A stretch of DNA of 64,000 nucleotides from Chitinophagales bacterium (GTDB lineage Bacteria > Bacteroidota > Bacteroidia > Chitinophagales > JADIYW01), in assembly GCA_019694955.1 (NCBI GenBank), contig JAIBAX010000022.1:1-64000 (forward strand), written 5' to 3'. The notes under the pieces are model-generated. The model ran no database searches and had not been told where the DNA came from. It was given only the letters and a program-made list of their open reading frames with translations. The position numbers were made by a program, and so were the translations under genes. Shown here piece after piece: positions 1-64,000 of this stretch (positions are counted from its first letter, which is position 1; each line of letters begins with the position of its first letter).

Positions 1-660
1 CTAAAAGAAATTAAACTTTTTAAAGATGTTGGGCCAAAAAAAGGAGGCGAGTATTCAACTGCATTTAAAAAGGTCTCACAAAACAATAAACATATAGAAA
101 TATACAATTCAATTAGAGACAACCTAGATTACGAAATCGTGTTGTTTGACGATTCGTTTTTTCAATTTTCACATAATCAGAACTATTTGAGGTTCTCTTT
201 TATAGAAAATCCTAATTTTAGTTACACAAAATATGATTATTTGAAAATTCTTTTTTCTGAATCAGACCTGTATGGCCTAACAGAAGAAGAAATGAATTCA
301 TTTATTGACGAAAATGAATATGAACAGTTTCTAAATGAACAAGAAATAAATTCAAACTTAGTTTACATCCGTTATGACTTTGATAAAAATGGATACAACC
401 CTTTATTACATTCTTATTCACATATTCATATAGGATTAAATGAGAATTTAAGAATCCCTTCATCTATTGTATTAACACCATTAGAATTTGTATTATTTAG
501 CATAAAACAATGCTATTATGCTGAGTGGAAACTTTATCAAGAAAGTTTTACTTTCTCAGACTTTGTAACAAAAAGAAATGATTCAAAAAAATTATGTCCA
601 ATCATTACAGACCAAAATGTTTGGAGAGCTGATGAACAAAACGAATTATACATCAAATAA
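1..660 (+). CDS. DUF2290-like protein, 5' partial
   Basis: The frame is open from base 1, so the gene begins upstream of the window; the first internal ATG at 139 is not the true start. At least 219 residues are visible. The segment YIRYDFDKNGYNPLLHSYSH followed by HIGLNENLRIP and a hydrophobic stretch resembles the DUF2290 family of bacterial proteins of unknown function; this match is from memory and moderate. There is no signal peptide or membrane segment in the visible part. It is followed by an attC-like palindrome, so it is best read as the first visible integron cassette. Confidence 0.6.
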   Translation, partial: LKEIKLFKDVGPKKGGEYSTAFKKVSQNNKHIEIYNSIRDNLDYEIVLFDDSFFQFSHNQNYLRFSFIENPNFSYTKYDYLKILFSESDLYGLTEEEMNSFIDENEYEQFLNEQEINSNLVYIRYDFDKNGYNPLLHSYSHIHIGLNENLRIPSSIVLTPLEFVLFSIKQCYYAEWKLYQESFTFSDFVTKRNDSKKLCPIITDQNVWRADEQNELYIK

Positions 661-715
661 ACAGTCAATAAAAAAAGTGAACAAAACCATATTTAGAGAA
701 AAAAAAGCCCGAACC

Positions 716-847
716 GCTAACAGCACCTACCCAAAAGTGGCGGTTCAGTGGTTAAATCAAGCTTTGTGCTACTATCAAAGTTTCTGCTTGATTGACAGTG
801 AAGTGCTTCTAAATCGCCACCTTCGGGTAGCTGCAAAACGTTATGTG
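716..847 (+). repeat. attC-like recombination site 1
   Basis: GCTAAC at 716-721 begins a left arm (AGCACCTACCCAAAAGTGGC) that pairs imperfectly with a right arm at about 815-838 and closes with GTTATGT at 840-846. Outer AAC/GTT ends and mismatched arms are the architecture of integron attC sites. The 3' end deviates from GTTRRRY. Confidence 0.6.
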
Positions 848-870
848 GCATTTTGCAGAACCGACAGACA

Positions 871-1122
871 ATGACAGAAAAAAATAATAATATCTTATTT
901 TGGACAGGAATTATAACTGCAATTTGGTTTGCTTGGACAGGTATGGTTTGGACTTATTGTGCTTGTTTACTTGTTGCTTATCCATTCGGTTTGACAAGTT
1001 TCTTCATTTGGAGAAGAATAAAAACTGACAATAATCCAAGAAATAAATTTATTCCAAGAATTCTAATTGTTGGACTGACACTTTCAATTTCTGTTTTAAT
1101 TTATTTATTAATCTTTGACTGA
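871..1122 (+). CDS. Small two-helix membrane protein
   Basis: An 83-residue protein starting at the ATG at 871; the in-frame TTG at 853 lies next to the attC site and is unlikely. Two hydrophobic helices are seen, about residues 8-45 (ILFWTGIITAIWFAWTGMVW and on) and 62-82, joined by a basic loop (RRIKTDNNPRNK) that should face the cytoplasm. It lies right behind an attC-like site and is followed, 1 base later, by the next gene, so the two form one two-gene cassette. Function unknown. Confidence 0.6.
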   Translation: MTEKNNNILFWTGIITAIWFAWTGMVWTYCACLLVAYPFGLTSFFIWRRIKTDNNPRNKFIPRILIVGLTLSISVLIYLLIFD

Positions 1123-1123
1123 T

Positions 1124-1624
1124 ATGGAAGGAAGAATTTTGTCAACTTATAGAATTCTTAAAGAAAAAGCTTGTAATGCAGATATAGATGAAAGCTGGGC
1201 TGAATGGGCAATAGAAATGATGCAAGCTGGTTACGAAAATGAAAATTTATATCAACTTGCAGGAATTTCTAACCCTTATAACCAATTTGAACTACAAGAA
1301 TTGACAAGCAAAGTATTAAACGACTTAAATCTTGACTACTATGACAAAAGGGAAACATTAAAGAATTATATTTACTATTTGGTTTCAGCAAACTTTGATA
1401 AACCAAATAACTATTTTGTAATTTTAAAAGAATTTAGAGACATTTATTACGAATTGGATATGGATAGTGAGTTTCAAAATTTAGCTTTATTATATTGGGC
1501 AAAAGACGACTTAATATATGAAGACAATCAACATTATTGGGATGGAGCAAACAGAGCAAATATTGACACAATTATTAGACATGAATTTGAATATTTGAAA
1601 CAGAAATTTGAAACAGAAAAATAA
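1124..1624 (+). CDS. Hypothetical protein, cassette gene
   Basis: A 166-residue protein from the ATG at 1124; its start nearly touches the stop of the membrane protein upstream. It is acidic and helical, rich in Trp and Tyr, without signal peptide or membrane helix. I recognise no family. Small acidic proteins of this kind in cassette arrays are sometimes immunity proteins, but nothing here proves that. The stop is followed within 10 bases by an attC-like site. Confidence 0.6.
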   Translation: MEGRILSTYRILKEKACNADIDESWAEWAIEMMQAGYENENLYQLAGISNPYNQFELQELTSKVLNDLNLDYYDKRETLKNYIYYLVSANFDKPNNYFVILKEFRDIYYELDMDSEFQNLALLYWAKDDLIYEDNQHYWDGANRANIDTIIRHEFEYLKQKFETEK

Positions 1625-1633
1625 AAAACGAAC

Positions 1634-1766
1634 GCACAACAAGGGTTTGCCAAAATTGGGGCAAAAGTGCTAAATTTGAGCATTGGAATTCTAAGGAACA
1701 TTTGTGCTGAATTGAACATTTGTGCTTCGAATGCCCCAACTTCAGCAAGCCCTAAAACGTTGTAAT
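1634..1766 (+). repeat. attC-like recombination site 2
   Basis: The left arm GCACAACAAGGGTTTGCC plus AAAATTGGGGCA (from 1634) pairs with the right arm TGCCCCAACTTCAGCAAGCC (1732-1751), closing with GTTGTAA at 1759-1765. This is the clearest attC-shaped structure in the window: long arms with a few bulges and a roughly 65-base central loop. Confidence 0.65.
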
Positions 1767-1793
1767 TGTGGAAAATCTATTAAGAAAAAGTAT

Positions 1794-2399
1794 ATGGAAG
1801 ATAGTATTAGAGCACTTGAAGTTGGAGAACATATTAGAATGAGACCAAAAATGTATTTCGAAAAGTGTTTTTCCGAAAACTCACTTGATTCTTTGCCATT
1901 TGAAGTTTTATGTCACGCTTTTGATGAGTATTTTGATGGAAACTGTGATGAAATTGAATTGACGGTTTGGAAAAATTCATTTTCAATCAAATATAATTCT
2001 GGGATGTCTTTAGAAAAATATATAAACGAGAACATCACAAAAGCAGAAATCATTATGACAGAAATTCGAGCTTGTTCTAACTTAAAGAAGCATTTAGCTG
2101 TTGGACAGGAATTTTGTGGTTTAGGAATGGCTACAATTAATTTTGCATCCGATAAATGTAAATTGACAACTGTATGGAATAATCTGAAAGGAACTTTTGA
2201 ATTTCAAAATGGTAAAACTATACGAAAGAATATAGAATCGTTCTTAAGTGAAGTTTCTTGGACAGAAATATTAGTTCAGCCAAACAATTTACTTTTCGAG
2301 AATTTGCATTTAACATCAAAAGGTATCGAAGAAAAATCATCTGAAATTATAAAGCGCTTAAAGGATTTGAAATTTATAGTAAATGATTTAATCGAATAA
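1794..2399 (+). CDS. Stand-alone GyrB-like ATPase domain, degenerate
   Basis: A 201-residue protein. The start at the ATG at 1794 is chosen because the upstream extension to 1722 is attC DNA. Residues 14-22 (IRMRPKMYF) match the gyrase B/topoisomerase IV N-terminus (RKRPGMYIG), residues 35-58 with CDEIELTV match the following helix and strand, and GLGMATINFASD (109-120) matches the GLHGVGASVVNAL loop. The residues that bind ATP are poorly kept: the Asn of the EVVDNSID motif is replaced (HAFDEYFD) and the DNGRGIP box reads YNSGMSL. No transducer or topoisomerase domain follows. It may be an inactive GHKL decoy or regulator; role unknown. Confidence 0.6.
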   Translation: MEDSIRALEVGEHIRMRPKMYFEKCFSENSLDSLPFEVLCHAFDEYFDGNCDEIELTVWKNSFSIKYNSGMSLEKYINENITKAEIIMTEIRACSNLKKHLAVGQEFCGLGMATINFASDKCKLTTVWNNLKGTFEFQNGKTIRKNIESFLSEVSWTEILVQPNNLLFENLHLTSKGIEEKSSEIIKRLKDLKFIVNDLIE

Positions 2400-2410
2400 G
2401 AGCAACTACT

Positions 2411-2538
2411 CGCAACATGGTATTTGCAGAAAAGTGGGTTTCGTGCTTAATCAAAGTTCAGTAGTTTTATTAACTTTGGCGTTTAATTGAAAGTTAGTAC
2501 ATTTTAAACCGCTCTTCGCAAATATTTGGGCGTTAGCA
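2411..2538 (+). repeat. attC-like recombination site 3
   Basis: CGCAAC (2411) with TATTTGCAGAAAAGTGGGTTT on the left pairs imperfectly with AAACCGCTCTTCGCAAATA on the right, closing with GTTAGCA at 2532-2538. Confidence 0.6.
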
Positions 2539-2558
2539 GAAATTTTAAAAAAATCAAA

Positions 2559-2894
2559 ATGCAACTTTATTTTAGCAAAATATTACACGACAATGGCAGG
2601 ATAAAAGATTACAGACGTGTTGAAATCAATTTCTACGATAATCAAGAATTGATTGTCAGTTGCTGCGATATAAATAATACAGCAAAGGAAATGTTTGGAG
2701 ACTCGGGCGTAGAATTTTTTTTAAATGTAGATGAAACAAATGTTACAAAACTAAAAACTATCGTCAATGCCCAAGACGATGCTGCGTTACTTAATTTTTT
2801 TCATTCAAAATATTCTAATCAAGAAAGTAGCTTTGAAAACATTATAGATTTTTTAAAAGAAAATAATATAGATTACAATTATAGCAGATGGTAA
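2559..2894 (+). CDS. Hypothetical protein, cassette gene
   Basis: A 111-residue protein starting at the ATG at 2559; the earlier in-frame TTG at 2526 lies inside the attC right arm. No signal peptide, membrane helix or known motif. A cluster of charged strands near the N-terminus (YRRVEINFYDNQELIVSC) suggests a small alpha/beta fold. It is framed by attC-like DNA on both sides, so it is a single-gene cassette. Confidence 0.55.
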   Translation: MQLYFSKILHDNGRIKDYRRVEINFYDNQELIVSCCDINNTAKEMFGDSGVEFFLNVDETNVTKLKTIVNAQDDAALLNFFHSKYSNQESSFENIIDFLKENNIDYNYSRW

Positions 2895-3216
2895 AATAAC
2901 AGCACCTACAAGAAAGCCCTGCCAATTTTCACTAAAAAATCTGTAGTGGGCGGTGTGGTGGCGACTGGAGTAAAATTCGAGTTTTTTGGATGCACAATAT
3001 TTCTATACAATTTTTCGGTATTTGCCATAAAAATTAGGCAGGTCGACATTTTGCCTTAAGTATTTTGGCAGCATAAACAACGTTTTGTCTTACATAGAAA
3101 GATTTTCGGTAATAAAATGCATGTTTCATTTTTTATCAGGATATGAAAAAGTAAAGATGATTTATGCTATTTTTGTCAACGGATTGTGGGAGGTTTTTTC
3201 ACAGTCTGACGTTAGT
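2895..3216 (+). repeat. Composite attC-like / intergenic repeat region
   Basis: A 340-base gap without a gene. It starts with AACAGCACCTAC, similar to the left end of site 1, contains the repeat block at 2930-3078, and ends with a short palindrome (AACGGATTGTG ... CACAGTCTGACGTT) closing in GTTAGTA near 3210. It looks like two cassette junctions fused, or a decayed cassette. Confidence 0.45.
2930..3078. repeat. Intergenic repeat block, copy 1
   Basis: About 150 bases shared with 4128-4281 at roughly 80% identity by eye. The best conserved parts are TAGTGGGCGGTGTGGTGGC and GGCAGGTCGAC, followed by TTTTGCCTTAAGTATTTTGG. No ORF is conserved across both copies. Confidence 0.7.
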
Positions 3217-3236
3217 AGCCATTTTAGACAGACAAG

Positions 3237-4004
3237 ATGCAGACAGAAATTAACACAATATTGAATGAATTGGAAATCAAACGAATTGACAAATTTCCCG
3301 ACAGACCAACAATAGTTTTTCTGCACGACTCTTTAGGCTGTATAGAACTTTGGCGTGACTTTCCACAAAAATTAGCAGAAGCGACACAATGCAACGTTCT
3401 TATTTATGACCGCTTGGGCTACGGAAAATCTGCACCAATGCCAACACACGACAGACCGACAAATTATATGGAATTGGAGGCGGACATTTTGCACGAATTA
3501 TTGCAAAAATCAAAAATTGACAACGCAATTTTATTCGGACACAGTGACGGTGCAACAATCGCTTTGCTGACAGCAAGCAAATTTCCAGACAGAATTAAAG
3601 CAGTTATCGTTGAAGCCGCACATATTTTTGTAGAAGACGTTACACTTCAAGGAATTTATGAAGCAGTTGAAAGTTACAAGAACACAAACTTATCCGAACG
3701 TTTGGCAAAATATCATGGGGACAAAGTAGAGGCACTTTTTAAAGCGTGGACAGAAACCTGGACACGAGCCGACTATCGCAGTTGGAACATTGAACATTTC
3801 TTACCGAACATCACTTGTCCGCTTTTGTTTATTCAAGGTGAGGCTGACGAATATGGGACTTTGGCACAAGTTGAAAAAACTATCAGTCAAGTAAGCGGAA
3901 AAGCAGAAAAATACGTTATTCCAAACGTGGGACACACGCCACACAAAGAAGCCAGCGAGTTAGTTTTGAACAGATCAACAAAATTTATAACGACAGAAAC
4001 CTAA
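3237..4004 (+). CDS. Alpha/beta hydrolase
   Basis: A 255-residue soluble hydrolase starting at the ATG at 3237, 21 bases after an attC-like end. The nucleophile elbow GHSDG puts the catalytic Ser at residue 103. The oxyanion region FLHDSLG lies at 28-34, and the candidate acid and base are in FIQGEADEYGT and NVGHTPHKEA near the C-terminus. Length and motif order fit the alpha/beta hydrolase fold 1 family (esterases, haloalkane dehalogenases, proline iminopeptidases). The substrate cannot be told. It sits alone between attC-like sites, so it is a cassette gene. Confidence 0.85.
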   Translation: MQTEINTILNELEIKRIDKFPDRPTIVFLHDSLGCIELWRDFPQKLAEATQCNVLIYDRLGYGKSAPMPTHDRPTNYMELEADILHELLQKSKIDNAILFGHSDGATIALLTASKFPDRIKAVIVEAAHIFVEDVTLQGIYEAVESYKNTNLSERLAKYHGDKVEALFKAWTETWTRADYRSWNIEHFLPNITCPLLFIQGEADEYGTLAQVEKTISQVSGKAEKYVIPNVGHTPHKEASELVLNRSTKFITTET

Positions 4005-4012
4005 AAAAAACG

Positions 4013-4118
4013 GCTACTAACACGAGCTTTTAGTCAGACGGGCTGAAGTGCATCCCGATAGCTTTTGGGAAGCGTTTTATCCCGCCCGTACGCAAAGCCC
4101 AAAATCGTCAGGTTACGA
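4013..4118 (+). repeat. attC-like recombination site 5
   Basis: CTACTAACACGAGCTTTTAG with GACGGGC on the left pairs imperfectly with GCCCGTACGCAAAGCCC on the right; the outer ends are TAAC and GTTA (GTTACGA from 4112). It directly follows the hydrolase stop. Confidence 0.55.
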
Positions 4119-4127
4119 AAAAACCAA

Positions 4128-4281
4128 TTTTTTCTAAAAATCGGTAGTGAGCGGCGTGGTGGCAACTGGAGTAAATTTTAGTTTTTTGGATTCAAAATTT
4201 ACCTAGGCAATTTTTAAGTGTTTGCCATAAAAATAGGCAGGTCGACGTTTTGCCTTAAGTATTTTGGCAGCAAAAACAGTC
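4128..4281. repeat. Intergenic repeat block, copy 2
   Basis: Second copy of the block at 2930-3078. Its last third forms the apparent N-terminus of an ORF opening at 4218, which is why that start is not trusted. Confidence 0.7.
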
Positions 4282-4316
4282 TTTATTACAAAAAACCTTA
4301 CTTTCCAGAGCCAATA

Positions 4317-4469
4317 ATGGAAACTGTTTTAAAATTGCCAGGTTTAAAAAATGAAGACATATGGATATATAAAATAACTAACGACGAATTATATATTATA
4401 TACACATACCCAATCAACGAATACGAAAAATGGTTTAATTTACTTTACTATAAAAAAAACAGCCGTTAA
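4317..4469 (+). CDS. Possible small cassette protein
   Basis: A 50-residue ORF from the ATG at 4317 (METVLKLPGLKNEDIWIYKI). The ORF is open from 4218, but its first part is the intergenic repeat. No motif is recognised. It could be a real cassette gene or the remnant of one; the attC-like sequence right after its stop is the main argument for it. Confidence 0.3.
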   Translation: METVLKLPGLKNEDIWIYKITNDELYIIYTYPINEYEKWFNLLYYKKNSR

Positions 4470-4716
4470 CATGAGTTTGTCAAAAATATAAGACAATATT
4501 GGGACAAAAATTCTGAATAATTTGAGCCAAAATGAATTGCAAAGACAACAACGTCGGTCAGGTTCTATACGCAAATTGCTTCACCGAACTGCACACATCG
4601 CACAACTTGTAGATTTACAAAGCCACCAAGATTTGGAACTGTCGCTCTAACTTTGTAATTTCGTAAATCCGCTAGTGCGTTGGTGGTAATTTTATGAAAG
4701 CTCGTCAACAATTAAT
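4452..4716 (+). repeat. Weak attC-like region 6
   Basis: GTTAACATGAGTTTGTCA at about 4463 and GAAAGCTCGTCAAC near 4697 form the outer arms of a weak palindrome about 250 bases across. The interior has no gene. Low confidence as a recombination site. Confidence 0.35.
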
Positions 4717-4724
4717 ACTTATAT

Positions 4725-5195
4725 ATGGAAGATAACATACCGTTGAATGTAGTCGTACTGGAATACAAACAAAATGGACAAATATTACGAGGAACTACTG
4801 CCTCTGCAACTTCAAAAGAAGAAGCTATTCTTATGGGTATACAAACCTTTGAAAAAATTAATAAGGACTTTAATTATAAGTTGGAATTACTTAGTTTATA
4901 TTCAGAATGGAAGCCATCAGAGGAATTAGAAAATCTAATTAAGAAGAAATATCCAAGTGTAAATATTTCTTATTCATTTATTGAAGATAGCGGAAGTGAA
5001 TTTGAAAATGAAATGTATAAAATTTATTCAAGTAATCAAAATGAAAATGAATCTACCAAAATAATTGAATCAAATAAAATTGAAAATAACAAGGAGGAAA
5101 ATTTGTCAGGAAAAGTATACAAACCCAAATTAACGAACAATAACCCTAATCGAACAAACAATAAAAGAAAATGGTGGGAATTTTGGAAAGCATAA
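4725..5195 (+). CDS. Hypothetical protein with WWEFWK tail
   Basis: A 156-residue soluble protein from the ATG at 4725, 9 bases after the attC-like arm. A compact N-terminal half is followed by an Asn/Glu/Ser-rich, low-complexity linker (about 105-145) and the basic aromatic tail NKRKWWEFWKA. It overlaps the next gene by 25 bases, so the two are probably co-translated. Family not recognised. Confidence 0.6.
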   Translation: MEDNIPLNVVVLEYKQNGQILRGTTASATSKEEAILMGIQTFEKINKDFNYKLELLSLYSEWKPSEELENLIKKKYPSVNISYSFIEDSGSEFENEMYKIYSSNQNENESTKIIESNKIENNKEENLSGKVYKPKLTNNNPNRTNNKRKWWEFWKA

Positions 5196-5788
5196 CAAAG
5201 ACTAAATTATTTTTAATAAGCTTTATTCTTATTGGGCAAACATTGTATGCCCAAGTAAAAACAAACATAAATCCAAGTAACTATTATGACTACTTTTGCA
5301 ACTCTTACGACAGTTTAAAAGGAACTGAATTGACTACTAACTGGCTAAGGTTAGAGGATGCTGTTCCAGTAATGCTTGATGAATTGCAAAATGCAGGTTA
5401 TGATTGGGTATATGATAGAACTATATATAAATTAATGAACGGACAATATTTAAATATTTCGGCATACAGCAGGAAAAATAATATTGGCTTTTTGTACATC
5501 GAAGGACACGATTTATTTCCTTCAAAAACGCATAGGGATATTTTATTTCAAAGTGACAATTCAAAAGTGGAGTACACGGAATGTGTAGAAACATTTACGG
5601 GAGAAGCAGATTTTGTAAAAATAGATTCTCTACCTTCAAATATATACATTCTCAAAGAAGACTGTTATTTCTATCAGAGTACAGATAATTTTGATGACAA
5701 TAATAGGCTAATAACGAAAGAAGACGCTTTAGAAATTCTAAGAGAAGATATTCGGAAATATTTGAAGAATGCTCCCATGCCTAAATAG
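5171..5788 (+). CDS. Secreted hypothetical protein
   Basis: A 205-residue protein with a signal peptide: basic residues, a hydrophobic core (KLFLISFILIGQTLYAQ) and probable cleavage after about residue 27. The mature part is rich in Tyr and Asp. It overlaps the upstream gene by 25 bases in another frame, so the pair belongs to one cassette. No family recognised. Confidence 0.6.
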   Translation: MVGILESITKTKLFLISFILIGQTLYAQVKTNINPSNYYDYFCNSYDSLKGTELTTNWLRLEDAVPVMLDELQNAGYDWVYDRTIYKLMNGQYLNISAYSRKNNIGFLYIEGHDLFPSKTHRDILFQSDNSKVEYTECVETFTGEADFVKIDSLPSNIYILKEDCYFYQSTDNFDDNNRLITKEDALEILREDIRKYLKNAPMPK

Positions 5789-5892
5789 TGAAAATGTATA
5801 AATACGGCAAGTATTCGAAAAAGTTCATTTGGTTGAAATGTAACATCTATCATTTTCTTTCAATAAAAATTGCATGCTCCACAGATATTATA

Positions 5893-5926
5893 GATATTCA
5901 ACCTAATTTTTAAAATATGCTGAAAA
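5893..5926 (+). repeat. 34-bp direct repeat, copy 1
   Basis: Identical to 7020-7053, where the same 34 bases carry the start codon and first codons of the cyclophilin gene. Here they are followed by unrelated sequence. Confidence 0.85.
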
Positions 5927-5954
5927 AAGTTAATAGAATTTGAACTATTTTTAC

Positions 5955-6018
5955 CTAACAGATTGTGGGCGGTTTTTTCATAACTTGTCCCGCCAAAGTG
6001 GCTGTCGACCGTTAGTGG
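5955..6018 (+). repeat. Short attC-like site 7
   Basis: CTAACAGATTGTGGGCGG on the left with CCCGCC and CCGTTAGTG on the right forms a short stem (GGCGG/CCGCC) with TAAC/GTTA ends. The GATTGTGGG-GGTTTTTTCA part also occurs at 3182-3200, next to another cassette start. Confidence 0.4.
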
Positions 6019-6043
6019 TATTTACTCCAAAATTCTAAACATC

Positions 6044-6886
6044 ATGAAACAAAAATTTTCTGTACTGATTTTCCTATCCTTAACCCAATTGTCAGCATTA
6101 TTTGCGACAGCTCAATATGGTGACAGATTAATTGTTGATAAAGATACATTTTGGATCAATTCAAATCCGTTAGAAGTATACTTTGATAAAAAAGGTAGTA
6201 GGACAATAAACGGTGAAACAGTGTATGGCAGTTGCACTGCATTATGGAGAGGATATGTCGCAACTTGGCAAATAAAAAGCGATAGTATATTTTTAGTAAG
6301 ACTACAAACTGATTTTTGTAGTAATAATCCAATTGATTTGGATGTTAAAACGGAATTTGGAACAAGTATAGTGTTTGCTAATTGGGTTGATAATACAATT
6401 GTACAAACAAAAGGATCGCTTATTCAATATGTTCATATGGGTTATATGTCGATTTTTGAGCAAGAAATTTATTATAAGTTTGACAAAGGCATACTTAAAT
6501 CTACGAAAGTCAAAAAATATGTTAGGTATAATGATAAACAAATTTTACCGGCAGAAATATTATTATCCATGACTTTGAAAAATTTAGTACTGAAAGAGAT
6601 CACTTTGGATGAAAGAGCGCAATTTAGTGAAGGAATGACGTGCTCCCTGAAAATCATCTTTAATAAAAATAGAAAAATTGATAAGATTGAAATGAGTAAT
6701 AATAAACAAGCACAAAATCCAATGGAAGAAGTTATTTTAAAAAAAGCAAAAATTGCATTGACTAATTTGCCTAAATTGATGAAAGTAACACACAAAAGGT
6801 ATTATCCGCCAACGATAAATTTATTCTTTAGCGGACATTGCCTTAAAATGCCAAAAGACAGAGAATATGGTTGTGATGAAGAATGA
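6044..6886 (+). CDS. Secreted hypothetical protein, cassette gene
   Basis: A 280-residue protein with a signal peptide (about residues 1-23, ending LFATAQ). The mature part is beta-rich with four scattered Cys and a C-terminal half reminiscent of energy-transducer-like domains (ERAQFSEGMTCSLKIIFNKN), but I cannot name the family. It lies between the two copies of the 34-bp direct repeat and behind an attC-like end, so it is the last cassette before ordinary chromosomal genes. Confidence 0.65.
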   Translation: MKQKFSVLIFLSLTQLSALFATAQYGDRLIVDKDTFWINSNPLEVYFDKKGSRTINGETVYGSCTALWRGYVATWQIKSDSIFLVRLQTDFCSNNPIDLDVKTEFGTSIVFANWVDNTIVQTKGSLIQYVHMGYMSIFEQEIYYKFDKGILKSTKVKKYVRYNDKQILPAEILLSMTLKNLVLKEITLDERAQFSEGMTCSLKIIFNKNRKIDKIEMSNNKQAQNPMEEVILKKAKIALTNLPKLMKVTHKRYYPPTINLFFSGHCLKMPKDREYGCDEE

Positions 6887-7019
6887 AAATGCCAAAAGGA
6901 AATTTTTTTGATCATAGTTGGTTGTTTAAAAAATTGTCAAAATTTTAATGCAAATTACATTGATAATCAATTTATTAATAAATAATATGATAATGAAAAT
7001 ATTTTAATCTGAAAATAGC

Positions 7020-7053
7020 GATATTCAACCTAATTTTTAAAATATGCTGAAAA
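7020..7053 (+). repeat. 34-bp direct repeat, copy 2
   Basis: Second copy of 5893-5926; it includes the ATG at 7044 of the cyclophilin gene. Confidence 0.85.
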
Positions 7054-7736
7054 GAATTGTAGTCATCTGTTGGGTGTGTTTATTGTACGCACATCCCGCC
7101 ATTGGGCAAACCTATCGCCTAAAAATGAAAACTTCTAAAGGAAATATACACCTCATGTTGTACGACGGTACGCCTTTGCACCGCGATAATTTCATCAAAC
7201 TCGTCAACGAAAAATTTTATGATGGGTTATTGTTTCATCGTGTTATAGATCAGTTTGTAGTGCAAGGTGGCGATCCAGACTCTAGGCATGCTTCCGATAC
7301 AGCGCAATTGGGCGAGGGAGATTTGGGCTATACCTTACCAGCAGAAATTATGCCGGAGAAGTATTATCATAAGCGTGGTGCACTGGGGCAAGCACGAGAT
7401 GATAATCCTGCCAAAGCCTCCTCCGCTTGTCAGTTTTATATTGTTGAAGGAAAAGTATCCAATGACTCCATCTTCGAAAAGGCATTTACGAGAACCGGAT
7501 ATGTGATCCCTGAAGAACATAAAGAGGTGTATAAGGAAATCGGTGGGATACCACATCTTGACAGCAATTATACCGTGTATGGTGAAGTGACAAAAGGAAT
7601 GGATGTCGTCGATGCAATTACTCAGGTAGATAAAGATGCCAATGATAGGCCCAAACAAAACGTATATATCTTAAAAATTAAGATAACAAAGGGGAAGCGT
7701 GCGGCAAAGGAATTGAAAAATACGCAGCTAAACTAG
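7044..7736 (+). CDS. Cyclophilin-type peptidyl-prolyl isomerase
   Basis: A 230-residue exported cyclophilin that interconverts cis and trans Xaa-Pro bonds. A signal peptide ends near residue 21 (HPAIGQ). The catalytic core shows FHRVIDQFVVQGGDPDSR with the active-site Arg, then ACQFYIVEG with the conserved Gln/Phe. The insert between the two blocks is longer than in minimal cyclophilins, as is common in Bacteroidota. A C-terminal basic tail ends the protein. It probably acts in the periplasm on folding of exported proteins. It is the first gene outside the cassette array. Confidence 0.92.
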   Translation: MLKRIVVICWVCLLYAHPAIGQTYRLKMKTSKGNIHLMLYDGTPLHRDNFIKLVNEKFYDGLLFHRVIDQFVVQGGDPDSRHASDTAQLGEGDLGYTLPAEIMPEKYYHKRGALGQARDDNPAKASSACQFYIVEGKVSNDSIFEKAFTRTGYVIPEEHKEVYKEIGGIPHLDSNYTVYGEVTKGMDVVDAITQVDKDANDRPKQNVYILKIKITKGKRAAKELKNTQLN

Positions 7737-7767
7737 AATATTTTAGCATTTTTTAATTTCCTTTTTT

Positions 7768-7775
7768 TACATTTG
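7768..7775 (+). promoter_or_regulatory. Bacteroidota -7 promoter box
   Basis: TACATTTG fits TAnnTTTG and lies 20 bases upstream of the ATG at 7796. Confidence 0.5.
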
Positions 7776-7795
7776 TTAACTGTAAAACGACTATT

Positions 7796-10700
7796 ATGAA
7801 AGCAACTGTTTTTTCATTTCTTTTTTCTGCTTTGTGTCTTTCTTCCTTTGCCGGCAATCTTGTAGAGCCTGAACTGGAATATATTGAAAATCAAGGGCAA
7901 TGGGAGGAAAATATTCTCTTTAAGGCTGATTTATCAGGAGGCTATGTTTTCATGGAGTCCCAAAACCTCACTTACCTATTTTTTGAGCAGGATGCCTTTA
8001 ATCATGGACAAGGGAACGAACCTAAATATATCGAAGTAAATGGTGAAAGACAACTCAATCCTCGTTACAAGGCTTCTGAACACAAGGAAAAAATACAGGC
8101 GCATGCCTATAAAGTTCATTTTCTCGGCGCTCATCCGGAAGTTTATTCACAAGGTGAACAGCCATATAGCCATTACTATAACTATTTCAAGGGTAATGAT
8201 ACGAAAAAATGGAAGAGCAATGTGCAGGCATACAAACATGTGATATATAAAAACCTCTATAAAAGTATAGATTTAAACATATATAGTCAGGAAAACTTCA
8301 TGAAAAGCGATTATGTTATTCATCCGGGTGGTGATGTTCGCAATATACAATTGCTCTATGAAGGGGTAGATGATATGGAAATCAATGATGAGGGACAACT
8401 CTTAATAAAAACTTCTGTAAGTTTTTTGCATGAATTTAAACCATATGCTTATCAAATTATTCAGGGAGAAAAAATTGCGGTGGAATGTTCCTTTAAGCTG
8501 AGTGGACATATGGTCTCTTTCGAATTGGGCGATTATAATAAAGCTGTAGAGTTGATTATTGACCCCACTTTGGTGTTTTCTACGTACTCTGGAAGTACTG
8601 CCGACAACTGGGGATCTTCGGCCACCTATGATGCTGACGGAAACATGTTTTTAGGCGGTATAACCTTAGAACCGGGATATCCGACAACCGTCGGCGCATT
8701 TCAAACAGATTTTGGTGGTGGCGAAGGCTTTGAGCCAACAGATATTGTCATCACAAAATTTACAGCTAATGGCACTTCAAGGCTTTACTCAACACACCTG
8801 GGAGGCAGTGCGAACGAATTGCTATCTAGTTTGCTATGTACGCCGCAAAACGAACTTATTGTATTGGCAACCACAGGTTCCGCAGATTATCCTGTGTCCT
8901 TTAATGCCTTCGACAACTCCTTTAATGGAGGTAGTAGTGCTACCGCACTCGATGGCGGCATAGATTTTTTCTCTGGAACCGACATCGCCATTATTAAGTT
9001 TAATACTGCAGGTTCTGATATTGTAGGCGCTACATTTTTTGGTGGCAGCGGGAATGATGGGCTAAACGATGGTAGCAGCCTTAATTTTAATTATGGAGAT
9101 GACTCTAGAGGTGATTTGCAAATTGATCAAGCAGGAAATATTTACGTTGTAACCAATACCCGCTCTACCAATATTCCGGGAACAACAGGTGCGGCGCAGT
9201 CCTCCAGTGGCGGCAGTTACGATGCCGTAGTAGCCAAGTTGAATAGCAATTTGTCAGCATTGAGTTGGGCAACATACTACGGTGGCAGTGGGCAGGATGC
9301 CGGATTTAGTATTCAAATAGACAAACAAAATAATATTTTTATTACCGGAGGTACCAATAGTACCAATTTACCCGCTGTTGCCAATGGATTAAATCCTACC
9401 TATTTAGGCGGTCGTACCGATGGATTCATTGCGAAATTGAATAATGCAGGCACTTCGTTTACTGCAGCTACCTATTTGGGAACCAGTAGCTATGATCAAT
9501 CCTTTCTAATGGATTTAGATAAGTCTGACAATGTGTATGTTTTTGGGCAAACCTTAGGTGTTTATCCGGTATCATCCGGCGTTTACTCCAATACCGGTAG
9601 TAAGCAATTCATTCATAAATTAAATAATAATTTGAACACTACTGGCTTCTCTACGGTGTTCGGAAGACAAAATTACGCCAATGTAAATATTTCTCCAACA
9701 GCTTTCCTCGTAGATATCTGTGAAAATATTTATGCTGTTGGTTGGGGTGGCGCAGTGAATAATTCGGGATTTACTTCTAACATGACTGTTACCAACGACG
9801 CCTTTCAATCTACTACGGACGGTTCTGATTTTTATCTCATTAATCTAAGTAGAAATGCAGCAAGCTTAACTTATGCTACTTATTTCGGTGAAAATGGCGG
9901 CGTTGGCGACCATGTCGATGGTGGTACCAGTCGATTCGACAAGAATGGTTTTGTGTATCAGGCAGTATGCGCCAGCTGTGGCGGAACGAATAATTTCCCA
10001 ACAACAAACGGCGCTTACAGCAATGACAACTTGTCCAGCAATTGCAATATGGCGGGTGTGAAATTCCAATTCGATTTAGGTGGTATGCAGTTGATCAATA
10101 TTTTAGCCAATCCGAGTTCAGGTTGTGCACCATTAAATACGACATTTAACTATACTTCCACCAGACCTGCAACAACATGGGCATGGGATTTTGGAGATGG
10201 TACTACTTCTACTGCACAATCTCCGTCACACACCTATGCCAACCCAGGTATATACTTGGTGAAGTTAACTATTGGCAATCCTTCAGATTGTAATCCATTG
10301 GATTCCGGAGCAATTACAGTAGTAGTTTTTTCCGGTGCTACCAATAATATTACCAGAACAATTTGCGAAGGCGATACCGTTTTTATTAATGGGACTCCCT
10401 TTGTTCAAGGTGGAAATTATGAAATTAATATTCCACGTCCCGGTTCTTGCGACAGTATCGTTAACCTGACATTAATCGTAAATCCGGTAAAGAGAACGTC
10501 TATTGATACAACTATCTGTGAAGGAGAACGTGTAATCATTGGTAACGAATCTTTTGATAAAACAGGCGTTTATCAAGTTATACTCAATTCATCAGTTTCT
10601 TGCGATAGCATCATCACTTTAACCCTTACAGTGAATCCAACACCCAATAGCCAACTTTCTGCATCTATTTGTGAAGGTGAATATTATTACTTAGGGAGTG

Positions 10701-11941
10701 ATTCTTTCAATATAGCCGGAACGTATCCCGTGTTTTTTACCGCTTCAACAGGCTGCGATAGCATTGTTACATTGCAACTTACGGTTGATCCTATTGCTGA
10801 AATAACATTGGATAAGTCTATCTGTATAGGCGAATCAGTGAGCGTTGGCGGACAAGTATTTACACAGTCTGGGACATATACTATTTCGTTGAAGACTTCT
10901 TTAGGTTGTGATAGCGTGGTTACACTACAGCTCAATGTAACGGATAGCATTATCGTGCAAGAAAGCAGACAATTATGTACTGGACAAACGCTTCAAATTG
11001 GTGATTCCGTGCTCACCAGTTCCGGAACATATGTTTTTTACTACTCTGCAACAGGCGGTTGTGATAGCACTTGGGTACTGGATTTAGCAATAGTTGACAC
11101 GATTAAAACTTCCGTTAGCGCAAGCATTTGCCAAGGAGATACTTATAGTTTCAATGGACAAAATTATGGCGCTTCTGGAACATATACCGCTACACTTCCT
11201 GCCTCCGGTGGTTGTGACAGCTTGGTTACCTTGCAACTTGCTGTTAATGACACATTCAGGGTAATCAGAAACGAAACCATTTGCCAGGGAGAAAGTGTGC
11301 AAGTGGGTTCGCTTTCTTTTGATAAAGCAGGTACTTACGAGGTAAACCTTTCCGCAGCAACGGGTTGTGATAGTGTGGTTGTGCTCAACCTAAGTGTAGA
11401 GGATTTTCCGGTTGTCAATGCAGTTGTGGATTCTTCATTGGTATATGTGGGTTCTAGTGTGCAGTTAAATGTACTTCCTGCTCTTAATACGAATACATAT
11501 TCTTGGGAGCCTTCCAACGGCGTTTCAAACCCAAATATCGCCAATCCTACTGCTACAGTTACAGAAGATACTTGGTTTGTCGTTACCGTTTCCACCAGAA
11601 ATGGATGCTCAGTTGTAGATTCCGTTTTGGTAGAAGTGCAAGAATTCCCTGATATCGTTTGTGGAGAGGAGAATATATTTCTACCGAATGCCTTTACACC
11701 CAATGGGGATCAAGAAAACGATGTATATTTTGTAAAAACAAAACAACCACTTGAAAGTATGCATCTGATGATTTACAATAGGTGGGGCGAAAAAGTTTTT
11801 GAAACAACCGACCAAACCATCGGTTGGGATGGAACTTTTAAAGGAAAGCAAGTTCCCGTTGAGTCATATGCCTATTATTTTGAGGGTGTTTGTGGTGATG
11901 TACACATTGTCAGAAAAGGAAATATTTCTGTAATAAGATAG
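7796..11941 (+). CDS. Giant type IX secreted protein, SBBP/PKD, type B CTD
   Basis: A 1381-residue surface or secreted protein. Order: signal peptide (1-19), an N-terminal domain with ENQGQWEENILFKADLSGG, a beta-propeller-like SBBP repeat region (about 270-770), one PKD domain (WAWDFGDGTTSTAQSPSHTY), seven repeats of about 50 residues each with a CEG(D/E) start and a GCDS(I/V)V turn (about 860-1205), and a gliding-motility-associated C-terminal sorting domain (LPNAFTPNGDQENDV ... IYNRWGEKVFE). The last marks export by the type IX system and anchoring of type B cargo. A -7 box lies upstream. It is a paralogue of the protein on the minus strand at 15903-21131. Its ligand is unknown. Confidence 0.9.
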   Translation: MKATVFSFLFSALCLSSFAGNLVEPELEYIENQGQWEENILFKADLSGGYVFMESQNLTYLFFEQDAFNHGQGNEPKYIEVNGERQLNPRYKASEHKEKIQAHAYKVHFLGAHPEVYSQGEQPYSHYYNYFKGNDTKKWKSNVQAYKHVIYKNLYKSIDLNIYSQENFMKSDYVIHPGGDVRNIQLLYEGVDDMEINDEGQLLIKTSVSFLHEFKPYAYQIIQGEKIAVECSFKLSGHMVSFELGDYNKAVELIIDPTLVFSTYSGSTADNWGSSATYDADGNMFLGGITLEPGYPTTVGAFQTDFGGGEGFEPTDIVITKFTANGTSRLYSTHLGGSANELLSSLLCTPQNELIVLATTGSADYPVSFNAFDNSFNGGSSATALDGGIDFFSGTDIAIIKFNTAGSDIVGATFFGGSGNDGLNDGSSLNFNYGDDSRGDLQIDQAGNIYVVTNTRSTNIPGTTGAAQSSSGGSYDAVVAKLNSNLSALSWATYYGGSGQDAGFSIQIDKQNNIFITGGTNSTNLPAVANGLNPTYLGGRTDGFIAKLNNAGTSFTAATYLGTSSYDQSFLMDLDKSDNVYVFGQTLGVYPVSSGVYSNTGSKQFIHKLNNNLNTTGFSTVFGRQNYANVNISPTAFLVDICENIYAVGWGGAVNNSGFTSNMTVTNDAFQSTTDGSDFYLINLSRNAASLTYATYFGENGGVGDHVDGGTSRFDKNGFVYQAVCASCGGTNNFPTTNGAYSNDNLSSNCNMAGVKFQFDLGGMQLINILANPSSGCAPLNTTFNYTSTRPATTWAWDFGDGTTSTAQSPSHTYANPGIYLVKLTIGNPSDCNPLDSGAITVVVFSGATNNITRTICEGDTVFINGTPFVQGGNYEINIPRPGSCDSIVNLTLIVNPVKRTSIDTTICEGERVIIGNESFDKTGVYQVILNSSVSCDSIITLTLTVNPTPNSQLSASICEGEYYYLGSDSFNIAGTYPVFFTASTGCDSIVTLQLTVDPIAEITLDKSICIGESVSVGGQVFTQSGTYTISLKTSLGCDSVVTLQLNVTDSIIVQESRQLCTGQTLQIGDSVLTSSGTYVFYYSATGGCDSTWVLDLAIVDTIKTSVSASICQGDTYSFNGQNYGASGTYTATLPASGGCDSLVTLQLAVNDTFRVIRNETICQGESVQVGSLSFDKAGTYEVNLSAATGCDSVVVLNLSVEDFPVVNAVVDSSLVYVGSSVQLNVLPALNTNTYSWEPSNGVSNPNIANPTATVTEDTWFVVTVSTRNGCSVVDSVLVEVQEFPDIVCGEENIFLPNAFTPNGDQENDVYFVKTKQPLESMHLMIYNRWGEKVFETTDQTIGWDGTFKGKQVPVESYAYYFEGVCGDVHIVRKGNISVIR

Positions 11942-11947
11942 AATAAT

Positions 11948-12343
11948 GTGAATCTGGATGAATTTTATTTATGTCTTCCGGAGGAAGAGAAAATTCTGGC
12001 ATTAACGCTCCGTGACATTATTACGGCGACGCTACCAAATTTAAAGGAAAAGTTTGCCTACGGTACGCCATTCTTTTATGGAAATAGGCGGGTGTGTTTT
12101 ATTTGGCCGGCATCCATACCGCGTGGAGGTTTCAGCCATGGAGTGATGTTGGGCTTTTGTCAAGGAGATTTATTAGAAAATAGTTCGGGCTATGTAAGCA
12201 ATAACGGGCTGAAAAAAGTTTGGTACCGCATTTTGTACAAAGAGTCCGATATAAATATCCATGCGATTATCGAGTTGCTGCATGATGCTGATAGGGTAGA
12301 TGGTCTGTTCTCAAAATCCGCAAAAGTATCCGTTAAAAAGTAA
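11948..12343 (+). CDS. DUF1801 family protein
   Basis: A 131-residue cytoplasmic protein. The start is a GTG at 11948, since no ATG is in frame nearby; the gene lies 6 bases after the preceding stop. The pattern LRDIITATLPNLKEKFAYGTP plus FYGNRRVCFIWP fits the DUF1801/YdhG-like family, whose role is unsettled (some members are linked to iron-binding frataxin-like folds). Confidence 0.75.
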   Translation: MNLDEFYLCLPEEEKILALTLRDIITATLPNLKEKFAYGTPFFYGNRRVCFIWPASIPRGGFSHGVMLGFCQGDLLENSSGYVSNNGLKKVWYRILYKESDINIHAIIELLHDADRVDGLFSKSAKVSVKK

Positions 12344-12494
12344 ATAGTAGTGTTGTCAAAGGGTCTTAGCATTCTCTTTTTATAAAATAAATTAAAAATA
12401 TTTATATGTTTAAAATTTGATTAAAAATTTAAAATTCATTTAAATAGTTATTAAATAATATAAATATTTCCTATTATGGTCTCGAAAACTTTAA

Positions 12495-13934
12495 ATGGTG
12501 AAAGAAAAATATGAAATGCGCAGTAATTTCTGGGATGAAATGACTTTTTCGTCAGGTGAGATTCGACCACATTACGAAGGCATTTTTCGACAATATAGCC
12601 AGATACATCCTGATATACTAAAGAAGAAAGAGGAGATTGCGCGAAAATTATTCATGAATCAGGGCGTAACTTTTACAGTATATTCTGAAAATGAAGAAGG
12701 GATAGAAAGGATTTTTCCATTTGATATTATTCCGAGGATCATTACTGCAAAAGAATGGGCATATCTCGAAAGAGGCATTGCACAACGTTTAACCGCATTA
12801 AACCTGTTCTTAAAAGACATTTACAATCACCAACAGATAATTAAGGACGGAATTATTCCGGCGAAACTCATCGTTTCATGTCCGCATTATAATCGGGAGG
12901 TTTTCGGTATACACGTGCCATTTGATATTTATGTACACATCGCAGGCATCGATTTAGTAAGAGATGCTGATGGTACCTATTATGTTTTAGAAGACAATTT
13001 AAGAACACCTTCAGGCGTGTCTTATATGTTGCAAAACAGAGATGTAACCAAACGCATATTTCCAGAACTAATCAGTGAGTATCAGGTGCGGAAAGTGTCA
13101 GATTATACCATCTTACTGCATAATATACTTGTTTCCTTAGCACCACGCCAAATTCAACATCCCACCATTGTCTTGCTTACCCCCGGCATGTATAACTCAG
13201 CATATTATGAGCATTCATTCTTGGCAAGGTATATGGGTATTGAGTTGGTAGAAGGTCGAGACTTGCTGGTGGATAACCATAAAGTGTTTATGAAGACAAC
13301 ACATGGCTTAAAGCAGGTCGATGTGATATACAGGAGAGTAGATGATGAGTTTTTAGATCCATTGGTATTTCGCCCCGATAGCTTATTGGGTGTTCCAGGT
13401 TTGGTTTCTGCGTATAGAAAAGGGAATGTAGCCATTGTTAATGCCATGGGCAACGGTGTTGCTGATGATAAGGCCATTTATAGCTATGTGCCGGATATGA
13501 TAAAATACTATTTAAATCAGGAACCCATTCTAAAAAATGTGCCCACCTATCGGATGGAAATTCCTGAAGAAAGAGCCTATGCCTTTGAGCACATGGAGAA
13601 AATGGTTGTGAAAAGAACCAACGAGTCAGGAGGATATGGTATGCTCATGGGGGAAACAGCTTCTGATAAGGAAATCGCTCAATACAAAGAAGCCATCATG
13701 AGAGATCCAAGGTCTTTCATTGCCCAACCCACCGTAAAGATATCAACTGTTCCTTGTTATATTGACGGGAAGTTGGTACCTCGGCATGTAGATTTCAGGC
13801 CTTACGCCCTTTACGGACCAGAAGGTGTTCAGTTGGTCGCAGGAGGATTGACGAGAGTGGCACTTAAGGAAAACTCTTTAGTAGTTAACTCATCGCAAGG
13901 TGGTGGTAGTAAAGACACATGGATAATTGATTAA
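12495..13934 (+). CDS. Circularly permuted ATP-grasp protein
   Basis: A 479-residue enzyme of the circularly permuted ATP-grasp type (formerly DUF404/DUF407). ATP-grasp enzymes join a carboxylate to an amine through an acyl-phosphate. Visible blocks are YYVLEDNLRTPSGVSYMLQN (about 163-182), a central VIYRRVDDEFLDP, and KRTNESGGYGMLMG with the glycine-rich loop, ending in the typical SQGGGSKDTWI tail. It is the first gene of a three-gene operon with an alpha-E protein and a transglutaminase. This trio is a known conserved neighbourhood proposed to make and process a peptide or tag; its product is not established. Confidence 0.9.
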   Translation: MVKEKYEMRSNFWDEMTFSSGEIRPHYEGIFRQYSQIHPDILKKKEEIARKLFMNQGVTFTVYSENEEGIERIFPFDIIPRIITAKEWAYLERGIAQRLTALNLFLKDIYNHQQIIKDGIIPAKLIVSCPHYNREVFGIHVPFDIYVHIAGIDLVRDADGTYYVLEDNLRTPSGVSYMLQNRDVTKRIFPELISEYQVRKVSDYTILLHNILVSLAPRQIQHPTIVLLTPGMYNSAYYEHSFLARYMGIELVEGRDLLVDNHKVFMKTTHGLKQVDVIYRRVDDEFLDPLVFRPDSLLGVPGLVSAYRKGNVAIVNAMGNGVADDKAIYSYVPDMIKYYLNQEPILKNVPTYRMEIPEERAYAFEHMEKMVVKRTNESGGYGMLMGETASDKEIAQYKEAIMRDPRSFIAQPTVKISTVPCYIDGKLVPRHVDFRPYALYGPEGVQLVAGGLTRVALKENSLVVNSSQGGGSKDTWIID

Positions 13935-13958
13935 TGTAAAGCAGAAAAATAAATAGCA

Positions 13959-14900
13959 ATGCTCAGTAGAATTGCAGAATCACTATTTTGGATGAACCGC
14001 TATGTAGAACGTGCCGAAGGAATTTTGCGTATGTTGAAAATCAACTATGTCACCTCCTTAGATAAAAGCGAATTCAATGAAGTATATAACTGGAGTCCGG
14101 TGCTTAAAACTTTCACCGGATTGAATAATGAAGAAATAGAAAAAATAAAAGATGACACCCAAGCCACCCTGCATTATATATTGACTGATAAGTCCAATAT
14201 TAATTCCATTCGTACCATTATCACACGTGCCAGAGAAAATGCCAGAGGTGTTCAGGATCATATTACAAAAGAAGTTTGGGAAAGCATCAATAAGTACTAC
14301 CAAAAAGTCAATAGCAAAAAAATTGAAGACCTTTTAGATGCAGGAGAGCAATTGTACGCCATTTCTTCATTAATAGACGAGAGCCTCTATTTTTATGGTG
14401 TCGCCGAAGTGACCATGCCGAGAGGAGAAGGTTGGAATTTCATGAACATCGGTAAGTTTATTGAAAGAGCAAAGCAAACATCTGACATCCTGGATATTAA
14501 ATTTAGCGATATCAACTATAATATTAATAACCCCATGGACATCCCCTATTGGAAAAACCTCTTGTTATCGGTTTCCGGTTATGAGTACTACATGAAAACA
14601 TACCATACGGGTTTACAAACGCAGAATGTTTTAGATATGATCGTTATGAATACCAATTTTCCGAGATCAATCCTATACTCAGTAAAAAAAATAAGTCACG
14701 TAATGGAGAAAATTGCCACATCTGAAACGGAGGATGATTTGATACTGGAAAAGCTGATTGGAAGGCTGAGAAGTAGGATAGAATATTCAGATTTAGATAC
14801 CATTGCGCAAATTGGCTTACACAATTTTCTGCAGGAAATTGTAGCTGATGTAGCTAATTTCAGCAATAAACTTAGTCAGGCATATTTTGCCTACCAATAA
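13959..14900 (+). CDS. Alpha-E domain protein (DUF403)
   Basis: A 313-residue, almost wholly helical protein beginning MLSRIAESLFWMNRYVERAE, the diagnostic N-terminus of alpha-E (DUF403) proteins. Later blocks RARENARGVQDHITKEVWE and LHNFLQEIVADVANFS fit the family. It lies 24 bases after the ATP-grasp gene and 62 bases before the transglutaminase gene. Family members accompany these two enzymes almost invariably and are thought to form a helical scaffold or partner; no catalytic residues are assigned. Confidence 0.9.
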   Translation: MLSRIAESLFWMNRYVERAEGILRMLKINYVTSLDKSEFNEVYNWSPVLKTFTGLNNEEIEKIKDDTQATLHYILTDKSNINSIRTIITRARENARGVQDHITKEVWESINKYYQKVNSKKIEDLLDAGEQLYAISSLIDESLYFYGVAEVTMPRGEGWNFMNIGKFIERAKQTSDILDIKFSDINYNINNPMDIPYWKNLLLSVSGYEYYMKTYHTGLQTQNVLDMIVMNTNFPRSILYSVKKISHVMEKIATSETEDDLILEKLIGRLRSRIEYSDLDTIAQIGLHNFLQEIVADVANFSNKLSQAYFAYQ

Positions 14901-14962
14901 TTAATAATATTAGCTTGTTAAAAGAAATGCTAATTTTCCGACGTTAAATCGAATTTTGATCC

Positions 14963-15901
14963 ATGCCTGTTTTTAAGATACAACATATTACAAAATATAA
15001 ATACGACCGACCTGTTAGAGAGAGTGCCAATCAGATCAAGATATTTCCCTATGTAAAAGGAGGGGCAGAAATTCTTAGCCATGAATTGGTAATAAGTGAT
15101 GAGCCGGTTATACATAAATATACAGATTATTGGGGCAATACAGTGGGGTATTTTACGGTGACAAGACCGCATCAGGAACTGATCATCGATAGTAGGTTGC
15201 TCGCAAAAACAAATTCGATAGCATTGGATTTATCCGTTTCCGTTATAGATGATTGGGCAGTATTACAAACAGAGGTAGCGCAAAATCTTTTATTGCTGGA
15301 TCTGACACAAACGGAAAAAATAGCTTCACAGCAATTGATACTGGATTACCTAAACGAAATAGAATGTCCTAAGATATCTCCCGTAGCAGCAGCACAAAAA
15401 TGTTCGACATATGTTTTTGATAATTTTAAGTATGTAAAGGGCATTACCAATGTTGAAACTACTATAGATGAAATTTTAACTTTTCATTCTGGCGTTTGTC
15501 AGGATTTTGCTCATGTTCTCTTACAGATGTTACGCACAATAGGCATACCCAGCAGGTACGTAAGTGGCTATATTTGTCCCAATAAAAATGGCATGCGTGG
15601 AGAAGGGGCAACACATGCTTGGGTGGAAGCTTATATTCCAAAGCTGGGTTGGATTGGCCTGGATCCTACGAATAACTGCTTTACAGGTGCACACCACGTT
15701 ACCCTTGCGGTAGGAAGAGATTTCGCAGATTGCACACCCGTAAAAGGTACTTTCAAAGGTCCGGCAAACCACGAACTCATGGTCTTTGTTTCAGTAGGTT
15801 ATGAAGATGGGACTGTCTTTGAAGATGAGAATACGGTACTTATGCAAAAAGAGCAAGGCAGTAAACCTGTAGCGATTGTGCAAACCAGTCAGCAGCAATA
15901 A
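14963..15901 (+). CDS. Transglutaminase-like cysteine peptidase
   Basis: A 312-residue protein with the bacterial transglutaminase N-terminal beta domain (FKIQHITKYKYDRPVRES) and a transglutaminase-like papain fold. The catalytic triad is visible as Cys in HSGVCQDFAH, His in GATHAWVEAYIP and Asp in LGWIGLDPTNN. In this operon it may cleave or ligate the peptide made by the ATP-grasp enzyme (inference). Its stop lies 1 base from the stop of the convergent giant gene. Confidence 0.9.
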   Translation: MPVFKIQHITKYKYDRPVRESANQIKIFPYVKGGAEILSHELVISDEPVIHKYTDYWGNTVGYFTVTRPHQELIIDSRLLAKTNSIALDLSVSVIDDWAVLQTEVAQNLLLLDLTQTEKIASQQLILDYLNEIECPKISPVAAAQKCSTYVFDNFKYVKGITNVETTIDEILTFHSGVCQDFAHVLLQMLRTIGIPSRYVSGYICPNKNGMRGEGATHAWVEAYIPKLGWIGLDPTNNCFTGAHHVTLAVGRDFADCTPVKGTFKGPANHELMVFVSVGYEDGTVFEDENTVLMQKEQGSKPVAIVQTSQQQ

Positions 15902-15902
15902 A

Positions 15903-18900
15903 CTATTTCATCAACGTCACCATTCCTTTTGTCGAAAATGTTTCCCCATTGGTAGCGATTCCGGTAACCTCATAAATATATACATCTACATTTTGAAGCT
16001 TGTCCTTGTAAAAACCATCCCAACCTTTGCGAAGTTCATTTGTCTCAAATAATAATTCTCCCCAACGATTAAAAACCTTGAAGTGGAGGCTGGCAATTTC
16101 ATTACCCAAAGGAATCAGTAAGTCATTCAAACCATCGCCATTCGGAGAAAAAGCCGTTGGAACAAAAACGAACAGCTTATCCTTCACATCAATAACGCCA
16201 CAATAGATATCACTACATCCTGTAGATTTATTTACCGCTGTCAGGCAAATGGTATACAGCCCCTTCGTTGCATAACTATGCCCCGGATTTTTTAAGGTGC
16301 TGAAAGTCTGATCACCAAAACTCCAATAAAAACTATCCGCTTGAACGCTCAGATTCGTGAACAGTATTGAATCACCACGTGCCGGAAAGTCAGGCGAAAA
16401 TTCAAAATTTGCCAATGGGGTAGAAGCCACCGCCACATTAAAAATCAGCGTATCTGAAATAGAACATGCCGCCGGATTAGAAGCTATAAGAGTGATTTGG
16501 AAATTTCCTGTTTCTACCAAGGTAATGATGGGTGTAGCTTCTGTACTGGTGCTACCATCGGGGAATATCCATAAGTACTGCGTAGCATTTTGACTGGTGT
16601 TTGTCGTGGTAAACGTTGCCGGAGAACACCCACCACCCACTATCGAGCCGGATGCTTGAACAATTATCTGAATAACCTCTACCGTTTTTTCTGTCGTGTC
16701 GCTGATGCCGCAGCTATTGGTGGCAATTAGAACTACCGTATATTGTCCAACCTGCAAATAGGTATGTGTAGGATTTGTCGCCTGACTCGAATCTCCATCT
16801 CCAAAAAACCAACGATATGAAACGGCATTTTGTGAACTATTGGTAAACGCAAAAGAACCACCCAAACATACCGGGCTAGCAGAATGGCTGAAATCGGCAA
16901 CAATTAGCGCAGCATTTAATATGTTGACAGGCTTGTTTGTTGTAGCACTTGTGGGACAAGCATTGGAATCTGTAACCGTGAATAGGACGTTGAAATTGCC
17001 AACGCCGGCATAATTGTGTTGCGGATTTTCAGCGCTGGAGCTGGTGCCATCGCCAAAATCCCAATTATAGGAAAGGCCCTTGCTGCCTGTATTGGTAAAG
17101 TCAATTAACGTAGATTGACAAGGTCCGGAAAAAGCGAAACTAAAGTCTACCGTCAGTAGTGGACGGATAAAAATATCTAATATAAACGTATCCGTTTTGT
17201 TACAAGTGTTGGCATTATAAGCAACTAAAGAGATAGTAAAAGTTCCTGTATTATTAAATACATGAGTTGCCGTATTTCCAACATATTGGACACCACCCGG
17301 GAAGAACCATCTGACGCTGTCGGCATTGGTGCTAGTGGAGTTAAATACTATTGGGGCATTCTGGCAAGATGCATTAAGCGATGTAAAGGAAGCTGATACG
17401 GTTTTTGGAACGACAATAGTCGTTTTAAAAGTATCCGGCGAATTACACGCAGTACCATTGATGCCAATTAGCATAACATCGTAAGTCCCTGCATTTGCAT
17501 AATTATGGGTAACCGTGCCTAATGGGGCAGGATTAAAAGTATATCCATCGCCAAAATCCCAAAAGTACATATTGCCGGGAAGATGTGTACTGGTATTGTT
17601 AAAAGAAACACTGCCAGTAGTGCAGACATTGGCAGTACTCACTGTTCCTTGAATGTCTATCGTTTCACCTACCGTAAATTCATAAAAAGTGGTATCATTT
17701 TTATTACAAGTATTGGGGTTGGTAGCTACCAATAGTATCCTTTGCGTACCCGAACCGACCACTGTGTAGTTTAATACATTTGTTGTGGATTCTGTTAAAT
17801 CAGGTAAAATCCATTTAAAACTTACGGCATTTTGACTGGTATTGGTGAGCGTGATAACATCTCCAAGACAACTTGTGCCTGTAACTGAATAGTTAGCGTT
17901 AACGGTTGCAGGAACGGTAATGCTCAGTTTAAAAGTGTCGGGACTATTACACATGGTGCTATTAGAAGCATATAAACTGACAGTATAGGTGCCACCTGTG
18001 GAATAGGCATGAGACGGAGAGACATCTGTAGAAGTTTGTCCATCGCCGAAATTCCAAACGTAGGAAGTGGCATTCGTGCTGGAGTTCGTAAATACAACTC
18101 CTCCCGTAGTACAAACATTGGCAGTGTTTGCAGAAAATGCGGCATGGATGGTGTCCAAAACGATAACAGGTTTGATTAATGTGTCTCTTTTGTTACACGC
18201 AGTTGTATTAATAGCAATTAGCTGAATGTTAAAAGTTCCTGTTCCTGTTGGCGTGTAGCTGGTGGGATTAGATGTAGATGTAGTACCATTCGGCAATATC
18301 CATTGTATGGAGGTGGCATTGGTACTCGTACTGTTCAGGTTAATGGTGGTGCCTATACAAACCGGACTTACAACATTGAACTGTGCATCTACCAACCCTT
18401 GGGAAATGTTGACTGTTTTTTTAATAGTGTCCTTTAAGAAGCAAAATGGATTATCGGCAATCAAGGTAACTGTAAATGTTCCGGCAGAAGCATAATTGTG
18501 GGTGACCGTTGTTGCATTGTTATTGACCGTTGATCCGTCACCGAAGTTCCAACTGTAATTCACCCCATTTAGAGACGTGTTTGTAAAAGTGATTAGGCCA
18601 TTATTACATACTTGAGTAGTATCAATGGTAAAATTGGCATCCGGATTGAGTCCATTAAAAACGTAAACTTTTACATATCCTGTGTCGAAAGGCTTGCAGT
18701 TCTGTGGACTTCCTAAGATGAGCTGTACTTCGTATATTCCGGGAGTGGTGTAGGTATGTGTTGGATATTGGTCGGTAGAAGTATTGCCATCGCCAAAGTC
18801 CCATTCGAAAGTTGTAGCAGGTTTCGTAGAGGTATAAGAAAATGGAACCGTCAGCGGCGCACATCCTGAATCAGAGGGGATATCGATGGAAAGTACATCC

Positions 18901-21131
18901 AATTCGCCGAGGTCAAACTGAAACTTGAACCCTGCCATGTTACAGTTAGAAGAATTATTTTTTCTACTGAAAGCGCCCGGTGTAGTAGGAAATCCATCGG
19001 TACCACCACAACTGGCACATACCGCCTGATACACAACGCCATTCTTATCAAATCGACTGGTGCCGCCATCCACATGATCGCCACTCAATCCACCGTTTTC
19101 ACCAAAATAGGAACCATATACCAATGAAGTAGCATTTTTACTTAAGGTGATAAAATAGAAATCATCGCCATCTGTAGTTCGCTTAAAAGCGTCTGTTGTC
19201 GTTGCCATTCCGGAAGTAGTCGTTCCATTATTAGAACCACCCCAACCAACAGCATGTGCATTCTGACATTTATCCACCAAAAATGCGGTAGGGGAAATGT
19301 TTGGATAACTAGAATTTTTTGAACCAAAGGTGGTAGAATAAATAGTGGTATTAAGGCTATTATTTAATTTATGTATGAACTGCTTGGACTTATTATCGAA
19401 ATATACGCCAGCGCTTACTAAATAGTTCCCCTCAGTTTGCCCAAAGGTATAAATATTGTTGTCGTCATCAATATCCAATAAAAAGGCAATATCATATTTG
19501 TTGGTGCCGATATAGGTTGCGAATTTATTGGAAGTGAAATTTTCGTTTGTGTGAAATAGAAAACCGTCAGCAGAACCACCTAAATAGGCGGTATTTATGC
19601 CATTCATTCCAGCAATATTGGTGCTGGTAGTGCCACCACATACCACTACATCGCCATTTAAATCCGTCTTTATTCCAAAGCAACCATCTCCGCCTGACCC
19701 ACCATAATAAGTGGACGATAGCAAGCTCGACAAATCGGAATTGAATCTCGCCAATAGTCCATCCTGCCCACCCGCTAAAGTGTTTTGAAAAGCACCTGCC
19801 GTAATGGGTACATCTGTTGATAATGTACTGCTGGCAATGTAAATTTCATTATTGTTGCCAATAATAATATCTCCACGACTGTCATCACCATAATTGTAAG
19901 TTAAATTGGTATTGGTTACCAATCCATCATTTTTTGTACCACCAAAATAGGTGGAGCCTATCAATGCACTTCCATCCGCACTGAACTTTGTTATGAAAAT
20001 ATCCGTGCCAACATTGAAGGTAAAGGAAGTGGATATGGTTACATTTGTACCCCTATTAAAAGACCTGTCAAAACCTGTTGAGCTTGTAGGGAAATTAAAA
20101 GAACCCGTTGCGCCCATAATAATGAACTCACCGTTTGGATCAACGATGGTACTGGAGCAGACTTCATTATTAGCTCCTCCTAGATAAGTAGCAAAGATTT
20201 TTGTAGTGCCGGTAGGATTTAGCTTCATGATAACGATATCCTCTTCTCCTCCCGAAAAATTCGTTTGGAAAGCTCCCGCCGTTTCAAAAGGTTGTGCACT
20301 ATTGCCATCTTCTTCTAAGGCTACTCCTGTTAAATACATGCTACCATCTTTATCATAAGTAGCAGAAGAACCCCAATTGTCGCCCCAAAATCCACTATAT
20401 GAACTGAAGATGAGGCTTGGATCTATGATAAGCTTTTTTGTTTTATCGTAACCATCGGGAAATGCGAAGGAAACAATGCCATTTTTGAGCACATATCGGC
20501 AGACTACCGCAGTCTTGACTCCTTCAATCCATTGGTAGGCAATGGGGATATTCTCGACCATGGTATTTACGGAGGTTTTAATGACTAGTTTATCGTTTAT
20601 CAGCGCAATGTCGTCAACACCATTGTATACGACTTTCAATTGGTTAATGTCAGCTCCCGGTTGTATGATATAATCATATTTTAAGCTTGTTTCCGTGCTG
20701 TAAACTTCCATGTCTATGCCATCATAAAGATTCTCATAAAGCACTCTTTTATATAGACCCACCTTAGTTTTCCATTTTTCCGGTTGGTCGCCTAAATAAT
20801 AGTTATGGTATTCCGGTGCTTTTTCGGATGCAGAGAGCGTGGCTGGGTGTGCACCTTTAAATTCTACGTAAAACGCATGCCCTTTGATGGTTTGGTTTAG
20901 ATTGTGCTTGCCGCTAGCATCATGAATATCCGGTTTCTCTTCATAAAGGCGGAAATAGAATTTATCATCATATAAAAACACATTGCCACAACCCAAGTGC
21001 GCCTTGTATTGATAAGAATAATCCCATTGCCCTTGATTTTCAATAAATTGTAGTTCTCCGGCACTTAAATTTCTGAAAAAAATCAAGAGCATGAGGAAAA
21101 CACAAATCTTAACTGATTGAAATGAAAGCAT
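15903..21131 (-). CDS. Giant type IX secreted PKD-repeat protein
   Basis: A 1742-residue secreted or surface protein. Signal peptide about 1-24; N-terminal domain FIENQGQWDYSYQYKAHL; SBBP propeller region with GDDSRGD and YYGGSGGDG; then about eleven PKD or PKD-like domains (WDFGDG, WNFGDG, and degenerate WILPNG and WFFPGG forms) covering roughly residues 770-1640; C-terminal type B sorting domain with VPTAFSPNGDGLNDLLIP and FKVFNRWGELLFE. The N-terminal half is paralogous to the protein at 7796-11941; the middle differs (PKD array instead of CEGD repeats). Likely adhesin or matrix protein. Confidence 0.9.
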   Translation of the reverse strand: MLSFQSVKICVFLMLLIFFRNLSAGELQFIENQGQWDYSYQYKAHLGCGNVFLYDDKFYFRLYEEKPDIHDASGKHNLNQTIKGHAFYVEFKGAHPATLSASEKAPEYHNYYLGDQPEKWKTKVGLYKRVLYENLYDGIDMEVYSTETSLKYDYIIQPGADINQLKVVYNGVDDIALINDKLVIKTSVNTMVENIPIAYQWIEGVKTAVVCRYVLKNGIVSFAFPDGYDKTKKLIIDPSLIFSSYSGFWGDNWGSSATYDKDGSMYLTGVALEEDGNSAQPFETAGAFQTNFSGGEEDIVIMKLNPTGTTKIFATYLGGANNEVCSSTIVDPNGEFIIMGATGSFNFPTSSTGFDRSFNRGTNVTISTSFTFNVGTDIFITKFSADGSALIGSTYFGGTKNDGLVTNTNLTYNYGDDSRGDIIIGNNNEIYIASSTLSTDVPITAGAFQNTLAGGQDGLLARFNSDLSSLLSSTYYGGSGGDGCFGIKTDLNGDVVVCGGTTSTNIAGMNGINTAYLGGSADGFLFHTNENFTSNKFATYIGTNKYDIAFLLDIDDDNNIYTFGQTEGNYLVSAGVYFDNKSKQFIHKLNNSLNTTIYSTTFGSKNSSYPNISPTAFLVDKCQNAHAVGWGGSNNGTTTSGMATTTDAFKRTTDGDDFYFITLSKNATSLVYGSYFGENGGLSGDHVDGGTSRFDKNGVVYQAVCASCGGTDGFPTTPGAFSRKNNSSNCNMAGFKFQFDLGELDVLSIDIPSDSGCAPLTVPFSYTSTKPATTFEWDFGDGNTSTDQYPTHTYTTPGIYEVQLILGSPQNCKPFDTGYVKVYVFNGLNPDANFTIDTTQVCNNGLITFTNTSLNGVNYSWNFGDGSTVNNNATTVTHNYASAGTFTVTLIADNPFCFLKDTIKKTVNISQGLVDAQFNVVSPVCIGTTINLNSTSTNATSIQWILPNGTTSTSNPTSYTPTGTGTFNIQLIAINTTACNKRDTLIKPVIVLDTIHAAFSANTANVCTTGGVVFTNSSTNATSYVWNFGDGQTSTDVSPSHAYSTGGTYTVSLYASNSTMCNSPDTFKLSITVPATVNANYSVTGTSCLGDVITLTNTSQNAVSFKWILPDLTESTTNVLNYTVVGSGTQRILLVATNPNTCNKNDTTFYEFTVGETIDIQGTVSTANVCTTGSVSFNNTSTHLPGNMYFWDFGDGYTFNPAPLGTVTHNYANAGTYDVMLIGINGTACNSPDTFKTTIVVPKTVSASFTSLNASCQNAPIVFNSTSTNADSVRWFFPGGVQYVGNTATHVFNNTGTFTISLVAYNANTCNKTDTFILDIFIRPLLTVDFSFAFSGPCQSTLIDFTNTGSKGLSYNWDFGDGTSSSAENPQHNYAGVGNFNVLFTVTDSNACPTSATTNKPVNILNAALIVADFSHSASPVCLGGSFAFTNSSQNAVSYRWFFGDGDSSQATNPTHTYLQVGQYTVVLIATNSCGISDTTEKTVEVIQIIVQASGSIVGGGCSPATFTTTNTSQNATQYLWIFPDGSTSTEATPIITLVETGNFQITLIASNPAACSISDTLIFNVAVASTPLANFEFSPDFPARGDSILFTNLSVQADSFYWSFGDQTFSTLKNPGHSYATKGLYTICLTAVNKSTGCSDIYCGVIDVKDKLFVFVPTAFSPNGDGLNDLLIPLGNEIASLHFKVFNRWGELLFETNELRKGWDGFYKDKLQNVDVYIYEVTGIATNGETFSTKGMVTLMK

Positions 21132-21218
21132 TTTTTATCATATTTAACCACTAAAATAACAAAACTCACGCAACTAATATGTTTTTTGTGGAGGTAAATT
21201 TGAATAATATGTATTTTG

Positions 21219-21569
21219 TTAATGGGATTTATTGCTCCACAAAAGATACATGGATAGCCCGATAGCTAAAAACTGCGGAATCCCTAAGATTACCTGAAAC
21301 AAATCTATATGTGCATTGGGTGATAATGTAACTGCTGTAATGCCTCCCAATGGGCCAAGAATGGCTATCCAAAGCCCGATTTTGTTTTTTAAAAATGTTA
21401 ATATTCCCGCAATAAGGTAAAGTAAAATTGCAAATCCAGCCACATAATGCCGAGACGTAATACTTGACATATCGTTGAAATCAATGCCCAATACAACCAA
21501 CCTCAAGGTGTGTCCGCCAACCCCTGCGCCCAAGAGCAATCCCGCTACTAATCCCCAAATTTTTTCCAT
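21219..21569 (-). CDS. Four-helix membrane protein
   Basis: A 116-residue integral membrane protein with about four helices: 4-26, 42-61, 65-83 and 90-112. Short loops, no catalytic motif. A similar small membrane protein follows at 21712, also on the minus strand, but the 140-base gap suggests separate transcription. Function unknown. Confidence 0.65.
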   Translation of the reverse strand: MEKIWGLVAGLLLGAGVGGHTLRLVVLGIDFNDMSSITSRHYVAGFAILLYLIAGILTFLKNKIGLWIAILGPLGGITAVTLSPNAHIDLFQVILGIPQFLAIGLSMYLLWSNKSH

Positions 21570-21711
21570 TTTTTTAAATTTTTATGACAAAGGACATAAT
21601 TTTACCTTTCAGCTTTTGACCATTTAATACTTAAAATTAGGATATGTACAAAGCTAAATAATAATGGGGGCAAAAAAAAGTATCTTTTATTTATTTTGGA
21701 ATATTGCCATT

Positions 21712-21966
21712 CTAAGGCTCAAAAATCAAATAGAAGCCTGCTACTATTGCAGTGACACCTATAGATGTGAAACCATATAAAACTAATCCGTGGTATTCTC
21801 CCGTAGTATCTAACATGGTTAGTATGCAACTCACAAAGCATATCAGAGAACCCATGGCAGTGACTCCAATGCCTATGCGTTGTTTTTTGTCTAATCCGGT
21901 TTTTGCAAGACTATTTTGCTCTTGAGCCACCATTTCTGTACCTTCAAAAGAATCTCTTTGTTCCAT
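21712..21966 (-). CDS. Small two-helix membrane protein
   Basis: An 84-residue protein from the ATG at 21966 (MEQRDSFEGTEM); an in-frame ATG at 21999 would add 11 residues. A polar N-terminus of about 30 residues is followed by helices near 36-54 and 60-82. Function unknown. Confidence 0.6.
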   Translation of the reverse strand: MEQRDSFEGTEMVAQEQNSLAKTGLDKKQRIGIGVTAMGSLICFVSCILTMLDTTGEYHGLVLYGFTSIGVTAIVAGFYLIFEP

Positions 21967-22082
21967 ATTGATTTGATTTGTTGATATGAAGTTAAACATT
22001 TATTTACATTTAAGCAACTATTTGGAAATATTTATCAAAAAGTAATAGGGTTATTGTCTACCTGAATATCAGTAAGGTTATT

Positions 22083-22090
22083 TACTTTTG
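22083..22090 (+). promoter_or_regulatory. Bacteroidota -7 promoter box
   Basis: TACTTTTG fits TAnnTTTG, 7 bases before the ATG at 22098; the transcript would have almost no leader. Confidence 0.4.
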
Positions 22091-22097
22091 TTGAAAA

Positions 22098-22310
22098 ATG
22101 AGTATGGATGTTTTTGAAATACGTGGCGAGTACATTATGCTTAATCAATTACTTAAAGTTTTAGGATGGGTAGAAAGTGGTGCGCAGGCAAATCTTGTTA
22201 TTGAAGAAGGTAATATCTATGTCAATGGGCAGCAAGAACTTCGAAAGAGAAATAAAATATACAAGGGTATGCTCGTAAAATTTCAGGAGGCAGAAGTTGA
22301 AATGATTTAA
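22098..22310 (+). CDS. S4 domain RNA-binding protein (YbcJ-like)
   Basis: A 70-residue protein that is essentially one S4 RNA-binding fold: LNQLLKVLGWVESGAQANLV then GNIYVNGQQELRKRNKI. This matches the small YbcJ/YaaA-like S4 proteins that bind structured RNA, probably rRNA. The second ATG (22104) is an equally good start. Confidence 0.8.
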   Translation: MSMDVFEIRGEYIMLNQLLKVLGWVESGAQANLVIEEGNIYVNGQQELRKRNKIYKGMLVKFQEAEVEMI

Positions 22311-22714
22311 CACCATAATCTCGATTTAATGATCTCGTTTACCACAATGCCATATTTATGCATTCATTAGATGCTTATTCTCCTATGTTTATGATTTTAG
22401 TTTGAACAATTTAACGTTCGACTCCCATCGTTGCTTTCGTGGATTTTGGAAAAAGAACGCATATTTGTAACTTTTTAAATGATTGATAATTAATTGGTTG
22501 CGTAATTTATTTTGTATTTATGGAGAGCATTATTGCTAATATCTGAGGAAATTTTTGATGTATATGTATTTTTTTACCCTTCTTAATGGTAATAGTTTTG
22601 TTTCGATTTCGGAATAGGTGCACATAATGCCGAAATTGGAACATCCGGAAAATCCTAAGAGTACGGCGTAATACCGAAGACGATACCGTAGGTTTTGAAC
22701 TTAAAACTTATTTT
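22311..22714. other. 404-base gap without a gene
   Basis: No convincing ORF. It holds a possible -7 box TAGTTTTG at 22593-22600 for the next gene and a short inverted motif (TTTCGGAATAGG ... CCGAAATTGG, 22608-22640). Nothing else is seen. Confidence 0.4.
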
Positions 22715-23287
22715 ATGAAAAACTTAAAGAACAGACCTGGAAACTTGAGTGAGTTTACCATCAAAAGGAAACCAAAATTTACTGCTCAATCTATAGAAAA
22801 CAAAGACCTTGATTTGATCTTGCAACAAATCAAAGAATGTTGCAAATGTACCTGTAAGGAAGAGCCGGTTGTAGTTAAAGACCCTAACGTAAAGCTAACC
22901 ATTTCGGTAGACATGTATGTTGAGGATGATGAGACTTTCAGTTCCAACGAAACAGCGAGAAGGCAAAAATCTACTTCTGCTATCCTTTCTCAACGTGGTG
23001 TTAATCAATCCCTAATGGAATTTGAAGTTCGTATGGGTGGAGAGATTCGGGTGGAATTATCACTCACTGGTTATTTGATTGATCAATATGGCAATGTAAA
23101 TGTAGATGGTGTCATCAAATTATATGAAGGTACTTCTGAAAGTACTGGAGATTTAGATGGCTCCAGAACATTCACCGTTTTTTGCCCCGTTGGTAATACC
23201 ACCGGATACTTTGTCCGTGTAAATAATGACGATGAGGGTGGTGACTATTCTACTGCTCAAATTTCAATTTCAACGGTTATTGTGTAA
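22715..23287 (+). CDS. Hypothetical protein with Cys cluster
   Basis: A 190-residue protein without signal peptide. The basic N-terminus (MKNLKNRPGNLSEFTIKRKP) is followed by a Cys cluster (ECCKCTCKEEP, about residues 47-57) and a beta-rich C-terminal half with many Thr/Ser/Gly and acidic residues. The beta half could be a jelly-roll or prepilin-like domain; I cannot assign a family. It stands alone, with a possible -7 box 115 bases upstream and a strong hairpin right after the stop. Confidence 0.55.
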   Translation: MKNLKNRPGNLSEFTIKRKPKFTAQSIENKDLDLILQQIKECCKCTCKEEPVVVKDPNVKLTISVDMYVEDDETFSSNETARRQKSTSAILSQRGVNQSLMEFEVRMGGEIRVELSLTGYLIDQYGNVNVDGVIKLYEGTSESTGDLDGSRTFTVFCPVGNTTGYFVRVNNDDEGGDYSTAQISISTVIV

Positions 23288-23308
23288 AAAACACAAGCCT
23301 GTATTATG

Positions 23309-23344
23309 ACAAATGTGTCACTATGTTATTAGTGGCACATTTGT
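23309..23344 (+). terminator. Hairpin terminator
   Basis: ACAAATGTGTCACTA pairs with TAGTGGCACATTTGT, with a single mismatch, 22 bases after the stop of the gene ending at 23287, followed by a T-rich run. Confidence 0.75.
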
Positions 23345-23622
23345 TATTTGTATTTTTATCTCAAAAGTAATTATAAAATAGGCCCATTAGTAAAATCCAA
23401 TTCCTCTTCACTTGTCGACATATGAACACATGAACACGAGTGGACTACTTTATAAATCTATAAATCGACTGCGCCAGTGGGTGAAGTGGTACCCCGCAGC
23501 GAGCGACAGCGTGCAAGGAGTACAAACGGAACACACGCCCGGGCGCCCATATCATTCAACCTCGAGGGTTGCAATCAACACTACGCTGATTAACCTCCGA
23601 GGTCGATATTAATTTAGGTATC
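23345..23622. other. Gene-free region with GC-rich patch and palindromes
   Basis: Between the terminator and the end of hutU. A GC-rich patch at 23472-23549 (GCGAGCGACAGCGTGC, CACGCCCGGGCGCCC) contrasts with the AT-rich surroundings and fits no gene or tRNA. It is followed by palindromes CAACCTCGAGGGTTG (23557-23571) and AACCTCCGAGGT (23592-23603). Confidence 0.4.
23557..23604. repeat. Paired CCTCGAGG palindromes, pair 1
   Basis: Two copies of the CAACCTCGAGGGTTG-type palindrome about 20 bases apart, the second degenerate, just beyond the 3' end of hutU. Confidence 0.75.
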
Positions 23623-25272
23623 CTAATCTTCTATATTCAGCCTGAACTTCCTTGCCGTATCTTTGGCAATATCATAACCTGCATCTGCATGGCGGATGAC
23701 GCCCATGGCGGGGTCGTTGTGGAGTACACGTTTCAATCTTCGTTCTGCATCTTCGGTGCCGTCAGCGACAATCACCATTCCTGCGTGGATGGAGTAACCG
23801 ATGCCTACGCCGCCGCCATGATGCAACGATACCCAACTAGCACCGCCAGCGGTGTTGATCAGCGCATTCAAAATGGGCCAGTCGGCAATGGCATCTGAAC
23901 CGTCTTTCATGGCTTCCGTTTCCCTGTTGGGAGAAGCTACCGAACCTGTGTCAAGGTGGTCTCTGCCGATAACGATGGGTGCTTTCACCTTGCCTTCGCG
24001 TACCAATTTATTGAATGCAAGTCCTGCCTTTTCGCGTTCACCCATACCTAACCAGCAGATACGTGCAGGAAGTCCTTGGAAGGCAATGCGCTCTTGTGCT
24101 AACGTGATCCAACGTTTTAGTGCCTCATTTTCAGGGAATAATTCCAAAATCACCTTGTCGGTTTCATAAATATCTTGCGGGTCGCCGCTGAGTGCCGCCC
24201 AACGGAAGGGCCCTTTCCCTTCACAGAAAAGGGGACGTATATATGCCGGAACAAAACCGGGAAAATCAAAAGCGTTTTTTACACCATACTCCAAAGCGCG
24301 ACCTCGGAGGTTGTTGCCATAATCGAAAGTAACGGCACCACGGCGTTGCAATTCCAGCATCAACTTCACATGGTGTGCCATGGTGGCGTAGGATTTTTCT
24401 TTGTATGTTTCAGGATCTGTATTGCGAAGTGTATTGGCTGCTGCGACCGACAATCCTTGCGGGAAATAACCTACCAACGGGTCATGTGCAGAAGTCTGAT
24501 CCGTTAAGGCATCGGGGACGATGTTTCTGGCAATCAGGCGTTCCAATAAATCGACGATATTACAAACGATGCCGATGGAAATAGCGTCTCCATTTTTTTG
24601 TGCTGCCAGTGCTTTGTCGATACCTTCGTCGATATCATGCATCATAAAATCGATGTAGCGTGTGTCTAAGCGTTTTTGTATGCGCCAAGCTTCCACGTCC
24701 GCAGCGAGGCAGATGCCTTCATTCATGGTGATGGCGAGTGGTTGTGCACCGCCCATACCACCTAAGCCACCAGTGACACATATTTTCTTCTTCAACGAAC
24801 CGCCGAAATGTTGGTTGGCAACGGCGGCAAAGGTTTCATAAGTACCTTGGACGATGCCTTGAGAGCCGATATAAATCCATGAACCCGCCGTCATCTGCCC
24901 ATACATGATGAGGCCTTTGTCTTCAAGTTCCCGGAAATAATCGTAGGTAGCCCAATGTGGCACGAGCTGGGAATTGGAGATGATGACACGTGGCGCATCT
25001 TTATGAGTAGGTAGGATTCCTACTGGTTTTCCAGATTGTATGAGGAGGGTTTCGTCCTCGTTGAGGTGTTTGAGTGCTTTAAGGATGTTTTCGTAAGCCT
25101 GAGGATTGCGTGCTGCTTTTCCGGTGCCACCATAGACAATGAGGTCTTGTGGGCGCTCTGCTACTTCGGCATCGAGGTTGTTTTGCAGCATGCGGAAGGC
25201 GGCTTCTTGTACCCATCCTTTGCAGGAAAGCTGCGTTCCGGTGGGTGCTTTTATTGTTGTTAAGTCAGTCAT
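23623..25272 (-). CDS. hutU: Urocanate hydratase
   Basis: A 549-residue cytoplasmic enzyme that converts urocanate to 4-imidazolone-5-propionate with bound NAD+, step 2 of histidine degradation. It shows the NAD-binding [14 protein letters not shown] stretch and the [11 protein letters not shown] block with the conserved catalytic Cys; length fits the family (about 555). The start is the ATG at 25272 ([12 protein letters not shown]); the longer TTG start at 25296 overlaps the promoter box. It is unlinked to hutI/hutG and hutH, which lie 17 and 30 kb away, and is flanked on both sides by palindrome pairs. Confidence 0.95.
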
Positions 25273-25293
25273 GTTGTATTGGTGTTTATGTTG

Positions 25294-25301
25294 CAAAGGT
25301 A
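25294..25301 (-). promoter_or_regulatory. hutU -7 promoter box
   Basis: On the minus strand TACCTTTG fits TAnnTTTG and lies about 21 bases before the ATG at 25272. Its upstream flank is the palindrome pair at 25311-25348, which could affect expression. Confidence 0.55.
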
Positions 25302-25310
25302 GGAAAAAAT

Positions 25311-25348
25311 CAACCTCGGAGGTTGTAGGGAATCAACCTCGAGGGTTG
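25311..25348. repeat. Paired CCTCGAGG palindromes, pair 2
   Basis: CAACCTCGGAGGTTG (25311-25325) and CAACCTCGAGGGTTG (25334-25348), 8 bases apart, upstream of hutU. Confidence 0.85.
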
Positions 25349-25443
25349 GGGTGGAATTTATCTTCTTTTTAGAAATGTCTTTTATTTTAATTAATTGATA
25401 ACCAATTTTTTAAATTAATATAATTGTTCTTTGAAGCAAAATA

Positions 25444-25481
25444 CAACCTCGGAGGTTGGCACAAATCAACCTCGAGGGTTG
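25444..25481. repeat. Paired CCTCGAGG palindromes, pair 3
   Basis: CAACCTCGGAGGTTG (25444-25458) and CAACCTCGAGGGTTG (25467-25481), with the same order and spacing (8 bases) as pair 2. Confidence 0.85.
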
Positions 25482-25499
25482 GCAACAAAATACCAAATT

Positions 25500-25563
25500 T
25501 TAACCGCAGAGACGCAATGTTATCTCTGTGTCCTTGGCGTATTCTTTGCGACTTTGCGGTTAA
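25500..25563. repeat. Inverted-repeat element with TAACCGCA ends
   Basis: TTAACCGCAGAGACGCAA at the left and TTTGCGACTTTGCGGTTAA at the right form imperfect inverted ends of a 64-base element. The 378-base gap between hutU and phnA holds this and two palindrome pairs, and no gene. Confidence 0.55.
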
Positions 25564-25650
25564 GAAATGACCGAAACTAATCTTTCCAACATTGCAATTT
25601 ATTGAATATCATTAATATATGATTTGTTCGTTCCCAAATTTTACGTTATA

Positions 25651-25998
25651 TCAAGCTTTTCTGACAAAAATTGACTTTAATGCCATAGCGCCAAATCCTT
25701 CGATTTTACAATCTATATTGTGGTCGCCGTCGGTGAGGCGGATATTTTTTACTTTTGTGCCAATCTTTACCGGTTTAGGAGAACCCTTCACGGGAAGGTC
25801 TTTGATAACGATGACTGTATCGCCATTTTGAAGTTCGTTGCCATTGGCATCCAATACTTTATCGCTGATATCTGCTGCATCTGGAGTAGGTTGTTCGTCA
25901 GGATTCCATTCATGGAAACACTCCGGACAAACCATCAGACCGTCATTAGGGTAAGCATATTCGCAATGGCACTTGGGGCATGTTGTATCTGTAGGCAT
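25651..25998 (-). CDS. PhnA/YjdM zinc-ribbon protein
   Basis: A 115-residue protein with an N-terminal zinc ribbon ([21 protein letters not shown], Cys pairs about residues 7-10 and 24-27) and a C-terminal SH3-like domain ([16 protein letters not shown]). This is the PhnA/YjdM family. Despite the old name, E. coli PhnA is not needed for phosphonate use; the role is unknown. Confidence 0.9.
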
Positions 25999-26039
25999 GA
26001 TATCTTTTTTGCGAAGATACGGATATTTTCGTGTTTAGC

Positions 26040-26077
26040 CAACCCTCGAGGTTGCCGAACGACAACCTCGAGGGTTG
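26040..26077. repeat. Paired CCTCGAGG palindromes, pair 4
   Basis: CAACCCTCGAGGTTG (26040-26054) and CAACCTCGAGGGTTG (26063-26077), again 8 bases apart. Located between phnA and the CRISPR operon. Confidence 0.85.
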
Positions 26078-26189
26078 GTCAAATTATACACATGAGAATT
26101 TAAAATTGTTAATAAAATAGATAATTAATTGTGAAATTATTAAACGGGACTCCCTACCTTCATATTGAAAATCTTGAAATATAAAAACT

Positions 26190-26765
26190 ATGTTAAAAAT
26201 CTTTCTCGATACAGAATTTACTGGATTAACCCAGCATACCGTACTGATTGCTATAGCCCTCGTTGTGGATGTTGGACATTATTTTTATGCAGAGAACACC
26301 GCGTTTAACCTCTCGAATGTAGAAGACGAACAGCAAAGAGCGTGGTTGGAGACGAATGTGATAGCTAATTTAGGGCAAGTTCCTTATTCTAATGATTTAA
26401 AGAAGATGTCTATTCAAGGTAATCCTCAACAGATTGCTATGGCATTACAGATTTGGTTAGAACAGTTTGGCATCAAAAAAGATGAAAGTGGTAATATCGT
26501 TCCCAATATTCAGGTTTGGGCAGACGTACCACATTATGATTGGGTGCTGTTTTGTGAGTTGTTTGAAGGGGCTTTAAAAATTCCAAAGCAGATTCATTGG
26601 AAATGTGTAGACTTATATAGTTATTTAGAAGGAAGAGGAATTAAAACCAACTCTATAGATGATTTGGCAACTGTTGCTAAATCTGTTAACACTACACTCT
26701 TTCGACACAATGCTTTGCATGATGCTATTTATGGACTAAAAGTATATGAAAAGTATGGACAGTAA
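26190..26765 (+). CDS. DEDDh 3'-5' exonuclease of the CRISPR signalling module
   Basis: A 191-residue RNase H-fold exonuclease. Active-site acids are D7 and E9 (FLDTEFTGL), D112 or D117 (ADVPHYDW), and the HxxxxD motif H173-D178 (HNALHD). This is the DEDDh pattern, close to Rv2179c-like 3'-5' exoribonucleases. It overlaps the CorA gene by 20 bases and heads the type III-B operon. In characterised CorA systems the neighbour is NrN (DHH phosphodiesterase) or a SAM-AMP lyase that destroys the signal; here the DEDDh enzyme holds that position, so it probably degrades SAM-AMP or trims RNA (inference). A good -7 box is not evident upstream. Confidence 0.85.
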   Translation: MLKIFLDTEFTGLTQHTVLIAIALVVDVGHYFYAENTAFNLSNVEDEQQRAWLETNVIANLGQVPYSNDLKKMSIQGNPQQIAMALQIWLEQFGIKKDESGNIVPNIQVWADVPHYDWVLFCELFEGALKIPKQIHWKCVDLYSYLEGRGIKTNSIDDLATVAKSVNTTLFRHNALHDAIYGLKVYEKYGQ

Positions 26766-28326
26766 AAAACCGATAAGTACGCATACATTTATGTTTCCGT
26801 TTAGATGGGATTTTATTTATAAAAATAAAGATAAAGAACAACTTACGTATTCTAAAAGGACAGACTTAAAAAAATTTGATGAAATATTTTCCAAGAAAGA
26901 CACTTTAAAAAGAACCTTTTTTGAAATCGGTGACAATCGTTCAAAATATAATGAGTTTACTTATTTTCATGTTTTTGCCAGAAAAGCTTTGTACGACATA
27001 AAAGCAACATCCTTTGATAGTAAAGAAGTGTTGTATTATGAACGAGACGGTTTAGATGAAGATTTTTTTGAAATAGCCATTAAGAATAAGAAAACGTATA
27101 GACTGAATATTCAGAGTGTTTGCCTACATGTATATAAAACGGGTGTGGGTATTGTAAGTTATAATCTTGAAAATTATGATCCATCAACAACACCCGATGA
27201 TGTCCTGAATATCAATGATTTTGGGAGAAGAATTTATCCTCAATTCATGGATAAATACAGAAGGATTGAACAAACGAAAGAAGCATTTCTTGCAGATAGA
27301 ATTAAAGGTAAATTAGGAGAGATTTTTTTTGAGGAAGACTTTTCGCAATATCAAACACATTACTTTAAACCGGAAGCCACCTTCTTACCACCTGACCATA
27401 TTAAAAAAGTATTTGGCTATGCTGATTTGGAACCTGAAAGTAAAGAACAAGATTTTGTATTTCGATATGATCACGAAAGAAAAGGAAATATCAGAATTAG
27501 CTTGGTTACGGATGATAGGATGTTTTTTATTTGTTATAATAGCCTGAATAGAATTTCTTCCTTCTGGAACGAAACCACCATAAAATTTGATCAGGAAGTC
27601 TATAATTACCAACTTTCAGACTACTGGTACAAGTTCATTTTTGGTGATACGGGTTACAAAACAATCCAGAATCAGTTAATGCAAATTAAACATCTGGAAC
27701 AGCATACTTATCAACGATGGACAGGCGAAAATTCATATTATGGAATAAGTAGAGATTCGTTAATTTGTTTGGCTGATTGGGATAAATTGCGAATAGATAT
27801 GCAAACCATGTATTATCAAATTGCCATTATCTGTTTGGTACAAAGAAGTTCGGTTCTGCGGTTTTCGTATGAAGTAAATAATATTACCACTCGTATGGAT
27901 GCGGGAATAAATGTAAATGCCGAAATCAAAGATTTATACAGGAATTATATCGAGTTTATCAATAAGCTTTATTTTAGGGAAGTTACCTCTCAGATACAAG
28001 GTATTGAAATGTATGCCAAATTGCAAGAAGTGATGAGCATAGAAAAAGAAGTGAAGGACTTGGATGATGAAATCAATGAGTTACATACCTATGTAAGCAT
28101 GGATGAGCAAGAAAAGTTGAGTAAAATAGCTACTTGGTTTTTACCATTTAGTATTGTAGCAGGCTTTTTAGGAATGAATATGTTGGGGGACTTTAGCTTC
28201 AATTTAGAAGACCAAAGTAGTTGTAATCTACCGTATTCTTGGATGTATCTTGGCATTGCTTTAGTGTTCAGTATGTTGCTGGCTTTCGTAATAGATAAAA
28301 TTATTAACCGTAAAAAAAGAAGATAA
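26746..28326 (+). CDS. CorA-like membrane effector of type III-B CRISPR
   Basis: A 526-residue protein with a large cytoplasmic domain (1-455) and a C-terminal CorA pore module: a long helix (IEKEVKDLDDEINELHTYVS), TM1 ending in the GMN signature at 476-478 (GFLGMNM) and TM2 (WMYLGIALVFSMLLAFVIDK) with a basic tail. Magnesium channels of the CorA family are usually 300-370 residues; the extra N-terminal region is typical of CRISPR-linked CorA, shown in Bacteroides fragilis to be triggered by SAM-AMP made by Cas10. The gene starts inside the exonuclease gene; an in-frame ATG at 26755 is an alternative start. Confidence 0.88.
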   Translation: MKSMDSKKPISTHTFMFPFRWDFIYKNKDKEQLTYSKRTDLKKFDEIFSKKDTLKRTFFEIGDNRSKYNEFTYFHVFARKALYDIKATSFDSKEVLYYERDGLDEDFFEIAIKNKKTYRLNIQSVCLHVYKTGVGIVSYNLENYDPSTTPDDVLNINDFGRRIYPQFMDKYRRIEQTKEAFLADRIKGKLGEIFFEEDFSQYQTHYFKPEATFLPPDHIKKVFGYADLEPESKEQDFVFRYDHERKGNIRISLVTDDRMFFICYNSLNRISSFWNETTIKFDQEVYNYQLSDYWYKFIFGDTGYKTIQNQLMQIKHLEQHTYQRWTGENSYYGISRDSLICLADWDKLRIDMQTMYYQIAIICLVQRSSVLRFSYEVNNITTRMDAGINVNAEIKDLYRNYIEFINKLYFREVTSQIQGIEMYAKLQEVMSIEKEVKDLDDEINELHTYVSMDEQEKLSKIATWFLPFSIVAGFLGMNMLGDFSFNLEDQSSCNLPYSWMYLGIALVFSMLLAFVIDKIINRKKRR

Positions 28327-28327
28327 T

Positions 28328-28627
28328 ATGGGATGTGGTTGCTTTTGGATAAACGTAGCAGATAAACTTCATTGCATCATTTTGGTGTTTATCATTGCGA
28401 AATATGGGTCGCGAATAATAGCTAAATACATGGAAAATAGACATATTCAAACACTGGAGAAAATGAGAAATGATTTCAATCTTAATTATAAAAAATGTAA
28501 AGAGTATGAAGCAAAAACCAAAGAATTGGAAGAAAAGGCGCTAAAACTTGAAGAAATTGCTAAAACATTAAAGGAAATAGAAAAGCCTGTTGAAAACCCT
28601 AATAATAACAATACTAACCAACAATAA
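28328..28627 (+). CDS. Small membrane-anchored coiled-coil protein
   Basis: A 99-residue protein starting 2 bases after the corA stop. One hydrophobic segment (about 10-26, ADKLHCIILVFIIAKYG) is followed by a charged heptad-like helix (about 36-86, rich in Lys, Glu and Leu) and a short Asn/Gln tail. N-terminal Cys residues (CGC) might bear a lipid or metal, but no lipobox is seen. The gene lies between corA and cmr1 in the same operon with no gaps, so a role in the CorA effector complex is a fair guess. No family recognised. Confidence 0.65.
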   Translation: MGCGCFWINVADKLHCIILVFIIAKYGSRIIAKYMENRHIQTLEKMRNDFNLNYKKCKEYEAKTKELEEKALKLEEIAKTLKEIEKPVENPNNNNTNQQ

Positions 28628-28637
28628 AAACTAGCCT

Positions 28638-29729
28638 ATGTACACCCTACAATTCACCCTAAAACAGCATACCCCCATCATCCACTTCCAACACGACCAA
28701 CACGGAGCCACCCTGCGCGCCACAGAAGTAAAACCCAAATTGGATAGGTTTATCTTGGAGAAGTTAGGGAAGGAAGATTATAATGAAGGAATAAAGAAAG
28801 CCAAAGAAGGTGGTTATTTAAAAGATGAGAATAAACCCGCTTTAACATACTCTCTGCAAATCACCTCTGATGCTTTTTATATGGAAAAAATACCTAAACT
28901 TTATCCATGCTATTTTGCCAATATGGGTGAGGAAACGCAAAAGAAGCATTTCGTTTTTGGCGACAAAATAAAGGTCAATTTACATTGTTCTGATAAGGAC
29001 GTTTATAATTTGTTGAGACAATATTTTAGCGACTTTTTGGTGTGTACTAATTTTGGCACACGGCAATCTAAAGGGTTTGGTTCATTCGCTGTTGAATCGA
29101 TGCAAGTGGCAGATTATGAGCGTGTTTTAAAACAAAACTTTGGAACAGTATATAAGATTTATTGGAATAATCGAAGTATATTCAAATTAGAAGAAGAGCA
29201 TAAATCCATTTTTTGGAAAATTGACAATGAATATAAAATGCTTAAAAGTGGCTTACCCAAAAAGAAGAGCAAACTGCGCGATTATTTTAACAATCTTCCA
29301 GGGTCTATAGAATGGGAAAAGCCTAGAATACAAATTGGTGTACAAAAACTTACAGGAGCGAGTTTGAAAATTGATAGAATCAATAATAATTACCATTATG
29401 TTAGAGCATTATTAGGGCTTGGTGAAAATTTTGAATTCCCAAAGAACAAAGCCATCATTAAACTGAATCATGTTGCTAAGACGGGTGAAGAAAAAATAGA
29501 ACGATTCCAATCTCCTTTGACGTTTAAAGTTTTTGAAAATATAATTTATCTTTTTGAGAACAAAAAAATTGACTTAAAGCATATTAAAGGAAAGGATTTT
29601 ACTTTTAAATATTTTAAGGATAAAATCGAAAATAAATCCTTGGAACATAGTTTACAAGTTCCCTTTGAATTTAATCTTAGTGAGTTTTTAGATCATTCAT
29701 TAAGAAATAGTAATTGGAAACAAATGTAA
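28638..29729 (+). CDS. cmr1: Cmr1, RAMP (Cas7-like) subunit
   Basis: A 363-residue RAMP protein. The N-terminus LQFTLKQHTPIIHFQHDQHG and the glycine-rich loop NFGTRQSKGFGSF (about residues 137-149) are RAMP features. Position as first cmr gene fits Cmr1, which closes the 3' end of the effector and helps bind target RNA. The sequence is divergent from archaeal Cmr1, so the exact subunit name rests partly on order. It starts 10 bases after the coiled-coil gene. Confidence 0.8.
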   Translation: MYTLQFTLKQHTPIIHFQHDQHGATLRATEVKPKLDRFILEKLGKEDYNEGIKKAKEGGYLKDENKPALTYSLQITSDAFYMEKIPKLYPCYFANMGEETQKKHFVFGDKIKVNLHCSDKDVYNLLRQYFSDFLVCTNFGTRQSKGFGSFAVESMQVADYERVLKQNFGTVYKIYWNNRSIFKLEEEHKSIFWKIDNEYKMLKSGLPKKKSKLRDYFNNLPGSIEWEKPRIQIGVQKLTGASLKIDRINNNYHYVRALLGLGENFEFPKNKAIIKLNHVAKTGEEKIERFQSPLTFKVFENIIYLFENKKIDLKHIKGKDFTFKYFKDKIENKSLEHSLQVPFEFNLSEFLDHSLRNSNWKQM

Positions 29730-29747
29730 AACCTAAAATTATATTCT

Positions 29748-30827
29748 ATGAATTCTAAATATTTAGAAAATAGTTATTTTTATGTTCCATTAATTGCTGC
29801 TTTGGCAATTCTTGCATTAATTTTTTTAATACTTTCAGAAAAAAAATTTCAAATATTTAGACCTAAATCTATTGATGATTTTGATTATAAGAAATTTTCG
29901 CTAGTAATTTTTATCTCAACAATTGTTATATTTTTAATCGTAGTAGTTTTTTATAAAGAATCTAGTATTACCGGTACAATTGGTGATACCATTGGTGGAA
30001 TATTTGGTCCGGCAGTTGGTTTAATTTCTGCAATTTTAGTTTATGTTACTTTCCAGAAACAAGTAGAGTCAAATGAACTTGTAAGAAATCAATTTAGGCA
30101 TGAAATCTTTGATAAATATATTTCCCAATTTAAAGACGCAATACAAAAATTAAATAATGATAAATCTTACTTAGATGAGCTATTTAAATATAAAGACTTA
30201 TTGGATCAAAGTTTGTTTTTCATAAATACTCAAACTCGTGAGATTCAAATAAATAGTGATTTTTATACACGTTTTAAAGATTATCAAGATAAATTATTAG
30301 ATTTTTTTGATATTGCACAAAATTATTATTTATTAGATGAGCTGATAGCTAATATAATAAATCAGAATAATAATTTCAGTAATGATTTAAGTCCTTCATA
30401 TCAAAGAGTTTATGAAATAAGTAAAGATAGAAATCTACATCAATTAATAAGTGATGCATATTTCTTTGTTCGAAATCATGAATATCCTTACTTGAATATA
30501 GAAGCTGTTGAGTCTGGTCGGTATAAAAGGCTAAGAAATATTCCGGTCATTCTTATTAATTCAGAACGCAATGGTATGTTTTCTGTTAATATGCTAAATA
30601 AATTAGGCAACGAATTTAGACCATTTACTTTAATCAAGTGTAGTACAACTATCAAAGAAAAAGAGTATTCAACAGAATTTAGGAAGACTCTTTTTTCGCA
30701 AGAGGAAACAGTAGAATTAAAAAATGTTACATGGGATTTTGATAAAATTTATACCCTTAACTGGCACATAAAAAACACCGCCACTAACGAAACATTTATT
30801 TACGAACAAGAATTTGAAATTGAATAG
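29748..30827 (+). CDS. Three-helix membrane protein inside the cmr operon
   Basis: A 359-residue protein with helices at about 11-30, 49-68 and 76-102, then a soluble C-terminal domain (about 105-359). The third helix is preceded by GDTIGGIFGPAVGLISAILV and followed by FQKQVES, a pattern recalling membrane proteins annotated as putative phage abortive-infection proteins (PutAbiC-like); that resemblance is from memory and weak. It is placed between cmr1 (18 bases away) and cmr2 (1 base away) in the same direction. The very AT-rich sequence suggests recent entry. No Cmr subunit is expected here, so it is a candidate accessory effector. Confidence 0.75.
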   Translation: MNSKYLENSYFYVPLIAALAILALIFLILSEKKFQIFRPKSIDDFDYKKFSLVIFISTIVIFLIVVVFYKESSITGTIGDTIGGIFGPAVGLISAILVYVTFQKQVESNELVRNQFRHEIFDKYISQFKDAIQKLNNDKSYLDELFKYKDLLDQSLFFINTQTREIQINSDFYTRFKDYQDKLLDFFDIAQNYYLLDELIANIINQNNNFSNDLSPSYQRVYEISKDRNLHQLISDAYFFVRNHEYPYLNIEAVESGRYKRLRNIPVILINSERNGMFSVNMLNKLGNEFRPFTLIKCSTTIKEKEYSTEFRKTLFSQEETVELKNVTWDFDKIYTLNWHIKNTATNETFIYEQEFEIE

Positions 30828-30828
30828 T

Positions 30829-32529
30829 ATGGGAACAAAAAAATATCTCGCTTTATCTATCGGACCTATCTTTGGTCTTATTAATCAATCTAAAACCGTT
30901 AGAGAACTTTGGGTGTCCTCTTTTATGTTTTCCGAGTTTACCCGATATTTTATTGAAGGAACATTAGACAAGGCTAAATGTCTTTCGCCTGTAAAATCGG
31001 TAGAACCAACCACTTGGGGTGCTGGTATCTATCCCGATAGAGTCTTTTGGGAATTAGAAGATGGATTTGATGAAAGAAATGTCATTGATTTTCAGGAAAA
31101 AGTTTTAGAAAAAATGGTCACTCATTCAAGCGACACCATTAGTCTAAATGAGTTTAAAAGTGCTTTGCACTTTTATTGGGTAATGGGCGAATGGAGCGAT
31201 GAAAAATTAGAAGAAAAGAATTTTATCTTCCGCTTGAACGATTTACTTGACACCGCCGAACTCACCCAAAAGTGGGAACATACAGACCAAAAAGATATTA
31301 TTACCAAATTGATTGCAAAAGGAAAGTTTCCAGATAACATTCTTAATCGACCCATTTATAAATGGAGAGATAGAAGGCTCGATGAAAAATTAATTCCATA
31401 CAAGATAGATGGAAAAAATAAAATTGGAAGATATCCTTCCATTGAAGAATTAACAACAACTCCGCTATATAGGTTTTTTCAAAAAAAGTATGATGATATT
31501 TATTCTGAAAATAGTGAAATACTAAAGAATGATGATGAGAAGAAAAATCAACCTGATAAGGATATTTCTGCCATGTCAAAATTTAAAAAAATTGCTGGCG
31601 AAAAATTCCTGAACCGACATAAATATATCTGTATCGTCAACTCTGATGGTGATGGAATCGGGGATATTTTAAAAAACCTTGATTATGCTAAGGATAATAG
31701 TGAACTTGTGTTATTCTCTAAAAGTTTGAATGAATTTTCCATTAATGCCTCTGAAATGGTATTTGAATATGGTGGCATCCCTATATATTCCGGTGGTGAT
31801 GACTTGCTATTTTTGGCTCCGGTAACTGGTAAAGATGATAAGAAAAATATATTCGACTTATTACATGATTTAAATACTATTTTTTCAAATGATACTTTCA
31901 AAGATGAAATTTTTAAAAATAAAGAAGTCTCCCTTTCTTTTGGATTGTCTATAACTTATTATAAACATCCGCTCAATGAAGCCCTCCAATCAGCACAACA
32001 TTTGATGAAGGACGTGGCAAAAAAACATGAAGAAAAAATTAATGGAAATGTGAAAGAGAAAAATGCTATCGCCTTCAAAATCCAAAAACATAGTGGGCAG
32101 TATTTTGAAACGACATTATGCATTGATTCTGAATTTTATAGGTTGTTTATGGAACTTTTAAACGAATACAAAACAGATGATAGCCGTTATCTTACCTCCT
32201 TAATGTTTAAAATGAATGAATTAAAAACAATTTTGGCATTAATCGGTCGTGATGAAGGCAAACTTAAAACTTTCTTCAAAAATAATTTTAATGAAAAAGT
32301 TCACGAAGAAAATAAGAAATTAACCGAAAAGATTCAGGAATTAATTGTGGAACAATTTTCACAGAATCGAGTAGATTTTGATTCGCCTAAAAAAGGAAAT
32401 TGTGACCTATCTTATGCTGATATTGACCCCCAAGATACTCAGCTAAAAACAAATATCGAGCGCATTTTTGCTTGCCTTAAATTTATCCATTTCCTAAGAT
32501 GTAAAGATAAAGACGATGACAACATATAA
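30829..32529 (+). CDS. cmr2: Cmr2/Cas10, cyclase without HD domain
   Basis: A 566-residue Cas10. The ATG at 30829 follows the upstream stop by 1 base. It starts directly with a palm-like domain (YLALSIGPIFGLINQSKTVR) and has no HD nuclease. The second palm holds YICIVNSDGDGIGDIL and the GGDD cyclase motif at about 322-325 (YSGGDDLLFLAP). The enzyme should therefore make a nucleotide signal when target RNA is bound and should not cut DNA itself. Given the CorA neighbour, the likely product is SAM-AMP rather than cyclic oligoadenylate (inference). Its 3' end overlaps cmr3 by 14 bases. Confidence 0.93.
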   Translation: MGTKKYLALSIGPIFGLINQSKTVRELWVSSFMFSEFTRYFIEGTLDKAKCLSPVKSVEPTTWGAGIYPDRVFWELEDGFDERNVIDFQEKVLEKMVTHSSDTISLNEFKSALHFYWVMGEWSDEKLEEKNFIFRLNDLLDTAELTQKWEHTDQKDIITKLIAKGKFPDNILNRPIYKWRDRRLDEKLIPYKIDGKNKIGRYPSIEELTTTPLYRFFQKKYDDIYSENSEILKNDDEKKNQPDKDISAMSKFKKIAGEKFLNRHKYICIVNSDGDGIGDILKNLDYAKDNSELVLFSKSLNEFSINASEMVFEYGGIPIYSGGDDLLFLAPVTGKDDKKNIFDLLHDLNTIFSNDTFKDEIFKNKEVSLSFGLSITYYKHPLNEALQSAQHLMKDVAKKHEEKINGNVKEKNAIAFKIQKHSGQYFETTLCIDSEFYRLFMELLNEYKTDDSRYLTSLMFKMNELKTILALIGRDEGKLKTFFKNNFNEKVHEENKKLTEKIQELIVEQFSQNRVDFDSPKKGNCDLSYADIDPQDTQLKTNIERIFACLKFIHFLRCKDKDDDNI

Positions 32530-33646
32530 AATTTTACTCCAACCCTTAGATGTATATTTCTTTGGCGGAGCCGAAACCTTTAATCATTCCAACAGAAAAC
32601 ATGCTTATAAAGAAAAGCAAAATTACTTTGTGCGGTCGCAGCTTTTTCCACAACAAACCACCATTTTGGGTATGTTGCGTTATCAATTGCTGGCACAAAA
32701 CAATGAACTTGTAACAAAGAACTATCCAAGACTCTTAAAACCTGCTTCGGATAGAATCGGAGTGGAGGGTTTTAAGGTAGAGAATAATGTTGATAAATAT
32801 GGCGTAATCTCTAAAATCTCACCGATATTTTTAAGCAATGGAACGATTGATTTAATTCCGCATACGAAGGATTTTGCTTGGAAAGATAAAGAAAACAAAG
32901 AAATTCAACAAATCAAACCCGAATTTGGTAATGTATATCAGCGGGTGATGTTTAATGGTAAATGGCAAACTGCTCCCGATACCCTTAATACTTTTAAGGT
33001 AAAACATGGTCAGCCTGATTTATTGGTGTCGCACGATGGAACAGAAGTGCATTTCAGGGATTTTAAAAAGAATTTCAAGGATGCGGTTACATTAAACAAG
33101 CAACCTGTTAAAAATGGCATTTTTGTGGAAGTAACTAAAATTGGTATCAACAAAGAAAAGCGGATTAAAAATGACTTTAAAGCTGATAGCAACAAAGAAA
33201 AACCGAAAGAAGCCTTTTTTAAGCAAACCAAATACCGTTTGATAGACGGTTGGTCTTTTGCCTTTTATGCAGATTTGGACGAAAAAATAGAAGACACCAT
33301 CGTGTGCATGGGCGGCGACCGCTCACCTTTTAAATTAACTTCCAAGGTTGTTTCAGAAGGAGAAAATTTTGATAACAAGTTTAAAGATGCATACAAACAT
33401 TTGCCAGATAATGCCATCGCTTGTTACTCGGATGCCTTTGTAAAATATGACGACGTGATGAACAATTGTACTTTTATGATAAATGATAGCTTGCCTTTTG
33501 CTTCCATTGCCGATAATTATAAATCATATATAAGGTCGGATAATTATGTGGTTTTAAAAAGAGGTTCGGTATTATATGGTGCTAAAGATTTTCCAAAGGA
33601 AGTTAATTTTGAAACAATCGGTTACAATACATTTTATAAAAAATAA
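32516..33646 (+). CDS. cmr3: Cmr3, Cas5-like RAMP subunit
   Basis: A 376-residue RAMP protein beginning YKILLQPLDVYFFGGAETF, the typical Cmr3 start; the following block RSQLFPQQTTILGMLRYQLL also fits. Cmr3 binds the crRNA 5' tag and contacts Cas10. A glycine-rich segment (VCMGGDRSPFKLTS) lies in the second half. It overlaps cmr2 by 14 bases and precedes cmr4 by 11 bases. Confidence 0.92.
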   Translation: MTTYKILLQPLDVYFFGGAETFNHSNRKHAYKEKQNYFVRSQLFPQQTTILGMLRYQLLAQNNELVTKNYPRLLKPASDRIGVEGFKVENNVDKYGVISKISPIFLSNGTIDLIPHTKDFAWKDKENKEIQQIKPEFGNVYQRVMFNGKWQTAPDTLNTFKVKHGQPDLLVSHDGTEVHFRDFKKNFKDAVTLNKQPVKNGIFVEVTKIGINKEKRIKNDFKADSNKEKPKEAFFKQTKYRLIDGWSFAFYADLDEKIEDTIVCMGGDRSPFKLTSKVVSEGENFDNKFKDAYKHLPDNAIACYSDAFVKYDDVMNNCTFMINDSLPFASIADNYKSYIRSDNYVVLKRGSVLYGAKDFPKEVNFETIGYNTFYKK

Positions 33647-33657
33647 AAACGCAAGAT

Positions 33658-34470
33658 ATGAAAAATGCAAAAACGGATATTTATCTAATTGAATGCCTCA
33701 CCAATATGCATGTAGGCAGTGGCGATAACAACTATGGCGACATCGACAACCTGGTGCAGCGAGACCCAGTGAATAATTACCCCTGTATTTATAGTTCATC
33801 ATTAAAGGGTGCTATTAAAGAATTTTGGAATGACAATGAATTTGAAGAGGTGGATGAAATTTTTGGTTCAGGTAGCGATGATAATAACTCAAATGACGAA
33901 CAGAAGGAAACTGAAAAAGAGCATAATAAAAGTAATAAGGGAGTACCCGGCAAGGTGAAATTTTTCCAAGCCAATTTATTGGCTATTCCTGTTCAAGGAG
34001 GTTGTGCCAAAGAGGAGTCACCACCTTATTATTTAGCCACTCAGTCATCCCATTTAGAGGAGTTGGCTACATTTTATCAATATTTCGGAGTGCAATTATC
34101 TTGGAATAAATTAGACCTAGAAAATGAAATCGATATTAATTATGAAGTAAAAGGAAGAAAGATTAAAGAAGCGATTGCAGGATTAACTTCACTATATAAT
34201 GTCCATGAAATAGATTTTAAAGAAATTATCGAAAAATTGCCCGTTATTGCTCGAAATAAGTTAGAAAATGGTGAGTCTGCCAATTTGTGGTATGAAGAAA
34301 TTGTTCCTAGAAAAACATATTTTGTTTTTGCTGTTTCTGCATCTGAGAATGATAAAGCACTTTTAACAACCTTAAATAGTAATTTGCATGGCAAAGTAAT
34401 CCAAATAGGTGCCAATGCTTCCGTTGGTTATGGTTATTGTAAAATCTCTAATATATTGTCCCATGAATAA
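33658..34470 (+). CDS. cmr4: Cmr4, backbone RNase (Cas7)
   Basis: A 270-residue RAMP subunit that forms the effector backbone and cuts target RNA every 6 bases. The N-terminus LTNMHVGSGDNNYGDIDNLV keeps the Asp (D30) that corresponds to the catalytic Asp of Cmr4 (VDLPIQR motif), so target RNA cleavage should work. SSLKGAIKEF and GANASVGYGYCK are the RAMP lid and glycine-rich loop. An Asn/Glu-rich insertion (about 73-96) is unusual. Its stop overlaps the cmr5 start. Confidence 0.93.
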   Translation: MKNAKTDIYLIECLTNMHVGSGDNNYGDIDNLVQRDPVNNYPCIYSSSLKGAIKEFWNDNEFEEVDEIFGSGSDDNNSNDEQKETEKEHNKSNKGVPGKVKFFQANLLAIPVQGGCAKEESPPYYLATQSSHLEELATFYQYFGVQLSWNKLDLENEIDINYEVKGRKIKEAIAGLTSLYNVHEIDFKEIIEKLPVIARNKLENGESANLWYEEIVPRKTYFVFAVSASENDKALLTTLNSNLHGKVIQIGANASVGYGYCKISNILSHE

Positions 34471-34843
34471 GCAGGTCGAAAAATTGATGCCGTTGGCGTA
34501 CGCTTTGTTAGAAAAGGAGCAAAAATCAAAACAGTTCAACAAAGAACTGAAGGGATATATTGCCAGCTTTGGACCATCATTAAGGATGTCGGGACTATTG
34601 GCAACGATGGCTTTTTACCTGAAAGATAAAGAGGATAAAAATGATAAATACAAAAGAAGTGATGTATTGGAATGGCTTTTTTGTATGATTGGCGAGGAAA
34701 AAGCCGATAAAAAATTTTTTGCCATTGCCAATCAAGAATCGGACACAAAAGAATTAGCGAACAAACTCCGAAACGCATATATCGCCTTAAAATTGGTGTT
34801 TCGAACATTTTCAGTAGAGGAAAATAATCTTTCAAATCATTAA
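34463..34843 (+). CDS. cmr5: Cmr5, small subunit
   Basis: A 126-residue helical protein starting at the ATG at 34463 (MNKQVEKLMPLAYALLEKEQ), which overlaps the cmr4 stop; the upstream extension to 34409 is cmr4 read in another frame. Cmr5 (Cas11 role) packs along the Cmr4 backbone. Size and helical character fit. Confidence 0.88.
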   Translation: MNKQVEKLMPLAYALLEKEQKSKQFNKELKGYIASFGPSLRMSGLLATMAFYLKDKEDKNDKYKRSDVLEWLFCMIGEEKADKKFFAIANQESDTKELANKLRNAYIALKLVFRTFSVEENNLSNH

Positions 34844-34853
34844 AACTATAATC

Positions 34854-36086
34854 ATGGGTGCAAATACTGCTTATTTGTTTCAGCGCAATTACTACAATAA
34901 GATAGATGATGATACAAAACTGGATTGGAAAGCTGTCAGGAAAGGAAAAAATGCAAGCGATCAGGAGAAAAAGGATATCGAGAAATTTTTCAAGAAAAAG
35001 AATGATACTATTTTACAAACGGACATTATTCCTATTGAAAATGAAGTATATAAAAAAGACTTTTCCCTCCAACTGCTATATCCTGGATTATTGTATGGTT
35101 CGGGTATAACGCACGAAGTAGGGGCTGTGGGTGAGTTTAAAATCGGGTTTCAATTAGACCATACTACCGGAATGCCCATCATTGCAGGTTCGTCCGTCAA
35201 AGGTATGTTGCGAGCCTATTTTCCTCAATTTCTGAATCAAATGACAGAAGACCAAGAAATAAAGACCATACAACCCTTCCTAACTGTTAGTAAAAAGCAC
35301 TACAACAATGATGAGACCATCCTCAAAAATAAAAAGAAACACGCTTTGTATATCGACCATATTCTCAAGCAAACGAAAAGAAATGATTATGAACAATTGC
35401 TAGATAAGATAGAAGATGGAGAAGATCAAGATTTTGCGCCCATTTATCAAAAAATTCACCAACTTGAATACCATATCTTTGAAGGCGTAAATAACATGGG
35501 TAAGCGAAATTCTATTTATAAAACGGATATCTTCTTTGATGCTATTCCTTCCGTTGCAAAAGATGGTAAATTATTTGGTGATGATGCCATCACGCCTCAT
35601 GGTACAGATATTACCAAAAATCCACTTCCTCTCTTGTTTTTAAAAGTAATGCCTAATGTGGTGTATGATTTTCATTTTAAACTAATTGTAACCGACCTAG
35701 GAAATGAAAAAATTACCGCAGAAGCTAAAATGAAATTGTTTGAAACTTTGATTGTAACCCATGGCGTAGGTGCAAAAACCAATGTCGGTTATGGACAGTT
35801 TAAAAGCTATAATGCTTCAAAGTCGGTAAGTGCAAATCTGCCAAAAACGGAAATAGATTTTAAATTCCACTTATTCCTTAAAAAACGAACGCAACTAACA
35901 GGAGTAGTTGAATCGGTGGATGATGCAAAAGTAGAAATGACGGTAGAAACTGTTAAAGGCAATTTTACCGTATATAAAAAACGCGACAAATTGTCCAATG
36001 TTGTAAGTGGAGATAGAGTCATCATTCAGATAGAACAAGATTATATACCGGGAAGCGGTCTTTCATTTTCTGCCAAAAAACAATAA
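34854..36086 (+). CDS. cmr6: Cmr6, RAMP subunit with C-terminal extension
   Basis: A 410-residue RAMP. LLYGSGITHEVGAVGEFKIG and MPIIAGSSVKGMLRAYFPQ are Cmr6 signatures, and GVGAKTNVGYGQF near residue 311 is the final glycine-rich loop that usually ends the protein. About 80 more residues follow (HLFLKKRTQLTGVVESVDDA onward) with an alternating strand pattern like an OB or S1-type fold. It starts 10 bases after cmr5 and is 2 bases from cas6. Confidence 0.9.
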   Translation: MGANTAYLFQRNYYNKIDDDTKLDWKAVRKGKNASDQEKKDIEKFFKKKNDTILQTDIIPIENEVYKKDFSLQLLYPGLLYGSGITHEVGAVGEFKIGFQLDHTTGMPIIAGSSVKGMLRAYFPQFLNQMTEDQEIKTIQPFLTVSKKHYNNDETILKNKKKHALYIDHILKQTKRNDYEQLLDKIEDGEDQDFAPIYQKIHQLEYHIFEGVNNMGKRNSIYKTDIFFDAIPSVAKDGKLFGDDAITPHGTDITKNPLPLLFLKVMPNVVYDFHFKLIVTDLGNEKITAEAKMKLFETLIVTHGVGAKTNVGYGQFKSYNASKSVSANLPKTEIDFKFHLFLKKRTQLTGVVESVDDAKVEMTVETVKGNFTVYKKRDKLSNVVSGDRVIIQIEQDYIPGSGLSFSAKKQ

Positions 36087-36088
36087 AC

Positions 36089-36718
36089 ATGCAAACACTC
36101 ACTGCCATCTTCCACCAACCATTGCGACCGTCACAAATCGATGATTTTAGGAAAGCTGTTACTACTTTTACCCATAACGACCTTTTCCATAACCACGATG
36201 AGCAGTCCACCATCAGTCGATATCCGCTCATCCATTATCGCGTACATGGTGGAAAAGCCGCCATATTTGCTGTCAATGAGGGTGCGCAAGCGTGTCAGGA
36301 TTTGTTGAAGAATAAGGAGTTTGTAGAAACCTTTGGCGGCATGTATAGTCAGGATACAGACCGGAATTTCGAACCGCACATCCTTGCTGAACCCTGTAAA
36401 TATAGAGTTTACCACTATATTCCTTTTAATCCGGAAACCTATCCGGTGTATAAACAATTACCCGATATGAAGGCACGGATAGAGCTGCTGGAAAGCCAGT
36501 TGCACAAACATATCAATAGCATGCTAAGTACCCTTCACCAACCGCAAGACGGCATCACTATCAGCATCTACGACCTTGATAGAGTAGAAAAGGTAAAGGC
36601 GTATGGTGCCCATTTGATGGCCTTTGATTTGGTCATAAACGCCAACATACTGCTTCCCGACAGAATCGCCATTGGCAGAAAAATGGCGTTAGGCTATGGA
36701 TGGATGTATAAAATGTAA
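36089..36718 (+). CDS. cas6: Cas6 crRNA-processing endonuclease
   Basis: A 209-residue Cas6, which cuts the repeat RNA to make crRNAs. The C-terminal glycine-rich loop RIAIGRKMALGYGWMYKM (192-209) is typical of Cas6 proteins of Bacteroidota type III-B. N-terminal His residues in the first ferredoxin fold (e.g. in STISRYPLIHYRVHGGKA) are candidates for catalysis. It ends the cmr operon. Confidence 0.85.
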   Translation: MQTLTAIFHQPLRPSQIDDFRKAVTTFTHNDLFHNHDEQSTISRYPLIHYRVHGGKAAIFAVNEGAQACQDLLKNKEFVETFGGMYSQDTDRNFEPHILAEPCKYRVYHYIPFNPETYPVYKQLPDMKARIELLESQLHKHINSMLSTLHQPQDGITISIYDLDRVEKVKAYGAHLMAFDLVINANILLPDRIAIGRKMALGYGWMYKM

Positions 36719-36782
36719 AACCACAGCAAGTTCTTTGACGTATTGATTGAAACCGCAATTCTGACATTAGAGTTATTACTGT

Positions 36783-36827
36783 AAACCATAACAACATCTT
36801 TGAAAATCAAGGAAAAGGTTCAATTCC
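36783..36827 (+). repeat. Degenerate copy of the RT gene start
   Basis: 36 of 45 bases match 36936-36980, which carries the ATG and first codons of the reverse transcriptase gene. Here ATG has become ATA and the frame stops after about 24 codons (SLKIKEKVQF still readable). The rest of the 222-base gap 36719-36940 shows nothing I can name; it could hold the promoter of the adaptation operon. Confidence 0.75.
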
Positions 36828-36940
36828 ATATTCCCGTATTTCCGTGTCCCACGGAAACCTGAGTAGTTACTTTGTCCTTCCGCAGATTATTTATTTCAAT
36901 TGTGCTTAAAAATGTGTATCTTGAATGAAAACTGCAAACC

Positions 36941-37978
36941 ATGATGTCATCTTTGAAAATCAAGCAACAAGTTCAATCCTTACTACGCTCAAAAAGTGTA
37001 GATGACCTGGCAAAGGTGCTAAAGTTTACCGCTGAAAACATCACCCTTCTCTCTATTTCAAAGAAGTATGAAGTGTATAAAATCCCAAAAAAGGACGGTA
37101 GTTTCAGAATGATTGAAGATCCATATGCACCATTAAAAGCATTGCAAAAAAGATTAAACGAAGTGTTACAATGTTATTATGCCACTATCCGCCCTTCTCC
37201 GGTATATGGATTCTGCATTTCCACATCACCTGATAAACCCCTCAATATTAAAACAAATGCTCAAAGACATGTTGGCAATCCTTGGATGATTAATATCGAC
37301 TTAAAAGACTTCTTTCATCATATCTCTGAAAAAAGAGTGCAAAACATTTTTTCGACCAACTTTAAACATTGGGATAAAAATTTAGTAAAAACAATGGCTG
37401 CTATTGCTACCTACAAACACCGATTACCAATGGGCGCACCCACTTCTCCAGTGTTATCTAACCTAGCCTGTATAAATCTTGACCACGAATTGCAAAATTT
37501 TACCAAAAATAGCGGTATCACCTTTACAAGATTTGCGGATGATTTTACCTTTTCGGCGCACCACGAACTCAATAAGAATGATATAGATATCATCTTTTCT
37601 GCACTACACCATTATGGGTTTTTAGAAAATCAGAAGAAGGTGGTAATATATCCTCCAGACGACATTAAAATAGTAACAGGTTTAGTGGTAGGCAATGATG
37701 ATGTTTCACTACCAAAAGATTATATCCCACAGTTGTTGATTGAAATTGACCGACTAAAAAATATTCTTAGCGTAGAAAAGAGATATCAAACTGGGATGTC
37801 TAACAAAAAATTGCAATTGTTCAAACAAGAAATAGAAGGGAAAATAAACTTTGCTACTACCATTTTAGGCAATCAACATGTTGATATACAACATATAGAA
37901 CAAGCTTATATAGATGCAACCGCACCTGAAGATGATTATTTATCTATGAACTGGTTAGAAATGCCTTACAGCTTATAA
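36941..37978 (+). CDS. Retron-like reverse transcriptase of the adaptation module
   Basis: A 345-residue RT with fingers-palm only. YEVYKIPKKDGSFRMIEDP is motif 1, PSPVYGF lies at 85-91, motif A is NIDLKDFFHHI (D120), LPMGAPTSPVLSNL is motif B, FADD at 198-201 is the catalytic motif C, and VTGLVV (245-250) is the VTG element of retron RTs. No maturase, HNH or Cas1 fusion. cas1 follows 9 bases downstream. RTs beside cas1 allow spacer capture from RNA; most known ones resemble group II intron RTs, so this retron-like form is less usual. Confidence 0.9.
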   Translation: MMSSLKIKQQVQSLLRSKSVDDLAKVLKFTAENITLLSISKKYEVYKIPKKDGSFRMIEDPYAPLKALQKRLNEVLQCYYATIRPSPVYGFCISTSPDKPLNIKTNAQRHVGNPWMINIDLKDFFHHISEKRVQNIFSTNFKHWDKNLVKTMAAIATYKHRLPMGAPTSPVLSNLACINLDHELQNFTKNSGITFTRFADDFTFSAHHELNKNDIDIIFSALHHYGFLENQKKVVIYPPDDIKIVTGLVVGNDDVSLPKDYIPQLLIEIDRLKNILSVEKRYQTGMSNKKLQLFKQEIEGKINFATTILGNQHVDIQHIEQAYIDATAPEDDYLSMNWLEMPYSL

Positions 37979-37987
37979 ATAATAAAT

Positions 37988-38965
37988 ATGATAATAGTTA
38001 TAGAAGAATACGGTATAAATATTGAAAAGGACAACTATTCTTTCAAGATTTCCGGAGCAATAGGGACTCGAGTAATTAGTCCGTACAAAGTTACTGCTTT
38101 TCATATTTACAAACCCTGTCAAATATCTTCTCCAGCCATACTATTGGCAGCGGAGTTTGAAATTCCTATTTTGTTTTTAGATAGTACAGCTCAAGTGAAA
38201 TCCATGCTTTGGCAACCCGGTTTTGGAAGTATCTCAAGAATCAGAAAACAACAGTATTTCTTTTGTCAGAGTGAAGAAGGTGTAATATGGGTATATGCTA
38301 ATTTTTTATTTAAACTCAATGGCCAATTGAACAATTTGCAGGCTTTTGAGAAGCATAATGCCGAGATTTTTCAAGCCATACAACCATATAAGGAAAAAAT
38401 ATATCACCTTCAAAAAAAATGGAGTGAAATACCGGAAGATAGCTCGTTAACTAAAACAGTACAATATGAGGCATATAGTTCAAAAATTTATTGGCAGGGA
38501 ATAAAAAGTATCCTCCCAACATCATTTAAGTTTGAAAAAAGAAGTAAGCATCCTGCAAAGGATATGTTTAATGTATTGCTTAATTATGGCTATGGAATGT
38601 TGTACAACCAAATATATTTAGCCAGTATAACAGCAGGACTAGACCCATATTTAGGAATTTTACATAGGGATAATTATAAAACTCCGTCATTTACTTTTGA
38701 TGCCATTGAACCCTTTAGACCTTGGGTGGATAGGTTGGTAGTACAAATTGCCTTAGAACAATATATGGATGAATCCCATTTTGACAAAGGTGAAAATGAA
38801 GTAATACTCAACAAAAAAGGAAAATCAATATTTATACCAAAGATGATAGAGATGTTGCATGCATATACTTATTTTAATCAAAAGAGAGTGAAAAGAAAAG
38901 ACCAAATACAATATTATTTAACCAAGCTAGCAAAAGACTTGCTAAAATCGCATAAGGATGCTTAA
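37988..38965 (+). CDS. cas1: Cas1 integrase
   Basis: A 325-residue Cas1 that integrates new spacers. The metal ligands are E161 (VQYEAYSSKIYW), H226 (YLGILHRDNY) and D238/E241 (FDAIEPFRPW). The N-terminal beta domain is YGINIEKDNYSFKISG. It overlaps cas2 by 8 bases and follows the RT gene by 9 bases. Confidence 0.95.
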   Translation: MIIVIEEYGINIEKDNYSFKISGAIGTRVISPYKVTAFHIYKPCQISSPAILLAAEFEIPILFLDSTAQVKSMLWQPGFGSISRIRKQQYFFCQSEEGVIWVYANFLFKLNGQLNNLQAFEKHNAEIFQAIQPYKEKIYHLQKKWSEIPEDSSLTKTVQYEAYSSKIYWQGIKSILPTSFKFEKRSKHPAKDMFNVLLNYGYGMLYNQIYLASITAGLDPYLGILHRDNYKTPSFTFDAIEPFRPWVDRLVVQIALEQYMDESHFDKGENEVILNKKGKSIFIPKMIEMLHAYTYFNQKRVKRKDQIQYYLTKLAKDLLKSHKDA

Positions 38966-39254
38966 GATAATTACCTATGATATCAGTGAAAATAGAAAAC
39001 GAACAAAAATAGCTAAATATTTAGTTAGAATGGGGTTAACAAGAGTGCAGTATAGTATTTTTGTAGGGGATTTGCCATTGTTTAGATGGAATCAAATCAT
39101 TTTAAAACTTTATTCTTATTTGGAAGAAATTGATGAAACCGACAAATTATATGTACAAGAGATTAGTAAAGAAAGTTTTAAAAATATGGTTATCTTTGGA
39201 GAATCACCCAATTTTGAAGAAATTTTAAACGAAAAAAAAGTATGGATTATTTGA
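38958..39254 (+). CDS. cas2: Cas2
   Basis: A 98-residue ferredoxin-fold protein, MLKIITYDISENRKRTKIAK, with the conserved D8 after the first strand and a GLTRVQYSIFVGDL second strand. It forms the Cas1-Cas2 integration complex. 70 bases separate it from the first CRISPR repeat. Confidence 0.95.
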   Translation: MLKIITYDISENRKRTKIAKYLVRMGLTRVQYSIFVGDLPLFRWNQIILKLYSYLEEIDETDKLYVQEISKESFKNMVIFGESPNFEEILNEKKVWII

Positions 39255-39324
39255 AAAAAATGCGAGTCAAAATGTTAAAAAATGCTGTAACTTATTGTAA
39301 ATAAGTTCATTACAAAAAGTTGCG
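39255..39324 (+). promoter_or_regulatory. CRISPR leader
   Basis: 70 AT-rich bases between cas2 and the first repeat; the direction follows from the degenerate repeats at the far end of the array. Too short to hold a long leader, so the promoter may lie inside cas2. Confidence 0.6.
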
Positions 39325-40646
39325 GTTAGAGATACCATTTAAAGAATATAGGATTGCGACTTTTAAATTTTCCATAAGACAAAATGTGATCTTTTTTGTT
39401 AGAGATACCATTTAAAGAATATAGGATTGCGACACCTGATTGGCAAACCACTCGTTTGACCAAAGTATGAGTTAGAGATACCATTTAAAGAATATAGGAT
39501 TGCGACTGACTAACCCTCTGCGTGTTAATAGTTCTATTCTACTCGTTAGAGATACCATTTAAAGAATATAGGATTGCGACTTTTCAACATTGCTTGAATT
39601 TCTATGTTTAATTTTGTTAGAGATACCATTTAAAGAATATAGGATTGCGACTACCTTTACCGCTGACATTTGCAGGCTTGAACTTATCGTTAGAGATACC
39701 ATTTAAAGAATATAGGATTGCGACCGATTACTTCAACAGATGAAGTCTCTATTGTCATGTTAGAGATACCATTTAAAGAATATAGGATTGCGACAATACG
39801 TATACTTTCATTATATTCAAAGATTGTGTTAGAGATACCATTTAAAGAATATAGGATTGCGACACATATCATGAATGCCATAACCCAAATTTTTATTAGT
39901 TAGAGATACCATTTAAAGAATATAGGATTGCGACTCTGGCATTTTTACTTCGATAGGCAATTCATTCATATGTTAGAGATACCATTTAAAGAATATAGGA
40001 TTGCGACTCAGAGGATACAACTTCCTTATGTGTAAACATTACAGTTAGAGATACCATTTAAAGAATATAGGATTGCGACTTCTTTGGAATTGTGTCTATA
40101 ACATTGTTGTTGTGGGTTAGAGATACCATTTAAAGAATATAGGATTGCGACATTTATTGATTTAATTTTCCATAAAACGGATTCCCCTGTTAGAGATACC
40201 ATTTAAAGAATATAGGATTGCGACTGCTATGCATCAACTCAAAGAAATCTAATGTATATAAAGTTAGAGATACCATTTAAAGAATATAGGATTGCGACGC
40301 GTACAGTGCCCAACATACTGTCCCCGTTAATAGAGGTTAGAGATACCATTTAAAGAATATAGGATTGCGACCCACTTCTGCGTAGAAATAGAGATTAAAT
40401 CGTTCTGCGTTAGAGATACCATTTAAAGAATATAGGATTGCGGCTTGAAAGTGAGAAAAGTCTAACTACTCACTACTAATTACTCAATACTAAAATTCAG
40501 AGATACGATGTCGCATTACGTACTACGAAAAACGCACGACGCTCTCAGAGATACCATTTAAAGAATATAGGATTGCGACATTGAAAACAATAGAGAAATG
40601 ATTACTGTGAGTTAGAGATACCATTTAAAGAATATAGGATTGCGAC
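39325..40646 (+). CRISPR. Type III-B CRISPR array, 18 repeats
   Basis: 36-base repeats starting GTTAGAGATACC and ending ATAGGATTGCGAC. Starts of the first sixteen: 39325, 39398, 39471, 39545, 39616, 39689, 39759, 39828, 39899, 39972, 40044, 40116, 40189, 40263, 40336, 40409. Then a 99-base interval, a repeat with altered first bases at 40544 (CTCAGAG) and a last one at 40611. Spacers are 31-38 bases, all different. The repeat at 40409 ends GCGGC instead of GCGAC. Degeneracy at the distal end puts the leader at the cas2 side. The last 8 bases of the repeat, ATTGCGAC, would form the crRNA 5' tag and resemble the AUUGAAA(C/G) tags of Cmr systems. Confidence 0.97.
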
Positions 40647-40678
40647 AGTAAAACGATTTGTAAGGGACTGTATTTTTT

Positions 40679-40775
40679 AGGTCAGGTCATTCAGGGCATT
40701 CCGTCTGAAGGGTTACTTCGCTATTGATTTGATAATGAATAATTTAAAATTATAAATTTTGAATTTTAAATTTTA
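40679..40775. repeat. Intergenic composite repeat, copy 1
   Basis: A segment from GGTCAGGTCATTCAGGGCAT to the motif AAATTATAAATTTTGAATTTT; both parts recur on the other side of the oxidoreductase gene (42020-42228), in reversed order. Confidence 0.55.
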
Positions 40776-40879
40776 ATTTGCCCTCAACACGCTTGAATAA
40801 TCTTGCATTTTTAATTTTTAATTCAACATTTATAAGCATTCGCATTATCGCAATACGAAAATCGCAATTCGAAAATTCC

Positions 40880-40887
40880 TATCTTTG
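40880..40887 (+). promoter_or_regulatory. Bacteroidota -7 promoter box
   Basis: TATCTTTG fits TAnnTTTG and ends 4 bases before the ATG at 40892, which implies a leaderless or near-leaderless transcript. Confidence 0.55.
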
Positions 40888-40891
40888 CCCT

Positions 40892-42022
40892 ATGCAGCTC
40901 AGCTATTGGGAGTACGACCGCTATTTTAAACATATCGACGTTGCCATCGTCGGCTCCGGAATTGTCGGACTGAGTGCCGCTTTCTACCTGAAAAAGAAGT
41001 TCCCGAAGAAGAAAATCGTCGTCCTCGAACGCAGCTTCCTGCCCTACGGTGCCAGCACCCGCAACGCCGGATTCGCCTGCTTCGGCTCCATCACCGAACT
41101 TCAAGATGACCTCACCATAATGTCCGAAGACGAAGTCTTTACACTCGTTGAAAAGCGCTACAAAGGGCTGCAACGCCTGCGCCACCACCTCGGCGACAAA
41201 AACATCCGCTACATCCCGTGCGGCGGCTACGAGTTGTTCACACAACAAGATAAAGCGGTTTACCAAAAAGCCATAGAAGAACAACACTATTTCAATACAA
41301 CCATCGGGAAACTGCTCGGCAAAAAGGACATTTATACCAATGAAGACAAGCACATAAAAAAGTTCGGATTTCGAAACATCGAACACCTCATCAAAAACCG
41401 CCTGGAAGGACAGATAGACACCGGAAGAATGATGGACACCTTGTCAGAAAAGGTGCGCCACCTCGGCGTAAACATACTCACCGGAATACCCGTTGACCGC
41501 TTCGAAGCCTCCGGCGATTCCTTGACAATATTTGCCAATGGTGTCGAGATAAAGACAAAGCAGTTGCTGATTTGTACCAATGGCTTTGCCAAAAACCTGC
41601 TGCCGGAATTGGACGTAGCGCCTGCTCGGGCACAGGTATTGGTCACCAAACCCATAGAAAACTTGAACTGGGAAGGCACTTTTCACTATGACAGAGGCTA
41701 CTATTATTTCAGAAATATCGGCAACAGAATCCTCTTAGGGGGCGGCAGAAACTTGGATTTCAAAACAGAACATACGACAGAATTTGGCCTAACAACCTTG
41801 GTTCAGGAAAGGCTGAAAGAGCTGTTACACGAAACCATCGCACCCGGAAAAAATGTGGAAATTGAACGGCAATGGAGCGGCATCATGGGGCTAGGATCTT
41901 CAAAAAAGACGATTGTACAACAAGTGGACAAAAATGTCTTTTGTGCTGTACGCATGGGCGGCATGGGCGTGGCATTGGGGATGATGATAGGAGAGGAAGC
42001 AGCAGGAATAATTTATAATTGA
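40892..42022 (+). CDS. FAD-dependent oxidoreductase (DAO family)
   Basis: A 376-residue flavoprotein of the D-amino-acid/glycine oxidase family. The Rossmann FAD motif is VAIVGSGIVGLSAAFYLKKK (17-36), with VVLERSFLPYGASTRNAGFA next and a C-terminal GLGSSKKTIVQQVDKNVFCA. The start at 40892 is chosen because the -7 box abuts it and the upstream frame is A/T-repeat DNA. It lies upstream of hutI with a 464-base gap; it could oxidise an amino acid-derived substrate, but none can be named. Its 5' half is GC-richer than its neighbours. Confidence 0.85.
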   Translation: MQLSYWEYDRYFKHIDVAIVGSGIVGLSAAFYLKKKFPKKKIVVLERSFLPYGASTRNAGFACFGSITELQDDLTIMSEDEVFTLVEKRYKGLQRLRHHLGDKNIRYIPCGGYELFTQQDKAVYQKAIEEQHYFNTTIGKLLGKKDIYTNEDKHIKKFGFRNIEHLIKNRLEGQIDTGRMMDTLSEKVRHLGVNILTGIPVDRFEASGDSLTIFANGVEIKTKQLLICTNGFAKNLLPELDVAPARAQVLVTKPIENLNWEGTFHYDRGYYYFRNIGNRILLGGGRNLDFKTEHTTEFGLTTLVQERLKELLHETIAPGKNVEIERQWSGIMGLGSSKKTIVQQVDKNVFCAVRMGGMGVALGMMIGEEAAGIIYN

Positions 42023-42470
42023 AAATTTTAAATTATAAATTTTGAATTTTGAATTCCCTTCCACAACGCCGTCATAGCGAATTCTTTTTCGTGGAGACGA
42101 AAAAGGAAGAAGCCCCCGATTTTAATCGGAACCAGTAAATGCAACGACTGAAAGTAACTGTCCTTTTAAGGTTCTGTCATTCCGTGCATTGCGTCTGACG
42201 GGGTTGCTTCGGTATTGTCATAACGAATACATTTATTTTTAGCAAAGACAGTATGAAGCTATTCGCTTTGCTCAAATACCTCGCAAACCCGTGATTTTTA
42301 TTTTTTTAACCTACATATCCTCGACAACCAACCCCTCCCAACGCCGTTATGGCGAGTTCCATTTTTGCTTAGGCAAAAAAGAACAAAGCCATCGACATTA
42401 CTCATACGCAATACGCAATACTCAATACACAATACTCAAATCGCAATACGCATCACGTAACCCGTTGTTT
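42020..42470. repeat. Repeat-rich 464-base gap
   Basis: No gene between 42023 and 42486. It holds the AAATTATAAATTTTGAATTTT motif, a GCCGTCATAGCGAATTC block resembling one near 42340, GGTTCTGTCATTCCGTGCAT (related to 40679), and a run of degenerate CAATAC/CGCAATAC tandem units (42400-42455). Confidence 0.5.
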
Positions 42471-42474
42471 TTTG

Positions 42475-42482
42475 TATATTTG
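42475..42482 (+). promoter_or_regulatory. Bacteroidota -7 promoter box of hutI
   Basis: TATATTTG fits TAnnTTTG and ends 4 bases before the ATG at 42487; no room for a leader. Confidence 0.55.
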
Positions 42483-42486
42483 TTCT

Positions 42487-43734
42487 ATGGAAAGAGTGCA
42501 ACTGTTTATCCATATACGCTTCCTTTGGGGTGTTCATCCTGCTAACCTTCTAAGAGTGGAAGGTGAACAAATGTCTGACTTGCCCATGATAGAAAATGCA
42601 TGGTTGAAGGTCTTGAATGGGAAAATATTAGGTGTCGGGAGGATGTCCGATATAAATCTTGCTGAGGAAACCGACTCCACCATCATCGACTTGCAAGGAA
42701 AAAGCATCCTGCCAGCATGGTGCGATTCACACACGCACCTCGTGTTTGCCGCTACTCGGGAAGAGGAGTTTTTACAAAAAATTGAAGGGAAATCGTATGA
42801 AGAAATTGCCGCTTCCGGCGGTGGAATCTTAAACTCCGCCCTAAAACTACAAAGTACACCGGAAGATGTTTTGTATGAGCAAGCAGCAGCAAGATTATCT
42901 GCCCTCGTTGCCACCGGAACGGGTGCTATAGAAATAAAAAGTGGCTATGGGTTGAGTGTGGAGGGTGAATTGAAGATGCTGCGCGTTATCAAGCGGTTAA
43001 AGCAATCATTTCAAATTCCGATACGGACCACCTTTTTAGGAGCGCATGCCTATCCTACAGTTTTTAAAAACGACCATCCTGCATATATCCGCCTAATCAT
43101 CGAGGAGATGTTGCCAAACATCGCCGCCGAAGGTCTTGCAGACTATATCGATGTATTTTGCGAGCAAGGATTTTTTTCTTTGGAAGAAACCAAGCAAATC
43201 GTCGAGGCAGGTCAGAAATTTGGACTTAAACCCAAATTGCATGTCAACCAGCTTTCCAATAATGGTGGCGTTCAGTTGGGTGTGGCCATGAATGCACTTT
43301 CTCTCGATCATTTGGAAGAAATTGGACAAGCAGAAATCGAGGTGTTGAAGGGAAAGGCGACGATGGCAACATTATTGCCGGGATGTTCGTTCTTCTTAGG
43401 CATTCCTTTTGCGCCAGCAAAGACCATGATAGAAAATGGTCTTGGTATTGCCCTCGCCAGCGATTTTAATCCCGGTTCGAGTCCTTCTGGAAATATGCAT
43501 TTTATTTTGAAACTGGCATGTATAAAAATGAAACTTCTCCCAGAGCAGGCAGTGAATGCGCTGACTTTAAACGGCGCATATGCGATGGAGTTGAGTGCCG
43601 ATTTTGGAAGTATTACCAAAGGCAAAGCAGCCAATTTTATCGTTACCAAACCAATCGACCATCTGGTGAGCCTTGCATATCATTTTGGTGATAACCTCAT
43701 CGATTCAGTGTATATTTGCGGTAAGAAATGGTAA
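42487..43734 (+). CDS. hutI: Imidazolonepropionase
   Basis: A 415-residue amidohydrolase that opens imidazolonepropionate to formiminoglutamate (step 3 of histidine degradation). The metal-binding DSHTHLVFAATREEEF block, GSGYGLSVEGELKML, and FNPGSSPSGNMHFILKLAC are family signatures. The start at 42487 is chosen over the 42472 TTG because the -7 box precedes it. It overlaps hutG by 7 bases. Confidence 0.95.
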   Translation: MERVQLFIHIRFLWGVHPANLLRVEGEQMSDLPMIENAWLKVLNGKILGVGRMSDINLAEETDSTIIDLQGKSILPAWCDSHTHLVFAATREEEFLQKIEGKSYEEIAASGGGILNSALKLQSTPEDVLYEQAAARLSALVATGTGAIEIKSGYGLSVEGELKMLRVIKRLKQSFQIPIRTTFLGAHAYPTVFKNDHPAYIRLIIEEMLPNIAAEGLADYIDVFCEQGFFSLEETKQIVEAGQKFGLKPKLHVNQLSNNGGVQLGVAMNALSLDHLEEIGQAEIEVLKGKATMATLLPGCSFFLGIPFAPAKTMIENGLGIALASDFNPGSSPSGNMHFILKLACIKMKLLPEQAVNALTLNGAYAMELSADFGSITKGKAANFIVTKPIDHLVSLAYHFGDNLIDSVYICGKKW

Positions 43735-44723
43735 ATTTTATTCATAGCGAAGCAACGACCCTGATTTCAAAAAGATCTGGGGAGCAGAAATTGGGCGAGG
43801 TCATTTTTTTGCCCGATTCTTGGGAGGTACTTTCCATGTTTAAGGGGAAATTTGTCATTGTAGGTATTCCGGAAGATATTGGAGTACGGGCTAACTACGG
43901 TCGCCCCGGTGCTGCGAAAGGGTGGGAGCGATTCCTACCTGTATTCTTGAATATTCAGGCGAATCATTTTATGGCCAGTTCAGAAATCGCTGTGCTGGGT
44001 GCGGTGGATGTTTACGACCTACAAGTAGAAGCGGAACAGTTGGATATAAGTCAAGATATTACACCACTCAGGAACCTCGTTGAGCAGTTGGACGAAAGGG
44101 TCTTTTCCGTCATTTCAAGCATCGTGGCACTGGGGAAAATACCCATCGTCATTGGTGGCGGGCATAATAATGCCTTTCCGATATTGAAAGCTTTTGGCAA
44201 AAGCACACCCATCAATTGCCTGAATATCGACCCTCATGCCGATTGTAGGGCGTTGGAAGGCAGACATAGCGGCAATCCATTTAGCTATGCCTATGAGCAG
44301 GGATACCTCAAAAAATATCTGTTGCTCGGCATGAACGAGTCTTATAATAACAGCGATATTCTAACCGCACTTGAAAAAATGCAGGCAACGGTATTTAGTT
44401 ATGAAGATATTTTTGTCAAGAATGTTTGTTCGATTGATGAAGTGAAAACAGCAGTTGTCGAAGAATTGGTCGGCACCAAAGTTGGTTTTGAGTTGGATTT
44501 GGATAGCATCACAGATTTTCCGGTGAGTGCTGTAAATCCAAGTGGGTTTTCACCTGAGATGATTCGTTCGTTGGTATACTTTTTTGCCGGCAACTTGCAA
44601 CCAATATATTTCCACTTGCCGGAATTTGCACCGGAATTAGCATCCAATAATGATAATCGTTATGCAAAACTTTTGGCTGCATTGGTCACGGATTTTATAA
44701 AAGGTGTGGATAGCGCACTGTAA
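43728..44723 (+). CDS. hutG: Formimidoylglutamase
   Basis: A 331-residue ureohydrolase (arginase superfamily) that splits formiminoglutamate into glutamate and formamide. Manganese ligands are visible in GGGHNNAFPIL, NIDPHADCRALEG and FELDLDSITDFP. A two-gene operon with hutI, with translational overlap. Confidence 0.92.
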   Translation: MVNFIHSEATTLISKRSGEQKLGEVIFLPDSWEVLSMFKGKFVIVGIPEDIGVRANYGRPGAAKGWERFLPVFLNIQANHFMASSEIAVLGAVDVYDLQVEAEQLDISQDITPLRNLVEQLDERVFSVISSIVALGKIPIVIGGGHNNAFPILKAFGKSTPINCLNIDPHADCRALEGRHSGNPFSYAYEQGYLKKYLLLGMNESYNNSDILTALEKMQATVFSYEDIFVKNVCSIDEVKTAVVEELVGTKVGFELDLDSITDFPVSAVNPSGFSPEMIRSLVYFFAGNLQPIYFHLPEFAPELASNNDNRYAKLLAALVTDFIKGVDSAL

Positions 44724-44770
44724 TGTTAACAAGTAAAGGACTTTCTCATGATTAGCGATGCATTTATTCT

Positions 44771-44778
44771 TAACTTTG
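44771..44778 (+). promoter_or_regulatory. Bacteroidota -7 promoter box
   Basis: TAACTTTG, 26 bases before the ATG at 44805. The following AACTTAGTTAGG could be an operator for the regulator itself, which is speculative. Confidence 0.45.
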
Positions 44779-44804
44779 TTAAGAAATATAACTTAGTTAG
44801 GTAA

Positions 44805-45434
44805 ATGCCCATTAATGAACGAAGAAAGCAGGAAAAAGACGAAATGCGCAGAAATATACTTTCTGTAGCAAAGGGTATTGCCGCTAAGGATGGGTGGCAA
44901 AACGTGACCATACGCAAAATTTGTGGCGAAATATGTTATTCTGCTCCGGTAATTTATGAGTATTTTGAAGGGAAGGAGCAAATCTTACAAGCCATTCGTA
45001 TGGAAGGCATCGGAGAAATACATGAATTGTTCCTGAAAGTCGACCATAAGTACTTTCAGCCTGAAAAACGACTTTTGGAGTATGGATTGGCATGGTGGAA
45101 CTTTGCAAAGCGCAATGCAGAATTGTATCAGGTGATGTATAACCTTCAGGGTGCTGTGTGTAGCATGGGAGACAGTCAACCCAATACTACTATTTTAGAC
45201 CACTATCACCAGGCTTTTTCTGCTATTAATCGAAAAGCGCAGGCATCGGAAAAGTACAGATGGGAATTATGTGATAATTTTATTGCCATTATACACGGAT
45301 TTATCTCTTTGCGAATGGTAAATAAGATTAGATCCGGAATTCCTAATGAAGATCAGGTTTTTGCCAACGCAATCCAACGTTTTATATACATTATCAATGA
45401 TTCAAATGCAGACATATGTCAAAAGGAAAATTAG
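44805..45434 (+). CDS. TetR-family repressor of the efflux operon
   Basis: A 209-residue regulator. Its N-terminal HTH reads NVTIRKICGEICYSAPVIYEYF (about 31-52), where the recognition helix lies, followed by KEQILQAI. The C-terminal domain should bind the inducer. It is first gene of an operon with an adaptor, pump and TolC-like protein, overlapping the adaptor by 19 bases; it probably represses that operon until a toxic compound binds. Confidence 0.9.
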   Translation: MPINERRKQEKDEMRRNILSVAKGIAAKDGWQNVTIRKICGEICYSAPVIYEYFEGKEQILQAIRMEGIGEIHELFLKVDHKYFQPEKRLLEYGLAWWNFAKRNAELYQVMYNLQGAVCSMGDSQPNTTILDHYHQAFSAINRKAQASEKYRWELCDNFIAIIHGFISLRMVNKIRSGIPNEDQVFANAIQRFIYIINDSNADICQKEN

Positions 45435-46498
45435 TTTTTGTTGCCCTAATCTTATCTACGGTTGTAGGGTTGGGTTATGTCAAATATAAGAAAGTTCAAG
45501 AAGCGAAGGCAAAGATGCCGATGCCAGGAAAAGGAGGTCCGCAGACATTAATGGCAAGCGGTTATGTGGTGCAATATTCGGTGTTATCCAATGATTTGGA
45601 TGCAAATGGAACCATATTGGCACAAGATGTCGTTCAGTTGCAGCCAGAAGTTTCCGGGCGTGTTACCTATTTGAAAATTGATGAAGGTGCTTTTGTGCAA
45701 AAGGGTACCTTATTACTAAAAGTAAATGATGCAGAACTTCAGGCCCAGATACAAAAATTGAAAGCACAAAAAGTAATCGCTACTGCCAACAAAGAACGAC
45801 TTGCTGAGCTTCTAAAGATAAATGGTGTGTCAAAAAGTGAGTATGATGCCGCTGAAAACCAACTCAATAATATTGTTGCAGATATACAATTATTGGAAGT
45901 GCAGATTGAGAAAACATCCATACGTGCTCCGTTCTCCGGGAAACTGGGATTGCGAAATATTAGTTTAGGTGCTTATGTAACGCCTGCTACAGTGGTTGCT
46001 TCTCTTCAAAATACAGCCCAACTAAAAATAGATGTCACCATGCCGGAAAAGTATGCTAGTGTAGTTTTTCCGGGTAATATGATGGCATGTAAGGTAGCGG
46101 GTTTCGATCAAGTGTTTTCGGCTAAAATTATTGCCATAGAACCCAATATTGACGAAAAAACCAGGAACCTTAAAGTTAGAGCGGTGATACTTAATCCTGT
46201 AGCAAAGTTATTGCCGGGGGCTTATGTGAAAGTGAGCTTAAAATTAAATGCCACTCCACAAGCACTTATGATACCGGGAAGTGCCATTATTCCGGATGAT
46301 AAAGCAACAAAAGTCGTCATTTCAGAAAATGGAAAAGCAAAATTCGTGTTTATAGAAACTGGGGTGCGTACTTCCGGTGAGGTGCAGGTTACTAGCGGTT
46401 TAAAAGTAGGAGATACAGTGCTGACCTCAGGGCTTTTGCAGGTGAAACCTGATATGGACGTAAAAATTACGCAGGTGGCAAAAACTTCAAATCAATAA
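45416..46498 (+). CDS. RND efflux periplasmic adaptor
   Basis: A 360-residue membrane-fusion protein. An N-terminal anchor (FVALILSTVVGLGYVKY) is followed by a barrel-sandwich half (GTILAQDVVQLQPEVSGRVT), an alpha hairpin with coiled-coil (about 90-160), the second half motif IRAPFSGKLGLRNISLGAYV, a beta-barrel domain and a short C-terminus. It links the RND pump to TolC across the periplasm. Confidence 0.93.
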   Translation: MSKGKLVFVALILSTVVGLGYVKYKKVQEAKAKMPMPGKGGPQTLMASGYVVQYSVLSNDLDANGTILAQDVVQLQPEVSGRVTYLKIDEGAFVQKGTLLLKVNDAELQAQIQKLKAQKVIATANKERLAELLKINGVSKSEYDAAENQLNNIVADIQLLEVQIEKTSIRAPFSGKLGLRNISLGAYVTPATVVASLQNTAQLKIDVTMPEKYASVVFPGNMMACKVAGFDQVFSAKIIAIEPNIDEKTRNLKVRAVILNPVAKLLPGAYVKVSLKLNATPQALMIPGSAIIPDDKATKVVISENGKAKFVFIETGVRTSGEVQVTSGLKVGDTVLTSGLLQVKPDMDVKITQVAKTSNQ

Positions 46499-46508
46499 AA
46501 TATACGCC

Positions 46509-49500
46509 ATGGGTTTGCCTTCATTAAGTTTACGACGTCCCGTTTTTGCCATTGTGATGAATATCCTCATCATTCTTTTTGGCGTGATAGGTTATACATT
46601 CTTAGGTGTGCGAGAGTATCCGTCGATAGATCCTCCTGTCATCACTGTTAGAACAAATTATACTGGTGCCAATGCGGATATCATTGAATCTCAAATTACA
46701 GAACCTTTGGAGAATGCTATCAATGGCGTTCAGGGAATTCGAACGATTTCTTCTGCCAGCAATCAGGGCTCTTCGAATATTACGGTCGAATTTGACCTTT
46801 CGGCAGATTTGGAAACAGCTGCTAATGATGTCAGAGATAAAGTTTCACAAGCTGTCCGGTTGTTGCCACAAGATATCGATGCTGCTCCTGTGGTTTCTAA
46901 AGCAGATGCAAATTCAGATGCCATTATATCTATGACTGTTCAAAGCAATACCAAAAATGTATTGGAACTTACAGACTATGCAGTCAATGTTTTACAACAG
47001 AGATTGCAAACCATACCGGGTGTCAGCAGCATACAGATATGGGGACAGAAAAATTATGCCATGCGCCTATGGTTCGAACCGCAGAAACTGGCAGCCTACC
47101 AACTAACGCCCATTGATGTACAAAATGCCCTCAATAAAGCAAATATCGAACTGCCATCGGGAAAAATATCCGGTACCACGACGGAACTTACTGTCAATAC
47201 CTTGGGAAGAATTAATACTGAAGAGGAGTTTAATGAACTCATTATTAAGGATGTTGAAGGGCAAACCGTAAAGCTAAAAGATATTGGATATGCTACGCTA
47301 GGAACAGAGAATTTCGAAACAGGGCTAAAAGAAAAAGGTGCCGGAATGGTGGCACTGGCATTGGTACCACAGCCGGGAGCAAATTATGTTGAAATATCAA
47401 ATGAGTTCTACAAAAGAATGGATTTGATAAAGAAAGAAGTGCCTAAAGATATTTTACTAAATATTGCCTTAGATAATACCGTTTTTGTAAAAAAATCCAT
47501 TGCAGAAGTGAAAGAAACGCTCCTGATTTCAATCGTTTTAGTGGTGTTAATTATCTATCTTTTCTTCAGAGATTGGGTGATTGCCTTAAGACCACTGCTG
47601 GATATTCCCGTTTCTCTTATAGGCGCATTTTTTATTATGTATGTCTTCGGATTTACCATTAATGTACTGACTTTACTGGCAATTGTCTTGGCAACCGGAT
47701 TAGTAGTTGACGATGGCATTGTGGTGACGGAGAATATTTTCAAAAAACTGGAAGCAGGAATGCCCCGTCGACAGGCAGCAAGAGAAGGCGCCGAAGAAAT
47801 ATTTTTCGCTGTAGTGTCCACCTCTATTACGCTGGCTATCGTATTTCTTCCCATCGTCTTTATGGAAGGTTTTGTTGGCAAGCTATTTAAGGAGTTCGGT
47901 ATCGTTGTTGCCGGGGCTGTATTAATTTCAGCATTTGTATCGCTTACCCTTACACCCGTTTTAAATGTTTATCTCGGAAAAAGCGTACATACCAATTCCT
48001 GGTTTTATGATGCAACAGAGCCTTTTTTTAAAAGCGTAGATGGTGGTTATAAAGATATGCTGGCTTCATTTATGAAGATGAGATGGGTGTCGTTTTTTAT
48101 CATTGCAGCGTGCTTTGCCGTTATTTTTTATATCGGCAAATCCTTGCAGGAAGAATTGGCACCCATGGAAGATAGAGGTTCGTTTAGAGTGTCACTGACA
48201 GCACCTGAAGGAACGTCGCATCTAGCCATGCAACAATATGTGGATCGTGTTTCGCAATTTGTCTTAGATTCTGTTGAAGAACAGCGGATTGTTCTCAGCG
48301 TCACTTCTCCCGGATTTATTGGATCGGGTGCCGCAAATACCGCTTTCATGAGGGTGAGGCTTAAAGAAACCAACGAACGAAAAAGGACACAAGATGAAGT
48401 AGCGCAATACTTAAATAAGAATTTTTCCAAATTTAATACGGGCAAGGCATTCGTCATTCAAGAACAGACCATCTCGGTCGGTTCAGCCAGATTCGGTATG
48501 CCTATACAATTTGTTGTTAAGAATTTTGACTTCGAAAAGCTAAAGGAAAGCGTGCCGAAATTTATGGAGGAGGTGTCAAAGAGTCCGGTATTTATGGGAT
48601 ATGATGTGAACCTTAAATTCAACAAACCGGAGTTACGCATTGTCATAGATAAGGAGAAGGCAAATGCGTCAGGGGTTTCTGTGCAGGATATTGCACAAAC
48701 CTTACAATTTTCACTGAGTGGCAGGAGATTCGGTTATTTCCTGAAAAATGGAAAGCAGTACCAAATTATTGGTCAGAGTCTTTATGAGGAACGCAATAAT
48801 CCCGAGGATTTAAATGGGATTTATGTACGCAGTAGTACCGGAAAACTGATATCCTTAGATAACCTTATCACCATGGAGGAATATGCTAAGCCACCACAAT
48901 TATATCATTTTGACCGATATAAATCTGCAACAATTTCTTCTGGACTTGCTCCCGGTAAAACCATCGGTGACGGTATTGCAGAAATGGAACGCATCGCCGA
49001 TAAGGTATTAGACGAATCTTTTAGTACATCATTAACCGGCGCTTCCAGAGACTTTGCAGAAAGTTCCTCTAATACTTCTTTTGCACTTATATTGGCACTT
49101 GTATTGATTTATCTGGTGTTGGCGGCACAGTTTGAAAGCTTTGTAGATCCTTTTATAATAATGGTTACAGTACCCTTGGCTTTGGCAGGGGCATATCTTT
49201 CTCTTTGGATTTTTAACCTCACTGTAAATATTTTCAGTCAAATAGGAATGATTATGTTGATTGGGTTAGTAACGAAGAATGGCATTTTGATTGTCGAATT
49301 CGCCAATCAAAAGCGTAAGGAAGGTATGGATAAGATGGAGGCCGCCATCTATGCAGCAGCCATGCGATTACGACCCATCCTAATGACAAGTTTGGCAATG
49401 GCATTAGGAGCCGTTCCCATTGCAGTAGCATTAGGAGCGGGTTCCACTAGCAGAATATCGCTTGGTATAGTTGTTATCGGCGGCATCATGTTCTCTCTTT

Positions 49501-49571
49501 TGTTAACACTATTTGTAGTTCCTGCAATGTATTCATTTATGTCACGGAAAAAAACGATTTCAAATGAATAA
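46509..49571 (+). CDS. RND efflux pump (AcrB-like)
   Basis: A 1020-residue inner-membrane transporter, proton driven. Twelve helices and two large periplasmic loops are expected. The proton-relay Asp pair is in ATGLVVDDGIVVTENIFKKL and the matching Lys in LIGLVTKNGILIVEFANQKR. Length fits HAE-1 pumps. Substrate is unknown but multidrug or detergent export is likely. It follows the adaptor by 10 bases. Confidence 0.95.
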   Translation: MGLPSLSLRRPVFAIVMNILIILFGVIGYTFLGVREYPSIDPPVITVRTNYTGANADIIESQITEPLENAINGVQGIRTISSASNQGSSNITVEFDLSADLETAANDVRDKVSQAVRLLPQDIDAAPVVSKADANSDAIISMTVQSNTKNVLELTDYAVNVLQQRLQTIPGVSSIQIWGQKNYAMRLWFEPQKLAAYQLTPIDVQNALNKANIELPSGKISGTTTELTVNTLGRINTEEEFNELIIKDVEGQTVKLKDIGYATLGTENFETGLKEKGAGMVALALVPQPGANYVEISNEFYKRMDLIKKEVPKDILLNIALDNTVFVKKSIAEVKETLLISIVLVVLIIYLFFRDWVIALRPLLDIPVSLIGAFFIMYVFGFTINVLTLLAIVLATGLVVDDGIVVTENIFKKLEAGMPRRQAAREGAEEIFFAVVSTSITLAIVFLPIVFMEGFVGKLFKEFGIVVAGAVLISAFVSLTLTPVLNVYLGKSVHTNSWFYDATEPFFKSVDGGYKDMLASFMKMRWVSFFIIAACFAVIFYIGKSLQEELAPMEDRGSFRVSLTAPEGTSHLAMQQYVDRVSQFVLDSVEEQRIVLSVTSPGFIGSGAANTAFMRVRLKETNERKRTQDEVAQYLNKNFSKFNTGKAFVIQEQTISVGSARFGMPIQFVVKNFDFEKLKESVPKFMEEVSKSPVFMGYDVNLKFNKPELRIVIDKEKANASGVSVQDIAQTLQFSLSGRRFGYFLKNGKQYQIIGQSLYEERNNPEDLNGIYVRSSTGKLISLDNLITMEEYAKPPQLYHFDRYKSATISSGLAPGKTIGDGIAEMERIADKVLDESFSTSLTGASRDFAESSSNTSFALILALVLIYLVLAAQFESFVDPFIIMVTVPLALAGAYLSLWIFNLTVNIFSQIGMIMLIGLVTKNGILIVEFANQKRKEGMDKMEAAIYAAAMRLRPILMTSLAMALGAVPIAVALGAGSTSRISLGIVVIGGIMFSLLLTLFVVPAMYSFMSRKKTISNE

Positions 49572-50868
49572 ATATACTTATATTCTATTGATGGGTATGA
49601 TGTACTTCATATATCCTTGTCGTGCCCAAATACTTACTCCTGAAGAAGCCGTGTCGGTAGCGCTTTCTAAGAATTTTGATATCGTTTTAGCAAAACAAGC
49701 TGCTGACATTGCAGAAACGTATGACACAAAAGCAAATGCCGGAATGCTGCCAGTCATTAATCTTACCACAGGTGATGTCTTTAACCTGAATAACATCAAT
49801 CAAAAATTTACTACCGGACAAGAGGTTGTTAAAAATTGGGTGCCTGTAAATAGTTTTTCTGCAGGTGTTAATATGAATTGGACGGTCTTTGATGGGTTGA
49901 AAATGTATGCTACCAAAGAACGTTTAGAGCAACTGGCATTACTCGGTGATTTGCAGGTGAAGCAGCAAGTGCAAAATACTGTCGCTGAAGTACTCCAGCA
50001 ATATTATGAAGTTGTAAGACAAAAGCAACAAATTACGGCTTTAAAGGTCTCCTTAGAAATTTCTGCAGAAAGAGTTAAACTCGCTCAGGCAAAGTTCGAT
50101 GTCGGATATAGCGATAAGACACCGCTTTTACAAGCAAAAGTGGATTTGTCGGCTCAACAAGTTAGCTTAAATAAGCAAGAAACCCTTCTAGAACAGTCAA
50201 AAATTATGTTAAACCAACTGCTCGGCAGAGATCCATTGATTACTTTCGATGTCGTTGATACCATTGTTATTCAATACGTTCCCAATATTACGTTGATACA
50301 AGATTCTATTTCTACCAATAATTACAGCATTCAGCAGGCTTTGAAAAATATAGAAATTCTGCAATTGGAACGCAAAGAAATTAACGCACAAAAATTACCT
50401 AGGATAAGTTTAAGTTCCGGATATAATTTTTCACAAAATAATAGTAAAGCAGGATTGCAATTATTTAATCGTTCCTATGGACCCACGGTAGGCGTAAGTG
50501 CCAGCATTCCTTTATTCAATGGTGGGTTGGTGAAAAATCAGCTAGAGATTTCTTCCATTAATATTGCATCGCAACAAATTGAACTGGAACAGGTTAAGAA
50601 TAATCTTTCTTCAACTGCATTAATGACCTATAAAGCATATGAGAATGCCATGACGGCTTTGAAACTTAATGAAGAAAATGTGGGAGTTGCCAAAGAGAAT
50701 GTTGTCGTGACAATGGAACGTCTACGTTTAAATCAAGCCAATACGCTTGAAATCAAACAGGCGCAAAGTAGTTACGAGCAGGCTATGTATAATGTCATTT
50801 TGGCACGGTATGAAGCTAAGATGGCGGAAATTAATTTGCGTAAACTATTGAATAATTTGATACAATAA
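49564..50868 (+). CDS. TolC-family outer membrane protein
   Basis: A 434-residue outer-membrane efflux channel with signal peptide (about 1-20, ending PCRAQ). Repeated helical hairpins (SLEISAERVKLAQAKFDVGY; ENVVVTMERLRLNQANTLEI) form the periplasmic tunnel. It overlaps the pump gene by 8 bases and completes the tripartite system. Its stop is 8 bases from the convergent DUF937 gene. Confidence 0.92.
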   Translation: MNKYTYILLMGMMYFIYPCRAQILTPEEAVSVALSKNFDIVLAKQAADIAETYDTKANAGMLPVINLTTGDVFNLNNINQKFTTGQEVVKNWVPVNSFSAGVNMNWTVFDGLKMYATKERLEQLALLGDLQVKQQVQNTVAEVLQQYYEVVRQKQQITALKVSLEISAERVKLAQAKFDVGYSDKTPLLQAKVDLSAQQVSLNKQETLLEQSKIMLNQLLGRDPLITFDVVDTIVIQYVPNITLIQDSISTNNYSIQQALKNIEILQLERKEINAQKLPRISLSSGYNFSQNNSKAGLQLFNRSYGPTVGVSASIPLFNGGLVKNQLEISSINIASQQIELEQVKNNLSSTALMTYKAYENAMTALKLNEENVGVAKENVVVTMERLRLNQANTLEIKQAQSSYEQAMYNVILARYEAKMAEINLRKLLNNLIQ

Positions 50869-50875
50869 AGAATCG

Positions 50876-51595
50876 CTATCCGAAGAATTGCTTAAAAAGG
50901 AAATAGCCAATAAATAAAATAATCACTATCGGAAGAATCCAACGTAGTTTTTTTTCATTTGTCGCTGCCGTAGTTTCATGGGCATGGGTCGTTTGCACAG
51001 TTTCCATCTCATATTTGGGTTGGGTAGCTCCTGTTTTTATAGGAATACCCAAATAGCTGTTCAGTGTACCACCAAGGGAGCTAAAATTGGTTAAGCCGAG
51101 AAACTTAGTTAAGCCCTGCGGCGCGGTTTCGATGATATATTCTTTTTGATCCAGCAAGAGACTTGCCAATCCTTTTATATCCAACCCCTGTATCTTTTTT
51201 TGTTCAGAGAGGGTTCTCAGCACCTGAATGGTGAGAACTGGAAGCCATTTTGCAATGGTGGCTACAGGTAAACCGCTGCTTTGTGCAACCATGCTGACGA
51301 GTCCTCCAACTTTTTCCTGCGAACTGTAGACAACGACCAAAGAACGCTGACCGACTAGGACGCTTTTTTCTTCCATAATATCTGTAAATCCAGCAAGGTG
51401 AATTTTTTCCAATAAATTGGAAATACTCATTAAGCCATTGTTTTCAGCCGCTTTGTTTAAAATACCTGCAACAATAGATGTGATAGACATACCGATGGCT
51501 TTGTTGACAAGTTCGTCATTCCCTGCGATGGGTGTGTTGAGTTGCGTAATAAGTTCTGAAGAAAGGTTTTGTCGTGTTGACTCGATGATATTCAT
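50876..51595 (-). CDS. DUF937 protein with C-terminal membrane anchor
   Basis: A 239-residue protein. The N-terminal two thirds have the alternating helical pattern of DUF937 (IGMSITSIVAGILNKAAENN; repeated GLxS/LLL segments), then a linker and a C-terminal helix (RWILPIVIILFIGYFLFKQF). Role unknown; such proteins are common in Bacteroidota. Confidence 0.8.
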   Translation of the reverse strand: MNIIESTRQNLSSELITQLNTPIAGNDELVNKAIGMSITSIVAGILNKAAENNGLMSISNLLEKIHLAGFTDIMEEKSVLVGQRSLVVVYSSQEKVGGLVSMVAQSSGLPVATIAKWLPVLTIQVLRTLSEQKKIQGLDIKGLASLLLDQKEYIIETAPQGLTKFLGLTNFSSLGGTLNSYLGIPIKTGATQPKYEMETVQTTHAHETTAATNEKKLRWILPIVIILFIGYFLFKQFFG

Positions 51596-51710
51596 GGTAC
51601 AATAGATGATGATAGGTTTTTCCTTTTATCAATAGAACGAAGCTACGAAATAATCAATCGAAAATCTTGTTTTGACGATATTTTGGGTTGAATTGTTGAT
51701 TTGATAATTT

Positions 51711-51748
51711 CAACCCTCGAGGTTGGTGGCCACCAACCTCGAGGGTTG
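51711..51748. repeat. Paired CCTCGAGG palindromes, pair 5
   Basis: CAACCCTCGAGGTTG (51711-51725) and CAACCTCGAGGGTTG (51734-51748), 8 bases apart, next to a terminator. Confidence 0.85.
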
Positions 51749-51753
51749 AAAAA

Positions 51754-51783
51754 AAACGCCCTAAGTTAACCTTAGAGCGTTTT
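51754..51783 (-). terminator. Hairpin terminator of the AIM24 operon
   Basis: Read on the minus strand, AAAACGCTCTAAGG pairs across a short loop with CTTAGGGCGTTTT and a T-run; it lies 21 bases downstream of the stop of the gene at 51805. Confidence 0.8.
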
Positions 51784-51804
51784 ATATAACAGTTCAAGCG
51801 AGGA

Positions 51805-52488
51805 TTATCCTTTCCCTGCAGGACGAAAAGGATTTACCCATGCTATAAACGGCATAACTTTTCTGGTTTGTATCCATACTTTCCCTTTTCCGCTAAACTT
51901 ACAAACGAATCCTTCTCCGGAGAAAAATAAAGACTTGTAGCCTCCAATTTTTGTGATGTCATATTGTAACCCTTCCGTGAAGGCAACGATATGTCCTGTG
52001 TCAACGACATAGCTATCTTCAACATCAATGGACATGATACCACCATAAGAATTGAACCAAAGATCCCCTTGGCCGGAACATTTAATTAAAAACATGCGTT
52101 CACCGGAGAAAAATCCTTTTACCAATCCCTGAAATTTAGACTCCACATTCACTGTATCGGCTGACGCCAGAAATGCAGATCCTTGCAAGTAAATAGCTTC
52201 ATTGTCTAAATAAACATGCTCAACATCTCCCGGACATGCGGGTGCAATTTGAATTTCTCCACTTCCATTTTTGGCGGTAAATTCGTTGATAAACAAAGAT
52301 TCTCCTGTAAGAAAACGTGATAAGCCACCTTTGAACTTTGTTTTCATCTCGATATTCGTATCCATTGTTGCCATTCCGGCAGCCTCTACTTTTAGCTTAG
52401 TACCCGAAGGTAGGCTTACTGTCAAAAATCCGTAGTCGGGTTTGCAATCCATGCTGAATTCCAACCCTTTATTATTTTGCGTTTCCAT
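51805..52488 (-). CDS. AIM24-family protein 3
   Basis: A 227-residue beta-rich protein of the AIM24/TIGR00266 family (VDTGHIVAFTEGLQYDITKI; GEGFVCKFSGKGKVWIQTRK). One of three tandem paralogues, the last of the run. Its start overlaps the preceding stop by 1 base. Function is unknown; members form double-stranded beta-helix trimers. Confidence 0.88.
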   Translation of the reverse strand: METQNNKGLEFSMDCKPDYGFLTVSLPSGTKLKVEAAGMATMDTNIEMKTKFKGGLSRFLTGESLFINEFTAKNGSGEIQIAPACPGDVEHVYLDNEAIYLQGSAFLASADTVNVESKFQGLVKGFFSGERMFLIKCSGQGDLWFNSYGGIMSIDVEDSYVVDTGHIVAFTEGLQYDITKIGGYKSLFFSGEGFVCKFSGKGKVWIQTRKVMPFIAWVNPFRPAGKG

Positions 52489-53201
52489 TATTTTCTTGGT
52501 TTTAATTTTGAACCTAAAATACTTCCAAAAGAACCGGAATTATGAGATTGTACCCAAACCGTTCCCTGTCCTTTGAATTTACATACCAATCCTTCACCAC
52601 CCAAAAAGGAACTTACCCAGCTTTTTCCGGCTTTGGACAAGGTGAAATTCAGGCTTTCGTCAAAGGCAACGATATGTCCGGTGTCTACGATATATTCCCC
52701 ATTTACTTGAATGGGATAAATAATACCGAAGGAGTTGATCACCAACGTTCCTTTTCCTTTTATACCCAGCCAAAACAAGCTTTCTTTAGATACAAGTGAT
52801 TTAAACCCTTGCCAATTCATATTGATATCTATGTCTGGAGAACTGGCTACATAAGAACCACCCTGAACAATAAGCCCCTCGCCATTGAGTTCCTTTACCA
52901 TCATATCTCCGGCATGTGTTGCGCCTAACCACACCGTTCCACCCTCATTTCCTGCTTTAAAGTGGTTGAGGAAAAAACTCTCACCACTCAACATTCTCTT
53001 TAAGCCTTTCATGATGCTTCCTGAACCTTTTTTATTAGTGGTAGTCGTCATTTGCAAGTGAGAACTCATGGCTATCATAGCACCGCCTTCCGCAGTAAAT
53101 TCCTGTCCCGGTTGCAATTTAACTTCTGCTACCGATGACCCGGGACGCATTTGGATGCTCACATCCAATGCACCGTTTGTATTTGTAATATGTGTTTCCA
53201 T
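52488..53201 (-). CDS. AIM24-family protein 2
   Basis: A 237-residue paralogue with VDTGHIVAFDESLNFTLSKA and GEGLVCKFKGQGTVWVQSHN. The start at 53201 (METHITNTNGAL) is preferred; the longer frame to 53231 overlaps the preceding gene. It lies 5 bases after the upstream gene. Confidence 0.88.
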   Translation of the reverse strand: METHITNTNGALDVSIQMRPGSSVAEVKLQPGQEFTAEGGAMIAMSSHLQMTTTTNKKGSGSIMKGLKRMLSGESFFLNHFKAGNEGGTVWLGATHAGDMMVKELNGEGLIVQGGSYVASSPDIDINMNWQGFKSLVSKESLFWLGIKGKGTLVINSFGIIYPIQVNGEYIVDTGHIVAFDESLNFTLSKAGKSWVSSFLGGEGLVCKFKGQGTVWVQSHNSGSFGSILGSKLKPRK

Positions 53202-53206
53202 AGTGA

Positions 53207-53869
53207 TTAGTATAAAAAGCGGTTTACCCAAGCAGCAAGACTGGAGATGCTGCGTGTTTGTAAATAAATTTTTCCTTTTCCTTCGATACGGGTAACAAAG
53301 CCTTCACCTCCGAATAAGCTGCCAAAAACACCACCTGCCAATTGCAACTTTAAATTCATCGTTGGCTCATACGCTACCAGATGTCCGGAATCAACGATGT
53401 ATTCGCCATTGATTTCTTTCTCGATAATTCCACCATATGCACCGAAAACAACTTTTCCATGCCCGGAAACAACAAGTTTGAACAATCCTTCACCAGCAAT
53501 AAAAGATGCAAAACCTGCCCACTTGATACCGAGATTTACACTTGCATCAGAAGCGACGTAGGCGCCTTTTTGTATGCAATAGCTTTCACCATTGAGTTCC
53601 TTTACCGCAATATCTCCCGGCGTTGGCTGTGTAAGATGAAGATTGAGTGTTTTACTGGTATTGTTTTTAAAAGTATTGATGAACAAACTTTCTCCACCAA
53701 AAAAACGTTTGAGGAGTGCTTTGAAAAAGCCTCCATTGAATGTCGCATTCATATCTAAATCTGATGACATACTCGACATCGCATCAGACTCTGCAACAAA
53801 TGATTCGCCCGGATCCAGCTCTACGATAACGTGAGCGAAGACTGGCCTGCCTTCTACTGTTAGTTTCAT
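53207..53869 (-). CDS. AIM24-family protein 1
   Basis: A 220-residue paralogue (VDSGHLVAYEPTMNLKLQLA; GEGFVTRIEGKGKIYLQTRS). First of three in a run of five minus-strand genes that includes the M48 protease, so the products may share a membrane-stress role (inference). Confidence 0.88.
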   Translation of the reverse strand: MKLTVEGRPVFAHVIVELDPGESFVAESDAMSSMSSDLDMNATFNGGFFKALLKRFFGGESLFINTFKNNTSKTLNLHLTQPTPGDIAVKELNGESYCIQKGAYVASDASVNLGIKWAGFASFIAGEGLFKLVVSGHGKVVFGAYGGIIEKEINGEYIVDSGHLVAYEPTMNLKLQLAGGVFGSLFGGEGFVTRIEGKGKIYLQTRSISSLAAWVNRFLY

Positions 53870-53898
53870 TATTGATATATTTAATTAAGTAATTCTAA

Positions 53899-55017
53899 TT
53901 ATTCTTTTTCAATAGCTTCTTGAAAACCTTTAAAGGTGTTCGGTAGCGGTTGGAAGGTTTGTTTTAACTGTTGCTGTTTCTTTATTAGATGGGCGATTCT
54001 TTCTTCTGTCTGAGGGTGTGTTGATAAAAATGATAAGTCTATATGGTCGGTTTTAAGGGAATCTGTTGTTGGTTCATATTCCTTTTTTATAATTTTAAAA
54101 AAGCTGATTAATCCTGACGGGTTGATGTTTGCTTGTACAAGGTAATTCCATCCGGTTTCATCGGCTTCATTTTCAAAAGCACGACTGTTTGAAAGGGAGG
54201 CGAGTTTACCACCTAGGTTGGCAAAGGTTCCAGCTAACGCACTTACATCTCCCAAGGTAGCAGAAAGAATGGCAAAAATACCGATGTTGTTGATTACTCC
54301 ACGAATATGATGTCGCTGCGTAACATGGGCTAACTCATGCCCTAATACGCCCAATACTTCTTCCCAATTATTGGCTTTTTCAATTAATCCGGTGTTGACA
54401 ATTACCTTACCCCCCGGCAGTGCAAAGGCGTTGATGGTGGGGTCTTTAATGAAGTAAACATCCACTTTATAGCCGTCCTTTTCAATTTGCTTAAACAAGG
54501 GCTGCGCTACCTGATTGAAAATTTTACTCAATGAGTCGTTCTTGATAAACTCGTGTTGCAAGGTTATAGAGGTGAATAATTTGTCTCCCACTTCTTGTTC
54601 CCATTTAACTGGGACTTGGTTGGCAAGACCTGTCACCATTCTATCCTTCAACAAATAGATGGAAACGATGAGAACAGCAACGATACCCAAAAGAGTAAGT
54701 GTTCCAACAAGCATTTTGTTTAAGGTTTTTTTCGCTTGCCCAATTTCCTCAGAGAAATGTTTCCTTGAGGTAAGGTTTTCATCTTTTAATATGGATTTGT
54801 CTTTTGTGTAAATGGAAATATTTTCTTCATTTTTATTTTTGAGGAAAACAAAGCGATTTCCGGCACCTCCCGCTTCTATTGTTAAGTCGTTTATGCTGAA
54901 AGTATAATTGATTTCTTCTGAAACAAAACATATGAGTTCGGACGTAGTATGTAATTCACCCGAACATCTTCCACCCGAAAGCTTCGGGTGAATAAGGATG
55001 GCTTGATAATTTTGCAA
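53899..55017 (-). CDS. M48-family metalloprotease
   Basis: A roughly 372-residue membrane-linked zinc protease. A beta-rich N-terminal domain, one helix (KMLVGTLTLLGIVAVLIVSI), then the zinc site LGHELAHVTQRHH and the third ligand in FENEADETGWNYL. The frame opens with TTG at 55041, but that codon is part of a TATATTTG box on the minus strand (55046-55039), so the TTG at 55017 is preferred; no ATG is available. It precedes the AIM24 run by about 30 bases and likely acts in protein quality control. Confidence 0.85.
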   Translation of the reverse strand: MQNYQAILIHPKLSGGRCSGELHTTSELICFVSEEINYTFSINDLTIEAGGAGNRFVFLKNKNEENISIYTKDKSILKDENLTSRKHFSEEIGQAKKTLNKMLVGTLTLLGIVAVLIVSIYLLKDRMVTGLANQVPVKWEQEVGDKLFTSITLQHEFIKNDSLSKIFNQVAQPLFKQIEKDGYKVDVYFIKDPTINAFALPGGKVIVNTGLIEKANNWEEVLGVLGHELAHVTQRHHIRGVINNIGIFAILSATLGDVSALAGTFANLGGKLASLSNSRAFENEADETGWNYLVQANINPSGLISFFKIIKKEYEPTTDSLKTDHIDLSFLSTHPQTEERIAHLIKKQQQLKQTFQPLPNTFKGFQEAIEKE

Positions 55018-55099
55018 AATTTGGTTTGTTTTGAAAGGCAAATATAGTGTTTGTTAAAAAAAAATCCATCGTTCTGTTGAAAAGAAAGCAGATTTGTTA

Positions 55100-55279
55100 T
55101 TATTTCTTTGAATTTTTCCAAAGAATAAATACTATAACGATTAAAAGGATCGGAAGTGAAATCCTAAACAATACACGGATATCTTTTGTATAATAGTAGG
55201 AAGTGCATACACTGATAGCAGACGAGATGGCCAGTATGAATGCAATGGCTAAAGCTATATTTCTTTTGGTAAAGGTCAT
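55100..55279 (-). CDS. Small two-helix membrane protein
   Basis: A 59-residue protein starting MTFTKRNIALAIAFILAISS; the frame continues upstream to 55342 but that part looks spurious. Two helices (about 7-25 and 35-54). Function unknown; it may be the first gene of the minus-strand run. Confidence 0.5.
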   Translation of the reverse strand: MTFTKRNIALAIAFILAISSAISVCTSYYYTKDIRVLFRISLPILLIVIVFILWKNSKK

Positions 55280-55463
55280 GTATAGTTCTTCTTTCTGCAA
55301 AAGTAGCAATAATTGCTGACGATAAGCAGATAATAGACGCAAATATCGACCTATTCACCCAATGGTATTGTTGTACAATAAATCAGAGCGGTTTGAAATT
55401 AACGAATTTGAGTTTGAAAATAAATCTTAATTTTAACTCGAATTTTCATCTTAAAAGCAAAGT

Positions 55464-56966
55464 ATGTCTCAATTTCATATAATAAATGGCGAAGGAATTA
55501 GCTTGGAAGCTGTGCGTAAAATTGTGTTTAATCAAACCATGAAACTGGAGTTGTCTGACAATGCAATACAAGTAATACAGCATTGCAGGACATACTTAGA
55601 CAATAAGTTGTCAGGATCCGATGATTTTTTTTATGGCATCAACACAGGTTTCGGTGCTTTGTGTAATGTAAAAATTGATGATGAAAGAATAAAAGAACTG
55701 CAGGAAAATCTAGTGTTGAGTCATGCTGCCGGAACAGGCTCAGAAATGCCAAAGCAAATTGTCAAACTCATGATGTTCCTGAAGATACATTCTTTGTCTT
55801 TTGGACATTCCGGCGTTGCAGTCGCCACCGTTCAGCGATTGGTAGATATGTATAATAAAGACGTCGTTCCGGTGGTGTACACACAAGGGTCGCTCGGAGC
55901 ATCAGGAGATTTGGCACCACTGGCGCACTTAGTGCTTCCAATCATAGGAAAAGGGGAAGTCACCTATAATGGCCAGCGGTTGCCGGGAGAAATCCTCGAA
56001 GATAAATTCGGTTGGAAGCCGATAGAACTGCAGTCGAAGGAAGGGCTGGCGTTATTAAACGGCACACAATTTATGCAAGCTTACGGGTTGTGGTCATTGT
56101 TTTTGTCGGAAAGACTATTTAACATCGCCGATTTCTGTGCCGCATTATCTTACGATGCTTGGGAATGCAAAGAAGAACCTTTTTATGAACCCATACACCG
56201 CATTCGCCCGCATAAAGGACAACTGGATACGGCACATGCCATAAGAAAGTTGATTAAAGGCAGTATGATTAATCAGCAAACAAAGCCACAGATACAAGAT
56301 CCTTACTCTTTTAGGTGTATCCCTCAGGTGCATGGGGCAAGTAAGGATACCTTACATTATATGCACAAGACGTTTGCAACAGAGTTGAATTCAGTTACCG
56401 ATAATCCTATTATCTTCCCCGACGAGGATTTAATTTTGAGTGGCGGAAACTTTCACGGACAACCTTTGGCTTTGGCAATGGATCATTTAGCGATAGCGTT
56501 AGCAGAGTTAGGCAATATTTCTGAGAGGAGAACTTATTTAATGTTGTCAGGGCAACGAGGACTTCCGGTTTTTCTCGCTAAAGACCCCGGCATCCACAAT
56601 GGATTGATGATTGCACAGTATACTGCGGCTTCCATTGTAAGCCAAAACAAGCAATTGTGTACCCCTGCATCTGTTGACAGTATTGTCAGCAGTAATGGAC
56701 AGGAGGATCACGTTAGCATGGGTAGCAATGGTGCCACCAAGTTGTATCAGGTAGCTACGAATCTTGAAAATATTTTGGCAATAGAATGGCTTACTGCTGC
56801 GCAGGCGTTAGCGTTTAGAAGACCTATGACAACTTCAATTTTGTTAGAGGAAAAAGTTGCCGCCTACAGAAATAAAGTCACATTCATGGAGCATGATAGA
56901 ATTATTTCATACGATATAAGGGAAACGGTTCTCTTTTTTAGAGAGCAAGAATGGAAAATAGAATAG
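55464..56966 (+). CDS. hutH: Histidine ammonia-lyase
   Basis: A 500-residue enzyme that deaminates histidine to urocanate (step 1). The Ala-Ser-Gly that cyclises into the MIO cofactor is in GSLGASGDLAPLAHLV. FYGINTGFGALCNV and VTDNPIIFPDED are family blocks. It stands alone; no hut regulator is visible nearby. Confidence 0.95.
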   Translation: MSQFHIINGEGISLEAVRKIVFNQTMKLELSDNAIQVIQHCRTYLDNKLSGSDDFFYGINTGFGALCNVKIDDERIKELQENLVLSHAAGTGSEMPKQIVKLMMFLKIHSLSFGHSGVAVATVQRLVDMYNKDVVPVVYTQGSLGASGDLAPLAHLVLPIIGKGEVTYNGQRLPGEILEDKFGWKPIELQSKEGLALLNGTQFMQAYGLWSLFLSERLFNIADFCAALSYDAWECKEEPFYEPIHRIRPHKGQLDTAHAIRKLIKGSMINQQTKPQIQDPYSFRCIPQVHGASKDTLHYMHKTFATELNSVTDNPIIFPDEDLILSGGNFHGQPLALAMDHLAIALAELGNISERRTYLMLSGQRGLPVFLAKDPGIHNGLMIAQYTAASIVSQNKQLCTPASVDSIVSSNGQEDHVSMGSNGATKLYQVATNLENILAIEWLTAAQALAFRRPMTTSILLEEKVAAYRNKVTFMEHDRIISYDIRETVLFFREQEWKIE

Positions 56967-57146
56967 TGTGAACAACCTGTTGTGGTAATGTGTATAAAAT
57001 TAATCCATTTGTTTTAAAAAAATAACTTCATATTGTATTGATTTTGAATATTTTAGAATTATATTACATGTGTTATAACTTATTCAGACGTACTAATATT
57101 TATTACTTTTATGCGCTTTATTTGAGAAAAGCAGTTGTATAAAGCT

Positions 57147-57154
57147 TAATTTTG
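57147..57154 (+). promoter_or_regulatory. Bacteroidota -7 promoter box
   Basis: TAATTTTG with a TTTG at 57121-57124 spaced 22 bases upstream; it would give a leader of about 65 bases for the adhesin gene at 57228. Confidence 0.4.
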
Positions 57155-57227
57155 TGCCATCATCATTTTAATATTCTGCAATTAGGAAGGTAGGATATTG
57201 GTATGAAAATTAGCAAAAAATTATAGT

Positions 57228-59309
57228 ATGAAATTCAGATTAGGCGCAATTGTCATTGTTGTTGTATCCATTTTTTTCAACACAGCGGTGGTGTATTCCC
57301 AGAAGGTGAAGATTTCCTTGAATGGTAATGATGCTACTGCTGCTGCAAATATACTTGGAGCAGGAAATCCCTATGGTCTTCCTGCAGGAAGTACACATCC
57401 TGATTTTCCTTATAAAACATGGCAACAAGCTTATGGTCGCGTTGTTACTAATAATACGGCACATCAAACAATTGAATTTTGCCCCGGCGTTTACACAAAT
57501 CAGTCTTCTCAAGGAAACATCGATGTTTGGGATCTTAATAATTTAACCAGTTTACGGGGCTTAACTATTGATGGTAAGGGAGCTTATTTAAGTGTTGCTG
57601 GCGCAGGCATTGGATTTTTGTGGAACAGGAATGTGGATAGTGTAACTGTTAAGAATTTTACTTTCCGTGGGTTCAATAATTCTGGACCAGGTGGAAGCTG
57701 CATTACTATGGAAGATGCACTCGGTTGCGTGATAGACAATTGTATTTTCTATGCGAATCCTACAGAAACTCCGGTTAGAATTGAAAGTACCGATTTTTCT
57801 CCAAATGGAAATGTTACTGCTGTAATAAGTAATTCAACTTTTGCCGGGAATCCGTATAATTCGGCTTCACCTTCAACAGTACCTAATACAGGAGCACTGA
57901 GAATTGATGCTTATGAATTTAGCACCATGAGGGTAGATATCATCTCTAGCAGTTTTTCTTGTAATGGAAGACAGGGTTCTGGGGGAGCCTTGCTCATAAA
58001 CGGCTCTACAACGGCTACACAAGGACAGAATTGTACCGTTAATATAGATGGATGCGATTTCTATAATAATAATATGGCATCAGGTGGGTCTGGAAATGGC
58101 GGTGGCGCCATCTATTCCTCCAATAGAACAACATTGAATGTAACCAATACAGACTTTTGTGAGAATTCTGTCGATGTTGATATCTCCAGTGGCGGAGGTG
58201 CTGCGATCTATGCGTATGCCACAGCATTAACGGTTGATAATTGCAGTTTTGCCAATAACCTATGTTCCGGCGTTGGCGTTACATCAACAGATGGAGGTGC
58301 TATTTTTATTGATGGAGGAACTTCTGCATCAAATCAAAAAGCGGCAATCGTTCGCAATTCAATTTTTTATGGAAACAGTACTCCCGACGATGGAGGTGCT
58401 ATTAGGGTTAGAACGGCTACTTCTTTTTTGGCAAAAAGATGCTTGTTTTTTGACAATTCCGCAGGAGGAGATGGTGGAGGCATTTCAGATGCAAATGGTG
58501 CGACTGTTACGATAGATTCCTGCACATTCTATAATAATAGTGGTGGCGTGGGAAGTGCTATTAGCAGTAATGGCTCCGGTACCATTGATATCACGAATTC
58601 AATTTTGTTTGGCAACCCTGGAACACAAACCAATGCCCCACTCGGAGCAGGAAATTTTACTGCGAATCCTTCTTTTGTGCAAATTGGGACTGGTGCAGGA
58701 GCAAATTTTGATGCTAACCTCACAAATGCAGGTGCGCATTTAGGTGTAGTGCCTATGCCTGCATGTGCAACATCATGTCCAACATTTGCACCAACAACCC
58801 CATGTGAAGCATCGGGATCAGAATTGGAAATTTCTTGTACATATTATTGCACTCAGGTAGACTCCCTGACAGATCCAAATCCAACAGGAAACGATGTACA
58901 ATTGTCTGTCCATATCAACAATTTTATAGAGCCAAGTTGCACCAATCCATTGTCATATACCTACGTTTTTCTAATTGTTGATGCATTGGGAAATGTAGTA
59001 GGCACTATTCCTGCAACTGACGCTAATAATGATGGTGTTCCAGATGCCAGCCTACCCGCAGCTACTCAAATATTGGATTTAAGCTCAATCGGTTTGTCAT
59101 CCGGAAATTATTCTATTGTAGGATTTCACTATTTAACATCAGATGTACCTTTGCATATCCCATCGCCTTTTGTCGGATTACCACTGGCAGAAATAATTGA
59201 CAGCATTACGATAGGAGAGGGTTGTGGCGTTATTGGAACGGATACCACATTCAAATTGTTGAAGCCAATATTGGTAAGTATGGTTACTTCTTGTACGGAT
59301 CAAAATTGA
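57228..59309 (+). CDS. Adhesin-like beta-helix protein, N-terminal part before a TGA
   Basis: A 693-residue product: signal peptide (about 1-24), then a right-handed parallel beta-helix region with many GG(A/G)I(Y/F) and DNCxFxNN turns (e.g. SGGGAAIYAYATALTVDNCS), typical of choice-of-anchor or polymorphic-membrane-protein repeats, then a Cys-containing domain to the TGA at 59307-59309. The same reading frame carries on without further stops to the window end (see next entry), so this is probably the front of a much larger gene. Confidence 0.85.
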   Translation: MKFRLGAIVIVVVSIFFNTAVVYSQKVKISLNGNDATAAANILGAGNPYGLPAGSTHPDFPYKTWQQAYGRVVTNNTAHQTIEFCPGVYTNQSSQGNIDVWDLNNLTSLRGLTIDGKGAYLSVAGAGIGFLWNRNVDSVTVKNFTFRGFNNSGPGGSCITMEDALGCVIDNCIFYANPTETPVRIESTDFSPNGNVTAVISNSTFAGNPYNSASPSTVPNTGALRIDAYEFSTMRVDIISSSFSCNGRQGSGGALLINGSTTATQGQNCTVNIDGCDFYNNNMASGGSGNGGGAIYSSNRTTLNVTNTDFCENSVDVDISSGGGAAIYAYATALTVDNCSFANNLCSGVGVTSTDGGAIFIDGGTSASNQKAAIVRNSIFYGNSTPDDGGAIRVRTATSFLAKRCLFFDNSAGGDGGGISDANGATVTIDSCTFYNNSGGVGSAISSNGSGTIDITNSILFGNPGTQTNAPLGAGNFTANPSFVQIGTGAGANFDANLTNAGAHLGVVPMPACATSCPTFAPTTPCEASGSELEISCTYYCTQVDSLTDPNPTGNDVQLSVHINNFIEPSCTNPLSYTYVFLIVDALGNVVGTIPATDANNDGVPDASLPAATQILDLSSIGLSSGNYSIVGFHYLTSDVPLHIPSPFVGLPLAEIIDSITIGEGCGVIGTDTTFKLLKPILVSMVTSCTDQN

Positions 59310-59711
59310 ACGCCGGCAAATAGTGGAGAATTTTTTGTTGATATTACCATCACAGGAGGTTGGCCTGAAGAAAATAACTCAGGTACATATACACTCATTT
59401 CCGCTGGTTTCAATTCTCCTATAACAACATATTCTTATGGTAATCCATTAGTAGATATTCCGGTGACCTTTGTAAATGGGAGCCTTCTTAGCATATCTGT
59501 GACCGACGATGGCAATTCTAGCAATACGTCTTGCAATGCATGCGCTTCTATAAATTATACAACCCCACATATATGTTGTTCCGGGATTCAGACATTGGTT
59601 CAAAACTATAGCTGTTTCCCTGCTGATACAGGTGTAATCATTGATTCCTTAACTTCATCTGGCGGTTGTGACAGCATTGTAACAACGATTACAACGTTAA
59701 TCAACGCTTCT

Positions 59712-60743
59712 TTCACAACTGTAAACGCTACCAGTTGCAACCCTGCCGACACAGGAACGGTGATAAATACGATTACCGGTGGTGCTGCAAATGGTTGTGA
59801 CAGCATTATAACAACAATTACAACTTTAATCAATCCATCTTTCACAACGGTAAACGCTACCAGTTGTAACCCTGCCGACACGGGAACGGTGGTAAATACG
59901 ATTACTGGTGGAGCAGCAAATGGCTGTGACAGCATTATAACGACCATTACAACTTTAATAAACGCTTCATTCACAACGGTAAACGCTACCAGTTGTAACC
60001 CTGCCGACACGGGAACGGTGGTAAATACGATTACTGGTGGAGCAGCAAACGGCTGTGACAGCATTATAACGACCATTATAACATTAATCAATCCATCTTT
60101 CACAACTGTAAACGCTAGCAGTTGCAACCCTGCCGACACGGGAACGGTTGTAAATACGATTACTGGCGGTGCAGCAAACGGCTGTGACAGCATTATAACA
60201 ACCATTACAACATTAATCAATCCATCTTTCACAACGGTAAATACTACCAGTTGCAACCCTGCCGACACGGGAACGGTAGTAAATACGATTAATGGTGGAG
60301 CAGCAAACGGTTGTGACAGCATTGTAACGACGATTACAACATTAATCAACGCTTCTTTCACAACGGTAAATGCTACCAGTTGCAACCCTGCCGACACAGG
60401 AACTGTGGTAAATACGATTACTGGTGGAGCAGCAAACGGTTGTGACAGCATTGTAACGACGATTACAACATTAATCAACGCTTCTTTCACAACGGTAAAT
60501 GCTACCAGTTGCAACCCTGCCGACACAGGAACAGTAGTAAATACCATTACAGGCGGTGCAGCAAATGGTTGTGACAGCATTATAACAACGATTACAACTT
60601 TAATCAACGCTTCATTCACAACTGTAAACGCTACCAGTTGCAACCCTGCCGACACGGGAACAGTAGTAAATACCATTACAGGCGGTGCAGCAAATGGCTG
60701 TGACAGCATTGTAACGACCATTACAACTTTAATAACTTGTGTC
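59712..60743 (+). repeat. Eight tandem 129-bp repeats (43 residues)
   Basis: Repeat starts, taken at TTCACAAC, are at 59712, 59841, 59970, 60099, 60228, 60357, 60486 and 60615. Each encodes SFTTVNATSCNPADTGTVVN and ITGGAANGCDSI plus a Thr-rich strand, with two Cys. Differences are mostly at third codon positions. Confidence 0.95.
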
Positions 60744-63700
60744 ACCCCAGATACCATCTACGATACCGTTCCGGTAAACGACACCGTGGAAGTATGTGTA
60801 AACTTAGAACCAACATTCGACCCTGCCCAAACAACCTATACTTTCTGTGACGGATCAACCGCTGATAACGGCACACTGGGTACTTATGAAATCGACGACA
60901 ATGGTTGTGTGACCTATGTTGCCGGAAATACACCGGGAGATGAGAATGAAATCTGTGTTATCGCTTGTGATGCCAATTTGGGTATTTGCGATACGACAAT
61001 TATCATCATCACTGTTGTTCCGCCAACGGTCACCCCAGATACCATTTACGATACCGTTCCGGTAAACGACACGGTGGTAGTATGTGTAAACCTAGAACCA
61101 ACATTTGACCCTGCCCAAACAACCTATACTTTCTGTGACGGCAGTACAACAGGTACGGGAACACTGGGCACTTATGAAATCGACGACAATGGTTGTGTGA
61201 CCTATGTTCCCGGAAATACACCGGGAGATGAGAACGAAATCTGTGTTATTGCCTGTGATGCCAATTTAGGTATCTGTGATACTACTATCATCATCATCAC
61301 CGTTGTTCCACCAACCGTCACCCCAGATACCATCTACGATACCGTTCCGGTAAACGACACCGTGGTAGTATGTGTAAACATAGAACCAACATTCGACCCT
61401 GCCCAAACAACCTATACTTTCTGTGACGGATCAACCGCTGATAACGGCACACTGGGCACTTATGAAATCGACGACAATGGTTGTGTGACCTATGTTGCCG
61501 CAAATACACCGGGAGATGAAAACGAAATCTGTGTTATTGCCTGTGATGCCAATTTAGGTATCTGTGATACTACTATCATCATCATCACCGTTGTTCCACC
61601 AACCGTCACCCCAGATACCATCTACGATACCGTTCCGGTAAACGACACCGTGGTAGTATGTGTAAACTTAGAACCAACATTTGACCCTGCCCAAACAACC
61701 TATACTTTCTGTGACGGTAGTACAATAGGTACGGGAATACTGGGTACTTATGAAATCGACGACAACGGATGTGTGACCTATGTTGCCGGAAATACACCGG
61801 GAGATGAAAACGAAATCTGTGTTATTGCTTGTGATGCCAACTTGGGTATTTGTGATACCACCATCATCATCATCACCGTTGTTCCGCCAACCGTCACCCC
61901 AGATACCATTTACGATACCGTTCCGGTGAATGATACAGTGGTAGTTTGTGTAAACCTAGAACCAACATTTGACCCTACCCAAACGACTTATACTTTCTGT
62001 GACGGCAGTACAACAGGTACGGGCACATTGGGTACTTACGAAATAGACGACAATGGTTGTGTGACCTATGTTGCCTCAAATACACCGGGAGATGAAAGCG
62101 AAATCTGTGTTATTGCTTGTGATGCCAACTTGGGTATTTGCGATACGACAATTATCATCATCACTGTTGTTCCGCCAACCGTCACACCGGATACCATTTA
62201 CGATACCGTTCCGGTGAATGATACAGTGGTAGTTTGTGTAAACCTAGAACCGACATTTGACCCTGCCCAAACGACTTATACTTTCTGTGACGGCAGTACA
62301 ACAGGTACGGGCACATTGGGTACTTACGAAATAGACGACAACGGTTGTGTGACCTATGTTGCCGGAAATACACCGGGAGATGAGAATGAAATCTGTGTTA
62401 TCGCCTGTGATGCCAACTTGGGTATTTGCGATACGACAATTATCATCATCACTGTTGTTCCGCCAACCGTCACCCCTGATACGATTTACGATACCGTTCC
62501 GGTGAATGATACAGTGGTAGTTTGTGTAAACTTAGAACCGACATTCGACCCTGCCCAAACAACCTATACTTTCTGTGACGGCAGTACAACAGGTACGGGA
62601 ACACTTGGTACTTATGAAATCGACGACAACGGATGTGTGACCTATGTTGCCGGAAATACACCGGGAGATGAGAACGAAATCTGTGTTATCGCCTGTGATG
62701 CCAATTTGGGTATCTGCGATACAACTATCATCATCATCACCGTTGTTCCACCAACTGTCACCCCGGATACCATCTACGATACCGTTCCAGTGAATGATAC
62801 AGTGGTAGTATGTGTAAACATAGAACCAACATTCGACCCTGCCCAAACAACCTATACTTTCTGTGACGGATCAACCGCTGATAACGGCACACTGGGCACT
62901 TATGAAATCGACGACAATGGTTGTGTGACCTATGTTGCCGGAAATACACCGGGAGATGAAAACGAAATCTGTGTTATCGCCTGTGATGCCAATTTGGGTA
63001 TTTGCGATACGACTATCATCATCATCACCGTTGTTCCGCCAACCGTCACCCCGGATACCATTTACGACACCGTTCCGGTGAACGACACGGTGGTAGTATG
63101 TGTAAACATAGAACCAACATTCGACCCTGCCCAAACAACCTATACTTTCTGTGACGGATCAACCGCTGATAACGGCACACTGGGCACTTATGAAATCGAC
63201 GACAATGGTTGTGTGACCTATGTTGCCGGAAATACACCGGGAGATGAAAACGAAATCTGTGTTATCGCCTGTGATGCCAATTTGGGTATTTGCGATACGA
63301 CTATCATCATCATCACTGTTGTTCCGCCAACTGTCACCCCGGATACCATTTACGATACCGTTCCGGTAAACGACACTGTGGTAGTATGTGTAAACCTAGA
63401 ACCAACATTTGACCCTGCCCAAACAACCTATACTTTCTGTGACGGCAGTACCACAGGTACGGGAACACTCGGCACTTATGAAATCGATGACAACGGATGT
63501 GTGACCTATGTTGCCGCAAATACACCGGGAGATGAGAATGAAATCTGTGTTATCGCGTGTGATGCCAATTTGGGTATCTGCGATACTACTATTATCATCA
63601 TCACCGTTGTTCCGCCAACTGTCACCCCGGATACCATCTACGATACCGTTCCGGTAAACGACACCGTGGTAGTTTGTGTAAACCTAGAACCGACATTTGA

Positions 63701-64000
63701 CCCTGCCCAAACAACCTATACTTTCTGTGACGGATCAACCGCTGATAACGGCACACTGGGTACTTATGAAATCGACGACAACGGTTGTGTGACCTATGTT
63801 GCCGGAAATACACCGGGAGATGAGAACGAAATCTGTGTTATCGCCTGTGATGCCAATTTGGGTATCTGCGATACTACTATCATCATCATCACTGTTGTTC
63901 CGCCAACCGTCACACCGGATACCATCTACGATACCGTTCCGGTGAACGACACCGTGGTAGTATGTATAAACTTAGAACCGACATTCGACCCTGCCCAAAC
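60741..64000 (+). repeat. Tandem 288-bp repeats (96 residues), at least 11 complete
   Basis: Starts at 60741, 61029, 61317, 61605, 61893, 62181, 62469, 62757, 63045, 63333, 63621 and 63909 (cut by the window edge). Each unit encodes VTPDTIYDTVPVND, an EPTFDPAQTTYTFCDGST strand, YEIDDNGCVTYVAGNTPGDE and ICVIACDANLGICDTTIIII. They resemble bacterial Ig-like adhesin repeats. Confidence 0.97.

What the first reader, a model, noticed from the sequence alone, without database searches (positions are those of the whole stretch)
36941..39254. Stand-alone retron-like RT with cas1-cas2
The RT has retron-type features (PSPVYGF, VTGLVV) and is not fused to Cas1. Most characterised RT-Cas1 pairs use group II intron-like RTs. 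The arrangement suggests RNA-derived spacers written by a different RT lineage.
Basis: partly seen in the sequence, partly recalled or inferred. Interest (0 to 1): 0.65.

Follow-up and report, generated by a model that had tools for sequence, protein, structure and literature searches.

The report
Retron-type reverse transcriptase in CRISPR operon
A bacterial CRISPR immune locus carries a separate reverse transcriptase of the retron type directly in front of its spacer-inserting genes; it belongs to a lineage noted in print but untested, and probably turns invader RNA into DNA memories.

Summary
Window 36941-37978 encodes an intact, unfused RT with retron motifs (NAQRH, VTG) and FADD, 9 nt upstream of cas1, inside a complete III-B (Cmr) locus with an 18-repeat array. 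By profile, fold and tree the RT is retron-type, not group II-like. All CRISPR-linked retron-like RTs tested (39, nearly all Bacteroidota) form one clade (UFBoot 98, SH-aLRT 100) nested among retrons; group II RTs and RT-Cas1 fusions lie elsewhere (100/100). Three points beyond the literature read here: (1) the structured upstream RNA of retrons is missing (median fold z -0.74 against -2.66 in other retron-type RTs; the RT often overlaps cas6 or cas2); (2) the RT>cas1 branch has a C-terminal tail ending W-x(2-5)-Y; (3) RT and Cas1 distances correlate at r=0.88. Spacers in these arrays are T-rich, as in group II RT-Cas1 arrays but not in RT-free arrays; effector type confounds this. The lineage is already known: Toro et al. 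name Haliscomenobacter hydrossis, whose plasmid RT falls in this clade. RNA-templated spacer writing is the likeliest function and is untested. Verdict: real, a new member of a known but uncharacterised kind.

The parts
36941..37978 (+). Stand-alone retron-type reverse transcriptase, 345 aa; NAQRH (residues 106-110), FADD (198-201), VTG (245-247); C-terminal tail with W338 and Y343
37988..38965 (+). cas1, 325 aa; E161, H226 and D238 invariant across 79 Cas1 sequences
38958..39254 (+). cas2, 98 aa
39255..39324 (+). Presumed leader between cas2 and the first repeat
   Evidence: position and sequence; inference
39325..40646 (+). CRISPR array, 18 repeats (GTTAGAGATACCATTTAAAGAATATAGGATTGCGAC), spacers mostly 31-38 nt, degenerate at the far end
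36089..36718 (+). cas6, immediately upstream of the RT
28638..36086 (+). III-B effector genes: Cmr1 28638-29729, Cas10 30814-32529, Cmr3 32516-33646, Cmr4 33658-34470, Cmr5-position ORF 34409-34843, Cmr6 34854-36086
26746..28326 (+). CorA-like membrane effector
36719..36940 (+). 222-nt gap upstream of the RT without unusual RNA structure (z -0.80); holds a decayed 47-nt copy of the RT start at 36778-36824

Best explanation
This is an adaptation module in which a retron-type RT, recruited once in Bacteroidota and separated from its own msr/msd RNA, acts in trans as the polymerase of Cas1-Cas2. Proposed steps: the RT copies short RNA fragments (and probably ssDNA) into cDNA; the RNA/cDNA or DNA product is handed to Cas1-Cas2; it is inserted at the leader end of the array; and the III-B Cmr complex uses the resulting crRNAs against complementary RNA. 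Shown here: retron ancestry, intact catalytic motifs in RT and Cas1, operon coupling, shared inheritance with Cas1, absence of a structured upstream RNA, and the lineage-specific tail. Inferred: RNA as spacer source, direct RT-Cas1 contact through the tail, and how cDNA synthesis is primed.
For: RT is 9 nt from cas1 in the window and next to cas1 or cas2 in about 40 relatives. One clade, 98/100. Cas1 tree shows the same A and B branches; distance correlation r=0.88, 0 of 2000 permutations as high. Purifying selection on RT, dN/dS 0.07 in the pair with unsaturated sites. Catalytic aspartates invariant in 28 aligned RTs; Cas1 E161, H226, D238 invariant. Tail W..Y in 29 of 32 of branch A, 0 of 9 of branch B, 2 of 60 others. 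T-rich spacers (T>A 260 against A>T 123, p 2e-12) as in group II RT-Cas1 arrays (137 against 56, p 5e-9) but not in RT-free arrays (143 against 129). Group II-like RT-Cas1 fusions acquire spacers from RNA by experiment (PMC11014452).
Against: No spacer could be matched to any RNA or DNA source. The spacer skew is confounded with effector type, is not significant in branch B or in the window alone, and depends on array orientation guessed from repeat ends. RTs also copy DNA. Some sister Cas1 modules do without any RT.
Confidence: 0.6

Rival explanations
1. The RT is an adaptation polymerase but works mainly on DNA: it fills in or makes double-stranded the DNA prespacers, as proposed for CRISPR-associated prim-pols, and RNA is not an important spacer source.
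For: Two RT-free sister modules (L193, L195) have a 344-355 aa protein between cas1 and cas2 that looks by eye like a prim-pol; CAPP_B prim-pols are found in Bacteroidetes type III operons (PMC8211822). Several branch-A modules also carry a PDDEXK (YhcG/DUF1016) nuclease gene between cas1 and cas2, which would suit DNA-end processing.
Against: Retron RTs naturally copy RNA (established knowledge). Spacer composition resembles that of group II RT-Cas1 arrays. All effectors identified beside these modules are type III, which reads RNA.
Confidence: 0.25
2. It is still a retron: the RT uses a ncRNA encoded elsewhere and makes msDNA that guards or regulates the CRISPR locus.
For: NAxxH and VTG motifs typical of retrons are kept. 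A few loci have structured upstream sequence (L050 z -4.84, L070 z -3.22).
Against: The upstream 220 nt are unstructured in most members and often no intergenic space exists. No Rfam match near the window RT. Shared history is with Cas1.
Confidence: 0.1
3. The RT is a recently inserted retron neighbour without a role in CRISPR.
For: PMC5541045 suggested recent retrotransposition for the single retron-like case then known.
Against: About 40 loci with conserved order, one clade and shared history with Cas1.
Confidence: 0.05

Closest known systems
Retron-like CRISPR-associated RT lineage (Toro et al. 2017-2019; Haliscomenobacter hydrossis)
   Same: Stand-alone retron-like RT next to cas genes in Bacteroidota. 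The RT of H. hydrossis plasmid NC_015512 (L066), and the chromosomal locus L044 of the same genome G182, fall in the same clade.
   Different: Reported as a minor lineage; in the papers I could read, no account of ncRNA loss, the tail, or Cas1 co-inheritance. Toro 2019 itself was not held, so I cannot exclude that it describes some of this.
Group II intron-like RT-Cas1 fusions (Marinomonas mediterranea MMB-1 and others)
   Same: RT with Cas1-Cas2 in type III loci; T-rich spacers in the Bacteroidota examples.
   Different: Those are fused, of group II origin, and lack a canonical thumb (PMC11014452). This RT is free and has the helical segment after the palm (residues 261-309 in the model) that corresponds to a retron thumb.
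Retrons (Ec67, Ec86)
   Same: Closest sequence and fold.
   Different: No structured upstream RNA in most members and no retron effector gene; the partner is Cas1-Cas2.
CRISPR-associated primase-polymerases (CAPP)
   Same: A polymerase encoded within the cas1-cas2 adaptation module.
   Different: Primase fold rather than RT; apparently present in sister modules that have no RT.

Membership tests
Retron-like CRISPR-associated RT lineage | RT branches within retron RTs, outside group II-like RTs | tested here: met
Retron-like CRISPR-associated RT lineage | Located with cas1-cas2 and an array, unfused | tested here: met
Retron-like CRISPR-associated RT lineage | Same clade as the published H. hydrossis example | tested here: met
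   L066 in the clade and matched to H. hydrossis plasmid NC_015512; which of the two H. hydrossis RTs is the published GI was not checked
Canonical retron | RT motifs NAxxH and VTG | tested here: met
Canonical retron | Structured msr-msd ncRNA beside the RT | tested here: not met
   Window z -0.80; branch A median -0.74 against -2.66 in other retron-type RTs; no Rfam match
Canonical retron | msDNA product | not testable with these tools
   needs experiment
Group II-like RT-Cas1 | RT in the group II-related clade | tested here: not met
   group II-like RTs 100/100 as a separate side
Group II-like RT-Cas1 | RT fused to Cas1 | tested here: not met
   separate ORFs with a 9-nt gap
RNA-spacer-acquiring RT systems | RT-dependent spacer uptake from RNA | not testable with these tools
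   only indirect composition evidence

The most novel reading that the evidence does not exclude
A retron RT separated from its own RNA has become a general trans-acting RNA-to-spacer polymerase that docks on Cas1 through a new C-terminal W..Y tail, so that RNA-based immune memory evolved a second time, independently of group II introns. The invariant tail tyrosine might even be a protein-priming residue.
Probability: 0.4. Interest if true: 0.75.

Novelty: new member of a known kind. Interest (0 to 1): 0.5.

Why it matters
The RT systems described as acquiring RNA spacers in the papers read here use group II-like RT-Cas1 fusions. A retron-type RT doing the same work unfused would show convergent evolution of RNA memory, would raise how a retron RT can prime without its dedicated RNA, and would offer a small separable RT for molecular recording. 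The clade has about 40 members here, including cultured species such as Phaeodactylibacter xiamenensis and Lutibacter maritimus, so the long-open question of what retron-like CRISPR RTs do can be tested directly.

Tried and rejected
Single-protein scan of genome contigs found nothing; an alignment query worked. Rfam search: no retron family. Spacer targets: none in the own genome beyond the arrays, in the phage collection, or in viral contigs for five spacers. The upstream gap was tested as a relic of a CRISPR repeat or leader: the repeat is no better than shuffles (390 of 500 as high); the leader is weak (30 of 500 as high). Open-frame strand bias of spacers was weak, so composition skew was used instead. 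A T preference at spacer position 3 in several branch-A arrays is not clear in the window and was left unexplained. Toro et al. 2019 is not held. The hypothesis of a chance neighbour was rejected on conservation of order and co-inheritance.

Full report
Observation. The reported genes are there. The RT at 36941-37978 is a complete 345-aa protein, 9 nt before cas1 (37988-38965), which overlaps cas2 (38958-39254). Upstream lie CorA, Cmr1, Cas10, Cmr3, Cmr4, a Cmr5-position ORF, Cmr6 and Cas6. Downstream is an 18-repeat array whose leader-side repeats are identical and whose far end is degenerate. A second array with the same repeat (12 copies) lies on contig C57 of the same genome.

Identity of the RT. 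PADLOC ranks retron RTs of types XI and XII first and NCBIfam ranks retron Ec67 first, below its cut-off. A profile of the family scores retron Ec67 at 196 bits and Ec86 at 194, against 65 for the solved Cas6-RT-Cas1. The AlphaFold model (pLDDT 93.3, pTM 0.87) matches retron structures in the first 18 Foldseek rows; group II RTs begin at rank 19.

Relatives. In 398 genomes of the same order and in genome contigs I found two arrangements. Branch A is RT>cas1>cas2, as in the window. Branch B is cas1>cas2>RT. In a tree of 73 RTs the 39 CRISPR-linked retron-like RTs form one clade (UFBoot 98, SH-aLRT 100), while group II RTs and RT-Cas1 fusions are separate (100/100). The larger 115-row quick tree agrees, with 45 rows at SH-aLRT 100. 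This fits a single recruitment. One member, L083, sits on a short contig without visible cas genes and was assigned by the tree. The Cas1 tree has the same A and B branches, and RT and Cas1 distances correlate at r=0.88 over 36 loci, with no permutation of 2000 as high. dN/dS in the pair with unsaturated sites (L032/L034) is 0.07 for RT and 0.06 for Cas1; the other pairs are near saturation and only suggest constraint.

What changed after recruitment. First, retrons need a structured ncRNA, usually beside the RT. The 220 nt upstream of the RT fold better than shuffles in other retron-type RTs (median z -2.66, 23 of 57 below -3) but not in branch A (median -0.74, 1 of 32) or in the window (-0.80). 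In many loci the RT overlaps or abuts cas6 or cas2, leaving no room. This tests only the upstream position; a ncRNA in trans is not excluded. Second, branch A gained a C-terminal tail ending W-x(2-5)-Y: 29 of 32, with L035 and L045 having it followed by extra residues and L081 grouping with B in the tree; 0 of 9 in B and 2 of 60 elsewhere. The tail is low-confidence in the single-chain model, which fits a segment that folds on a partner. I infer, but have not shown, that it contacts Cas1.

Spacers. Oriented by repeat end, branch A spacers are T-rich (AT skew -0.11; T>A 260 against A>T 123, p 2e-12). Group II RT-Cas1 arrays show the same (-0.12; 137 against 56, p 5e-9), and RT-free arrays do not (-0.03; 143 against 129). 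The window's own arrays go the same way (skew -0.13) but are too few to be significant. T-rich crRNAs fit targeting of A-rich mRNA. By their repeats the RT-free set is largely not type III, so effector selection could cause this. No protospacers were found.

Known or new. Toro et al. noted a retron-like CRISPR RT in Haliscomenobacter hydrossis (PMC5541045, PMC6013744). PMC11014452 states that CRISPR RTs arose on at least three occasions, one small clade being retron-related. L066 is from H. hydrossis plasmid NC_015512 and lies in this clade. The window is therefore a new member of a known, uncharacterised kind. What this analysis adds to the papers I could read is the clade structure, RNA loss, tail, Cas1 co-inheritance and spacer comparison.

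Mechanism. Most likely (0.6) the RT supplies cDNA of RNA fragments to Cas1-Cas2. A DNA-only prespacer role (0.25) remains serious because sister Cas1 modules carry what looks like a prim-pol in the same region (CAPP in PMC8211822). A working retron (0.1) and a chance neighbour (0.05) are disfavoured.

Noticed in passing
L037 11101-12069, L038 5020-6063, L042 11454-12410, L044 11327-12205, L071 8172-9056, L072 2802-3686, L075 8247-9131, L105 8079-8948: A PDDEXK nuclease gene (YhcG_C/DUF1016) sits between cas1 and cas2 in a subclade of branch A (Pfam-confirmed in five of them); it could play a Cas4-like prespacer-trimming role. Two papers in the library hold both 'DUF1016' and 'CRISPR' and neither is about CRISPR.
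   Followed up: partly
window 36778-36824 and 36931-36977: A 47-nt, 83% repeat: a decayed copy of the RT start (start codon lost) upstream of the real one, perhaps a trace of an RT gene duplication or replacement.
   Followed up: partly
window 29748-30827: A 359-aa membrane-like protein between Cmr1 and Cas10 with no Pfam or NCBIfam match; possibly a second type III effector besides CorA.
   Followed up: no
L192 6459-7511; L193 and L195 between cas1 and cas2: RT-free sister Cas1 modules carry either the YhcG nuclease (L192) or a 344-355 aa protein that looks by eye like a prim-pol (L193, L195).
   Followed up: partly
L047, L049, L091 arrays upstream of RT and downstream of cas2: RT-cas1-cas2 cassettes flanked on both sides by arrays with near-identical repeats.
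   Followed up: no
branch A arrays (e.g. L038, L044, L047): T is enriched at the third base of spacers in several branch-A arrays, not clearly in the window; possibly an acquisition or priming signature.
   Followed up: partly
L002 / L169 (same genome, contig C6): A second RT (about 503-528 aa) in the same genome groups with ordinary retron RTs in the tree.
   Followed up: no
L168 1-1000 (same genome, contig C5): A second Cas1 (333 aa) of a different lineage with no RT neighbour in the stretch read.
   Followed up: no
window 59663-64000: Long tandem repeats of period 129 and 288 nt, probably a large repetitive protein gene.
   Followed up: no
window 25305-26078: Dispersed short palindromic repeats (AACCTCGAGGGTTGG type) upstream of CorA.
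   Followed up: no
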